A stretch of DNA of 64,000 nt, taken from the NCBI GenBank assembly GCA_949152475.1, contig OX424564.1, forward strand, positions 39,864,165-39,928,164, written 5' to 3'. The notes under the pieces were generated by a model. That model searched no databases. It was not told where the DNA came from and saw nothing but the letters and a program-made list of their open reading frames with translations. Positions 1 to 64,000 of the stretch are shown one piece after another. Position 1 is the first letter of the stretch. Each line of letters starts with the position of its first letter. The translations under genes were made by a program, and so were the position numbers. The DNA comes from Terebella lapidaria (Eukaryota; Annelida; Polychaeta; Terebellida; Terebellidae).

Positions 1-255
1 GTTTGATTTGGAGTCACCGGAGGGAAATGATTGCACCCGCATGAGTTAATAGTGCATGTATTTTGGTCCGGGCGTGTGTCAGTATGACCGGGGACAGAGT
101 TTTGCAGCGACACCGCGTGCATTGCTGCACGTGTAGTATAGCTGTCATCATTTGTTACATGTATATATATGTAAAAATGTCGTTCTCGGATTTTTATTAA
201 TCTCCAGATGTGTAGCACATGTGTTTTGTGCCACTCGCATTTCGTCCGCTGATGC
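1..255. other. Left flank, no gene seen
   Basis: No coding region, RNA gene or clear repeat is recognisable. Short open frames here lack any family signature. Confidence 0.5.
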
Positions 256-359
256 GGCGCTGGATCCCGAGGAAGGTGCAGGATTGTACATTTTTGCCCG
301 GAGGCATGCTATTCTGCTATGTCGGCCAATGTATATTCTGAACGATAAATTTGCTATTA

Positions 360-3300
360 CGTGCTATTCCCATGCTACTGCTATTGCTACTGTTCACGGC
401 CCTGGTGCGTGAGCCGAATGCTACTGCTATTGCTCCTGCTACTCCTCCGCATGGTCGTGGAAGCGGACGCTACTGCTAATGCTATTGCTACTCCCCAGCT
501 TGATCCGTGGCCGGGACGCTACTGCTACTGCTATTGCTACTCCCCAGCTTCAACCAAGGCCGGGACGCTACTGCTACTGCTATTGCTCCTCCTCCAAGGG
601 CTTGTCTGGCAGGCGGACGCTACTGCTACTGCTATTGCTACTCCCCAGCTTGATCCGTGGCCGGGACGCTACTGCTACTGCTATTGCTACTTCCCAGCTT
701 GAACCAAGGCCGGGACGCTACTGCTACTGCTATTGCTACTGCTACTCCTCCAATGTGTGGTCTGGGATTCGGACGCTACTGCTACTGCTATTGCTACTCC
801 TCCAAGGGCTTGTCTGGCAGGCGGACGCTACTGCTACTGCTATTGCTACTCCCCAGCATGATCCGTGGCCGGGACGCTACTGCTACTGCTATTGCTACTC
901 CTCCAAGGGCTGGTGTGGGAGACGGACGCTACTGCTACTGCTATTGCTACTCCTCCAAGGGCTGGTGTGGCAGGCGGACGCTACTGCTACTGCTATTGCT
1001 ACTCCCCAGCTTGAACCAAGGCCGGGACGCTACTGCTACTGCTATTGCTACTGCTACTCCTCCAATGTGTGGTCTGGGATTCAGACGCTACTGCTACTGC
1101 TATTGCTACTCCTCCAAGGGCTGGTGTGGGAGACGGACGCTACTGCTACTGCTATTGCTACTCCCCAGCTTGATCCGTGGCCGGGACGCTACTGCTACTG
1201 CTATTGCTACTCCTCCAATGTGTGGTCTGGGATTCAGACGCTACTGCTACTGCTATTGCTACTCCTCCAAGGGCTGGTGTGGGAGACGGACGCTACTGCT
1301 ACTGCTATTGCTACTCCTCCAAGGGCTTGTCTGGGAGGCGGACGCTACTGCTACTGCTATTGCTACTTCCCAGCTTGAACCAAGGCCGGGACGCTACTGC
1401 TACTGCTACTGCTACTGCTACTCCTCCAATGTGTGGTCTGGGATTCGGACGCTACTGCTACTGCTATTGCTACTCCTCCAAGGGCTTGTCTGGCAGGCGG
1501 ACGCTACTGCTACTGCTATTGCTACTCCCCAGCTTGATCCGTGGCCGGGACGCTACTGCTACTGCTATTGCTACTCCTCCAAGGGCTGGTGTGGGAGACG
1601 GACGCTACCGCTACTGCTATTGCTATTGCTACTCCTCCAAGGTCTGGTGTGGCAGGCGGACGCTACTGCTACCGCTATTGCTACTCCCCTGCTTGATCCG
1701 TGGCCGGGACGCTACTGCTACTGCTATTGCTATTGCTACTCCCCAGCTTGAACCAAGGCCGGGACGCTACTGCTACTGCTATTGCTACTGCTACTCCTCC
1801 AATGTGTGGTCTGGGATTCAGACGCTACTGCTACTGCTATTGCTACTCCTCCAAGGGCTGGTGTGGGAGACGGACGCTACTGCTATTGCTACTCCTCCAA
1901 GGGCTTGTCTGGCAGGCGGACGCTACTGCTACTGCTATTGCTACTCCCCAGCTTGATCTGTAGCCGGGACGCTACTGCTACTGCTATTGCTACTGCTACT
2001 CCTCCAATGTGTGTCTGGGATTCAGACGCTACTGCTACTGCTATTGCTACTCCTCCAAGGGCTGGTGTAGGAGACGGACGCTACTGCTACTGCTATTGCT
2101 ACTCCCCAGCTTGATCCGTGGCCGGGACGCTACTGCTACTGCTATTGCTACTCCCCAGCTTGAACCAAGGCCGGGACGCTACTGCTATTGCTACTGCTAC
2201 TCCTCCAATGTGTGGTCTGAGATTCAGACGCTACTGCTACTGCTATTCCTACTCCTCCAAGGGCTGGTGTGGGAGACGGACGCTACTGCTACTGCTATTG
2301 CTACTCCTCCAAGGGCTGGTGTGGGAGACGGACGCTACTGCTACTGCTATTGCTACTCCCCAGCTTGATCCGTGGCCGGGACGCTACTGCTACTGCTATT
2401 GCTATTGCTACTCCTCCAATGTGTGGTCTGGGATTCAGACGCTACTGCTACTGCTATTGCTACTCCTCCAAGGGCTGGTGTGGGAGACGGACGCTACTGC
2501 TACTGCTATTGCTACTCCTCCAAGGGCTGGTGTGGCAGGCGGATGCTACTGCTACCGCTATTGCTACTCCCCAGCTTGATCCGTGGCCGGGACGCTACTG
2601 CTACTGCTATTGCTACTCCCCAGCTTGAACCAAGGCCGGGACGCTACTGCTACTGCTATTGCTACTGCTACTCCTCCAATGTGTGGTCTGTGATTCAGAC
2701 GCTACTGCTACTGCTATTGCTACTCCTCCAAGGGCTGGTGTGGGGGACGGACGCTACTGCTACTGCTATTGCTACTCCTCCAAGGGCTTGTCTGGCAGGC
2801 GGACGCTACTGCTACTGCTATTGCTACTCCCCAGCTTGATCTGTAGCCTGGACGTTACTGCTACTGCTATTGCTACTGCTACTCCTCCAATGTGTGGTCT
2901 GGGATTCAGACGCTACTGCTACTGCTATTGCTACTGCTACTCCAATGTGTGGTCTGGGATTCGGACGCTACTGCTACTGCTATTGCTACTCCTCCAAGGG
3001 CTTGTCTGGCAGGCGGACGCTACTGCTACTGCTATTGCTACTCCCCAGCTTGATCCGTGGCCGGGACGCTACTGCTACTGCTATTGCTACTCCCCGGCTT
3101 GAACCAAGGCCGGGACGCTACTGCTATTCCTCTAATGTGTGGTCTGGGATTCAGACGCTACTGCTACTGCTATTGCTTCTCCCCAGCTTGATCCGTGGCC
3201 GGGACGCTACTGCTATTGCTACTACCCAGCTTGAACCAAGGCCGGGACACTACTGCTACTGCTATTGCTACTCCTCCAATGTGTGGTCTGGGACTCAGAC

Positions 3301-3560
3301 GCTACTGCTACTGCTATTGCTACTCCTCCAAGGGCTGGTATGGGAGACGGACGCTACTGCTATTGCTACTCCCCCAAGGACTGGTCTGGCAGACGGACGC
3401 TACTGCTACTGCAATTGCAACTGCTACTCCAAGGTCTGGTCTGGCAGGCGGACGCTACTGCTACTGCTATTGCTACTGCTACTCCAAGGTTTGGTCAGGG
3501 AGGCGGACACTACTGCTTCTGCTATTGCTAATGCTACTCCTACCAGCCTTGGTGTGGGAG
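360..3560 (+). repeat. CTACTG-rich modular minisatellite, plus arm
   Basis: About 60 units of 49-58 bp share the core CTACTGCTACTGCTATTGCT. The core is joined by three spacer classes: one with CCCCAGCTTGAWCC and GGCCGGGA, one with CTCCAAGGGCT and GTGGGAGACGGA or GGCAGGCGGA, and one with CTCCAATGTGTGGTCTGGGA. The classes alternate irregularly. All three plus-strand frames stay open for hundreds of codons, reading poly-Leu, Ala-Thr or Tyr-Cys. This follows from the lack of stops in the unit and is not evidence of a protein. Confidence 0.9.
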
Positions 3561-3784
3561 GCATACGCTACCCTCATATGGTACTAGAATTATCTTGTAA
3601 AGTAATTGGTTCATTCCATATCATTTTCGATGTCGGCCTACCTCGACGTTACTCGTCCGCATTACCCTCAATATAGTACTAGAATTATCTTGTAAACTAA
3701 TTGGTTCATTCCATATCGTTTTCCATGTCGGCCCACCTGAACGTACTCGTCCACACTATTCTCCGTATAGTACTAGAATTATCT

Positions 3785-3905
3785 TGGAAAATGATATGGA
3801 ATGAACCAATTAGTTTACAAGATAATTCTAGTACTATATTCAGGGTCATGCGGACGAGTAACGTCGAGGTGGGCCGACATGGAAAATGATATGGAATGAA
3901 CCAAT
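3785..3905 (-). repeat. Inverted satellite monomer
   Basis: Within the otherwise head-to-tail array, one monomer plus part of the next reads as the reverse complement (ATGATATGGAATGAACCAAT, then ACAAGATAATTCTAGTACTA). It forms a near-perfect palindrome with its neighbours. Confidence 0.85.
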
Positions 3906-6300
3906 TATTTTACATGTTGGCCCACCTGAATGTTACTCGTCCACACTATTCTCCGTATAGTACTAGAATTATCTTGTAAACTAATTGGTTCATTCCATAT
4001 CATTTTCCATGTCGGCCCACCTGGATGTTACTCGTCCGCATGACCCTGAATATAGTACTAGAATTATCTTGTAAACTAATTGGTTCATTCCATATCATTT
4101 TCCATGTCGGCCCACCTGAATGTTACTCGTCCACACTATTTGCCGTATAGTTCTAGAATAATCTTGTAAACTAATTGGTTCATTCCATATCATTTTCCAT
4201 GTCGGCCCACCTGGATGTTACTTGTCTGCAATGCCCTCAGTATAGTACTAGAATTATGTTGTAAACTAATTGGTTCATATCATTTTCCCTGTCGGCCCAC
4301 CTCCATGTTACTCATCCGCATTACCCTCAGTATAGTACTGGAATTATCTTGTAAACTAATTGGTTCATTCCATATCATTTTCCCTTTCGGCCCACCTCGA
4401 TGTTACTGGTACGCAGTACCCTCAGTATAGTACTAGAATTATCTTGTAAACTAATTGGTTCATTCCGTATCATTTTCCCTGTCGGCCCACCTCGATGTTA
4501 CTGGTACGCAGTACCCTCAGTATAGTACTAGAATTATCTTGTAAACTAATTGGTTCATTCCATATCATTTTACCTGTCGGCCCACCTGGATGTTACTTGT
4601 CCGCATTCCCCTCAGTATAGTACTAGGATTATCTTGTAAACTAATTGGTTCATCCCATATCATTTTCCCTGTCGGTCCACCTCGATGTTACTGGTACGCA
4701 GTACCTTCAGTATAGTACTAGAATTATCTTGTAAACTAATTGGTTCATTCCATATCATTTTACCTGTCGGCCCACCTGGATGTTACTTGTCCGCATTACC
4801 CTCACTATAGTACTAGAATTTCTTGTAAACTAATTGGTTCATTCCATATCATTTTCCCTGTCGGCCCAGCTCGATGTTACTGGTACGCAGTACCCTCAGT
4901 ATAATACTCAAATTATCTTGTAAACTAATTGGTTCATCCCATATCATTTTCCCTGTCGGCCCAGCTCGATGTTACTGGTACGCAGTACCCTCAGTATAAT
5001 ACTCAAATTATCTTGTAAACTAATTGGTTCATCCCATATCATTTTCCCTGTCGGTCCACCTCGATGTTACTGGTACGCAGTACCCTCAGGATAGTACTAG
5101 AATTATCTTGTAAACTAATTGGTTCATTCCATATCATTTTACCTGTCGGCCCACCTGGATGTTACTTGTCCGCATTACCCTCAGTATAGTACTAGAATTA
5201 TCTTGTAAACTAATTGGTTCATTCCATATCATTTTCCCTGTCGGCCCACCTCGATAATTACTGGTACGCATTACCCTCAGTATAGTACTAGAATTATCTT
5301 GTAAACTATTTGGTTCATTCCATATCATTTTCCCTGTCATCCCACCTCGATGTTACTGGTACGCAGTATCCTCAGTATAATACTCAAATTATCTTGTAAA
5401 CTAATTGGTTCATATCATTTTCCCTGTCGGCCCACCTGGATGTTACTCGTCCGCATTACCCTCAGTATAGTACTAGAATTATATTGTAAACTAATTGGTT
5501 CATTCCATATCATTTTCCTAGTCAGCCCACCTCGACGTTACTGATCCGCATTACCCTCAGTATAGTAGTTGAATTATATTGTAAACTCATTGGTTCATTC
5601 CATATCATTTTCCATGTCGGCCCACCTGGATGTTACTCGTCCGCATGACCCTCAGTATAGTACTAGAATTATCTTGTAAACTAATTGGTTCATTCCATAT
5701 CATTTTCCATGTCAGCCTACCTCCATGTTACGCGTCCGCATTACCCTCGGTATAGTACTAGAATTATGTCGTAAATTAATTGGTTCATTCCATATCATTT
5801 TCCCTGTCGGCCCACCTCGATGTTACTCGTCCGCATTACGCTCAGTATAGTACTAGAATTATCTTGTAAACTAATTGGTTCATTCCATATCATTTTCCCT
5901 GTCGGCCCACCTCGATGTTACTCGTCCGCATTACCTTCATTCAGTATAGTACTGGAATAATCTTGTTAACTAATTGGTTCATTCCATATCATCTTCCCTG
6001 TCGGCCCAGCTCGACGTTACTCGTATGCATTACCCTCAGTATAGTACTAGAATTATCTTGTAAACTAATTGGTTCATTCCATATCATTTTCCCTGTCGGC
6101 CCACCTCGATGTTACTGGTACGCAGTACCCTCAGTATAGTACTAGAATTATCTTGTAAACTAATTGGTTCATTTCATATCAGTTTCTCTGTCGGCCCACC
6201 TCGATGTTACTGGTACGCAGTACCCTCAGTATAGTACTAGAATTATCTTGTAAACTAATTGGTTCATATCATTTTCCCTGTCGGCCCACCTGGATGTTAC

Positions 6301-7636
6301 TCGTCCGCATTACACTCAGTATAGTACTAGAATTATCTTGTGAACTAATTGGTTCATTCCATATCATTTTCCATGTCGGCCCACCTGGATGTTACTCGTC
6401 CGCATTACGCTCAGTATAGTACTAGAATTATCTTGTAAACTAATTGGTTCATTCCATATCATTTTCCCTGTCGGCCCAGCTCGACGTTACTCGTACGCAT
6501 TACCCTTAGTATAGTACTAGAATTATATTGTAAACTAATTGGTTCATTGCATATCATTTTCCCTGTCGGCCCACCTCGATGTTACTCGTCCGCATTACCT
6601 TCATTCAGTATAGTACTAGAATTATCTTGTAAACTAATTGGTTCATTCAATGTCATTCTCCATGTTGGTGCACCTCGATGTTACTCGTCCCATTACCCTC
6701 AGTATATTACTGGAATTATCTTGTAAACTAATTTGTTCATTCAATATCATTTTCCATGTCGGCCCACCTCGATGTAACTAGTCTGCATTACCCTCAGTAT
6801 AGTACTAGAATTATCTTGTAAACTAATTGGTTCATTCCATATCATTTTCCATGTTGGCCCACCTCGATGTTACTCGTCCGCATTATTCTCCGTATAGTAC
6901 TAGAATTTTCTTGTGAACTAATTGGTTCATTCCATATCATTTTTCCTGTCGGCCCACCTGGATGTTACTCGTCCGCATTACACTCAGTATAGTACTAGAA
7001 TTATCTTGTGAACTAATTGGTTCATTCCATATCATTTTCCATGTCGGCCCACCTGGATGTTACTCGTCCGCATTACGCTCAGTATAGTACTAGAATTATC
7101 TTGTAAACTAATTGGTTCATTCCATATCATTTTCCCTGTCGGCCCAGCTCGACGTTACTCGTACGCATTACCCTTAGTATAGTACTAGAATTATCTTGTA
7201 AACTAATTGGTTCATTGCATATCATTTTCCTTGTCGGCCCACCTCGATGTTACTCGTCCGCATTACCTTCATTCAGTATAGTACTAGAATTATCTTGTAA
7301 ACTAATTGGTTCATTCAATGTCATTCTCCATGTCGGTGCACCTCGATGTTACTCGTCCCATTACCCTCAGTATATTACTGGAATTATCTTGTAAACTAAT
7401 TTGTTCATTCAATATCATTTTCCATGTCGGCCCACCTCGATGTAACTAGTCTGCATTACCCTCAGTATAGTACTGGAATTATCTTGTAAAGTAATTGGTT
7501 CATTCCATATCATTTTCCATGTTGGCCCACCTCGATGTTACTCGTCCGCATTATTCTCCGTATAGTACTAGAATTATCTTGTAAACTAATTGGTTCATTC
7601 CATATCATTTTTCCTGTCGGCCCACCTGGATGTTAC
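6301..7636 (+). repeat. Higher-order repeat: 668-bp block of seven monomers, twice
   Basis: The same series of seven distinguishable monomers, including the rare variants TACACTCAGTATAG, TTCATTCAGTATAG, TCATTCAATGTCATTC and GTATATTACTGG, occurs from 6301 and again from 6969. The copies differ by only a few bases. This implies recent block amplification. Confidence 0.8.
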
Positions 7637-7779
7637 TCGTCCGCATTACCCTCAGTATAGTACTAGAATTATCTTGTAAACTAATTGGTTCATTCCATAT
7701 CATTTTCCATGTTGGCCCTTTTCGCAGAAAGACATGACAATATCTTAACAAGTATGTTGTTTAATATAGAACTGGAAAC

Positions 7780-8785
7780 GTTCATAGCAAGGCTGTTCCA
7801 GTCTCAGATCAAGCCGGGGAGTGGCAGTAGTGATAGCAGTAGCAGTAGCATCCCGGTCTCAGATCCAGCTCAGGAGTAGCAATAGCAGTAGCGTCCGGTT
7901 CCCAGATCAAGCTGGGGAGTAGCAGTAGCAATAGCAGTAGCATCCCGGTTTCAGATCAAGCTGAGGAGTAACAGTAGCAATAGCAGTAGCAGTAGCATCC
8001 CGGTCTCAGATCCAGCTCAGGAGTAGCAATAGCAGTAGCGTCCGGTTCCCAGATCAAGCTGGGGAGTAGCAGTAGCAATAGCAGTAGCGTCCCGGTCTCA
8101 GATTAAGCTTGGGAGTAGCAGTAGCAATAGCAGTAGCATCCCGGTTTCAGATCAAGCTGGGGAGTAACAGTAGCAATAGCAGTAGCAGTAGCGTCCCGGT
8201 CTCAGATCAAGCTGGGGAGTAGCAGTAGCAATAGCAGTAGCGTCCCAGTCTCAGATCAAGCTGGGGAGTAGCAGTAGCAATAGCAGTAGCGTCCCGAATT
8301 CAGATCAAGCTGGGGAATAACAATAACAATAGCAGTAGCGTCCTGGTCTCAGATCAAGCTCAGGTGTAGCAGTAGCAATAGCAGTAGCGTGCGCTTCCGA
8401 GACCAGACATTGGAGGAGTAGCAGTAGCAATAGCAGTAGCAGTAGCGTCCCTGTTTCAGATCAAGCTGGGGAGTAGCAGTAGCAATAGCAGTAGCGTCCC
8501 GGTCTCAGATCAAGCCGGAGAGTAGCAGTAGCAATAGCATCCCGGTCTCAGATCAAGCTCAGGTGTAGCAGTAGCAATAGCAGTAGCGTGCGCTTCCCAG
8601 ACCAGACATTGGAGGAGTAGCACTTAGCAAGAGCTGTAGCAGTAGCGTCCCAGTCGTTAAACAAGTATGGCAATAGCAGTAGCATACGCTTTTGCTACTG
8701 TGTGCTATTGTGTGGTCTGGGATGTACAAGTATAGCAGTAGCAATAGCAGTAGCATCTGATTTTTGCTACTGTATGCTATTGTAA
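7780..8785 (-). repeat. CTACTG-rich minisatellite, minus arm
   Basis: About 20 units read AGCAGTAGCAATAGCAGTAG with spacers such as CAGATCAAGCTGGGG and GACCAGACATTGGAGGAG. These are the reverse complements of the first and third spacer classes of the plus arm at 360-3560. Near the outer end the repeat decays into TTTTGCTACTGTATGCTATT. Confidence 0.88.
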
Positions 8786-8818
8786 GATCCTGCACCTTAC
8801 TGTGGATCCCGCGGGATC

Positions 8819-9370
8819 CGCGTGTCCGGTGTTCGAGATGCGGGTGATTTTGCCAGTTGTAAATTCCCCAGGCGGGCCGTGCTGGAGATGTGCGGGCGGG
8901 CGGGCGGCTGCATGTTAGTGCAGACGTCCGTCCATCTGCGTGTCTTTACACAGGCCTGTGCGGGTTGCAGTATACAGATACTGGCAGTCGATGCGGCTTG
9001 CCGCGTTGGCTTTGATAGCTGTCTGCGACAGCTGTCCGCAGGTGTATGTGTGTCTGCTAGATGTACATATGTCATGCGGGCGTACCGGAGTCGCTCCCGC
9101 GGCTCCGCCCTGCCTCAGACCCGTTCTGCGGATCTGAGGAGCCGGCCGGCAGGGCGGTCGGCAACATTTTAGAGGTACTATCACTTTTGATCACTCGGTG
9201 TGTCGTTTTACAAAATTTCTAAATTTAAAGTTTAACCTTAAAGATATTCCAAAGACTCGACACACCGTCCTTTTATAACGGATGACCTTCCAAGGTCATC
9301 ACACGGTTTTGGACCACCTCGGTCAAAATTTTAGCTTGTTTATGAGGGTTTATTCAAAATTGCAAAGCGC
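8819..9370. other. Gene-free segment with three consecutive hairpins
   Basis: The first part is GC-rich with overlapping open frames on both strands and no recognisable domain. Three inverted repeats follow: CGGTGTGTCG at 9196 with its complement ending at 9267; GATGACCTT-CC-AAGGTCATC at 9281-9300; and TTTTGGACC with GGTCAAAA at 9307-9328. Confidence 0.5.
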
Positions 9371-9725
9371 GTTATAGTTTACTCCGTAAGTCCGGGGGTA
9401 GTTCCCCATTCTTCCAAAAGGGACTCTTAAAGTCCTAGTGTTTGCGCCGTGACTTCCGGGCGTTGCCATCTTGCCTTCTTCCGGCCCCCGCCATGCGAAG
9501 CCTTCGTCGGGTTTCGAGCATTTTGGGCGCGGGCGGAACATGTTGGGGACCAACATTGTAAGAAGGGGGTAATGTGGCGATTTTGCCCTAAGCACGCGGC
9601 AGGTGATTGTAAACATAAATGCCATTTATGTGGCCTTTTCGTACTTGGCCTTGTTTTGACACGCTCCGTTAGAGCGTGCGTTGCCACGGTGACGCATTGT
9701 AATTTACGCTCCAGTAAACTATAAC
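9371..9725. repeat. Short inverted-repeat-ended element (MITE-like)
   Basis: GTTATAGTTTACT at the left end is matched by AGTAAACTATAAC at the right end, a 13-bp perfect inverted pair 355 bp apart. The match continues imperfectly inward (CCGTAA against TTACGCT). The GC-rich interior carries further small hairpins, for example GCTCCGTTAGAGC. No duplicated target is obvious and no family is recognised. Confidence 0.45.
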
Positions 9726-9875
9726 AATGGATCGATTAGACCTCGCGTGCGCCCTACAGCTTGTGGTGTATTATATATACACTGGAAGCGACTCGATCGA
9801 GGAGATTGTCCGAGAGATCGAGACTAGGACGCACACGAGGCTCGCCATGAGCTTTGTGTTCCCTGGGTCTGAGTA

Positions 9876-10310
9876 AAGGGCTCCTAGAGCCCTGGGGACG
9901 ATTTCCATGGGGAGGCCCGGGCTGGGAGAGACAAGTTGCTGACTCGGGGGCGTACGCCCTGTGGATCGCCAGTTCTCTCCCTTCCCGGGACGTGTGACAG
10001 AGGCTCTGGCCAGCATGTCGGACTGTACGGGGTTCCGTCCCCGAGGCAGACCGCGGCTCGCCAGGCCCCGCCAGTTAACACCGTAGGGATGAACTAGTTT
10101 CTGAACGGTGTCCGTAGGCCTGGGAGTGTCGGGTGGGCTGTTACCTGGTTACCGTTAATGCTGAAGTAGTTACCGTGTCCGCCGCGACCTCCGGTGAGCG
10201 GCCCTGCCGCAAGGATCCGGAATAGCGGATGCGCGTCCGCAAGGACTCGGATGAGAGAGGACTATCCTCGAGGATCCCTAAGAGCGGACGGTAGTCAATA
10301 ACTTTACATT
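9876..10310 (+). repeat. Leader-like module of an old LTR-element family
   Basis: A GC-rich segment with GAGCCCTGGGGACGATTTCC, then GTACGGGGTTCCGTCCCC, then AGTTAACACCG and GGTGTCCGTA, ending GCGGACGGTAGTCAATAACT. The second half recurs at 34915-35205. The first half resembles 36690-36860, just ahead of the Gypsy-like gag fossil. It is best read as non-coding leader or terminal-repeat sequence of that old family, now in pieces. A LINE follows directly. Confidence 0.45.
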
Positions 10311-13300
10311 TGTATTAGTGAAACATGGCTAGATCCATCAATAGTGGATAATGATGTATCAATTGATGGGTATTACACTTATAGACGGGACAGAAACAGA
10401 CATGGTGGTGGAGTGTTAATCTATGTCTCAAGAAATTTAATATCGATTAGACGCGACGATTTGGAGTCTAACTCAGTTGAATGCATTTGGATTCAAGTAA
10501 ACATTGGATCCGATAAACTCCTGGTGTCGGTCTATTATCGTCCACCCATTACTAATAATTTGTCTGTTAATGTGCAGAGGTTTATAGAATCGTTCCAGTT
10601 TAGTATGGACAATGCCCTGCTACTGGACGTAGACTGCATCATAATCACTGGTGACTTCAACGATAGATGTTTAGAATGGGATGATGACCATCGTTCTAGT
10701 GAGCTGAGATTAGCTTTTGTAGATGTTCTTAACTCGTACAATTTGCACCAGCTGGTCTCAGAGCAACAAGATACACTGAAACTTCAGCCACGTTGTTGGA
10801 TCTAATAATCACTGATTCACCAGGATATTTATCAGATATACAGGTTCACTCACCTTTATCAAACATGGACCATTGTATTGTTTCATGCAGCTGTGCATTT
10901 TCTTACATCAAAGATAAGCCATATCGTAGGGATATCTGGGACTACTCAAATGCGAATTATCCTGATTTGAGCGAAGCCCTGAATAATTTTTCATTCGATA
11001 TTGCTGATGATATTGACACTCGGACCGCTAAATTCACGGATTTTATTTTGGACACGTCAAAGACATTCATACCTTTTAAATCCGTTGTAATTAGACCAGG
11101 AGATAAACCGTACGTTACCAGTGCATGTCGGCACGCTGACTCTGTTCGGGATAGACGGCATAAGCGTTACCGCCGTACCGGTAATCCATATCATTATGAA
11201 ATTTATAAAGAGAAGCGCAGGAGATCAAAAATTGTTCGTATTCTTGCAAAAAAGGCATATAATGAAAAGATGGTTAATAAATTAAATAATCCCGTAACAC
11301 CAAAGGAATATTGGAAGGTGGCCAAAAGCTTATTGGGCGCAAAGGTAAATTCTGGTATTCCAACTCTCATTGATAATGGGTCAAGCTATTCGACAAATAT
11401 AGGCAAAGCTACGTTATTAAATGAATATTTTGCTGAACAGTGTTCGATCCTTGAACCCCCCAGTGCAATGCCACCCTTGTTTTATACAACATGTTCCCGT
11501 TTCACAGATGTACGTGTTCAGTACAATGATGTGTTGAACGTGCTCTCTCATCTCGATACGAACAAAGCGAATGACCCAGATGGCATAAGCAATAGACTTC
11601 TAAGAAATGTATCTCCTTCTGTATGTGGTCATATAACCGATCTATTTAATTTTTCACTACGTACTGGAAAATATCCTGACTTGTGGAAACGGGCCAATAT
11701 TACACCTCTATAAAAATGGTGACAGCAATATCAAATCAAATTATAGACCTGTGTCCTTAATTTCTGTTCTGGGGAAAGTACTAGAACGTCTTGTATTCAA
11801 TCAGTTGTATAACTACTGTCTGACGAGCGGTCTCTTAACATGGAGAAATTCGGGATTTAAACCGTTGGATTCAGCAATGAATCAGTTGGTCATGTTAACA
11901 CATAATATATATCAGAATCTTGACATGCATATGGATGTTTGTATGGTATTTCTGGACATCTCCAAGGCATTCGACAGCGTATGGCATGCCGGCTTGATTC
12001 ATAAACTTCAATCAATAGGTGTTTCAGGATCAATGTTATCATGGATAGTTGATTACTTGATGAACAGATCACAACGCGTGGTCATTCAAGGTCAGCAGTC
12101 TCCTTTTCTCGGCATAGGCGCAGGTGTTCCCCAGGGGTCTATTCTGGGAACACTGTTATTTCTAGTTTTCATTAATGACATAACTGTTGGTATTGAGAGT
12201 GATATTTTCCTATATGCAGATGATACATGCCTCATGAAAGTAATTACTGACCCAAGAAATATTGAATTGAATCAATGGGCCGGTCAATGGGCTGTCTCAT
12301 TCAGCGCCATAAAATCTAATATGATCGTGTTCTCGAGAAAAAAAGACAGATTAAATTATGATCCTATTATTTTTAATAAGCAAGAAATTTCTAGAGTGGC
12401 TCAACATAGACATCTGGGAATTATTTTCACAGAAGACATGACTTGGGACATGCATATCCATGATCGGATTTCTAAAGCTGGGCCCATGTTGAATATGCTG
12501 AAAAGATTGGCTTATGTATTGCCAAGGAAATGTAAGGAGACTATTTATACCACTTTCATTAGACCTATTTTGGAATATGGAAATTTGATATATAACAACT
12601 GTCCAGATTATCTGTCGGGTGCCTTGGAGCGGGTCCAGAGATCATCAGCGTTGACATGCACTGGTGCTTATAATTCAGTCAGTAATACTGCCCTGCTCAA
12701 TGACTTGGGATGGCCCACACTAAAGGTGCGACGAAATTATTATCGGTTATGCATGATGTATAAAGTAATGAATGGCCTTACTCCGCCGTATATCTCTGAA
12801 CTCTGCCCGGGCGTGGTTTCCGCAACACATCATTATGAAGTACGGAATGCTAGAGACCTAAGAGTTCCCCGAGCTCGGACATTTGCCTATAAGAAATCAT
12901 TTTTCATTTCCGCTGCAGATGCATGGAATAATTTAAGTTCTTCTATAAAATTGGCCCCTTCTTTTCCTGTATTCAAGCGAAGGATTAAGGATTCATTTTT
13001 CCCGGAGAGTAACCCCTTATATTGTTACGGTACAGGCCGTGGTCCTGTACATCAGGCTCGTATGCGAATGGGGCTAAGTGGACTAAACAGTCATAGGAAG
13101 AAATATAACTTCATTAATAGTTCAGTTTGTGGAAGCTGTGGCTTCTGCAACGAGGATACCATTCATTACATTCTACATTGCCCAACCTATCGAGCTGCTC
13201 GGCTCAAGATGCTCGCCACCTGTGCCCCCTTCCTATCACAACTAGTTGGACCTTTCACAGTTGAGAACTTAAGTTCTGCTCAGATGAGAATTATATGTGA

Positions 13301-13400
13301 TACATTTTTAAAGGGTAATATTTCACTCTCTATTGATGATAATCATGCTTTATTTGATGCATTTTATCTATATATTTCAGAATCAAATCGATTCTTGTGA
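10311..13400 (+). pseudogene. LINE ORF2 (endonuclease and reverse transcriptase), frameshifted
   Basis: Three consecutive frames carry the product. About 10311-10800 holds the apurinic-type endonuclease with SETWL, GGGVLIYV and IITGDFND. About 10793-11713 holds its end (LDLIITDSP, MDHCIVSC) and the linker. About 11720-13400 holds the reverse transcriptase with YRPVSL, FLDISKAFDSVWH, GVPQGSILG and YADD, plus the thumb. The C-terminus has a cysteine/histidine cluster, CGSCGFCN and HYILHC, of the kind seen at the end of many LINE ORF2 proteins. Frame changes lie near 10.80 and 11.71-11.75 kb, so the copy is dead. There is no full N-terminus. The exact clade cannot be settled by eye. Confidence 0.88.
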
Positions 13401-13539
13401 AATGAATGATAATTACTGTTGTTTTTTTGAAAGTGAGAACGAAATCGCTAGGTTTGTACGACCCGTCCTGGACGAGGAGTAAATATGCGTTTGAAAATCC
13501 TCGATAAATAAATTACGTTTAAATAAAAAAAAAAAAAAA
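10311..13539 (+). mobile_element. 5'-truncated non-LTR retrotransposon (Jockey/CR1-like group)
   Basis: An endonuclease plus reverse transcriptase LINE. It enters inside the endonuclease domain (ISETWLDPS at about 10316) directly after the module ending at 10310. It ends in a 3' UTR with ATAAATAAATTACG and a poly-A tail at 13525-13539. Beyond the tail lies a Gypsy-like pol fossil of the opposite strand, so the LINE joins two unlike flanks. No target duplication was found, which fits 5' truncation or a rearranged target. The 3' UTR is short, about 140 bp. Confidence 0.9.
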
Positions 13540-14355
13540 CCCAGCAGTTTGTATCCGATCTAGGACCACTTCCAGATTGGCAAGCGCCTGTTCAAAAGTG
13601 CGTCCGTATGCTATCACATCGTCCAGATAGCACATACATATAGTCCATAGATATCCGCGGAGAATTGTCTCCATGAGACGCTCGAAGGTTGCCGGTGCGT
13701 TACCCAGTCCGAACGACACAACCTTGAACTGGTACAGGCCCTTCCTAGTGGCAAAGGCGGTTTTCGGTCGATCAACTGGGTCCACCTCGACTTGCCAGTA
13801 TCTGGAGGCAAGATCCAGGGCCGAAAAGTACGTGGCTCCAGCGAGCGCATCATGCATATCCTGGATATTCGGCAAGGGGTACGAATCTTTCCGTGTGACA
13901 TCATTGAGTAGTCTGTAATCAACACAGAATCGTACCTGTCCATTCTTTTTCCGCACGAGCACTACTTGTGAGCTCCAAGGTGAGTCCGATGACTCAATGC
14001 ATCCGAGCCGTAACATTTTGTCAACCTCTTTATCAATGATGTGTTGTTGAGTCTGAGGGACACAGTGCTGTCGTTGGTGAATCGGGGCATAACTTCAGTG
14101 TCAATCCGATGCTGCACGACTTGAGTCCGTTCCAGCTGTCTGTCCGGGCACATATAAGTGTCCTTATATCTCTACACTAGGTTAGCGCATTGGCGCTGTT
14201 GCTCCGGTGCTAACCCAGCTCGAGTCTCCGTTGACATCACGGATAGTCGCAGTCGTAGGGCGCAGGGTGCGCTGTGTGAGGGGTACACAATGGAGTAGAT
14301 CTCGGCAAAGCAATGAGATTTGTGCCCCCGAGTCTAGTACTGCCTTGAGAGTTCG
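13540..14355 (-). mobile_element. Ty3/Gypsy-like pol fossil (protease to reverse transcriptase)
   Basis: Minus-strand remains of an LTR-retrotransposon pol. There is an aspartic-protease stretch with VLDSGAQISLL near 14300, a pre-RT stretch with VQHRIDT near 14120, and the first part of a Gypsy-type reverse transcriptase with RFCVDYRLLN, YPLPNIQD, FSALDLASRYWQVEV and YLDDVIAYG. It is broken in several places and incomplete at both ends. A LINE poly-A tail abuts one side and a Penelope-like element the other. No LTRs are seen. It predates both insertions. Confidence 0.88.
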
Positions 14356-14403
14356 TTTACAGGCAGGCAGGCAGGCAAGTAAGTAAGTAAGTTTTGGAGA
14401 GTA

Positions 14404-16636
14404 TTAAAAATTTTGATGCTTCTTGTAAGCTGTTGCAATTTTAATATCACCATCAGTATTTTTGTTGAGTTGTTTCATATGCTTGTTAACAATTTGGCCC
14501 GAAAGAGCACCTGTTTTTGAGAAGGGTACTATATACACCAGGTCGAATTTATTTTTACTTTTGTTCAAAGGGTCATACTTTGTAATTTTTTTAACGTTGA
14601 GGTCATGAGGTTCGAAAGTGCCTAGAGTATCAATCCAACAATATTCCCTTTCAAGTCGCCATTGTTTGTTTAAAAGTTCATCACCAAGATCGGAAACCTG
14701 TTCAATTGGTAAAAGAGAAAAACATTCAATGGAAAGTTCAGTTTTGCTGTGAACTTTAGATAGATGACTGTATAATGCATTTTCCTCATTGCAGCTAGTT
14801 ATTGCAGCACGGTGACGATTGTTTCTGAATTTGAGTGATTTACCGGTTTCACCTACATATTGTTTTTCGCAAAGCTTACAAGTGTATAGATAAATTATAT
14901 TTTCTGAGTTGCAATCCAAAGCTGAGTTGATTGAGTAGGTTTGTTCAAAAACTGATCTTGAGAAATTTTGACAATTTGGAACTAAATGACATGTCTGACA
15001 TTGTCTAGAATTACAAGGTTTTGAACCTGATGAGCTGGAAGTGGGCAATTGAAAATCAGCACCTATTCTTTTCTCACTGTTTAGAATTCTCAATGTTTCA
15101 TTCATTATTTTGTGAAGCCAACATTTTGAATAGTTACATTTCGAAAGTGCCTTGAATAATGTTTGGCAAGCTGATTCAACATCATCTGGGTATGACCAAA
15201 TTCGGAAAAATCGAAAAACTTGGGACTTGATTAGTCCTTTATAAGTGTGATTTGGATGAAAAGAGAGCTTATGCAGCAACTGATGAGTATCCGTTGGTTT
15301 GAAGGAAACTTTTGCTTTTAATGTGTTGTCTTTGCTCCTGAACAGAGTAGTATCCAGAAAATTAACTGAATCAGTACTAATTTCAGCTTTGAACTTGATT
15401 GATGCCCTATGAGAATTGAATATTTCGAGAAACTGATTAAATTTGGAAATGCCGTGTGGCAAAATGAGGAAAATGTCATCTAAATACCTATAATAGCAAT
15501 CTGGTTTGAATAGACACTTTTGTAAAGCTTGCTTTTCAAATGTAGCCATATAAATATCTGCATAATGAGGTGCATATTTCTGACCCATGGCTGTGCCTGA
15601 AACTTGTAGGAATGTCTTGCCGTCAAATTCAAAGTCATTACATTTAAGTGAAAATTCCAATAATTCTATTATACCTTTGAATAGTTCGTTGTGTTTCAGA
15701 GTCGGGAATGCATTTTTAATTGCTTGGATACCTTCTTCATGATTTATATTAGTATACATACTTTCAACATCTAAAGTGATTAGTAAAGAATTTGGATCTA
15801 GTTCAAGCCCTCTATCTAAAAAGTCATACGTGTTTTTTATTTATGACGGATGCTTATTTGCTCGATCTTTTATATATGAATCAATATACATGGCTACTTT
15901 TTCAGATTCCCTACTACAATCAGAAACAATTGGGCGCCCTGGAGGCATTACATTTGGAATTGGCCAGGAGTCTTTGGGTTTATGAATTTTAGGTAGCATA
16001 ATATAAAATCTTCTTTGACGAGGACGTTCTGGTGGTAAAAGAAATTGGAATACTTTTTCAGAAAGGCATCCAGAATTGCGTAATCCTTTCAAAATTAGTT
16101 ATTTTTTCTGAATTTTCTGGGTAAAGAGGAGTGTCAATTTCTCTGTAGTGAGCTGGATTGTATAAATGACGAAAGCCTTCATTAATATTATTTTGCTTAT
16201 CCATAATTATGACTGCACTACCTTTATCTGCTTTTTTAATTACCAAGTCTACGTTATTTTGTAAATCCTTTATAGTTTTATATTCCATTTCCGTTAGGTT
16301 TTTGGTTTCTGGTTGAATTTTCAAATTTTCAATTTCTTTAGATATTGCCGAAATGCAATCTAAAACAGGCTTGTCAATCATGGAACTGGGTGGAGTCCAG
16401 GTAGATTTTGGAGTGAATTTTGATCTATTTGTAAATGAATTTGGACGGTGAGAAAAATAATTTTGAAGTTTGAGTTTTCTACCAAAATCTTGCGCAGCTT
16501 GTTCAATTGAATCCAATGTTATTTTGGGTGTGGGAACAAATGTCAAACCACGATTTAGAAGAGCGATTTCTGTGTCCAAAAGTGTAAATTTGGAAAGGTT
16601 TACAACATTATTAGTCGTACTTGAGTTCGGTGGACT
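14404..16636 (-). pseudogene. Penelope-type reverse transcriptase with GIY-YIG endonuclease
   Basis: Penelope-like proteins copy RNA with a telomerase-related reverse transcriptase and nick DNA with a GIY-YIG domain. In order, the sequence shows LLNRGLTFVPTP, ADKGSAVIIMD, a PKIHKP stretch, PGRPIVSD, DVESMYTNI, SGTAMGQKYAP and YRYLDDIF. A cysteine linker CNSRQCQTC follows, then the GIY-YIG core IIYLYTCKLCEKQYVGET. The CxxC inside the GIY-YIG core recalls Neptune-type members. The reading unit is open from just 11 bp past the stop of the upstream ORF and has no ATG before SSMIDK, so coupled translation or a fusion is likely in intact relatives. Two breaks are visible, near 16.07 and 15.84 kb. 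About 740 codons fits the family. Confidence 0.92.
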
Positions 16637-16647
16637 CTAAGAATGAT

Positions 16648-17339
16648 TTAGTTTAAATGACTGAGCCAGAATTTCAACATTTCATTGGCCGTTTGCTCAG
16701 TCCAATGAATGTTATCTGGCTGTGTAGAGAACTTGATTGGATCCAACTGTTTAACGACTGTGAGATTGCTGAAACGTGAACTCATGTCATCCAAAGCCCT
16801 GTTAATCATATCCAAGTTGCGTTTCTCTACATACGGAAGATTGTCTGAGTAATTTTTGGAATAAAAACTTTGGAGTGGGGGAAGATTCGGAAAGCACTGC
16901 TGAGCATATTCCTCAGCTCTGGAATTGAAGAATCACTTGGTTTGGAGCGTCGATTGTTCAGGCCTACAGTTAAGATTAAGTTTTTGGGGGCATCAAATGA
17001 TTTTTTACAGGCCGTGAACATCATTCTCAGATGGTTGAACAAAGCTCCAGGATAAGACACAACTTGGATATCACTGACGGGGGATTTGGTGATGCGAGAG
17101 AGGTCAGAAGAGCCGAGGACGACAGTGGAGGAAGTTAGTTTAGGAAGGGCCCAAAGAGTTTTGGGCCCTCTGATAGTGGAAGAAGAGACATGGAAAGTGG
17201 TGTTATGAGAGTGTTTAGGAGAGTCAAAGCGAAAGCGTTTGCCTTCAGGTAGAGAGGAGGGTGAGAGTTCAGGAGAAGAAGGAGAGCGCAGACGCCGTTT
17301 GGGCGTGGCACTAAGGCGGTTATCAGGAGAAGAGCGAGA
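16648..17339 (-). pseudogene. SGNH-hydrolase-like ORF upstream of Penelope RT
   Basis: About 230 codons, open at the 5' end (no start before the junction at 17340). The first 60 residues are basic and Ser/Pro-rich (PKRRLRSPSSPE). Then comes TVVLGSSDLSRI, which fits block I of SGNH esterases with GSS in place of GDS. Next is LILTVGLNNRR in the place of block III (GxND), and near the end DNIHWTEQTA, which matches the C-terminal D-x-x-H block. There is one frame change near 16.85 kb. SGNH domains are known in ORF1 of CR1-type LINEs. Here the ORF abuts the Penelope RT unit instead. Loss of the usual Asp and Gly-Asn-Asp residues suggests a binding rather than a catalytic role, or decay. Confidence 0.7.
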
Positions 17340-18010
17340 TAGAAAATTTTCCGCAAATGAAGCTAATGTGTGCCTTCCATGACAGTTTGTCGTCGATCAT
17401 GAGGCCGAGATAATTCGTGTTTCTGTTCTGTGAATGACCATGCTGTCAACACAAATTTCAATGAGACAATTGTGGTCTCGATTATTTTGCAATGGAATAT
17501 CGTAACACTAGTTTTGTCTGGGTGTAGGGTAAGCCGGTTGGATATGAACCATTTGATAACTTGACACACAGCAAGTTTAGCACTGTTATTTAATTCGGTA
17601 CATGATGAATTGTGAATAAATATACTAGTGTCGTCGGCAGATAGACGACAGGGCACATCATGTGAGTTTTGTATATCATTAATATAAATTAAAAACAACA
17701 AGGGCCCCAACACCGAGCCCTGTGGGACACCGGCTGGTATAATACCAGCACGAGAGTAGACTTCATTTACGTCAATTATTTGTTTTCTGTCGGTGAGATA
17801 ACTAACTAATAAATCATGACATTTAGGCCTACCACGCAACCCATAATACAATAATTTCGTCTTACCGACGTGATCAACCGTATCGAATGCTTTTTTTAAA
17901 TCAAAGAATACACGCAGTACATTTTCACCGCGATCTAAATTATGACATATATTATTTGCGATTTCTAATAGCGAATGTACGGAAGCCCATAGGTGACATG
18001 CGCATGAATA
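17340..18010 (-). pseudogene. Non-LTR reverse transcriptase fragment (second LINE)
   Basis: The minus-strand fragment shows HSLLEIANNI, FFDLKKAFDTVDH, GVPQGSVLGPLLFLIYINDI, a degenerate catalytic box (SADDTS in place of YADD), NRLTLHPDKT, and the thumb stretch MIDDKLSWKAHIS near 17375. It starts after the fingers domain and is cut by the Penelope-like element at its 3' side. The endonuclease and the 3' end are missing. It is of the Jockey/CR1/RTE-like group and not the same family as the LINE at 10.3 kb. Confidence 0.85.
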
Positions 18011-18039
18011 AAATCTATGTCTTTTCCAGCAAAAAACTA

Positions 18040-18540
18040 GCACGTTCGAACGTGAAAGCATTTAACACTATCACGTTCGCACGCGGGAACAGTTCAGGCT
18101 ATTGCGTTCACACGTGGAAAGTCATAGGTTACCACGTTCACACGTGGAAGCATTTAATGCTTCCACGTTCGCACGTGGAAACTTCAGGAGCTACCACGTT
18201 CGCACGTGCAAAGATTTGGATGTGGTAGCATCAAATGCTTTCACGTGTGAACGTGGTAGCTTCGAATCTTTCTACGTGTGAACGTAGAAACCTAGATCTT
18301 TCTACGTGCGAACGTGGAAAGGTATAAATGCTTCCACGTGTGAACGTGGTAGCTTTAAAACTTTCTACGTGTGAACGTGGAAACCTACATCTTTCTACGT
18401 TCGAACGTGGTAGGTTTTAGAGTTTCTACGTGCGAACGTGAAAGCATATAATGTTTCCACGTGTGAACGTGGTAGCTTTGAAACTTTCTACGTGTGAACG
18501 TGGAAACCTACATCTTTCTACGTTCGAACGTGATACGTTT
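18040..18540. repeat. Array of about 16 short palindromes, CACGTKYGAACGTGG type
   Basis: Units of about 30 bp, each centred on an imperfect palindrome such as CACGTTCGAACGTG or CACGTGTGAACGTGG, are separated by A/T-rich linkers (AAGCATTTAATGC, AACCTACATCTTTC). The first six units read CACGTTCNCACGTGG. From about 18240 onward the units read the complement, CACGTGNGAACGTGG. The array therefore turns over around 18215-18240. In the right half a four-unit block of about 122 bp is repeated (18340 and 18458). Confidence 0.85.
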
Positions 18541-18544
18541 GACA

Positions 18545-18880
18545 CTTTTTTTCCGAGTGACCGCCAATATCTTGGTGTTCTGCACTCCATCTTGAAGTCT
18601 AGGTTTTGTAGTTTCTGCTGCCTCACAGTGAGCCTTCCCGTCCAGGTCAGCCCTCCTGCTTGGGGGGGGGGGGGGGTTGACCTGGACATTTTTTTGAACT
18701 TTTTTTTTCATTTCAAACACTGATCATCAGAGTGACTGCCCATATCTTTGTGTTCTGCACTCCGTTTTTAAGTCTATGTTTTGTAGTTTCTACTGGCTCA
18801 CAGTGAGTCTCTCAAGACCAGGTCGACCCTCTTGCTTGGGGGGGGGGGGAGGGTTCTACCTTGACTGTTTTTATTTTTTC
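18545..18880 (+). repeat. Hairpin-bearing repeat, two units
   Basis: Each unit of about 170 bp holds GTGTTCTGCACTCC, AGTCTAGGTTTTGTAGTTTC and CCAGGTCAGCCCTCCTGCTT. A G-run (12-14 G) and the complement GACCTGG follow, giving a stem of CCAGGTC with GACCTGG. More units lie at 19846-20325. The family is not recognised. Confidence 0.7.
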
Positions 18881-19845
18881 AACTTTTCTAACTTTCGACA
18901 CTGTGGGTGCTGGTCAGCGTTGACTAGGCTCTCGCCCTGTGAAATCAATCAGAGGCTGGTACGTAGCGCGAGCCGGCTCGCTTGACCAGGCACATAATTT
19001 TTAACTTTGCTGGCCTACTGATTGCCAGTAAATTTCTTCCTACTTATGTGGAAGCAGTGCTGGTCAGCACTGGCTGGGCTGTTTCTGATTGGAACCGAAA
19101 ACAACACGAGGCCTAAACTCTGCAGCCTGCCAGCGTGTTGGTTGAAAACTGATGGGGTCCAGAGAGAGGCAGGTCGCCAATGTATGTATGAGTTTCCTCG
19201 TTGGAAACTGAGGGCACACCGAGCTTTGATCGAGAATTTCCAGCGAAGAATGGGGAAGCGGCACCCTACAAAAAATCACTCCTCAAAAGTGATAATAAAA
19301 GACGGTTGTGGCAGGCTGTTCATTGATGGGACACTGCAAACTAAAAACTATATATCGGGTAGCGGCGCTCCGTCTTGAAGGTGGTAAGAGGCGGTTGTGC
19401 CAAGCTACACCTCGAAAGGACAAGTATTCGGGTAACGGCGGCCCACAAAACACCACTCCGCCTTAGTCCTTAAGATGAAACTGTAAAATCTCAATCAATG
19501 GGTTAGCGGTGGCCAAAACAAAAGGAAGACTCCGTCTAGAAGGTGACAGGGAGCAGACTAGAGTTTGTGAGGTGTGGAATTCTCAATGATCGGCGAGGTG
19601 TACCCCATGAAAACTTGATATCCCACAACAAAAAACAACTTCATGTGGCACTGCATGGTGTCCATTTCTCCATCCAGTATACCAGTGATATGTTGAAACG
19701 GAGGCCAGAACACCCTTACGTTCATTGTTTGTTGGAGCCAGGAGGGTGTAAGGCTGCGAAGACATACATAGTAACTGGGCATGAGGGTTTCACAACCCAT
19801 TCCCCGGTTTCATGCTTGCCATAATCTATTGGTGTACTTCTTTTT
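18881..19845. other. No gene recognised; anonymous sequence
   Basis: Two open frames (19022-19378 and 19543-19824) have no known motif, and their composition does not argue for coding. GGCGGC/GGCGGCCC and AAAAGGAAGACTCCGTC fragments suggest an old degraded repeat between two blocks of the same hairpin-bearing repeat. Confidence 0.4.
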
Positions 19846-20325
19846 TTTCTCTCTGGCTCCCGGGAGAGCCTTAGTCCAGGTCAGCCCTCCTGCTTGGGGG
19901 GTTCGACCTGGACTTTTTTTCATTTTAAACATTGACCATCCTAGTGACAGCCTATATTCTGGTGTCCTGCACGTCTGGAATTGTAGTTTTTCTTGGCTCA
20001 TAGTGGGCCTTCCAAATCAAGCCTCTCGCTCTGAGGTTTGACCTGGACTTTTTTTTAACTATCAAGCTGTCACTTCGACCAATCACTTTGGCCGTGTCAG
20101 GATGCCCGAGAACTTAAAGGCCGTTGTAGTCACTTTCTGCTTACTATATTTTATGTACTTTCCAGGTCAGCCCTCCTGCTTGGGGGGTTTGACCTGGACA
20201 TTTTTTGTTTCAACTGTTGACACTTTTAATTGAGTGACCGCCCATATCTCGGTGTTCTGCACTCCGTCTTGAAGTCTAGGTTTTGTAGTTTCTGCTGCCT
20301 AACGGTGAGCATTCGACATTGGACG
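19846..20325 (+). repeat. Hairpin-bearing repeat, second block of about three units
   Basis: The marker CCAGGTCAGCCCTCCTGCTT followed by GGGGGG and GACCTGGAC recurs near 19874 and 20163, with a diverged unit near 20010. The companion GTGTTCTGCACTCC and TCTAGGTTTTGTAGTTTCTG segment is at about 20250. It is the same family as 18545-18880. Confidence 0.7.
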
Positions 20326-20453
20326 ACCCTTGCTGGTGAAGGTGATCATTTACACATAGTATGAAAGAACAGTGCATATCGGAAGTATCAGCCAATGGGC
20401 TGCAGGTCAATGTCTCTTTATTGACAATCAAACACAACAGGAACTACAAAATA

Positions 20454-22100
20454 TAGCCCAAGGGCTAAGATAGGTTACCGGACAATTTTGGTTCAAGCAC
20501 CACAGGTGAGACATGACATTGTGATTTACCAATCAAGGTCACCTTTCTGTACATACGTCAATGTCACCATTAGGTGTGCTGCATATAATTTTGTATACAA
20601 CATATATTCATAATACAAATATAATGTCTAACTACAAGTATTTTGTCCGTAAAGGCCAATTTACACATTTCAGGTCAGTCATGACCTTGAGATTAAGCCT
20701 TCACGGTCGACTGACGTCAACCTTAAGGTCACCAAAACATAGCACCAAGGGTGCTGTAGCTTACCGGCAATCATGTGAATTGCGTAGAATACTGAATACA
20801 TATAAATTGTTACACTGATGTTAAAATCAATATGTTAAAACATCTTCGTAAATGTTGATAGAAACACACTTTCTGTATGGACTATAATACAAAATCAAGT
20901 TACATCTTGAAAGATTTTTTTCGTTAATGACAAATTTTCACAGACAGTTGATTCAAAGGCAACAAAACTTATACACATCACAAACGTTCATAAAGATAAT
21001 CTTATACATGATTTTGAGGAAAACTGTCTGAATAGATTTCGAGGAAATGACCACCAAATGCAAAATTCATCGTTTTTTCGACAAAAAAGGTCGTTTTGAC
21101 CTTTCAAGGTTATTGAAGGTCAAATTCAAGGTCACCACTCAAACCGCAATATATGATTTCCCGAAAAAAAAATCCAAAAAAAAGTCCAAAAAAATTTTCA
21201 ATGGCCAAAAAAACATTTTTTTTTTTTTTTTGCTGGAAATGGCTCAAAACGAATAGTGACTCGATTTGGGACAAAAAAAATTTTTTTTGCCGACTCGTCA
21301 AAAAATCAAAATGGCCGCCCCCTCGCAGACTGTCATTTCAAAGGCAACGAAATTTATATACATCACAAAGGTACATAAGGAGAAGCTTATACATAATTTT
21401 GAGGAAAACTGTCTGAATAGATTTCGAGAAAATGCCCACCAAAGGCAAAATTCATCGTTTTCTCGACAAAAAAGGTCGTTTTGACCTTTCAAGGTCACTG
21501 AAGGTCAAATTCAAGGTCACCACTCAAACCGCAATACATGATTTCCCATTTGAATGTGCCAATACTTAGGCTCTATCTTGAAGTGTTCTATGAGATTACT
21601 CTGCATAGCTCCCATTATGAAGGAAAAATTGGGTGAAAAGAATTTTCAATGGTCAAAAAAAAATTTTTTTTTTTTGCTGGAAATGGCTCAAAACGAATAG
21701 TGACTTGATTTGGAACAAAAAAATTTTTTTCGCCGACCCGTCAAAAAATCAAAATGGCCGACACACGCAGACCGGCAATTCAAGGGCATCAAAACTTATA
21801 CATGTCATAGAGGTACATGAGAGGAATGTTTTGAAACAAAAATCTCAAAACTGATCAGACAGTTTTTGAGAAAATGGCCACCAAAGTCCAAAATTGGCAA
21901 TTTTTCGTCAAAAATGGCCGCCAAATCGGCAAAAACGATTCAATCAAAAAAATTTAAAAAACGTTTTTAGATATTGGCCTAAGGTATGTTCTGACAAATT
22001 TATGGGGAAATTCATCATGCCAAAAAAAAGTTACAGACCCGGACGGATGACGGACGAAAAACCACGGTAATAGCTTATCGACCCAAAGGGCCGGTAAGCT
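20454..22100 (-). mobile_element. Rolling-circle-like family A, copy A1
   Basis: Read on the minus strand, the element starts with a palindrome (22072-22100, AGCTTACCGGC type). It runs through CGTCCG-rich, A/T-rich and AAATGGCCGCC segments. It ends with GTCCGGTAACCTA, the small hairpin TAGCCCTTGGGCTA (20454-20467) and T-rich flank. There is no ORF. Inside are GACCTTTCAAGGTCA and AAGGTCAAATTCAAGGTCAC motifs. The same block order recurs in A3 (29305-30635). This is non-autonomous and best compared with Helentron-associated elements (HINE/DINE-like). Confidence 0.65.
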
Positions 22101-23312
22101 AAAAATGGTGACCTTCTGCTCTTCTGACTCCCTATATGCTAATAATGCCTCCTAACCTGTATGTGCAATTGATTTAGCCCCACAAGCCAATTTACACATT
22201 TCATGTCAGATCTGCCATTGAGATTTAGTACTGAGGTTTCTGATCTGAGGTCAGAAACAAGGTCACCAAAAGACTTCCTAAATGCTCATGATATAAATAT
22301 AACCTATCTACAAGCAATTTGTCTATAGAGGCCAAATTACACATTTCATGTCCCCGTAACTTTGAGATACAGCCTCCAAGGTCACCTGAGGTCAACCTCA
22401 AGGTAACAAAAAGATGCACCATATATGACTTTCTATATGCTTATAATACAAACCTAAGCCCTATGTACAAGCGTTTTTGCCCTATATGGTAATTTGTAAA
22501 TATCGACCTAATATTAGGCCTTTACAGCCCACAGATTGGGCATTTCTCAGCAATTCAAGGCAATTTCTTCTTTATACACAATGTCAAGGACCCAAATCAG
22601 CATGTCTTTAAACAAAAATCTCCAAACCGATCATATAGTTTTCGAGAAAACAACCAAAAACTAAATTTTAAGCCTTTTTAGGCCATTTTAGCGCTGATTT
22701 TGGGCCTATTGATCGATTCAGGCACTCCATCTTTATAAACAATGTCAAGGACCCCAATCAGCATGGTTTGCAACAAAAAATTTCAAAACCGATCGACAGT
22801 TTTCGAGAAAACAGCTAAAAACTGAATTTTAGGCCTTTTTGGGTCATAATTTTGGGCCTATCGATAGATTCAAGGCACTTAATCTTTATAAACAATGTCA
22901 AGGACGCCAATTAGCATGTTTTGAAACAAAAATCTCAAAAGTGATCAGACAGTTTTTGAGAAAAGACAGACCAGGTGCAATTTGGGCATTTTTCGACCCA
23001 AAAATGGCTGTTTTGACCTTTCAAGGTCATCCAAGGTCAAATTCAAGGTCACCACACAAGTCGCCATATATGACTTCATTTTTGAAAGTGCCAATTTCTA
23101 AGCTCTATCTTCAAGTGTTCTATGAGTACAGTCCTGGCAGCTCCCATTATGGAGGAAAAAAGTGCCGAAAATTCCAAAATGTTGTGTCCAAAATTTTATT
23201 CAAAGGGTGAAAAAAATTGTTTGCCTGGAAATGGCCCAAAATGGATAGTAATGCGATTTGGGGCGAAACGTCAAAATTTCAAATTGGCCGCCACACAGAG
23301 AACGGCGATTCA
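22101..23312 (-). repeat. Degenerate internal repeats of family A
   Basis: Three or more diverged units of about 160 bp carry CAATGTCAAGGACCCCAATCAGCATG, AAAATCTCAAAACTGATCA and TTTCGAGAAAA, together with AAGGTCACC stretches. Similar sequence occurs inside A3 near 29700-29950. No coding potential is seen. Confidence 0.55.
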
Positions 23313-26300
23313 AGAGCAACAAAATTTATACAGGTCACAAAGGTATATAAGAGGAATGTTTTTAAGCAAAAATCTCAAAACTGATCAGACCGCTTGTGAG
23401 AAAATGGCCGCCAGAGTTCAAAATTGAGTGTTTTCGACGAAAACGGCCGCCATTTTGAGAAAAATTGAAAAATAAAAAAAATACCTCCTTCTTGAATTAT
23501 TTCAAGGTATCTTTTGCCAAATTTTCAGAAAGATAGGACCGTACACTTTAAAGATAAAATTAGCCCAAGGGCTAAGAAAGGTTACCGGACAATATATATT
23601 TTAGATATTAGTATTTTGTCCCGTGACCTTTAAAAAAGATCATTGGTCAATTCAAGGACACGATAATATTCGGCATATGTCATTTCTAGTATGTCCACAA
23701 TTGATTCCTAAGCTGTGAAGTCAATAAAAAGCGAGATATTAGCCATTATGTCCTGTGACCTTGAAAATGAGGTCAAAGGTCGAATTCAAGGCCATAGCAA
23801 TATTCAGCATATATCATTTCCTATATGTTCATAATTGATCCCTAAGCTGTAAAGTCCATAATGAGCGAGCTATTAGCCATTTTGTCCTGTGACCTTGAAA
23901 ATTAGGTCAAAGGTGAAGTTCAAGGTCATGACAATGTTCAGAATATATCTTTTTCTATATGTCCACAATTGATTGCTAAACTGTAAAGTCGATAAAAAGC
24001 GAGATATTATCCATTTTTTTCTCTGACCTTGAAGATCAGGTCAAAGGTCAAATTCAAGGTCATAGCAATATTCAGCATATATCATTTCCTTTATGTTCAT
24101 AATTGATTCCTAAGCTGTAAAGTCCATAATGAGCGAGCTATTAGCCATTTTGTCCTGTGACCTTGAAAATTAGGTCAAAGGTGAAGTTCAAGGTCATGAC
24201 AATGTTCAGAATATATCATTTTCTATATGTCCACAATTGATTGCTAAGCTGTAAAGTCAATAAAAAGCGAGATATTAGCCATTATGTCCTGTGACCTTGA
24301 AAATGAGGTCAAAGGTCGAATTCAAGGCCATAGCAATATTCAGCATATATCATTTCCTATATGTTCATAATTGATCCCTAAGCTGTAAAGTCCATAATGA
24401 GCGAGCTATTAGCCATTTTGTCCTGTGACCTTGAAAATTAGGTCAAAGGTGAAGTTCAAGGTCATGACAATGTTCAGAATATATCTTTTTCTATATGTCC
24501 ACAATTGATTGCTAAACTGTAAAGTCGATAAAAAGCGAGATATTAGCCATTTCGTTCTCTGACCTTGAAAATGAGGTCAAAGGTCAAATTCAAGGTCATA
24601 GCAATATTCAGCATATATCATTTCCTTTATGTTCATAATTGATTCCTAAGCTGTAAAATCGATAATAAGCGAGATATTAGCTATTTTGTCCTGCAACCTT
24701 GAAAAGGAGGTCAAAGGTCAAATTCAAGGTCATAGCAATATTCAGCATATATCATTTCCTATATGTTCACAATTGATTGCTAAGCTGTAAAATCGATAAT
24801 AAGCGAGATATTAGCTATTTTGTCCTGCAACCTTGAAAAGGAGGTCAAAGGTCAAATTCAAGGTCATAGCAATATTCAGCATATATAATTTCCTATATGT
24901 TCACAATTGATTGCTAAGCGGTAAAGTGGATAAAAAGCGAGATATTAGCCATTTTGTCCTGTGATCCTGAAAATGAGGTCAAAGGTCAAATTGAATAGAG
25001 CAACAAAATTTATACAGGTCACAAAGGTATATAAGAGGAATGTTTTTAAGCAAAAATCTCAAAACTGATCAGACCGCTTGTGAGAAAATGGCCGCCAGAG
25101 TTCAAAATTGAGTGTTTTCGACGAAAACGGCCGCCATTTTGAGAAAAATTGAAAAATAAAAAAAATACCTCCTTCTTGAATTATTTCAAGGTATCTTTTG
25201 CCAAATTTTCAGAAAGATAGGACCGTACACTTTAAAGATAAAATTAGCCCAAGGGCTAAGAAAGGTTACCGGACAATATATATTTTAGATATTAGTATTT
25301 TGTCCCGTGACCTTTAAAAAAGATCATTGGTCAATTCAAGGACACGATAATATTCGGCATATGTCATTTCTAGTATGTCCACAATTGATTCCTAAGCTGT
25401 GAAGTCAATAAAAAGCGAGATATTAGCCATTATGTCCTGTGACCTTGAAAATGAGGTCAAAGGTCGAATTCAAGGCCATAGCAATATTCAGCATATATCA
25501 TTTCCTATATGTTCATAATTGATCCCTAAGCTGTAAAGTCCATAATGAGCGAGCTATTAGCCATTTTGTCCTGTGACCTTGAAAATTAGGTCAAAGGTGA
25601 AGTTCAAGGTCATGACAATGTTCAGAATATATCTTTTTCTATATGTCCACAATTGATTGCTAAACTGTAAAGTCGATAAAAAGCGAGATATTATCCATTT
25701 TTTTCTCTGACCTTGAAGATCAGGTCAAAGGTCAAATTCAAGGTCATAGCAATATTCAGCATATATCATTTCCTTTATGTTCATAATTGATTCCTAAGCT
25801 GTAAAGTCCATAATGAGCGAGCTATTAGCCATTTTGTCCTGTGACCTTGAAAATTAGGTCAAAGGTGAAGTTCAAGGTCATGACAATGTTCAGAATATAT
25901 CATTTTCTATATGTCCACAATTGATTGCTAAGCTGTAAAGTCGATAAAAAGCGAGATATTAGCCATTTCGTTCTCTGACCTTGAAAATGAGGTCAAAGGT
26001 CAAATTCAAGGTCATAGCAATATTCAGCATATATCATTTCCTTTATGTTCATAATTGATTCCTAAGCTGTAAAATCGATAATAAGCGAGATATTAGCTAT
26101 TTTGTCCTGCAACCTTGAAAAGGAGGTCAAAGGTCAAATTCAAGGTCATAGCAATATTCAGCATATATCATTTCCTATATGTTCACAATTGATTGCTAAG
26201 CTGTAAAATCGATAATAAGCGAGATATTAGCTATTTTGTCCTGCAACCTTGAAAAGGAGGTCAAAGGTCAAATTCAAGGTCATAGCAATATTCAGCATAT

Positions 26301-26412
26301 ATAATTTCCTATATGTTCACAATTGATTGCTAAGCGGTAAAGTGGATAAAAAGCGAGATATTAGCCATTTTGTCCTGTGATCCTGAAAATGAGGTCAAAG
26401 GTCAAATTGAAT
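23313..26412. repeat. Near-identical tandem segmental duplication (1,684 and 1,416 bp)
   Basis: The segment starting AGAGCAACAAAATTTATACA at 23313 begins again at 24997. The second copy lacks exactly two 134-bp monomers (268 bp) of the array but is otherwise almost identical through to GTCAAATTGAAT at about 26412. Both copies include the 3' hairpin TTAGCCCAAGGGCTAA of family A (23560 and 25244). The event is recent, or it is an assembly effect. Confidence 0.85.
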
Positions 26413-27675
26413 GTCATGGCAATAATCTGCATATATCATTTCCTATATGTCCACAATTGATTCTTACGATGTAAAGTCAATAATAAGCGAAATATTAGCC
26501 ATTTTGAACTCTGACCTTGAAACTGAGGTCAGAGGTCAAATTCAAGGTCACGATAATATTCAGCATATATCATTTCCTATATGACCACAGTTGATCCCTA
26601 AGCTGTGAAATCGATAATAAGTGAGATATTAGCCATTTTGTCCTGTGACCTTGAAAATGAGGTCAAAGGTCAAATTCAAGGTCACAAGAATATTCAGCAT
26701 ATATCATTTCCTATATGTCCACAATTGATTCCTAAGCTGTAAAGTCAATAATAAGCAAGATATTAGACATTTTGTGCTCTGACCTTGAAACCCAGGTCAG
26801 AGGTCAAATTCAAGACCCTGAGACTATTCAGCATATATCATTTCCTATATGTCCACAATTGATTCCTAGTCTCTAATCTCAATATTGAGTGAGATATTAG
26901 GCTTAATGTGTCCCATTATAAAGCATAGGAGAATTTAACATGGGAGTCCCATTTGGACCGAGTTTGGGCCCAAAATGGCCCACTTCGAGCGATTCGAGGG
27001 CAACGAAATTTATACGTGTCACAGGGGTACATATGAGGAGTGTTATGCATTGATAAGAAAAAAAGTTACTGAACAGATTCTGAGAAAACGACCGTCAAAG
27101 TCCAAAATTGGCCATTTTTCGACGAAAATGGCCCTCTGACCTTGAAACCGAGGTCAGAGGTCAAATTCAAGGTCACCAGAATATTCAGGATATATCATTT
27201 TCTATATGTCCACAATTGATTCCTAGTCTCTAATCTCAATATTAAGTGAGATATTAGGCTTAATGTGTCCCATTATAAAGCATAGGGGAATTTAACATGG
27301 GAAAGTTCCATATGGGCCGAGTTTGGGCCCAAAATGGCCCACTTCGAGCAATTCAAGGGCAACCAAATTTATACATGTCACAGGGGTACCTATGAGGAGT
27401 GTTATGCGTCAATAAAAAAAAAGTTACTGGACAGATTCTGAGAAGACCGTCAAAGTCCAAAATTGGCCATTTTTCGACGAAAACGGCCGCCATTTTGAAA
27501 AAAATTCGAAAATCAGAAAAACTAAAAAAAACCTTTCCTGGAAATATTTTTGTGCAAAATTTCAGAAATATTCCATCATAAACTTTAAAGATAAAAATGT
27601 GAACGGCGGACGGACGGACGGACGCCGGACGCATCACCATGGCAATAGGTTATCGGACCAAAGGTCCGGTAACCT
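23560..27675 (-). mobile_element. Family A, expanded copy A2 with 134-bp array
   Basis: On the minus strand it begins with the 5' palindrome at 27647-27675 (AGGTTACCGGACC and complement) and ends with GGTAACC plus the hairpin TTAGCCCTTGGGCTAA (23560-23575, duplicated at 25244). Between them lie about 20 monomers of 134 bp, each holding TGACCTTGAAAATGAGGTCA, AAGGTCAAATTCAAGGTCA, ATTCAGCATATATCATTTCC and AGCGAGATATTAGCCATTTT. Central tandem arrays between conserved end blocks are the hallmark of HINE/DINE-TR elements. Confidence 0.65.
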
Positions 27676-28042
27676 AAAAAGTTACTAAACAGATTTTGAG
27701 AAAATGGCCACCAAAGTCCAAAATCAGGCATTTTTCGTCGAAAACGGACGCCATTTTGGAAAAAATGCGAAAATCAAAAAACTAAAAAATACCTCCTTCT
27801 TGAATTATTTTTAAGTATTTTTGTGCAAAATTTCAAAAGAATTCGCCCGTAAACAAAAAAGATAAAAATGTGGACGACGACGACGACGACGGACGACGAT
27901 GACGGACGACGACGGACGCAACGCCATGCCAATAGGTTATCGGACCATAGGTCCGGTAACCTAAAAATGTGGACGGACGGCCAGACGGACGACGGACGCA
28001 ATGTGACGGCAATAGGTTATCGGACCATAGGTCCGGTAACCT
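27676..28042 (-). repeat. Two extra tandem 5' ends of family A
   Basis: Behind the 5' palindrome at 27647-27675 two more complete palindromes follow, at 27934-27962 and 28014-28042. Each is preceded by a CGACGGACGACG-rich stretch. The last unit is only about 80 bp long. Stacked 5' termini fit initiation or termination slippage of a rolling-circle copier. The block ends 50 bp from the stop codon of the MPV17L2-like gene. Confidence 0.7.
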
Positions 28043-28093
28043 AAAATAACAATTCATGAAACCACAAGTCAGTTGTACGAATTTTGCATATAA

Positions 28094-28777
28094 TCAGGGT
28101 TCATGTTCTTGGATGTTTTTATAAGACACACGATTAATTTTTCTGTTATCCAATATTGGTTCATCACACACAGAGTATTCTCCTAACTTGTAGCCTGCTG
28201 GCTGTTCCTGTCTGTACTTTATATGCGAGTAATAGATGTCAAAGCCCATAGACACCACATTGTCGTAGAGGACTCGGAACCGGGTGGGCAGGAACATAAA
28301 GTTGAACATTTGTGCCGGCGGCCAGACCAGCATCTCTGCCTTCAGCAGAGCTGGACCCTTGTCACGGAGCTCAGCAGCAACCTGTTTTCTTGTAGCGCCC
28401 TCCGCATAACCCACCATGAGCAAGAAGGCGAACACACAGATTGGCGAGATGATGACCTGATCAGCGATGACCTTCTTGACCACGACCCGCATTGTGGTGC
28501 CAGGCAGGACCCTGTCCAGGAACTGGTACCAGCAGTGACAGATTGGCCCCACCACGAGACCCGAGCTACCGACATTGATGGTTCTCCTGACATCCCAGTG
28601 ACGACGCTTGCAAGAGAAAGTCTCATTGTACTGCTGCAAGAAGTCGCCTGCTCCCGAGAACCCGACAGACACCGCTGTGTTGGTCAGCAGCAGGTAGCGA
28701 GTGAACAAACTCTTGGTTTTCTTACGCAGGGAAGCAGCCCAAGAGATACGTGACACCTTCTTTAGCACACTGGACAT
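28094..28777 (-). CDS. MPV17L2: MPV17L2-like inner-membrane protein (Mpv17/PMP22 family)
   Basis: A 227-residue Mpv17/PMP22-family protein. Family members are four-helix membrane proteins, and MPV17L2 sits in the mitochondrial inner membrane and helps mitoribosome assembly in vertebrates. Visible are a basic N-terminus (residues 1-27), LLLTNTAVSVGFSGAGDFLQ (29-48), RRHWDVRRT (58-66), GPICHCWYQFLDR (77-89), DQVIISP (106-112), a hydrophobic helix to 124, and the signature VWPPAQMFNFMFLP (151-164) with FRVLYDN after it. The human protein is 206 residues long. The fit is better to MPV17L2 than to MPV17 or PXMP2. The ATG at 28777 is the first in frame, because a splice acceptor lies 77 bp upstream and the ATG near 28792 is in another frame. 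The coding part is in one exon. Mobile elements lie within 55 bp of the stop and about 240 bp of the acceptor. No AATAAA is seen before the element, so the 3' UTR may read into it. Confidence 0.92.
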   Translation of the reverse strand: MSSVLKKVSRISWAASLRKKTKSLFTRYLLLTNTAVSVGFSGAGDFLQQYNETFSCKRRHWDVRRTINVGSSGLVVGPICHCWYQFLDRVLPGTTMRVVVKKVIADQVIISPICVFAFLLMVGYAEGATRKQVAAELRDKGPALLKAEMLVWPPAQMFNFMFLPTRFRVLYDNVVSMGFDIYYSHIKYRQEQPAGYKLGEYSVCDEPILDNRKINRVSYKNIQEHEP

Positions 28778-28854
28778 TTTTGCTGGTCATGTCTGAACTC
28801 CCTGCTGCATTCGGTGCTAGGATGTCTTCTTGAACATAACTATGATACCATAGT

Positions 28855-28877
28855 CTGCAAATGTAAAATAAAGTCAA
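28855..28877 (-). promoter_or_regulatory. Probable 3' splice site of the MPV17L2 5' UTR
   Basis: On the minus strand TTTATTTTACATTTGCAG precedes ACTATGG, a good acceptor with a T-rich tract. It suggests that the single coding exon (28854 downward) is joined to an upstream non-coding exon. This argues against a processed retrocopy. The upstream exon was not found. Confidence 0.55.
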
Positions 28878-29092
28878 GAACTTCAATACAAAATCTCAAA
28901 TGATTTTTGGCCATACGTGTAACTTTGTTTAGGATCGAAACTATAGTATTTCACCTAATATCAGACCTACCGGTATACCTTAGAAACCATAAAAGTTGGC
29001 AGTCTATTCCAATGATAAATTTGACATCAAACATGAAATGATGATGGTACTGAACTGAATCCAACAGGACCGCACTACATAACTAGACGTCA

Positions 29093-32083
29093 AGGCCTAA
29101 AGGCCTTGGAGGCATTTCAGGGTCAAGCATGGAAAAAACGAAATGCTGACTCGCCAAAAACATGATAAGCTCCCAATGAGACCTATAAGACATTTGTGTA
29201 ATTACATGTATGTGAAGGACAAACTCGATACCCCTAAGACTATCCGTCTAATGTCTGTTTTGCTCTAGGTCGCACCATTTACGAGGAATCTATGAAAATG
29301 AAAATTAGCCCAAGGGCTAAGATAGGTTACCAGACAATTTTAGTTGAAACACGACAGGTGAGATATGACTTCAGATTAACCAATCAAGGTCATCTTCGTG
29401 AACTTCAATGTCATCATTAAGTGTGCAGCATATAACCTTGCATTCATGTATGTTCAAAATACAAATACAAGGTTTATCTACAAGTCTTTTGTCTATAGAC
29501 GAAATTTACACGTTTCTTGTTGGACGTGACACGGAGAAATAGCACTCAATGTCATCTGAGGTCAAGTTCAAGGTCACCAAAAGAAGTGGTATATTTGACT
29601 TCCAATTCCAGCTATACCTACAAACATTTTTTGGCTGTAGATGCCATTTTACAAACTCAAGGGGCCTTTCAAGCAATTCAAAGCACTCCATCTTCATACA
29701 CAATGTCAGGGACCCCAATTAGCATGTTTTATAACGAAAATCTCAAAACTGATCAGATAAATTTGGAGGAAAACGACCAAAAAATAAATTTGGGGCCTAT
29801 TCAGCCTGGATTTCGAGCCTTTTGAGCAATTCAAGGCACTTTATACACTATATACACTATATACATCTTTATACACAATGTCAAAAACCCCAATTACTAT
29901 GTTTTGAAATAAAAATCTCAAAAGTGATCAGACAGTTTTCGATTAAAGACAGACAAGGTGAAAATCTGGGCATTTTCGATCCAAAAATGGCTGTTTTGAC
30001 CTTTCAAGGTCATCCAAGGTCAAATTCAAGGTCACCACACAAGTCGCCATATATGACTTCCCATTTGAGAGTGCAAATTTCTAAGCTCCATCTTCAGGCG
30101 TTCTATGAGTACAGTCCTGACAGCTCCCATTATGAAAGAAAAAAATGCCGAAAATATTCGAAGTCCAACTTTTTTTACAAAGGGTGAAAAAAAATTTTTT
30201 GTCTAGAAATGGCCCAAAATAGATAGTAATGCGTTTTTTACGCCGACCCGTCGAAAATTCAAAATGGCCGCCATATGCAGACCGGCGATTCAAGGCCAAC
30301 CTAGCTTATACACATCACAGAGGTACATAACGAGAATCTTTTGAAACAAAAATCTCAAATCTGATCAGACAGTTTTTGAGAAAATGGCCGCCAAAGTTCA
30401 AATTTGACTGTTTTTCGACGAAAACGGCTGCCATTTTGAAAACAAATTTTAAAATAAAAAAAATAAAAAATACCCCCTTCTCAAATTATTCTAAGGTATC
30501 TTTTCCCAAATTTTCAGAAAGATTGGATTGTAAACTTTAAAGATAAAAATGTGGACGGACGACGACGCCGACGACGGACGGACGACGGATGCAACGCCAT
30601 CGCAATAGGTTATCGGACTATAGGTCCGGTAACCTAAAAATGCTGACTCGGCGAAAAAGTTTCAGGTCAAGGTCAAAGTTCATCCCTAATACCCCTCAGA
30701 TATGTTTCTCTAGAGCCATGAGTCCGAAATTAAGGCCTTTTCTGCTCTACGACACACGAGATATCGACGAAAACGATATTTAAGGTCAAATTTAAGGTCA
30801 AGGTCAAAGGTCATCGATAATACCCCTAAGACATTTTGTCTAGGATAACGAGTGCGAAAATAGAGTCCGCTTCGCTCTACGACGCACCGTTTCCGAGATA
30901 TTGATGAAAATGAAAAATGCCGACTCGGCAAAAACATTCCAGGTCAACAAATGGTCAAGGTCAAAGGTCATCCCTAATACCCTTAAGACATGTTTGTCTA
31001 AGGTGACGAGTCCGAAAATGTCCGTTTCGCCCTACGATGCACTGTTTTCGAGATATCGTTGAGATCGAAAAATGGCGACTCAGCGAAAAAATTCCAGGTC
31101 AAGGTCAAGTCATCCCTAATACCCATAAGACATGCCATAATACCCATAAGACACGAAAATAACGTCCGTTTCGTTCTATCACGCACCGTTTCCGAGATAT
31201 CGATGAAAGCGAAAAATGCCGTTTCAGTGAAAAAAATTAAGGTCAAGGTCATCCCTAATACCCTTAAGACATGTTTGTCTAGGACAACAAGTTCGAAAAT
31301 AATGTCCGTTTCGCTCTACGACGCACCATTCCGAGATATTGACGAAAATGAAACATGCCGACTCAGCGAAAAAATTTAAGGTGAAGGTCAAAGGTCATCC
31401 CTAATACCCTTAAGACATGTTTGTCTAGGGCCACGAGTCCGAAAATAAGGTCCGTTTCGCTCTATGACGCACCGTTTCCGAGATATCGACGAAAGCGAAA
31501 AATGCACACTCAGCGAAAAAAATTAAGGTCAAGGTCAAAGGTCATCCCTAAAACCCTTAAGACATGTTTGTCTAGGGCGACGAGTCCGAAAATAACGTCC
31601 ATTTCGCTCTATGATGTACCGTTTCCGAGATATCGACGAAAAAGAAAAATGCCGACTCAGCGAAAAAATTTAAGGTCAAGGTCATCCATGATACCCCCTC
31701 AGACATGTTTGTCTAGGATAACGAGTCTCGAAAATAACGTCCATTTCATTCTACGACGCACCGTTTCCGAGATATCGACGAAAACGAGAAATACCGACTC
31801 AGCGAAAAAATTTAAAGTCAAGGTCATCCATAATACCCCTTAGACATGTTTGTCTAGGATAACGAGTCTGAAAATCACGTCCGTTTCACTCTACGACGCA
31901 CCGTTTCCGAGATTTGCATGAGAGCCTCCAGGATGACTCAGCTAAAATTATTCCGAGACCTAGGTCAAAGGTCGTTTGACAGAACGGCCTCAACATGCTC
32001 AAAATCAATAGGCTTCTTCCCTGGTAATATATGAAAAGAAAACTTTGACAAAACCTCAAAGGCATTTCTGCTGAAAATGCCTT
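29093..32083 (-). mobile_element. Rolling-circle-like family B, copy B1, with nested A3
   Basis: On the minus strand the 5' end is the palindrome AAGGCATTTTC-AGC-AGAAATGCCTT type (32058-32083). The 3' end has GAAATGCCTCC, the hairpin AAGGCCTTTAGGCCTT, then GACGT and CTAG (29093-29096). Flanks are T on both sides. The interior is a run of 141-148-bp monomers with ACATGTTTGTCTAGG, CGTTTCGCTCTACGACGCAC, CGAGATATCGACGAAAA, GCCGACTCAGCGAAAAA and AAGGTCAAGGTCAAAGGTCA. No ORF is present. A second copy without the nested insertion is at 47009-47905. Confidence 0.7.
29305..30635 (-). mobile_element. Family A, copy A3, nested in B1
   Basis: The 5' palindrome lies at 30607-30635 and the 3' hairpin TTAGCCCAAGGGCTAA (plus-strand reading) at 29305-29320. 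Block order is the same as in A1. The flanks GAAAATGAAAA and AAAATGCTGACTCGGCG together restore an unbroken family-B monomer (compare 30904-30930). The insertion is therefore clean, into an A/T run, and younger than B1. Confidence 0.75.
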
Positions 32084-32447
32084 AATTATTCATATCTCCA
32101 ACACATATAATGTAATTTGACATCAGTGGTGGTTATGACTTGTCTAGGCTACTTGCACACGAAGGTTAATGTTGCTATCAATTAATTTAGATTACCATGT
32201 TCTTGTATGCAGGTTATTGGGGGTGTCCTTATATTCGAATATAAGAACATGTCCCTATATTCGAGACACTTCGGTTTTTTTGGTGAGAGCCTCAAAACGC
32301 AATATTCCGGATATAAGAACATTAGTTGGAGGACTTTGAGGTTGATTTCAGTTGACTTTTTTCAGTTTTCAAGCGTGATTATACGGTACGTGCATATGCT
32401 GTAGGTAAAATGAATCATCTAGCATTTTTACCTACAGTTATTATTGA
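32084..32447. other. Anonymous intergenic sequence
   Basis: No gene is seen. An 18-bp perfect palindrome, CTTATATTCGAATATAAG, lies at 32231-32248. TTAGTTGGAGGACTTTGAGG near 32320 resembles the end of the TIR element at 33061. Confidence 0.4.
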
Positions 32448-33031
32448 GATTTCACCTATACTCTGATTTTTCTATCTTGTTTACAACGGTTTTTGACAAT
32501 ATTTTTGCGATGCTTAACTATATGGTTCTATAAATTGGCATACTTCACCTGGGAGTTAAACGGCAATTTTCTACCAAATTTCAGACTTCTAACACAAAAA
32601 TTGAAGAGTCTGGCAATCTACCCCAATGTTAAATTTCAGCCCAAAACGGGATCTCAAGAATAAGAGTAGATTCGGGGATTTGGTCCTGATTACATCCATC
32701 AGGATTCGAAGTATTGTTGTGATTTTGGACCAAAAGACACATTGGTGTGTATTCTACACAAACATGTTGACTTCGAAAGATTGCACCGCCACGGAACCGG
32801 ACAAATGCACAAAACTGTGTGCGGACCAAGGAATTATATGATAGAGTTGAATCTGGCTGAATTTAACATTGGGGTAGATTGCCAACTTTTTTTATTTTCG
32901 CTACAGAAATTTGAAATTTGTTAAATTGCCGTTCAACGTTATCGTTATAGGCCTAGAACGAAACCATCAAGCATCGCAAAAGTATCAGCGAAAAACAGTG
33001 TAAACGAGTTAGAAAAATCAGAGTATAAGTG
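32448..33031. repeat. Fold-back repeat with arms of about 180 bp
   Basis: Left arm 32448-32640 and right arm 32859-33031 are inverted copies. TATACTCTGATTTTTCTA, TTTTGCGATGCTT, CGGCAATTT and CTACCCCAATGTTAAATTT recur as complements on the right. The 218-bp centre is unique. It could form a long stem-loop and is MITE- or fold-back-like. Confidence 0.75.
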
Positions 33032-33060
33032 TCCGAAAACTGTATGTTTACTGTACTGTA

Positions 33061-34505
33061 TCCTGACTTTAGTTGGACTTTAAGTTAACATTAAGGTTGA
33101 TGCGACTTGTTTCAGTTTTCAAAATATAAGTCAACTTGGTGAAAAAATATGGTACTTCTTTGCCCCATTTTACAGAATTTCAAATTGATCCTACGATCCT
33201 ACCCAAGGTTATCACTGTTAAAGTCTAACTAGAGTGTATAATTTTTATGTTCTTATACCGTGGAGATGGTTTCCCTGATCATTTTGGTTTTTACAGAACT
33301 TGAAAATCTCAACCACAACCGGAGATATTTCTATTTTCGTGAATTACTTTTTTCCAATCTATCAGCATTTTGCAGGACCTCATTAATTATTATAATTAGA
33401 TATTCATGACGTCATATGAGTCAAGTACCATAATTAGCTATCTAAACCTCATTTATGCAAGGGTTATGATGTAGATAAAGGTTACTATAGAAACTGATAT
33501 GTTTTGTGGTAATGCATAGTCAGTCTTATGTTATGCCATCATGTTGTCAAGGCTACACATTCAGAGCTAGCGCCCCTTAGCAACCAGTTGTTGGGTGGGT
33601 TGCTATGGACAATTGAACTGTTAGGACATGTGAAGGTGCTACTTTCTTTCAACATTTTGACAAAGGATCATAATGTAACAAAACTTGAGGTCCTAATGAT
33701 GTGGAATTATCAGTGGTTAGCAACAAAATCTCCATAGCAACGTGGTTGCTATGGGCCATATTCCGGCTCTGGTTGCCATGACGCCAACAAAATTTATTTA
33801 AAATTTGAATATTTTCTGTATGGAGTCATTATGTGGAACAAAAATTATTTTCATGTTCTTTAATATTATGCAGTACTGGTTTCAATGAGCTCATTATCTT
33901 TCAGTGACTCATATGACGTCATCATTGCTCATTTGCATATTTGCATATGACACCGAAAGGTCAATAGGACATGTCATAAACAAACCGCCATAAAATAGTG
34001 ACTATTCGAGATATTTCAATTTTGTAAAAACAGAAATGATCCCCAGACTTCCGTCTTTGATATTGACACTAAACTAAAAAAAGTTATTTTTTCACTCTAG
34101 TTAGGCTTTAATGGGTAAATCTGCCAAATCAGCCTTGTTTTCAGGGCTAAACACCTCCTCGCCCCTAATGGGCTATGGCCCTATCTGTATCACCAACCTG
34201 TCACCAACACTGAACTCCAGATCTATCTGCTTATTTCGCCTATACCTACAATTTAATTGTATACACTCTTGACACCGATGCTTAGCAGTACTTTTTATAT
34301 GAAATATCATATCTTTCTGACCAGTGGTGAAAAGCGCCATCCATTGTTTACAGTATATCTCCAGATTGTACGAGTAGATGATCATGATAATGTCTCTCAT
34401 GAACTCTGCTCATTCTTGCGAAATTGGACAAATTTGGAATATCAGCTACAGTTTTCCCAGACAGACTTGGAATGGAAAATGCCTAAAGTCCAACTAAAGT
34501 CAGGA
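33061..34505. mobile_element. TA-flanked TIR element, 1,445 bp
   Basis: TCCTGACTTTAGTTGGACTT starts the left end and its exact complement closes the right end (22-bp perfect TIR). TA lies on both outer sides (33059-33060 and 34506-34507). This is the Tc1/mariner-type target. No transposase is visible, so it is non-autonomous. It holds another inverted-repeat element inside. Confidence 0.75.
33218..34112. mobile_element. Nested inverted-repeat element, 895 bp
   Basis: TTAAAGTCTAACTAGAGTG on the left and CACTCTAGTTAGGCTTTAA on the right form a 19-bp inverted pair with one mismatch. The similarity continues loosely inward (TTTTTACARAAYTTGAAA with its complement). It lies wholly inside the 1,445-bp TIR element. 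The alternative is an inner, subterminal repeat of that same element. Confidence 0.55.
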
Positions 34506-34507
34506 TA

Positions 34508-34914
34508 ATTTTTTGACAGATGATTATGATGATGAGTGAATATGATGGATTATTATAGTTTTGTACAAAAGTCAAGTTCATTTGCCGATAATCATTTCTG
34601 TAGCTGGTATTTTCACCTACACATTCTAAGTTTTAACACTTGCAATTGAATATTAGTGTTGGCATCAATATATCCTGCACCAGGGAGTGCTAATATTACA
34701 TACTGTGAGCACAATTACATTTCAAACATCAACACTGTCATCAGTGTGAAAAATTATCATATTTAGCATATGTTGTTGCCAGGCCGTTGCCATGGAGACG
34801 CACAAGTTTCCAGGGTGGAAACAAGCAGAATATGAAAGCCAAGTTTGTACTCTTTCCACTGATACCAAATTTGTGCGGTCTGAAGGGGGATGCACTAAAC
34901 TCCTATTACTCCTA
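34508..34914. other. Intergenic, with one unit of a dispersed repeat
   Basis: No gene is seen. TTGCCATGGAGACGCACAAG, CCAGGGTGGAAACAAGCA and ATATGAAAGCC near 34780-34835 match the tandem units at 40080-40640. Confidence 0.5.
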
Positions 34915-35205
34915 CAGACCGTCGGGCTGTACGGGGGTTCCGTCCCCCAAGCGGACCGTCACTGAGCCGGCCAACAGTTAACACCACGGTGATGATCCAG
35001 TATCTGAGTGGTGTCCGTATGTCTGGGCTTGCTGGGCGGGCTGCTACCTGGTTAACGTTCTAAAGTAAATACTGCACCCACAGTGACCCTCGGTGAGCGG
35101 ACTATCCACGAGGATCTGAGATAGCGAGTGTGCGTCCACCGTGACCCACGGTGAGCAGCTTATCCGCGAGGATCCGGGATAGCGGACGACGTCAAACTTT
35201 ACAAT
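34915..35205 (+). repeat. Second copy of the LTR-family module
   Basis: GTACGGGGGTTCCGTCCCCC, CAGTTAACACCACGGTGATG, GTGGTGTCCGTATGTCTGGG, GGTGAGCGGAC and GCGGACGACGTCAAACTTTA parallel 10020-10310 in the same order. It is non-coding and old. Confidence 0.6.
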
Positions 35206-35249
35206 ATTTTACCTGATCATTTTTCAATTAGTGACTAGGGCCTAGTCAA

Positions 35250-35390
35250 CTTAAATGTTGGCCCATTCAAATGGGAAATCAGCCCAGGAATCAGTCATAG
35301 GCCTATATTGCGATTTCAGTGGTGACCTTCAAGTTGACCTTCAATGACCTTGAAAGGTCAAAACTGCCTTTTTTGTCGAAAAAATAAAAT
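35250..35390 (+). repeat. Family A internal fragment
   Basis: CAAATGGGAAATCA, TATTGCGATTTCAGTGGTGA, GACCTTCAATGACCTTGAAA and TTTTTTGTCGAAAAA match plus-strand reading of family A (compare 58310-58400). Neither end block is present. Confidence 0.6.
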
Positions 35391-36640
35391 AATGATTGAA
35401 CAAATCATTTGATATAACATTTGTATCATTTTACACTATCAGTTATCTTTCTGGACATACATTTTGAAAGATGTCTCCATTATTACACGTTTGTGGCTGA
35501 CAAAAAAACACGAAAATAATTGCCATAGTGACATATTATGAAAATATTTCATGCATAATTGTATATGCCTAAAATCAATGATTCAGTCAGTCAGATATGG
35601 TAATGAAGATACATTGATATTCCTAATGTAAAAGTATACTTAGTACAATTAGACTTACAATACACTTACAATATACCTAGTACAGTAAGGGTGTGTATCG
35701 TTGAATGTTTAGCATGAGATTGTATTGGCATTGTTGCCATGGCAACCACATATTTGGTGACAGCAGTTTGGACATCATAACTTATCTGTCAGTTTAGAGT
35801 CGACTTTAATAATCGACCATCAACTACTCACATATTCATCAATGGCTTAGGGAAAGATAAATGAATGTGTATTTTTATCTATATAGTAGCTGTTACCATG
35901 GAAACAAATTTAAACATTTTTTTTAGGTTGAGGCATTTGCGGTAAGCTGTCTCTGCCAAATATCTTCACATGTTTCGTGAAAATATCGTGGGTTTGAGAG
36001 TTTGGTTGTGGTAATTGTTTTCAATTGTATAAGTGCTAGTATGATAGTAATACAACAAACATATAGCATGATGTAATAATCAAAATTTTGATGGGTCATT
36101 GACCACGCCAGAACACTATATTATGGCTGCTTCGCACCCAAAGCTTGCGTTGTCTTGACGATGGTCAATAACGTATTGACCGACTTCACTGTTTTTGGGT
36201 TGTGCTGTCACACCCTGGTTCTCGTGCGTTGGCTGTTAGGCCTAAAATAATAAATGCTGTGTTAAGAGCCAAGTGGTCAAAAACTTTAGAGTAGGTAGAT
36301 AGATTTTTTTTCTTTTGTGAATTTATTTTTTCCCTTTATCATCTAACGATGGACGTGTCTAGATGCAGAAAGAAGAACCATGTTCAGAAAATATAATTAT
36401 GAACATTTCCAAATACTATCAATCAGTTATCAAGTACAAGAAGGGAGTATCACAAAAATATATTGGATAAAATAAAGACCTCAATGAATAAATTGGTGCT
36501 ATTCTGGGAATCAATGGGCACAACTTGGCCATTCACAACTGATTTAGGCCCACTACCATCATGAACTGGCTGCTTCTGTATACCACTGTATAAAACACAT
36601 GTTGCAACATGTACACTGCTGGCACATAAAATAAAGCCAG
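35391..36640. other. A/T-rich intergenic sequence
   Basis: I see no gene and no clear repeat. GTTGCCATGGCAACCACAT (35733) is a short palindrome-bearing motif shared with the repeat units at 40.1 and 40.5 kb. GCACATAAAATAAAGCC near 36625 could be a polyadenylation-like stretch just ahead of the LTR fossil. Confidence 0.35.
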
Positions 36641-36649
36641 CCCGTATTG

Positions 36650-39450
36650 GTTTCTTTGAGTTGTCTCAAAGCTGTCAAGGCGAGAGGACGACGGTGTACC
36701 ATGGCCATGTGCTCCTGTCCCCTTCGTTTTGGGTAGAGGGCTTTAGGGCCATGGGGACAATTCCGATTGGGAACCCAGGAGGAAGGCTACTTTTATCTGG
36801 TGTTCACGCACTTGGATTACTAGTCTAGGGTTCTATCCCTGTGGTGGACTGTCACTCCGGAAGTCTGCTCCAGCAGAGCCTGAGTTTGGACGACCACAGT
36901 CCGGAATGAATTCCTCTGCAAGTTGGCCCAATTATATGGCTGCGGCCATTCACCCCAGACTCAGGGCCTGATCATAGGATTGCCCCCCCCCCCCCTTTCC
37001 ACGAAGGCAGACCTCCTGAGAGCGTCTATCCCAAGTCCGCTCCAGAAGAGACCGAGTTTGGACGACCACAGTCATGAATGAATTCCTTTGCAAGTTGGCT
37101 CCATTATATGGCTGTGGCTATTCGCCCTGGACTCAGGGCCTGATGGTAGTGTGCGCTCACCCTTTCCTTGAAGGCAGCCCTCCTGAGAGCGGCTGACTGT
37201 GAGGGAGCAGAAGCTGATACAAATACCGCTTGATGAGTACAAGCCCAGTCAGGACATCACAGTGAGCATGGATCCTGTGATTTCTTATAATCCAGGGATG
37301 GCCTCAGCCAGTCCGCTAGTCCAACTCCCATCCCTCTCGATTCCGTATATGCCCGCGGCCCAGCCTCTAGGGCCCGCGTATACGTCAAGACTTGGGTGAA
37401 TCACATTGGCTATGGGGTCCGCTGCTAGGGTGGTGGGTTCTGCGGTCTGCTGAGCAGGATACTCAGCTCCGGCAGGTACTCAAGGAGCTGGCTGGCAATC
37501 CATGGTTTCGGCCCCGAGCCAGCTACTCCCCTACCCATTCCTCATTCGACAGAGCAGGCGGGAGTTTCATGCTACTGGTACGAAGCGGGGTGTACCCAAA
37601 CTCCTATGCTTCGACAGCTGCAACAGTTGCCCTGTCCACACCTGCGGTGTATTGACCAACTTCGGCGGGACCTCCTGCGGGTTGGGATGGGACTTGGGCT
37701 GCCAAATCGTATCCCACAGACTCTGTTCCTGGCTCCCAAGAGTGCTCCCCACATGACAGGAAGCCGGAAAAGTCTGCCTGGTGGAAGCGGTTCAATGGCA
37801 TTGGAGGACTACCTGATGGAACTCTGGAGAACCACTACCTGGAGGGAAAAGCTCTCCAGGTAAATGCTGAATATTGTGCTCTCCAGGTAAATGCCAAATA
37901 TGTGTTGCTGAGCAACCATGGCTTCTGTTTGTGCCTATGTGGAATATCCAAATGTCTGAGGTTTTCAAACTTCCGACTGAGACAGTCATGTAATACGCCT
38001 TAAAGCCCTGTGTACTAGGGTGCAAAGCTTTACCAGAACCGAATCTAATGAGGCTTGAGCTGACTCTAGTCGACCTCTTCATTGCTGGGCATCAGTACCA
38101 TATATAGTACGTGTTAACTCCTCTGGGAGTGGTCCTCGAGGATCAGCTTAGCTCCTTCGCTGCTGAGGCAGACAACGAGGATTCAACCACGGACCCCTGC
38201 GCCCTGGGTGACTCAACCGAGTCATACTGTGTGTGTGCGGGTCCGGGATGCTTGGTGGTACTTGCCCCTGAATTTTGGGGGCGAACCGGTACACTTCCTA
38301 ATTAATTCCAGGTAAGAAGTCCCCCTCGTAGCCACGGCCCGCCCTCCACAACATTGAGTTGTATGACCCTGGAAGTCATCAGCTCTGCGGAGCTGGTAAC
38401 AACTGCATCCCTATCCTGAGACTGATCTATCTGCCAATTAAACTTGGGGGCAAGGTGTATTTGACAGAGGGAGTCGTTGCAGATATCGGTACAGCTGGGA
38501 TGATTGGGATGAACATTCTCTGGACCAATTCAGTGATCGCGGACTTTAGTGCCAGCGAACTCTGAATGGGAGATGAAGTTCATTTCCTGTTGTGCGCAGG
38601 TCCATTCCATTTTTTCCAGCTCCGGTTGGGAAACACCACTGTTGTGCCACTCTACAGTGAAACGATCATGGAGTCGCATCCAAACCAGTGAGTAATTTCG
38701 CCCGGGGTTCAGTACTCCTGCTGGGTTGGGCTCTGATCAATTCTGATCCTAGTGTGATCCCTCTTCTCATAATGAATGTCACCTAATATACTCCTGTTGT
38801 ACATGTACAGTGCTACGAACTAGTTGCAGCCACCTGCACGCTAGCAGCGTCTTGCAGGGCTTTCCCCAATGATCAAGTCTGCCATGCTGCCTGCGCACGT
38901 GTGGCTGCCAGGGGTGACCCCATTACCTTGCCAGACCATTTTGGATCTTGAGTTCTGAAGGACCAACTGGATGACGAGTGGCAGCTCGTATTTGCAAACT
39001 GCTCCGAAAGAACGCGAGTGTGTTTATCATTTCGGACGGTGCGGTTGGCAAAACAGACATTGCTGCATCGACCAGATACAGCATCGACCTCCTGGACGAG
39101 TGTCTACAATAAGCAAGTCTACTTCGACCGAGTCTTATCACCTCTCACCTATTCTTGGTGCTGCCCGAAAACATCTTCAATGTGCAGACTATCAAGCTAA
39201 AGTTTGGCGCACTCGAAGTACATCCAGTGGTCCGAAACCCAGTTGGGAAATGAGTGAACAGGAAACCTGAAGTTGATTGAATGGACCAGCTTTCTGCACC
39301 AGACAAGGTTATGGCATAATTGAAGTGTGTGTGCGAGACGGGTTGTAGTGGCGTGACGTGATCATGCCACAAAAGCCACATTCTCCGCACTGATGCTTGC
39401 AGCTGCAGTGATTCGTGCCTGAACGAACCAAAGACAAGTTACACAGTTGG
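36650..39450 (+). mobile_element. Ty3/Gypsy-like fossil (leader, gag, protease, pre-RT)
   Basis: A plus-strand decayed LTR retrotransposon. A leader-like stretch contains a direct repeat of about 175 bp (GAGTTTGGACGACCACAGTC at about 36881 and 37056). It is followed by gag-like sequence (LEDYLMELWR near 37810) and a retropepsin C-terminal part (MIGMNILW near 38500). Then comes a spacer and a pre-RT part resembling LRKNASVFIISD (about 39000) with RYSIDLLDE after it. It is broken in many places and ends before the reverse transcriptase. LTRs could not be delimited. It is old. Confidence 0.7.
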
Positions 39451-39719
39451 GTTGGAGGACGACTCTGATGATTATGCTAATGAGCGACACTGGAATCAGT
39501 GACTTCAGTGCTGTTTTATAACAGTTTGATTTCATACCACTGTTTTGTTATCTACATGTATGGTGTATATGCCATGATCTGTTTTTACTCTGGTTTCCAT
39601 AGCAGAGATAAATTTATATCAGGTAAATTATATATCAGTGCCCGTTTTTACTGTTGTGTTTTTATAGTACATGGTGTATAAGCAAATTACCACCTCTACA
39701 GTACTCACACTCCATGTGG

Positions 39720-40640
39720 GTATAGGTTGATTCATATCATGATGTGTTGCCAATCAGCCATTTTGGTTGCTATGGTAACTGAAATTGAAGCGTGTCGTAG
39801 CTGTACCATCATACATGTCCATATAAAATATTCGGATGAGAATTGTGACCTGTAGAGTACTCACAAGACAATCTGTGAACATGGATGCAGAAACAGCGTG
39901 AAAACGCAAATCTATAGTATCCCCCAACATTTTTCGAGGGATACAATAGTATATTTCATGTAGGCCTATGCATAGCTATCATATCTGTTTAGAACAAATT
40001 CGACCAGCATCAATTATGCTAAATAACTTTCCTTTCATGTTCACAATATTGTCGTGAATTTTCAGAATCGAGGCTGCAATCAACTACCTGTTGTTATTCC
40101 CCTGTTTCCATGGCAACGCCCAATTATCCAGCGTGAAAACAAACAAAGTATACTAGCCTAATTTTTTTTACCTTGTCACTGATAAATAGAACAATGGGTC
40201 TGAACCATCACACATGTCCGTACAAAAAGAAATAACTTCGGATGGAAAATTTGACCTATAGAACACTCGCAAGAAAGGTTCTGCGATTGTGAATGTGGGT
40301 GCAGTGCAAAAACGCGAATGCATAGTACCTGCCAAACTTTTTCGGGATACAGTAATATATTTCACATAAAATCATATCGATCACATCTGTTTTGAACAAG
40401 TTTGTACACATTTGCACAAAATTAGGCTCAATAACTTCCATGTTTATCATCTCGTCATGAAATTTCAGATTCGCTAGCCGCAATGAACTAGGTGTTGTTA
40501 TCCCCCTGTTTCCATGGCAACGCACAACTAACCAGGGTGGAAACAAGCAAATTATGAAAGCCTGGCCTTTTACCTTTCCATCGATGTATAAAACAATGGG
40601 TCTGAAAGGGTGCAGAAACATCTTCATTCTGGGCGGTGAT
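39720..40640. repeat. Tandem repeat of about 405 bp, about 2.2 units
   Basis: GTTTCCATGGCAACGC occurs at 40105 and 40510. GTATCCCCCAACATTTTTCG and TACCTGCCAAACTTTTTCGG correspond, as do AACAATGGGTCTGAA pairs. The units are about 75-80% alike by eye. A related single unit lies near 34.78 kb. No gene is present. Confidence 0.65.
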
Positions 40641-40737
40641 CTCATGTACTACAGGCAGTGAACTGTCGATCCAGATCAGCAATTGCCCTTGACCCCAAAG
40701 GTGACCATAAAAACCTGATTTATAAGGGTCAATATAT

Positions 40738-41110
40738 ATATATATATTCGTTTATTCATCAGATACATCTGATACATTACAAGGAAATGAAATTTACATT
40801 ATGATGACAGAAAAGAAAAATACACGAGTTACAAATAGAAAAGCGGATGGAACAATGATGATTCACTCAGTGCATAGGCTGTATAACATGAACTCCATTT
40901 CTTCTTTCTTTAAGGTATCATAAGATGCATGGTCTCTCATAGACAGTAATTCACGTATAATACTAGCATGACAACCCAGCACTCCTTCGGAGCATACTTG
41001 TTTAGCTGGCTTGATTGGAACATTGACAAGGTCACTTTTGTCAAGATTATAAAAAGAACACAGCTCATTAATGTTTTTGGATAAATTGGTGTTACTACCA
41101 TGTATTGCTA
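40738..41110 (-). mobile_element. LINE 3' end, strongly 5' truncated
   Basis: On the minus strand a 79-codon open stretch beginning GSNTNLSKNINELCSFYN and ending EEMEFMLYSLCTE closes with TGA at 40863-40865. A short 3' UTR follows, with GATGAATAAACGAA and an (AT)n tail at 40734-40750. This layout of C-terminus, short UTR and microsatellite tail is that of a LINE stub. The clade is not recognised. The C-terminal sequence differs from both other LINEs here. Confidence 0.65.
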
Positions 41111-41335
41111 AATTATAAGCAGATTATTCATCACGTGAAACTCATCACGTGAAACTCTGTTCCACAGTGACATAAACCCATTGCATATTTTTTTCATATT
41201 CAACACGTGCAATATCGCGTAACGTTACCATGATAAATTACATACATGTAATTACGGGCGGCCAAATCAAGTGGAAAACCACTAAAATCTACACTCTCTG
41301 CTATGCCGAATGATGTGATAAATATAATCTCAACT

Positions 41336-41433
41336 GAGTGTCCATTTGATATCAAATTTATTGAACTCGCCAAGGCTCGCATAAAGCAAAAGTTCTATGG
41401 CTCGTAAATTAATTTGATATCAAACGGACACTC
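41336..41433. repeat. Inverted repeat (GAGTGTCC-TTTGATATCAAATT arms)
   Basis: GAGTGTCCATTTGATATCAA and its near-perfect complement (one mismatch) bracket a 50-bp loop. It lies just beyond the 3' end of the next LINE and may be part of its target. Confidence 0.6.
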
Positions 41434-41455
41434 ATTCAAGATGCTCTTTAGGGAA

Positions 41456-44400
41456 TAACTTTTTTTAACTTTAACTTTAACTTTATTAACTTGGTATAGC
41501 GCCTTCCTATACCACGTTTCGGTGGCGCTGTACAATGAATACAAATTACATATTATTATTACAGTGGTACAAAATACAATACATAATACAATCGAGGATA
41601 TGTACATGTACATTCTAGAGACAGCATGATCTGAATAAGTGAGTTTTGAGTCTACTTTTGAAACATCCGATATCAGACTGACATCTAATATCATTAGGTA
41701 GCTGATTCCACCACTGTGGCCCAATACTGCTGAATGACCTTGCTGCGAAAGTTTTCAGCTTTGTGAACGGGACAGAAAGTTTTTTCTGTACTCCCGCCGA
41801 ACGTAGCCCAGACCTTCTGACTGGAGCTGGTGACAAGAGAGTCTGGAGGTACGCAGGAGCTTTCCCCGTGACTGAGAGGAAGACGAGACACAATACCTTG
41901 TATTGTATTCTCTCACGTATTGGGAGCCAGTAAAGTTCTTTACGACAGCTGCTGGCACTATCGTACTTATTCGCCCCCTTTACCAGTTTCGCGGCCATAT
42001 TCTGGACTCGCTGGAGTTTATCCAAGTCAACGTTGGGCACACCTGCATAGACAGCATTACAATAATCGAGGTGGGACAGAACCAGTCCTCTCACCAGCGT
42101 GTGACAGGCGTCTTCAGTCAGCAGATGTCTGATTCGTTTGATCCGAAGTAGATTAAACATTGCGGTCCTACACTTGCTCTGAATCTGGTCCTTGAATGAG
42201 ACTTTAGAGTCAAGTAGAACACCCAGGTATTTGATACAGTCACTTATCCCGATTTCTTGATCGATCAGAACAATCGATCTTTTGTCACACTTCAGGAGCT
42301 GTCGACTGGAGCCGGCAATCAGGATCTCCGTTTTGTCCACGTTAAGTTTCAGTCTATTTTCGTTCATCCAGTCGCAAAGACTATGGATGCATTGCTGCAA
42401 GACCGAAATAGCACTCTCTTCGCTGCCTTTATCAGATGGATGAGGATCGAAGGAGCATTTAAATATGTGGTCGTCGGCATACCCATGGACTGACACGCCG
42501 TTGGGGACCACACACTGCAGAGTACTAGCATAGCATGAGTACAATACAGGACCCAGGCAGCTTCCTTGTGGGACAGACTGATGAAGTTCTCTGGTGGTTG
42601 AGTAACCATCGTTGACATTGACTCTACAGAACCGAGGTCTCAAGTAGCTGTCAAGCCAGGACTTTGCCATACCACTTACGCCGTACCACTTCTCCAGAAC
42701 ATCCAGTGTTATGTCAAAGTCCACGGTGTCGAAAGCAGCACTCAAATCGGTAGCCACGATTACACTCAGTTTCTGGTTTTCCATGTTCCATAACAGGTCG
42801 TTGACTAACTTGACCACAGCGGTCTCACAGCTGTGGTTCGACCTGTATGCCGACTGGTATTCTGGCAATAAATTGTTCTCGTCACAGTGCTTAGTGAATT
42901 GAAGGAGAGCTGCTTTTTCCACAACCTTTGAAAGAAAGGACAGGTTGCTAACCGGTCTGAAATTTTTGTGGACGAGATCCAGACCAGCTTTCTTCAGCAA
43001 TGGCCGAACAATCGCCTCCTTCCACTTCATGGGGAATACTCCGTTCTGTAAGGAGATGTTGACGAGGTGTGTGATTGACGTCAAGATGCCATCCAGAATG
43101 TCCTTCAGTAGTTGTGCAGGCAATACGTCGAGCTCACAGCTCTTTGTCGGCATTCCACTAATGATAGATTTAACCTCTTCTTCAGATAGTGGCATGAAGG
43201 TCCCGAAACAATTCACAGCCCTGCTATTAGGTGAATACTTCGGGTAGTGGTCGAGTGCGTCGCGGATTCTCTGGATTTTACTCATGAAGAAATCAGCAAA
43301 TTCATTTGCCGAAACTTCATTACTTGCTGACGATGGCAATGGGTTTTCGTTGTTACTACCCATGATGTTGTTGATCAATCTATACAGCTTCTTGGGGTTG
43401 TTACCACATTCTGCGACCTTGTCAGACAAAACTCTGACCTTTTCGTCATTCAAGAGTCTGCTGTAATAGTTTCTCTCCTCACAAAGTGTCCGCCATTGAT
43501 CTTGCTGACGGTATTTCCTCCAGAGTTTTTCGCAGCGACGCACCTTTCGCTTCTGATCACCTATAGCGTCATTAAACCACGGCTGTTTATGACGTACTGT
43601 GATCGTCTTTGTTCTAACAGGAGCGTGATCATCCAGACATTTTGATAGAGTGAGGTCGATCTCATTGGCAATCTCGTCTGGATTGTCCAAGTCCATTACT
43701 TTTTCCAGGTTCACATCGTCGAGAAACTTCCCGATATCCATGTCTTTGATCTTCCTGCCTCTGACGGTCTTACTGACCAGGTCGGACCTGGGTATCGACG
43801 TAGTCCACATCACGAAACAGTGATCTGAAATGAACTGACCGGGGCAGACAGCGCTTATGCCGATGTGTCTCGTCGACTCAGCGAACACTAAATCCAAGGT
43901 GTTACCAAGTTTGTGTGTAGGAAAGTTCACATACTGCGTCAAGCCCAAAGCTTCCATTGCTTCATTGAATGATACAGCATCCAGATCAGCAACGTCGTTG
44001 ACGTGGATATTGAAATCGCCAGTAATTATCACATTACTGTCCGTGATAACACAGTTCGCACACCAAGGGACGAATTCGTCTAGAAAGACTGCATTTGTGG
44101 TCTTGTTTTTAGCAGAGTACGGAGGGTGATAGACACCGATGATGTTGAAGGTGCAGGACTTACTTGTGACACGCCATTTGGCATATTCAAATGACCGCAG
44201 CGTTCCTTTGTCAATTATTTTGACTTTCAGACTGTCACGATACACAAGTCCTAGACCACCTCCACTCCTATCCGATCTATTTGCTACGTCCAGTCTAAAG
44301 CCGTTCGTGTTCAGTTCACAACTTTCACGCCAGATTTTATCGTCATCGTGGCTTTTGAGCCACGTCTCCGATAGAATACACACGTCCAATTTGAACTCAT

Positions 44401-45040
44401 GAAGGATGTCTGATATTACCATGTCCTTGTTCCGACTGGTTATAGACTGTACGTTGACAGTTGACATTGTCATTCTCAAATTTTGGGCGTTGTACATGTG
44501 GTCAGTGTTGGCGCATTTGATAACATGTAAGTTTTTTAACATAACATGTTTAGCCTCTGACCTTTGCCTCCTGAGGTGCTCCTTGTTACGTCGTCCTCCA
44601 CGACTTAGTCTCCTGAATATCCGCAGCTTCCTGATGTTGATCACTGCTTCTGGATTAAGGAATTTGTATCCAGATTTGCCTTGCATTTCGTCCCGAATTC
44701 GAAGTAGTTCGTGTCGGTCATATGCATATTTGACTCTGTGTTGTTTACCAGTCTCGGCCCTCGGTCTGTCCGTGAATGCGGTGCATGCTATACGCTTCAT
44801 TGAGTCCACTGTTATGGCCCGATACACAAAAAGTTCGCCAGATGTTTCCACGTCAAATGATTTGCAAATAAGTACACAAACAACGCACAATACTGTCCAA
44901 ATCCAACAGAATCCTCTTCTATGGAACTTCACATGCACATTAAATGAATCATAGTGCTGTAACGATTCGACTTTACAGGCGAAATACTTGTTAATTAACT
45001 GATACATTTTGAATGCATTCGCTTTAGACAAGCGCTACAC
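41456..45040 (-). mobile_element. LINE with uninterrupted ORF2 (CR1/L2-like group)
   Basis: A minus-strand non-LTR element. Behind the ORF is a 3' UTR of about 150 bp, with GTATAGGAAGGCGCTATACC forming a hairpin. It ends in an (AAAGTT)n-like tail (plus strand TTTAACTTTAACTTTAACTT at 41462-41484). Tails of short repeats rather than poly-A are typical of CR1/L2-type elements. The 5' boundary is not clear. A stop lies just upstream of the frame and VIRMA exon 1 begins 290 bp away on the other strand. No separate ORF1 is seen, so the copy may be 5' truncated or may lack ORF1. Confidence 0.85.
41615..45007 (-). CDS. LINE ORF2 protein: endonuclease and reverse transcriptase
   Basis: An uninterrupted 1,130-residue ORF2p that nicks target DNA and copies the element RNA. 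The ATG at 45007 ([12 protein letters not shown]) is the first in a frame that opens at about 45037. Residues about 33-49 ([16 protein letters not shown]) form a strong hydrophobic stretch, odd for this protein class. The apurinic-type endonuclease runs at about 180-400 with VNVQSI, LSETWL (about 212), [15 protein letters not shown] and SDH (about 394). The reverse transcriptase runs at about 610-930 with [28 protein letters not shown] and GYADD (843-846). The C-terminal part has [19 protein letters not shown] and [13 protein letters not shown], with no Cys/His knuckle. The unbroken frame suggests a young, possibly active copy. Confidence 0.93.
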
Positions 45041-45328
45041 TACTAATTACAGGTATTCCCCAGTCTTTATGTGGGATTTACGACTCGACTCATATTGCAC
45101 AGGTAGAGCCTTAATTGGGAACTTTCGCCTAATCCGGGTCCGGGTTTCATACCCTAAATCCGGGTCCGCCTCTGGCTCCGGGTTTCATAGGGTACCTTTG
45201 TCTATAATTCTTAGTTTGCGTACTCCACTTAGAAAACGTACGGATTACGAATTTGTATGACCAATCTGAAAAATCTTTGAACAAGAGTTTCCAAATGTGC
45301 GCTCAGAGTGGTTTCTAGTTTCTGCAAG
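45041..45328 (+). promoter_or_regulatory. Region between LINE ORF2 and VIRMA exon 1
   Basis: About 290 bp separate two divergent start codons, so this stretch should hold the VIRMA promoter and 5' UTR and perhaps LINE 5' sequence. It has GGTCCGGGTTTCATACCC with a diverged inverted match CCGGGTTTCATAGGGT. No TATA box is clear. CAAGATGG over the VIRMA start resembles a YY1 site, a common element at start codons of housekeeping genes. Confidence 0.35.
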
Positions 45329-45382
45329 ATGGATGAAAGTGAATTGTTGTTTTTTGACACTTTTTCACATGATAGTGCAGAG
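45329..45382 (+). CDS. VIRMA: Virilizer/VIRMA exon 1 (coding part)
   Basis: Codes for MDESELLFFDTFSHDSAE and then a donor GTGAGA at 45383. The human protein begins MAVDSAMELLFLDTFKHPSAE, so the match covers ELLFxDTFxHxSAE. Virilizer is the large nuclear scaffold of the METTL3-METTL14-WTAP m6A RNA methyltransferase complex. It guides methylation and affects alternative splicing and 3'-end choice. The phase is 0 at the donor and joins in frame with exon 2 at 59205. The ATG context GCAAGATGG is good. The following intron is 13.8 kb and filled with mobile elements. Confidence 0.9.
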
Positions 45383-45574
45383 GTGAGATGCTACTACTCG
45401 TTTACTACACTGTATGCAAGCGTTTGCTCCGCTGTGGGCTATTTTGGGAGCACATGTACGATGTAGTGGGTAATCCTGTTTCTCTATGATAATCAATGAC
45501 AATGACAATGAATGATGAGTTAATCAGTGACACAAAATGATCTGGTGTGTAATAAAGAACACTTTTCTATCATA

Positions 45575-46816
45575 ACCAATTGTCATTCCGTATCATAAGG
45601 ATGGGAAATTAGTTGAAAATAAAATTGCCCACGTTATTGTACATCCTAGCCCTATTTTGCATGTTGCTTTTCAAAAAGCAGAATAAAAAATCAGAGGTGA
45701 AAATCAGATTCGTGGGCTGAAAAGTCCGAACCGAAGCCACGGTCCTACATCTACCAATTGTCATTCCGTATCATAAGGATGGGAAATTAGTTGAAAATAA
45801 AAATGCCCACGTTATTGTAGATCTACATCCTAGCCAGTGTTCAAAACTAACAAAAAATTCAACCAGACCACAGGGCTGGTAAGTCTTAAAAGTTACCAGC
45901 CCTGCCCAAAAGTTACCAGCCCGATTTTGAAAGTTAAGTTAGGCCTATACATAGTGACCTTTTACAATTACAGAGCATCAGCAATTAATGTCATCTTATC
46001 TATTTGCGTCCTGGAAGGCACGCCTTTTCTAGCTGTCACTGATTGACCATTATTAGTCCTATTTTAGAGTACCCTAGATCTGGTAACTTCTGCACATTTT
46101 ACATCGACGATCATTTCTGTTTTCATTAATGACGAGCCAAGTTTCACATTCATACTTTCATAAAGTGCTAGATCTATATTACGCTTTTTTGTAGTATCAT
46201 ACACTTCGTTGGCGGTTTTGCTGTCAACTTTTTCTCTTTTTTTTCGAGGCCAAGAAATTTCCGCATTCGCGTTTTGCAATTGCTATTGCTATAGAGAATC
46301 GTTTTTGCCTGCTATCTAGTCTGTGATTGGCTGATGAAATGACGTTGCTCCACATTTGAACCAATGAGATAGCACAATGTGTTTTAGCATTGGAATGATG
46401 GCGTGGTTTCACCAACAACGGGATTTTTTCGGTTTTGCTGTTTTCGGACAGAAACTAGACGTACATTTTTTATGTTTATAGCTCTACTTCTGAATTAAAC
46501 AAAAAGAATCATATTGCAGGCTTAATTACTACGAGACGACAAGTCTATCTAAGAAAAAACCCCACTATTTACAAGCATTTCGTAAATATCACTGGAAAAT
46601 TCAACCGGACCATCGGGCAGGAAAGTCGGCAAAGTTACCCGCCCGTCAAAATAGTTACCCGTCTCGGGCGTGCGGGCGGGTGGTATTTCGAACACTGATC
46701 CTAGCCCTATTTTGCATGTTGCTTTTCAAAAAGCAGAATAAAAAATCAGAGGTGAAAATCAGATTCGGAGCTGAAAAGTCCGAACCGAAAGCCACGGTTC
46801 TATACGTCTACGACTA
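45575..46816 (+). repeat. 179-bp tandem duplication, second copy split by a hAT MITE
   Basis: ACCAATTGTCATTCCGTATC at 45575 recurs at 45754, and each copy continues through CATCCTAGCCCTATTTTGCA and AAAAATCAGAGGTGAAAATC. In the second copy the run is interrupted between 45834 and 46698 by an 863-bp insertion and resumes exactly. The first copy is thus a natural empty site. Confidence 0.88.
45835..46697. mobile_element. Non-autonomous hAT element, 863 bp
   Basis: The ends CAGTGTTCAAAA and TTTCGAACACTG form a 12-bp inverted repeat with one mismatch of the hAT type. The 8-bp target duplication ATCCTAGC lies at 45827-45834 and 46698-46705. The ends also carry subterminal AGTTACCAGCC and AGTTACCCG motifs and AAATTCAACC. 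No transposase is present. It lies in intron 1 of VIRMA. Confidence 0.92.
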
Positions 46817-46866
46817 TGTTCGTCAAAAACATGCGTCATGCATCCCATGCACCGTGCATGTTTTGA
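46790..46866 (+). repeat. Dispersed repeat arm, inverted relative to 51175 and 53540
   Basis: CACGGTTCTATACGTCTACG, TGTTCGTCAAAAACATGCGT and CATGCACCGTGCATG match the minus strand at 51175-51255 and 53540-53620. The last motif is itself a palindrome. All three lie in the same intron, so its transcript could fold over 4-7 kb. Confidence 0.75.
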
Positions 46867-47008
46867 GAAAAATAGCATAGGTGCGATCAAAACAAACGTT
46901 TTCAACCCAAAAGGAATACTGTCGAGTTCTATTTTATAGCTATTAACCTAGCAGATATATGTTATTCTATTAAGCCCCGCCAGCTTTCAGGCTGCACTGT
47001 GTGTCATT

Positions 47009-47905
47009 AAGGCATTTCAGCAGAAATGCCTTTATGGTTTTGTCAAAAAAAAAATTTTATTTTTATTTATTTTTTTTTTTTTTCACTGTTTGATTTCCGC
47101 ACGAGGTCCGTGAGGATGAAATCAATGTTTCTGGTTTCCGCACGATAACTCAAAAAGTATTATGGCAATGAATGTGGAACTTTGCATGGAGATTCATATA
47201 TCACCAGGGAAGAAGCCTTTTGATTTTGAGGCCGATTTGTCAATCGACCTTTAGCTGAGTCATCCTTGGGGCTCTCATGCATATCTCGGAAACAGTGCGT
47301 CGTAGAGCGAAACGGACGTTTTTTTCGGACTCGTCATCCTAGACAAACATGTCCAAGAGGTATTATGGATGGCCTATGACCTTGACCTTAAATTTTTTCG
47401 CTGAGTCGGCATTTTTCGTTTTCGTCGATATCTCGGAAACGGTGCATCGTAGAGCGAAACGGACGTTATTTTCGGACTCATCGCCCTAGACAAACATGTC
47501 TTCTAAGAGGTATTATGGATGACCCTTGACCTTGAATTTTTCGCTGAGTCGGCATTTTTCGTTTTCGTCGATATCTCGGAAACGGTGCGGCGTGGAGCGA
47601 AACGGACGTTATTTTCGGACTCGTCGCCCTAGACAAACATGTCTTATGGGTATTATGGATGACCTTTGACCTTGACCTTAAATTGTTTTGCTGAGTCGGC
47701 ATTTTTCGTTTTCGTCGCCCTAGGCACTCGTCGCCCTAGGCAAACATGTCTTAAGGGTATTAGGGATGTCCTTCACACACATGTTATTGCACAAATGTCT
47801 TATAGGTCTCATTGGGAGCTTATCACGTTTTTGCTGAGTCAGCATTTTGTTTTTTACATGCTTCACCCTGAAATGCCTCCAAGGCCTTTAGGCCTTGACG
47901 TCTAG
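47009..47905 (+). mobile_element. Family B, copy B2, complete ends, 0.9 kb
   Basis: The 5' palindrome AAGGCATTTCAGCAGAAATG continuing CCTT is at 47009-47032. The 3' block has GAAATGCCTCC, the hairpin AAGGCCTTTAGGCCTT (47881-47896), GACGT and CTAG (47902-47905). Flanks are ...CATT and TTTCC, so it sits between T and T. The interior holds about three to four 145-bp monomers with TTTGACCTTGACCTTAAATT. It is shorter than B1 but has the same block order and no nested insertion. Confidence 0.8.
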
Positions 47906-48404
47906 TTTCCACACAACATCGACAAGCATATTACTTGACGATTATTTTGCGAAAAACAAGTGGACGAAAATTGGTGAATTTAGTGACATTTAGCCACATA
48001 TTTGTCTGACAATCACTTATTGAACAAAGAAAACACATTCCCCGATCTACTTATGTTTCAATCACCAAGTTATCATAGAACATATACAGCGAAACGCAAA
48101 TACCAGCTGAATACTGGAATTGTGAAAATCTGCAAGGCGCCAAAGGCAATGTTTTTGCGATGGCACCATGCATGTTCATCACTACACGTATATATGTGAT
48201 CAGCCGTGAATGGGTCAGGCCCAGCTCTTCAGGTCTGGACATTACCAAAAAAAATCAGGCTTATCAGGCTTAAAGTGAATATTTTTTCGAGATATTACGT
48301 ATATTAGACCTAATCGACGGCACGTGCCCCGAATCTAACCCCCCAGTGGTTCTCCACCTAGAAATCGGTGGTGGGCGACTGGGGGTCATAAACATTTATA
48401 TCTA

Positions 48405-48608
48405 CTGTAAACCCGTTAATGTTTGCTGCCCTTTTATTCATGTTATTTCGCGGTTTTAACAAAATAACGAACTTTAATGGATCGCAAACTTTAAAAGTTA
48501 CATTGAAATTGATGTAAAAATAAACAAAACCCGAACTTAAATGGTTAGCGAACAGTCAATTTTTCAAAACGTGAACTTTAATGGGAGCGAACTTAAAGGG
48601 GTTTACAG
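48405..48608. mobile_element. TA-flanked MITE, 204 bp
   Basis: CTGTAAACCC at the left and GGGTTTACAG at the right are exact complements. The match continues inward (GTTAATGTTTGC against GCGAACTTAAAG), giving imperfect TIRs of about 25 bp. TA lies at 48403-48404 and 48609-48610. Inner copies of CGAACTTTAATGG add subterminal repeats. It is Tc1/mariner-like by target and size. Confidence 0.85.
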
Positions 48609-49079
48609 TACCTGCACAAATCCAGCACATACCAAGATCGTTAACTATATTCTGATACATGGTAGCTACAATGTGTACATATACAAGCACATGCACACTT
48701 GGGATTTTCTTCATCCTGTGATAATATGTAACCCTACTTAGCCCTAGTAAAACCAAGCTATAGTTATGAAATGGTTATGTTTGGTTATGTGAAATATTCT
48801 TTGCCGTCTCTGAGAGCAAAGAACATTTGAATCTTATTAAACATATCAGAACTATCTATAAAGTACAGAAATATGGGTAATTGTACATGTATATTTAAAA
48901 TACCCCCAGAGTGCCATTTTCACAGGGGAAAAAACGATATCTATGTATGTCTAGATAATAATAACAAAACAATAAAACAAAACTGAATGTATCTGCACTT
49001 ATATATATACAAAATCGTTATAGTTTTCATATTGACCTACGTAGTCATACTTATGGATGAAATTAGCAAACTGATATTT

Positions 49080-50559
49080 GTATCCCCCGAACAAAGTTCG
49101 GCGGATACTATGGATTTACGATCGTCGCGCCGCCGCCGCGTCCGCAGACACTTTCTTGTGAACGCGCTGCAGCTTGCAAATCTGAACCGATTTTGATAAA
49201 ATTTTATATGGACATGTCTTATGGTAAGATCACGACGCCTATCGATTTTGGTTGCCATAGCAACCAAAATAGCCGATTGGCGTAACATTTTGTGCTCAAA
49301 TTAGCCTGTTTAACACACATGGGTTGTGAACGCTCTACGGGTGGGAGTCTTCGATGAATGATGATGAAATTTCACAGGCTCAATGAGAAAGACCATCACA
49401 CGAAACCTATTGTTTTTCAGAATGATAGAATAATTATTAATAAGTTTGAGAGGTTAACTTATTACGACAATTAAAATACCTACTTTGACATGTGTGATCA
49501 CTCCAATAACCGCTACTATGAAAGCAAATTGCACTGGATTCTTGTTCAGAATACAGAACTGATGTTTTTGGTGAAAACAGAACATTATTACTGAATAAGT
49601 TAACATTGGTTTTACTAGTTAAGTCTATTATTGACCACAATAAAAATAGTTAAGACAAGAAACATTTATTATTGAGCTCAACAAGGTAAAGGTTTTGTCC
49701 AGTAGAGATTTCACAGGTGTTACCGAATAAGTTAACATTATTTTTACTAGTTAAGTCTATTATTGACAACAATAAAAATAGTTAAGACAAAAAACATTTA
49801 TCATTGGGCTCAACAAGGTAAAGCTCCTGTGCAGTAAAGATTCCATGGCTGTAACCGAATAAGTTAACATCATTTTTACTAGTTAAGTCTATTATTGACC
49901 TCAAGAAAAATAGTTAAGACAAGAAACATTTATTATTGGGCTCAACAAGGTAAAGCTTTTGTGCAGTAAAGATTTCATGGCTGTAACCGAATAAGTTAAC
50001 ATCATTTTTACTAGTTAAGTCTATTATTGACCTCAAGAAAAATAGTTGAAACAAGAAACATTTATTATTGAGCTCAACAATTTAAAAGTTTTGTCCAGTA
50101 GAGATTTCATGGGTGTAACCGGATAAGTTAACATTATTTTTACCAGTAAAGTCAATTTTTACTTCGAATTTCAGCTTGAAACCCAATTTGGCACATATTA
50201 TGAGTTAAAATTTAAATGATGGTGAAAAGTTTGATCTGGCTCCCATTTCGTCATCTTGAGAAGTAGTTTTCGTCAACTTTTACTTTGAATTTCAACTTGG
50301 AACCAAGTTTGGCACATAGTTGAGTTGAAATATAACTTATGGTGAAAACTTTTATCTGGCTATAATTTCGTTATTTTATCGAACATGTCGAAATGGAAAT
50401 TCGTGTGCAGTGATTTCAGTGGTGATCTTGGATTCAACCTTCAATAAGCTTGAAAGGTTTCACACTCACAATGTACATCAGTGATATATTTGGGGCAACA
50501 GTGATGATAGGGCTACGGGGGATACACCCAAGCGGTCGTAGGCGACCGGAAGCGTCTAG
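49080..50559 (+). mobile_element. Rolling-circle-like family C, copy C1, complete, 1.48 kb
   Basis: It starts after TTT with the palindrome GTATCCCCCGAAC-AAA-GTTCGGCGGATAC type. A conserved block follows with CTTTCTTGTGAACGCGCT and ATCGATTTTGGTTGCCATAG. About five monomers of 132 bp then start at 49594 (AATAAGTTAACATTATTTTT, TTAAGTCTATTATTGACC), followed by two of about 121 bp. The 3' block has GGGGGATAC, the hairpin CGGTCG-TAGG-CGACCG (50533-50548), GAAGCGT and CTAG, followed by TTTT. No ORF is present. Confidence 0.8.
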
Positions 50560-50825
50560 TTTTAGTGGTATACATCCCCGGGGCCGGTATTCCTTATTTT
50601 CCACCCTACAGGCCTACTAGTAAACGTAGGCCTGCGTGTACCATCAGGGAATAATTTTAAAACAATCAGAAAATTAAAACTGCTGTTTATCCAGCTGTAT
50701 ACTATAGTACATGTAGTATATAGGACGAACTGGTTCAAGAGAAGAAACTTGCGCATTTAATGAGCACGCGTGTTGCCACTGCGTGGTTGGTGCGGAGCAT
50801 GGTAGGTGCCAAACACAGAATTTTC

Positions 50826-53190
50826 GATACGCAAATGCTCTCTCAATATTGTAGCAACATCAATGAAATATTTACAGGCGATTAGTTATATCCTTATTCC
50901 GTTCATCGTACAATCAATATTCGCTCGACAAGTGAATATTTGGTCAAATTAATAATTTTTTCAGTGGACTGAATCACGTTTGTCGCACAGTGCCTTGCTT
51001 CTTGTCGATGTTTTGAAATAATAACAACACCTATGTGCATTATATGCATGTATACCGACTCAGTAGATTCCATTTAAGATTAATATCTATATCACAAAAC
51101 AAGACTGCCTATTTAAAATATTGAAAACAACAATTTTCACCACACCGTTCGCATCGCCGCCGTTTGCTGTTATTAACATGCACAGTGCATGGGAGGCACG
51201 ACGCATGTTTTTGACGAACATAGCCGTAGACGTATAGGACCGTGGAAGCAGTTTATCATTCATGGATTGAATTGGATCAGGCCATTCAGCTGTTCAGGGG
51301 GTGAACCCTCACTCAGCAGGATAACCCATGAAAGTGCACACACTTATTTCCAATGGGGTCCTGTTTGTGTTGTGTACATGCAGTATGTAGATCTAATGCA
51401 TTGTCAGAATTTCTATAGCGACTTGAAGCATATCAGCATCATTAGGGTACATTAATCAGTTTCCATGATTATGGAGCGGCAAAATATCAGCGCAAGAAGT
51501 TTTGGGTCATGTTCGTGTGATTCACCACTTCGTAACTCAGCTTACATGCATAATTGTATCCCCGAACAAAGTTCGGCGGATACTATGGATTTGGCTTCGT
51601 TGTCCGCGTCCGCAGAGATTTTCTTGTGAACGCGCTACAGGCCGCAATTCTCACCCGATCACCATTATTTTTTGCAGGCACATATATAATGGTAGGATCC
51701 CGACACCAATCGATTTTGGTTGCCGTGGCAACTGAATTGGTCGTTTGGGGACACATTTTGCATTGAAAACAGCCTGTTTGAGACACATGGCTTGTGAACG
51801 CTCTACAGATGGCAATTTTTGACGAATCTCGATAATATTTGGAAGTGTTGTTGGGAAGGGCTGTCACACGAAACCAATCGTTTTTTAGAATGATCATATA
51901 AATATTAATATGTTAGCAGCCTAACTTATTACAGAATTTTGAAATATCCATTTTGACATGTACGATCATTCCAATAGCCTGTACAATGGAAGGTAATGAC
52001 ACTGGTTTCTTGTTCAGAATGGAGAACTGAAGTTTTAGTGAAAACAGGACAATGTTACTGAATAAGTTAACATTAGTTTTACTAGTTAAGTCTATTATTG
52101 TCCACAATAAAAATAGTTAAGACGAGAAACGTTTAGTATTAAGCTCAACAAGGTGAAGGTTTTGTCCAGTACAGATTTCATGGGTGTAACTGAATAAGTT
52201 AACATTATTTTTAATAGTTAAGTCTATTATTGACCACAATAAAAATAGTTAAGACAAGAAATATTTATTATTAACCTCAACAAGGTAAATGTTTTGTCCA
52301 GTACAAATTTCATTGATGTAACCGAATAAGTTAACATTATTTTCACTAGTTAAGTCAATTATTGACCACAATAAAAATAGTTAAGTCTATTATTGACCAC
52401 AATAAAAATAGTTAAGATGAGAACTATTTATTATTAAGCTCAACAAGGTGAAAGTATGTCCAGTACAGATTTCATGGGTGTACTGAATAAGTTAACATTA
52501 TTTTTACTAGTTTAGTCTATTATTGACCACAATAAAAATAGTTAAGACAAGAAATATTTATTATTGGGCTCAACAAGGTAAAGATTCTGTCCAGTAGACA
52601 TTTTATGTCTGTAACCAAATAAGTTAACATTTTTTTTGCTAGTTAAGTCTATTAATGACCTCGATAAAAATAGTTAGGATGAGAAACAATTATTATTGAG
52701 CTCAACAAGGTTAAGGTTTTGTCCGGTATAAATTTCTGGGTGTAACCGAATAAGTTAACTTTATTTTTGCATGTTAAGTCTATTATTGACCACAATGAAA
52801 ATAGTTAAGACAAGAAATATTTATTATTGGGTTCAACAAGGTGAAGGCTTTGTCCAGTAGAGATTTTATGGCTGTGACCAAATAAGTTAACATTATTTTT
52901 TGCTAGTTAAGTCTATTATTTATCACAATAGCTTTTTATGAAAACATTGATCAACTTTTACTTTGAATTTCTACTTGAGACCATGTTTGGCACAAATTAT
53001 GAGTTAAAATATAACTTATGGTGAAAAATTCGATCTGGCTCCAATTTCGTCATCTTGAAATGCAGTTTTGGTCAACTTTTACTTTGACTTTCAACTTGAA
53101 AGCATGTTTGGCACATATTATAAGTCGAAATATAACTTATGGTGAAAAGTTCGATCTGGCTCCATTTTCTTCATCTTGAAATGCAGTTTT
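50826..53190 (+). repeat. 2,365-bp tandem duplication, first copy
   Basis: Starts GATACGCAAATGCTCTCTCA and runs to the next occurrence of the same sequence at 53191. It includes most of family C copy C2 but not its 3' end. Only about five single-base differences from the second copy were noticed (for example TGCACAGTGCATG against TGCACGGTGCATG), roughly 0.2%. Confidence 0.93.
51555..53190 (+). mobile_element. Family C, copy C2, 3' end missing
   Basis: The 5' palindrome GTATCCCCGAAC with its complement is preceded by AATT. A conserved block with GATTTTCTTGTGAACGCGCT and CGATTTTGGTTGCCGTGGCA follows, then about seven 132-bp monomers (52055-52930), then two 121-bp monomers. It is cut at the duplication junction. 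Confidence 0.78.
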
Positions 53191-56100
53191 GATACGCAAA
53201 TGCTCTCTCAATATTGTAGCAACATCAATGAAATATTTACAGGCGATTAGTTATATCCTTATTCCGTTCATCGTACAATCAATATTCGCTCGACAAGTGA
53301 ATATTTGGTCAAATTAATAATTTTTTCAGTGGACTGAATCACGTTTGTCGCACAGTGCCTTGCTTCTTGTCGATGTTTTGAAATAATAACAACACCTATG
53401 TGCATTATATGCATGTATACCGACTCAGTAGATTCCATTTAAGATTAATATCTATATCACAAAACAAGACTGCCTATTTAAAATATTGAAAACAACAATT
53501 TTCACCACACCGTTCGCATCGCCGCCGTTTGCTGTTATTAACATGCACGGTGCATGGGAGGCACGACGCATGTTTTTGACGAACATAGCCGTAGACGTAT
53601 AGGACCGTGGAAGCAGTTTATCATTCATGGATTGAATTGGATCAGGCCATTCAGCTGTTCAGGGGGTGAACCCTCACTCAGCAGGATAACCCATGAAAGT
53701 GCACACACTTATTTCCAATGGGGTCCTGTTTGTGTTGTGTACATGCAGTATGTAGATCTAATGCATTGTCAGAATTTCTATAGCGACTTGAAGCATATCA
53801 GCATCATTAGGGTACATTAATCAGTTTCCATGATTATGGAGCGGCAAAATATCAGCGCAAGAAGTTTTGGGTCATGTTCGTGTGATTCACCACTTCGTAA
53901 CTCAGCTTACATGCATAATTGTATCCCCGAACAAAGTTCGGCGGATACTATGGATTTGGCTTCGTTGTCCGCGTCCGCAGAGATTTTCTTGTGAACGCGC
54001 TACAGGCCGCAATTCTCACCCGATCACCATTATTTTTTGCAGGCACATATATAATGGTAGGATCCCGACACCAATCGATTTTGGTTGCCGTGGCAACTGA
54101 ATTGGTCGTTTGGGGACACATTTTGCATTGAAAACAGCCTGTTTGAGACACATGGCTTGTGAACGCTCTACAGATGGCAATTTTTGACGAATCTCGATAA
54201 TATTTGGAAGTGTTGTTGGGAAGGGCTGTCACACGAAACCAATCGTTTTTTAGAATGATCATATAAATATTAATATGTTAGCAGCCTAACTTATTACAGA
54301 ATTTTGAAATATCCATTTTGACATGTACGATCATTCCAATAGCCTGTACAATGGAAGGTAATGACACTGGTTTCTTGTTCAGAATGGAGAACTGAAGTTT
54401 TAGTGAAAACAGGACAATGTTACTGAATAAGTTAACATTAGTTTTACTAGTTAAGTCTATTATTGTCCACAATAAAAATAGTTAAGACGAGAAACGTTTC
54501 GTATTAAGCTCAACAAGGTGAAGGTTTTGTCCAGTACAGATTTCATGGGTGTAACTGAATAAGTTAACATTATTTTTAATAGTTAAGTCTATTATTGACC
54601 ACAATAAAAATAGTTAAGACAAGAAATATTTATTATTAACCTCAACAAGGTAAATGTTTTGTCCAGTACAAATTTCATTGATGTAACCGAATAAGTTAAC
54701 ATTATTTTCACTAGTTAAGTCAATTATTGACCACAATAAAAATAGTTAAGTCTATTATTGACCACAATAAAAATAGTTAAGATGAGAACTATTTATTATT
54801 AAGCTCAACAAGGTGAAAGTATGTCCAGTACAGATTTCATGGGTGTACTGAATAAGTTAACATTATTTTTACTAGTTTAGTCTATTATTGACCACAATAA
54901 AAATAGTTAAGACAAGAAATATTTATTATTGGGCTCAACAAGGTAAAGATTCTGTCCAGTAGACATTTTATGTCTGTAACCAAATAAGTTAACATTTTTT
55001 TTGCTAGTTAAGTCTATTAATGACCTCGATAAAAATAGTTAGGATGAGAAACAATTATTATTGAGCTCAACAAGGTTAAGGTTTTGTCCGGTATAAATTT
55101 CTGGGTGTAACCGAATAAGTTAACTTTATTTTTGCATGTTAAGTCTATTATTGACCACAATGAAAATAGTTAAGACAAGAAATATTTATTATTGGGTTCA
55201 ACAAGGTGAAGGCTTTGTCCAGTAGATATTTTATGGCAGTGACCAAATAAGTTAACATTATTTTTTGCTAGTTAAGTCTATTATTTATCACAATAGCTTT
55301 TTATGGAAACATTGATCAACTTTTACTTTGAATTTCTACTTGAGACCATGTTTGGCACAAATTATGAGTTAAAATATAACTTACCGTATTTATTCAATTA
55401 GTTCGAACAGCTAAAAATAATTAAATTTTGAAATGTTCGAATTATTAGATTCACGATAAAATCGTCCGTCAAAACGGGAAAAAACCGCAAACCCAGATTT
55501 ATCATACGCGAGTTGACAGATACCGTTCATCATGGTGATTAGAACTAGGGCTTGTACTGTACGATTGATAGGTTACCCGCAGACAACAAGCATTTTTAGA
55601 AAACTCAAAAACCTGGCTGCTGAAATCGCCCGGTAAATGTTGTTTATAATGTCACATATAATATACTAAATTCTAGTCATATTGCATTGCAATCGAGTCA
55701 CTCGAATCGGAAAAACTTCGCAAACCGCCTGGCACTCTGAGGTCCGCGCTTTCAATATTTCTGCTCCTATCATAGAGGTACATTATGACCCATCATAATG
55801 TACATCTATGGCTCATATTAGTAATTGCAAACACTGCCACCTGGCGAATATATCGCTGATTACTCATTTCGTAGTGCTGCCGCCTGGTGAGTTGTCAGTT
55901 TTGGCATCTGACAAGTTGATTTCGTTCGTTGTTTCAATCGAAATTTTGATCGTAAATTTGCCTGTTCGAACTAAACGAGTCAATTTGAAAATTATTGTCT
56001 TCAATAGTTTTTGGTGTTCGAATTATTAGAGTGTTCGAACTAATTGAATAAATACGGTATGGTGAAAAATTCGATCTGGCTCCAATTTCGTCATCTTGAA

Positions 56101-56230
56101 ATGCAGTTTTGGTCAACTTTTACTTTGACTTTCAACTTGAAAGCATGTTTGGCACATATTATAAGTCGAAATATAACTTATGGTGAAAAGTTCGATCTGG
56201 CTCCATTTTCTTCATCTTGAAATGCAGTTT
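53191..56230 (+). repeat. 2,365-bp tandem duplication, second copy, split by a MITE
   Basis: Matches 50826-53190 almost base for base, with one 676-bp interruption at 55384-56059 (MITE plus duplicated TA). The matching sequence ends at GCAGTTTTG near 56229, after which more 121-bp monomers follow. The break at a 121-bp monomer suggests unequal exchange within the array. Confidence 0.93.
55384..56057. mobile_element. TA-flanked MITE, 674 bp, with empty-site paralogue
   Basis: The ends start CCGTATTTATTCAATTAG and continue GTTCGAACA, a 27-bp perfect TIR. TA lies at 55382-55383 and 56058-56059. The first copy of the duplication has the unfilled site AACTTATGGTG at about 53013, which proves both the ends and the TA duplication. 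Subterminal GTTCGAATTATTAGA occurs near both ends. There is no transposase. It is Tc1/mariner/pogo-like. Confidence 0.95.
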
Positions 56231-56990
56231 TGGTCAATTTTTAGTTTGAATTTCAACTTGAAACCAAGTTTGGCACATATTATGAGTTAAAATATAACTT
56301 ATGATGAAAAGTTCGATCTGGCTCCAATTTCTTCATCTTGAAATGCAGTTTTGGTAAACTTTTGGCTTGAATTTCAACTTGAAACCAAGCTTGGCACATA
56401 TCATGAGTTAAAATATAACTTATGACGAAAAGTTCTATCTGGCTCCAATTTCGTCATCTTGAAATGCAGTTTTGGTCAACTTTTACATTGAATTTCAACT
56501 TAATACCAAGTTTGGCACATATCATGAGTTGAAATATAACTCATGGCGAAAAGTTTGATCTGGCTCCAATTTCGTCATCTTGTAATGCAGTTTTGGTCAA
56601 ATTTTAGTTTTAACTTTAATTAACTTGAAATCAAGTTGAGCAGGTATTATGAGTTAAAATATAACTCATGACGAAAAGTTTGATCTGGCTCCAATTTTGT
56701 CATCTTGAAATGCAGTTTCGATTAACTTTTACTTTGAATTTCAACTTGGAACCATGTTTGGCACATACATGTATTATGAGTCGAAATATAACTTATGGTG
56801 AGAAGTTCAATCTGGCTCCAATTTCGTCATCTTGAAATGCAGTTTTGGTCAACTTTTACTTTGAATTTCAACTTGGAACCAAGTTTGTAAAATATTCTGA
56901 GTTGAAATATAAATAGGTGAAAAGATTGATCTACCTGTATTTTCGTTATTTTATCAAACATGTCGAATGGAAATTCATATAAAGAGATTT
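56060..56990 (+). repeat. 121-bp tandem monomers of family C
   Basis: About eight units each hold TTTTACTTTGAATTTCAACT, ACCAAGTTTGGCACATATTA, TGAGTTAAAATATAACTTAT and TCGATCTGGCTCCAATTTCG. The spacing is 121 bp (56112 to 56233). Confidence 0.9.
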
Positions 56991-57100
56991 CAGTGGTGAT
57001 TTTGAATTCGACCTTCAATAACCTCGGAAAATCAGTGCAGCAATTTTGGTGGGGAAAAGGAAACAGTTGTGACTTGAGATTTAACATTTCTCTGGTAATC

Positions 57101-57339
57101 TTTTTTAGCCCTTGCTCTAGTTTTTACCATGCTCTAGTTTTTTCTAGTTTTTTTACCATACCAGAAGGGTTTACGGGGAAAGCTTAGGGGGGAGAAAAGC
57201 TGAAGATGCCCCCATAACCATGGTTTAAGCCAAGTGTGCGGTTTTACGGGGATTTTTTCAGGACTTACGGGGAAAGTTAAGATCATGAAGATAGGGAATT
57301 TAACATTGGGTCCGCGCGTAGCGCCCGTCCTTCGCACGT
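57101..57339. other. Intronic sequence without a recognised element
   Basis: Repeated CTCTAGTTTTT and TTTACGGGGAAAG motifs. No exon-like stretch with splice sites was found. Confidence 0.35.
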
Positions 57340-58040
57340 CCATCCGTCTGTAGTAGTAGTAGTAGTAGTAGTAGTAGTATATTTCGTAGTTTATCCCGCT
57401 GATCTGTCGTCCGTAAACAATTTTATCTTTAAATTTTACGATCAAATTTTTCTGAAATTTTGCAAAAAAATGCCTAAAAATATAACGAGAGGGAGGTATT
57501 TTTTAGTTTTTTGATTTTCGAATTTTTTTCAAAATAGCGGCCGTTTTCGTCGAAGAACAGCCAATTTTCTCAAAAATTGTTCAGTAATTTTTTTTTCTTT
57601 TTCATGCATAACACTTTTTGTGTGTACCCCTACCCCTGAAAACTTCTCTTTGGCCAATAGTAACATTTTGCGGAATACGTTGAAAATTACGTAAAAACAC
57701 TCGGACAAACTGGGTTTGGGATAGGTTAATTGTTCACATATAGGAAGTGATATACTAAATATTCTCATGACCTTGAATTTGACCTTTGATCTCATTTCCA
57801 AAGTCAGAACACAAAATGGTTAATATCTTGCTCATTGTCGATTTTGCAGCTTAGGAATCAATTGTGGACATGAAATGATATATGCTGAATATTCTTGTGA
57901 CCTTGAATTTGACCTTTGACCTCATTTTCAAGTTCAGATCACAAAATGGCTAATATCTCACTTAATATCGACCTTACAGCTTAGGGATCAATTGTGGAAA
58001 TGCTAGAAATGATATGGGCTGAATGTTCTCGTGACCTTGA
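57340..58040 (+). mobile_element. Family A fragment with (TAG)n, 5' palindrome lost
   Basis: Plus-strand reading shows CGTCCATCCGTC, a (TAG)9 microsatellite at 57351-57379, TTTTATCTTTAAATTT, TTTCTGAAATTTTGCA and AATAGCGGCCGTTTTCGTCG. Two reversed 134-bp monomers with TGACCTTGAATTTGACCTTT follow. The 3' hairpin is absent. Confidence 0.65.
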
Positions 58041-58059
58041 ATTGACCAATGACCTTATT

Positions 58060-58470
58060 AGCTTACCGGCCCTTGAAACGCCGGTCTGCGTGTGGCGGCC
58101 ATTTCGACGGGTCGGCAAAAAATTTTTTTTTTTGTCCAAAATCAAGTCACTTTTCATTTTGAGCCGTTTCCAACAAAAAACAATTTTATTTTTTTGGCCA
58201 TTGAAAACTTTTTTAGATTTAGAAAATTTCACCCAATTTTTCCTTCAAAAGGGGAGCTGTGCGGAGTAAACTCATAGAAGACTTCAAAGTAGAGCTTAAT
58301 ATTGGCACATTCAATGGGAAATCATATATTGCGGTTTGAGTGATGACCTAGAATTTGACCTTCAATGACCTTGGAAGGTCAAAAACAATGAATTTTATCT
58401 TTGGTGGCCATTTTGTCTAAATCTATTCAGACAGTTTTTCTCAAAATCATGTATAAAATCAGAGCACTCA
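58060..58470 (+). mobile_element. Second family A fragment (A1-like)
   Basis: Starts AGCTTACCGGCCCTTGAA, half of the A1-type 5' palindrome, then CGCCGGTCTGCGTGTGGCGG, TTTTGAGCCGTTTCCAACA and CAATGACCTTGGAAGGTCAA, to TCAAAATCATGTATAAAATC. It matches A1 21400-21780 in reverse. The rest of A1 is missing. Confidence 0.65.
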
Positions 58471-59204
58471 GTAGGAATTTTCGGAAAGGAGTACCATACC
58501 CCAGGTCACTCTGGGCAAATGTGGGCATGATCAGCATGCTATCTGCACCATGTGACCAGTTTTGAACCAATCACAGTCTATCTCTCATTAGTGATGGGAT
58601 CAATCATTGATTGTCTTTGATGATTGATCGAAACTGTCTTCAATTAAATTATCAATTACGTTTTTGAAAAATCTATTATTAAAATCAAACATGACCATAA
58701 ACTTTTTTATCATAACATCTTCTGATAACTTCGAGATCCAGGGAACTCTGTCTGTTTTCAAGCAAAATAATGTGACTGTTTCAAATAATAATCGATGATC
58801 GATTGAAAAAAAAATTCACTCATCAAACATGGTCAAAGATTTCAATTGCCAACACTATGTCTCATATGCCCACGTTATGTACATCCACCCCAAATCTGAG
58901 TATAGCTTATGTGCCATTTGATTTGGTTCTAAGAATCAATAGAATCTGGCACCGGTTTTATCATCATAAAACCATTAAAGTCAATTCTTCAATATATTTC
59001 TGTTGTTGTGATGTGTCCATTGTATCATGTGAAGCGCATTGATCTATTGTTATTGAATATTATTGCACTATGAAAGAAACAGAATGATGATGATAATAAT
59101 AAATAAATGTGCAATGAATTCAAAATCTGAATTCGAAAATCTGTCAGTGCTTTGTACATGTTGTATGATGAAGACATTGACATTATAAATATGTTTCACC
59201 ATAG
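58471..59204 (+). other. End of VIRMA intron 1, no element recognised
   Basis: A/T-rich sequence with no repeat recognised. It closes with the acceptor ATGTTTCACCATAG directly before exon 2. Confidence 0.5.
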
Positions 59205-59317
59205 GAGCTGAATCTAGACTTGGTGCAGTTTCCTCATGCTGTGTTGATCAACGAGGTGCGAGTCATCCCTCTGGGTACTCGTGTACAGGCCGACGTCCCG
59301 GGCGGAGTCAGGCTGGG
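59205..59317 (+). CDS. VIRMA: Virilizer/VIRMA exon 2
   Basis: Acceptor CACCATAG, then 113 bp reading ELNLDLVQFPHAVLINEVRV continuing IPLGTRVQADVPGGVRLG, then donor GTAAGT at 59318. Human VIRMA has VVRFPCVVYINEVRVIPPG at this place, so INEVRVIPxG is conserved exactly. It joins exon 1 in phase 0 and exon 3 in phase 2. The last 56 bp of the exon plus the first four intron bases are the founder of the minisatellite that fills intron 2. Reading past the true donor in this frame gives TAA at once. Confidence 0.92.
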
Positions 59318-62300
59318 GTAAGTGATCCCACTGGGTACTCGTGTACAGGCCGACGTCCCGGGCGGAGTCAGGCTGGAGTAAGTGATTCCTCTGGGTACTC
59401 GTGTACAGGCCGACGTCCCGGGCGGAGTCAGGCTGGGGTAAGTGATCCCTCTGGGTACTCGTGTACAGGCCGACGTCCCGGGCGGAGACAGGCTGGGGTA
59501 AGTGATCCCTCTGGGTACTCGTGTACAGGCCGACGTCCCGGGCAGGGTCAGGCTGGAGTAAGTGATCCCTCTGGGTACTCGTGTACAGGCCGACGTCCCG
59601 GGCGGAGTCAGGCCGGGTAAGTGATCCCGCTGGGTATTCGTGTACAGGCCGACGTCCCGGGCGGAGTCAGGCTGGGTAAGTGATCCCTCTGGGTACTCGT
59701 GTACAGGCCGACGTCCCGGGCGGAGTCAGGCCGGGTAAGTGATCCCGCTTGGTATTCGTGTACAGGCCGACGTCCCGGGCAGAGTCAGGCTCGGGTGAGT
59801 GATCCCGCTTGGTATTCGTGTACAGGCCGACGTCCCGGGCAGGGTCAGGCTGGAGTAAGTGATCCCGCTGGGTACTCAGGTACAGGCCGACGTCCCGGGC
59901 AGAGTCAGGCCGGGTAAGTGATCCCGCTGGGTACTCGTGTACAGGCCGACGTCCCGGGCGGAGTCAGGCTCGGGTGAGTGATCCCGCTTGGTATTCGTGT
60001 ACAGGCCGACGTCCCGGGCGGAGTCAGGCCGGGTAAGTGATCCCGCTGGGTACTCGTGTACAGGCCGACGTCCCGGGCAGGGTCAGGCTGGGTAAGTGAT
60101 CCCGCTGGGTACTCAGGTACAGGCCGACGTCCCGGGCAGAGTCAGGCCGGGTAAGTGATTCCGCTGGGTACTCGTGTACAGGCCGACGTCCCGGGCGGAG
60201 TCAGGCTCGGGTGAGTGATCCCGCTTGGTATTCGTGTACAGGCCGACGTCCCGGGCGGAGTCAGGCCGGGTAAGTGATCCCACTGGGTACTCGTGTACAG
60301 GCCGACGTTCCGGGCGGAGACAGGCTGGGGTAAGTGATCCCTCTGGGTACTCGTGTACAGGCCGACGTCCCGGGCAGGGTCAGGCTGGAGTAAGTGATCC
60401 CTCTGGGTACTCGTGTACAGGCCGACGTCCCGGGCGGAGTCAGGCCGGGTAAGTGATCCCTCTGGGTACTCGTGTACAGGCCGACGTCCCGGGCGGAGAC
60501 AGGCTGGGGTAAGTGATCCCTCTGGGTACTCGTGTACAGGCCGACGTCCCGGGCAGGGTCAGGCTGGAGTAAGTGATCCCTCTGGGTACTCGTGTACAGG
60601 CCGACGTCCCGGGCGGAGTCAGGCCGGGTAAGTGATCCCGCTGGGTATTCGTGTACAGGCCGACGTCCCGGGCGGAGTCAGGCTGGGTAAGTGATCCCTC
60701 TGGGTACTCGTGTACAGGCCGACGTCCCGGGCGGAGTCAGGCCGGGTAAGTGATCCCGCTTGGTATTCGTGTACAGGCCGACGTCCCGGGCAGAGTCAGG
60801 CTCGGGTGAGTGATCCCGCTTGGTATTCGTGTACAGGCCGACGTCCCGGGCAGGGTCAGGCTGGAGTAAGTGATCCCGCTGGGTACTCAGGTACAGGCCG
60901 ACGTCCCGGGCAGAGTCAGGCCGGGTAAGTGATCCCGCTGGGTACTCGTGTACAGGCCGACGTCCCGGGCGGAGTCAGGCTCGGGTGAGTGATCCCGCTT
61001 GGTATTCGTGTACAGGCCGACGTCCCGGGCGGAGTCAGGCCGGGTAAGTGATCCCGCTGGGTACTCGTGTACAGGCCGACGTCCCGGGCAGGGTCAGGCT
61101 GGGTAAGTGATCCCGCTGGGTACTCAGGTACAGGCCGACGTCCCGGGCAGAGTCAGGCCGGGTAAGTGATTCCGCTGGGTACTCGTGTACAGGCCGACGT
61201 CCCGGGCGGAGTCAGGCTCGGGTGAGTGATCCCGCTTGGTATTCGTGTACAGGCCGACGTCCCGGGCGGAGTCAGGCCGGGTAAGTGATCCCACTGGGTA
61301 CTCGTGTACAGGCCGACGTTCCGGGCGGAGTCAGGCCGGGTAAGTGATCCCGCTTGGTATTCGTGTACAGGCCGACGTCCCGGGCGGAGTCAGGCTGGGT
61401 AAGTGATCCCGCTGGGTACTCGTGTACAGGCCGACGTCCCGGGCGGAGTCAGGCTGGGGTGAGTGATCCCGCTTGGTATTCGTGTACAGGCCGACGTCCC
61501 GGGCGGAGTCAGGCTGGGTAAGTGATCCCGCTGGGTACTCAGGTACAGGCCGACGTCCCGGGCAGAGTCAGGCCGGGTAAGTGATCCCGCTGGGTACTCG
61601 TGTACAGGCCGACGTCCCGGGCGGAGTCAGGCTCGGGTGAGTGATCCCGCTTGGTATTCGTGTACAGGCCGACGTCCCGGGCGGAGTCAGGCCGGGTAAG
61701 TGATCCCGCTGGGTACTCGTGTACAGGCCGACGTTCCGGGCGGAGTCAGGCCGGGTAAGTGATCCCGCTGGGTATTCGTGTACAGGCCGACGTCCCGGGC
61801 GGAGTCAGGCTGGGTAAGTGATCCCTCTGGGTACTCGTGTAGAGGCCGACGTCCCGGGCGGAGTCAGGCCGGGTAAGTGATCCCGCTTGGTATTCGTGTA
61901 CAGGCCGACGTCCCGGGCAGAGTCAGGCTCGGGTGAGTGATCCCGCTTGGTATTCGTGTACAGGCCGACGTCCCGGGCAGGGTCAGGCTGGAGTAAGTGA
62001 TCCCGCTGGGTACTCCATGTACAGGCCGACGTCCCGGGCGGAGTCAGGCTGGGGTAAGTGATCCCGCTGGGTACTCGTGTACAGGCCGACGTCCCGGGCG
62101 GAGTCAGGCTGGGGTGAGTGATCCCGCTTGGTATTCGTGTACAGGCCGACGTCCCGGGCGGAGTCAGGCTGGGTAAGTGATCCCGCTGGGTACTCAGGTA
62201 CAGGCCGACGTCCCGGGCAGAGTCAGGCCGGGTAAGTGATCCCGCTGGGTACTCGTGTACAGGCCGACGTCCCGGGCGGAGTCAGGCTCGGGTGAGTGAT

Positions 62301-63470
62301 CCCGCTTGGTATTCGTGTACAGGCCGACGTCCCGGGCGGAGTCAGGCCGGGTAAGTGATCCCGCTGGGTACTCGTGTACAGGCCGACGTTCCGGGCGGAG
62401 TCAGGCCGGGTAAGTGATCCCGCTTGGTATTCGTGTACAGGCCGACGTCCCGGGCAGAGTCAGGCTCGGGTGAGTGATCCCGCTGGGTACTCGTGTACAG
62501 GCCGACGTCCCGGGCGGAGTCAGGCTGGGGTAAGTGATCCCGCTGGGTACTCGTGTACAGGCTGACATCCCGGGCGGAGTCAGGCCGGGTAAGTGATCCC
62601 GCTGGGTACTCGTGTACAGGCCGACGTCCCGGGCGGAGTCAGGCTGGGGTAAGTGATCCCGCTGGGTACTCGTGTACAGGCCGACGTCCCGGGCGGAGTC
62701 AGGCTGGGGTGAGTGATCCCGCTTGGTATTCGTGTACAGGCCGACGTCCCGGGCGGAGTCAGGCTGGGTAAGTGATCCCGCTGGGTACTCGTGTACAGGC
62801 CGACGTCCCGGGCGGAGTCAGGCTGGGGTGAGTGATCCCGCTTGGTATTCGTGTACAGGCCGACGTCCCGGGCGGAGTCAGGCTGGGTAAGTGATCCCGC
62901 TGGGTACTCAGGTACAGGCCGACGTCCCGGGCAGAGTCAGGCCGGGTAAGTGATCCCGCTGGGTACTCGTGTACAGGCCGACGTCCCGGGCGGAGTCAGG
63001 CTCGGGTGAGTGATCCCACTTGGTATTCGTGTACAGGCCGACGTCCCGGGCGGAGTCAGGCCGGGTAAGTGATCCCGCTGGGTACTCGTGTACAGGCCGA
63101 CGTTCCGGGCGGAGTCAGGCCGGGTAAGTGATCCCGCTTGGTATTCGTGTACAGGCCGACGTCCCGGGCAGAGTCAGGCTCGGGTGAGTGATCCCGCTGG
63201 GTACTCGTGTACAGGCCGACGTCCCGGGCGGAGTCAGGCTGGGGTAAGTGATCCCGCTGGGTACTCGTGTACAGGCTGACATCCCGGGCGGAGTCAGGCC
63301 GGGTAAGTGATCCCGCTGGGTACTCGTGTACAGGCCGACGTCCCGGGCGGAGTCAGACTGGGGTAAGTGATCCCGCTGGGTATTCGTGTACAGGCCGACG
63401 TCCCGGCCGGAGTCAGGCTCGGGTGAGTGATATCGCTGGGTACTCGTGTACAGGCCAACCTGCGGGATGT
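59257..63470 (+). repeat. Exon-derived minisatellite, about 70 units of 59-60 bp
   Basis: Each unit reads GTGATCCCNCTGGGTACTCG, TGTACAGGCCGACGTCCCGG, GCGGAGTCAGGCTGGG and then GTAAGT or GTGAGT. Apart from GTC to GTG at its start, this is the end of VIRMA exon 2 with its 5' splice site. The first units (TCCCTCTGGGTACTCG) are closest to the exon. Units further on carry TCCCGCTTGGTATTCG, GGGCAGAGTC or TACTCAGGTAC. Higher-order blocks of about 1,011 bp (17 units) and 714 bp (12 units) recur. Open frames of 60-90 codons inside are by-products. Confidence 0.95.
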
Positions 63471-63564
63471 TCGCTACACTGCATCATCAATAAAATATGT
63501 AGTACTCCTGCCCTGAAATGAGTTTAGTAGAAATAGTAATGATGGTTTTTTTTCATCAATACAG

Positions 63565-63651
63565 GGCCACAAACCCATCCACATTCAAATTGGAGTTCTT
63601 CTCAAACAACTTGAGCAAGCGTGATGCATCGACTTTTCAAAAATTAGGACT
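63565..63651 (+). CDS. VIRMA: Virilizer/VIRMA exon 3
   Basis: Acceptor TTCATCAATACAG, then 87 bp giving (G)ATNPSTFKLEFFSNNLSK and RDASTFQKLG, then donor GTAAGTATA at 63652. Human VIRMA reads ETSPHTFQLDLFFNNVSK then PSAPVFDRLGSLEY, a clear match. Both borders leave phase 2, so the next exon, outside the window, should start with the last base of a Leu or Ser codon. The three exons together code for the first 85 residues or so, part of the conserved N-terminal virilizer domain. Confidence 0.93.
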
Positions 63652-63713
63652 GTAAGTATAACCATGGTCAACTATATATTGTAATTTGCGCTGAGGATGT
63701 AGCACTTGATACA

Positions 63714-63751
63714 CCGTATTTCCTCGATTAAGAGCCCGGGCGCTTATTTTT
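63714..63751 (+). mobile_element. End of a pogo-like MITE, interrupted
   Basis: CCGTATTTCCTCGATTAAGA begins like the TIR of the 674-bp MITE (CCGTATTTATTCAATTAG) and like many pogo-type ends. It breaks off after 38 bp at the family A insertion. The rest lies outside the window, if it is present. Confidence 0.5.
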
Positions 63752-64000
63752 AGGTTACCGGACCTATGGTCCGATAACCTATTGGCATGGCGTTGCGTCC
63801 GTCGTCCGTCGTCCGTCGTCCGTCGGCGTCCGTCGTCGTCCGTCGTCGTCGTCGTCCACATTTTTATCTTTTTTGTTTACAGGCGAATATTTCTGAAATT
63901 TTGCACAAAAATACTTAAAAATAATTCAAGAAGGAGGTATTTTTTAGTTTTTTGATTTTCGCATTTTTTTCAAAATGGCGGCCGTTTTCGACGAAAAATG
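63752..64000 (+). mobile_element. Family A, copy A4, 5' end, runs off the window
   Basis: The 5' palindrome AGGTTACCGGACC-TAT-GGTCC continuing GATAACCT (63752-63780) follows TTTTT. Then come ATTGGCATGGCGTTGCGTCC, (CGTCGTC)n, ATTTTTATCTTTTTTGTTTA, TTTCTGAAATTTTGCACAAA and AAAATGGCGGCCGTTTTCGA. It is the best preserved 5' part of the family in the window. Confidence 0.8.

What the first reader, a model, noticed from the sequence alone, without database searches (positions are those of the whole stretch)
59257..63470. About 70 tandem copies of a VIRMA 5' splice site behind the real one
Seen: the minisatellite unit equals the last 56 bp of VIRMA exon 2 plus GTAA of the intron. Nearly every unit keeps GTAAGT or GTGAGT, so the true donor at 59318 is followed by about 70 near-identical donors in the same intron. 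In the exon 2 frame the first unit gives TAA directly after the donor, so use of a downstream donor should yield a premature stop. Known: VIRMA is a scaffold of the m6A writer and itself affects splicing. Inference: the array could titrate U1 snRNP, feed poison-exon isoforms to nonsense-mediated decay, or set VIRMA output by repeat number. It may also simply be neutral.
Basis: partly seen in the sequence, partly recalled or inferred. Interest (0 to 1): 0.9.

Follow-up and report, generated by a model that had tools for sequence, protein, structure and literature searches.

The report
Minisatellite of copied VIRMA splice donors
The end of a VIRMA exon together with its splice signal has been copied about seventy times into the next intron; this looks like a known type of repeat growth rather than a new regulatory device, but it offers a useful test of how cells choose one splice site among many near-identical ones.

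Summary
The gene is an animal VIRMA (Pfam VIR_N, E 2e-39). Its exon 2 donor at 59318 is followed by 69 tandem units; all 70 donors read GTAAGT (53) or GTGAGT (17). The array is 97.5% of intron 2, and 39 of 69 array donors score slightly above the true one. Using any of them would bring in the stop TAA at 59319-59321.

Functional readings gain little: donor columns are no more conserved than chance gives (P 0.35), m6A-type DRACH motifs are scarce, RNA folding is ordinary, and a third of the window is tandem repeats. RNA data were not available.

The kind is known: amphioxus 'mirages' (PMC3087553), human ABCA7 and IFI6 donor-bearing repeats (PMC5954066, PMC4526556). Most likely it is a near-neutral minisatellite grown from the exon 2 boundary by duplication and unequal exchange, with the true donor mainly used and some leakage to the nearest copies. 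By analogy with ABCA7, a mild length effect and in-frame exon 3 skipping are plausible but untested. New member of a known kind; moderate interest.

The parts
45329..45382 (+). VIRMA exon 1, coding part (MDESELLFFDTFSHDSAE), donor GAG|GTGAGA
   Evidence: VIR_N match of spliced exons 1-3
59205..59317 (+). VIRMA exon 2 (113 nt), after acceptor CCATAG
   Evidence: VIR_N E 2.2e-39; human VIRMA chain 7vf2_A E 1.2e-18
59261..59320 (+). founder segment of the repeat: last 57 nt of exon 2 plus GTA of the intron
   Evidence: TRF start 59261; alignment of exon end with 69 units
59318..59323 (+). true exon 2 donor GTAAGT; stop TAA at 59319-59321 in the exon frame if not used
59318..63457 (+). minisatellite array of 69 complete donor-to-donor units plus a partial last unit; 97.5% of intron 2
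59436..60319 (+). 884-bp stretch repeated exactly 1011 bp downstream (60447-61330); holds a block of 14 units copied as a whole
63423..63428 (+). last donor GTGAGT, 142 nt before exon 3
63458..63564 (+). rest of intron 2 outside the array, with T-rich tract and acceptor ATACAG
63565..63651 (+). VIRMA exon 3 (87 nt, so its skipping would keep the frame), donor ACT|GTAAGT

Best explanation
The array is a boundary-spanning minisatellite of the 'mirage' kind. A tandem duplication copied the last 57 nt of VIRMA exon 2 with the first bases of intron 2 (the joints share AGT), and unequal exchange or slippage then multiplied single units and blocks of units, until the array made up 97.5% of what was probably a short intron (shown: anatomy; inferred: the steps). 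Because the copied piece happens to hold the 5' splice site, each copy is a donor look-alike; this is a by-product, not a selected feature (inferred). Exon 2 is most likely still joined from 59318, because its acceptor and nearest donor define the exon, while donors far from the acceptor would make exons of many hundreds of bases (inferred). Some transcripts probably use the next one to three donors, carry the TAA at 59319-59321 and are lost to nonsense-mediated decay; a long array may also slow removal of intron 2 or favour in-frame skipping of exon 3, as in ABCA7 (inferred by analogy).
For: 70 of 70 donors and 26 unit types all align to the exon end; in the copied exon part the exon base is among the unit states in every column but 59264, so the exon fits as founder. 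Repeated blocks of 14 and 6 identical units, while 300 shuffles of unit order gave a longest block of 4 once and 3 or less in 299. A 123-base piece over the exon end and first unit has no match in 1-59200 (blastn-short, E up to 0.01). 21508 of 64000 bases are TRF repeats, so this genome region grows such arrays freely. Donor columns not unusually conserved (P 0.35). Published precedents: amphioxus globin, Adh3 and other mirages with regular splicing, ABCA7 and IFI6.
Against: Nothing here shows RNA. 39 of 69 array donors score above the true donor and the last lies only 142 nt from exon 3, so a proximal-donor or intron-defined choice would predict heavy mis-splicing, which a neutral reading must assume away. 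11 of 19 unit substitutions are synonymous in the exon frame (expected 0.32-0.35, P 0.018-0.037), a weak hint that exon and array exchange sequence under coding constraint. No relative of the locus was available, so age and neutrality are not tested.
Confidence: 0.72

Rival explanations
1. Functional length-dependent brake: the array donors compete with the true donor, a set share of transcripts takes a downstream donor or skips exon 3, and array length tunes VIRMA output.
For: 48 of 69 array donors score as high as or higher than the true one and every extension carries the TAA stop. In ABCA7 a 25-bp repeat starting at the exon 18 donor gives one-unit retention with a premature stop, and repeat length correlates with lower expression and more skipping of the next exon. 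VIRMA exon 3 is 87 nt, so skipping it would keep the frame.
Against: No RNA data. Donor columns not conserved beyond chance. Amphioxus mirages reported not to interfere with regular splicing. In ABCA7 the retained-unit isoform itself was not affected by repeat length.
Confidence: 0.17
2. Decoy or sponge: the 69 sites bind U1 snRNP on nascent RNA and lower free U1 or hold the transcript back.
For: U1 duplex energies of array donors are -7.2 to -12.3 kcal/mol against -11.1 for the true donor (U1 5' end recalled).
Against: One locus per genome copy against a very abundant snRNP (recalled) makes a global effect unlikely; no conservation signal.
Confidence: 0.03
3. Assembly effect: a short array was expanded or mis-joined by the assembler.
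For: An 884-bp stretch is repeated without a mismatch 1011 bp on; elsewhere intron 1 holds a 2.2-kb near-exact second copy.
Against: 26 unit types in several different block patterns (lags 11, 12 and 17 units) are hard to get from simple mis-assembly; at most the copy number would be wrong.
Confidence: 0.06
4. Repeat-coded exon or microexons: units are used as coding exons by acceptor TACAG|G and the donor.
For: 69 TACAGG acceptor-like sites in the array. Their pyrimidine content before the AG (mean 0.55) is no lower than at exon 2's own acceptor (0.53).
Against: Stop in the exon frame, 36 of 69 units are 59 bp and shift the frame, exon 3's acceptor has the better pyrimidine tract (0.71), and donor-to-acceptor inside a unit is only 31 nt (counted).
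Confidence: 0.02

Closest known systems
Amphioxus 'mirage' minisatellites (globins BflGb6 and BflGb9, Adh3: PMC3087553, section 16 read; PGBD5: PMC3902484, one passage read)
   Same: Minisatellite-like tandem duplication across an exon-intron boundary, many units holding splice signals, turnover of repeats within the cluster; lancelet PGBD5 has 60- and 108-bp repeats on splice sites.
   Different: Here about 70 units (BflGb6 has 6 and 3 in its two haplotypes), in VIRMA, filling 97.5% of the intron; species not known, and splicing not seen.
Human ABCA7 intron 18 VNTR (PMC5954066, passages read)
   Same: Repeat begins at the exon's donor GT, a downstream unit's donor gives an extension with a premature stop.
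   Different: 25-bp unit that starts at the intron, no exon part copied as far as the passages say; its length effects were measured, here nothing was.
IFI6 (6-16, G1P3) minisatellite (Turri et al. 1995: title seen as a reference; use of two downstream repeat units as donors stated in PMC4526556, passage read)
   Same: Repeat units act as extra splice donor sites of one transcript.
   Different: Unit size and details could not be read here (paper not held); there the alternative donors are said to give protein isoforms, here they would give a stop.
[quoted passage not shown] PMC4974935, passages read)
   Same: Tandem duplication of an exon piece with splice signals.
   Different: The acceptor of intron 2 lies 107 nt outside the array, so the intron was not made in that way.

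Membership tests
mirage minisatellite | tandem repeat spans an exon-intron boundary | tested here: met
   TRF array 59261-63456 begins 57 nt inside exon 2
mirage minisatellite | repeat units contain GT/AG splice signals | tested here: met
   70 of 70 donors; 69 TACAGG sites
mirage minisatellite | regular splicing is not disturbed | not testable with these tools
   no RNA data held
mirage minisatellite | length instability between haplotypes or cells | tested here: inconclusive
   recent block duplications suggest it, but one haplotype only
mirage minisatellite | cephalochordate genome (all cases seen) | tested here: inconclusive
   no genome held for the window; repeat probes found no source; no Rfam match
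ABCA7/IFI6-type donor VNTR | repeat begins at or includes the true donor and repeats it | tested here: met
ABCA7/IFI6-type donor VNTR | downstream repeat donors used in RNA | not testable with these tools
   no RNA data held
Rogers-type duplicated intron | intron ends (GT and AG) both come from copies of the duplicated segment | tested here: not met
   acceptor at 63564 lies in non-repeat sequence

The most novel reading that the evidence does not exclude
VIRMA, a scaffold of the m6A writer, is set by the length of its own donor array: longer arrays lose more transcripts to premature-stop isoforms or give more of a form lacking exon 3, and exon 2's end is kept in exchange with the array (hinted at by the excess of synonymous changes).
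Probability: 0.1. Interest if true: 0.65.

Novelty: new member of a known kind. Interest (0 to 1): 0.42.

Why it matters
About 70 near-identical donors in one intron, many scored stronger than the expected one, form a natural test of what fixes 5' splice site choice (exon definition, order of transcription, distance to the acceptor). If splicing stays clean, sequence strength alone is clearly not decisive; if it leaks, repeat number becomes a source of heritable variation in a gene of the m6A writer.

Tried and rejected
Selection on donors from unit conservation: 20 of 61 alignment columns vary, one of six donor columns among them; P of one or none is 0.35, and 0.13 for the nine columns GTRAGTGAT: rejected as evidence. 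m6A feedback through motifs in the array: 6 DRACH in 4140 bases against a mean of 42.6 (sd 6.1) in 300 mononucleotide shuffles and 18.3 per kb in 1-59200: not supported; the shuffle does not keep dinucleotides. RNA structure hiding array donors: the true donor is not predicted more open than array donors; two-unit fold z 0.31, 115 of 200 shuffles fold at least as well. Gradient of similarity to exon 2 along the array: none, Spearman 0.06, P 0.65. Similar donor arrays elsewhere in the window: none of 10 other arrays inspected holds a GTRAGT on either strand; I picked these ten from the 62 TRF rows. Species: not found; the 12 loci (17-base matches, bacterial by title) look like chance and were not used. 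No Rfam match and no tRNA in the window. Literature on VIRMA with minisatellite: 5 papers hold both terms; their listings look unrelated (I guess that other words beginning with 'virma' matched) and I opened none. Searches (12 of 51 listed; 8 of 443 listed) showed none on this in the rows listed. So I saw no report of this array, within those searches only. Donor scores use a frequency table recalled from memory for human-like donors, and U1's 5' end was recalled too. The count of synonymous changes depends on where the alignment puts the one-base gap next to the donor.

Full report
What is there. Spliced exons 1 (45329-45382), 2 (59205-59317) and 3 (63565-63651) of the window give an 84-residue start of a protein that matches Pfam VIR_N (E 2.2e-39) and human virilizer homolog 7vf2_A (E 1.2e-18). 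The gene is therefore an animal VIRMA. The species is not known: no genome is held, and repeat probes found nothing useful.

The array. On the + strand between 59201 and 63520 there are 70 GTRAGT hexamers, all within GTRAGTGAT, the first at 59318 and the last at 63423; the 69 intervals are 59 bp (36), 60 bp (32) and 61 bp (1), with 26 distinct sequences. GTAAGT occurs in 53 and GTGAGT in 17 (summed). Intron 2 is 4247 nt, of which 4140 (97.5%) are array; only 107 nt with the T-rich tract and acceptor lie beyond it. The exon end fits as founder: apart from 59264, where the exon has C and all 69 units G, the exon base occurs among the unit states in every column of the copied exon part. The exon piece begins, and the donor ends, with AGT, which suggests a duplication joint at that shared triplet (seen; inference).

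How it grew. A block of 14 identical units is repeated 17 units on, and blocks of 6 and 4 at lags of 11, 12 and 23; 300 shuffles of the unit order gave a longest block of 4 once and less in the other 299. The longest exact DNA repeat is 884 bp at an offset of 1011 bp. This is what unequal exchange gives, though assembly duplication cannot be excluded. The surroundings are rich in such growth: TRF repeats cover 21508 of 64000 bases.

Donor strength. With a recalled human-like table, the true donor GGG|GTAAGT scores 9.48; of 69 array donors, 39 score higher (CGG|GTAAGT 10.4, CGG|GTGAGT 10.07), 9 are equal and 21 lower (counts of 70 less the true one). U1 duplex energies agree: -12.2 or -12.3 for the CGG forms, -11.1 for the true donor, -7.2 for the weakest. 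Sites at or above the weakest array score occur 98 times in 1-59200 on the + strand, 1.7 per kb, against 16.9 per kb in the array. So the true site is not marked out by sequence strength, nor by predicted openness.

Consequence of using a later donor. The exon frame reads GGG at 59316-59318 and TAA at 59319-59321, so every extension has the stop; extensions to donors 2, 3 and 70 were translated and end there.

Tests for function. Donor columns are not more conserved than chance (P 0.35). DRACH motifs are scarce (6 in 4140 bases). A two-unit fold is ordinary (z 0.31). One weak signal points the other way: 11 of 19 unit substitutions within whole codons are synonymous in the exon frame (a twentieth, in the split last codon, was set aside), against 0.32-0.35 expected (P 0.018-0.037; 0.046 without the change fixed in all units). 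By third-position sites alone, 10 of 19, P is 0.065. It was one of several tests and may be chance; if real it would mean exchange between exon and array.

What is known. Tandem repeats over exon-intron boundaries were named 'mirages' in amphioxus; they are said to be length-unstable and not to disturb regular splicing although many units hold splice signals (PMC3087553, section 16 read; PMC3902484, one passage). The original Adh3 paper is not held. In human ABCA7 a 25-bp VNTR starts at the exon 18 donor; one-unit retention with a premature stop occurs, VNTR length goes with lower expression and more exon 19 skipping, while the one-unit retention itself did not depend on length (PMC5954066 passages). 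IFI6 is said to use two downstream repeat units as donors (PMC4526556 passage). The VIRMA array is thus a large new member of a known kind. It differs in size and gene.

Verdict. Observation confirmed. Most likely a near-neutral mirage-type minisatellite, with some leakage into the nearest copies. By analogy with ABCA7, a mild length effect and in-frame skipping of exon 3 are the predictions worth testing.

Noticed in passing
50821-53018 and 53187-55383 (intron 1 of VIRMA): A 2.2-kb stretch occurs twice at 99.7% identity (2198 bp aligned), itself holding 132-bp repeats; a recent duplication or an assembly effect.
   Followed up: partly
420-8589: Three adjoining arrays (units of about 52, 95 and 49 bp); the first (GCTACTGCTATT...) and the last (TAGCAATAGCAGTAGC...) look like reverse complements of each other, flanking the 95-bp array.
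   Followed up: no
41615-45034 (-): Long open LINE-type ORF (1139 codons stop to stop) with endonuclease and reverse transcriptase domains just upstream of VIRMA exon 1 on the other strand.
   Followed up: partly
14404-15840 (-): ORF with reverse transcriptase and a GIY-YIG match just under the cut-off (22.4 of 22.6 bits), as in Penelope-like elements (family name recalled).
   Followed up: no
28094-28786 (-): Single open frame with an Mpv17/PMP22 domain; as an apparently intronless stretch it may be a retrocopy (inference).
   Followed up: no
59318-63457: 39 of 69 array donors carry C at -3, in two sequence contexts (GGCCGG and GCTCGG) that need different changes, both scoring above the exon's own donor.
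   Followed up: partly
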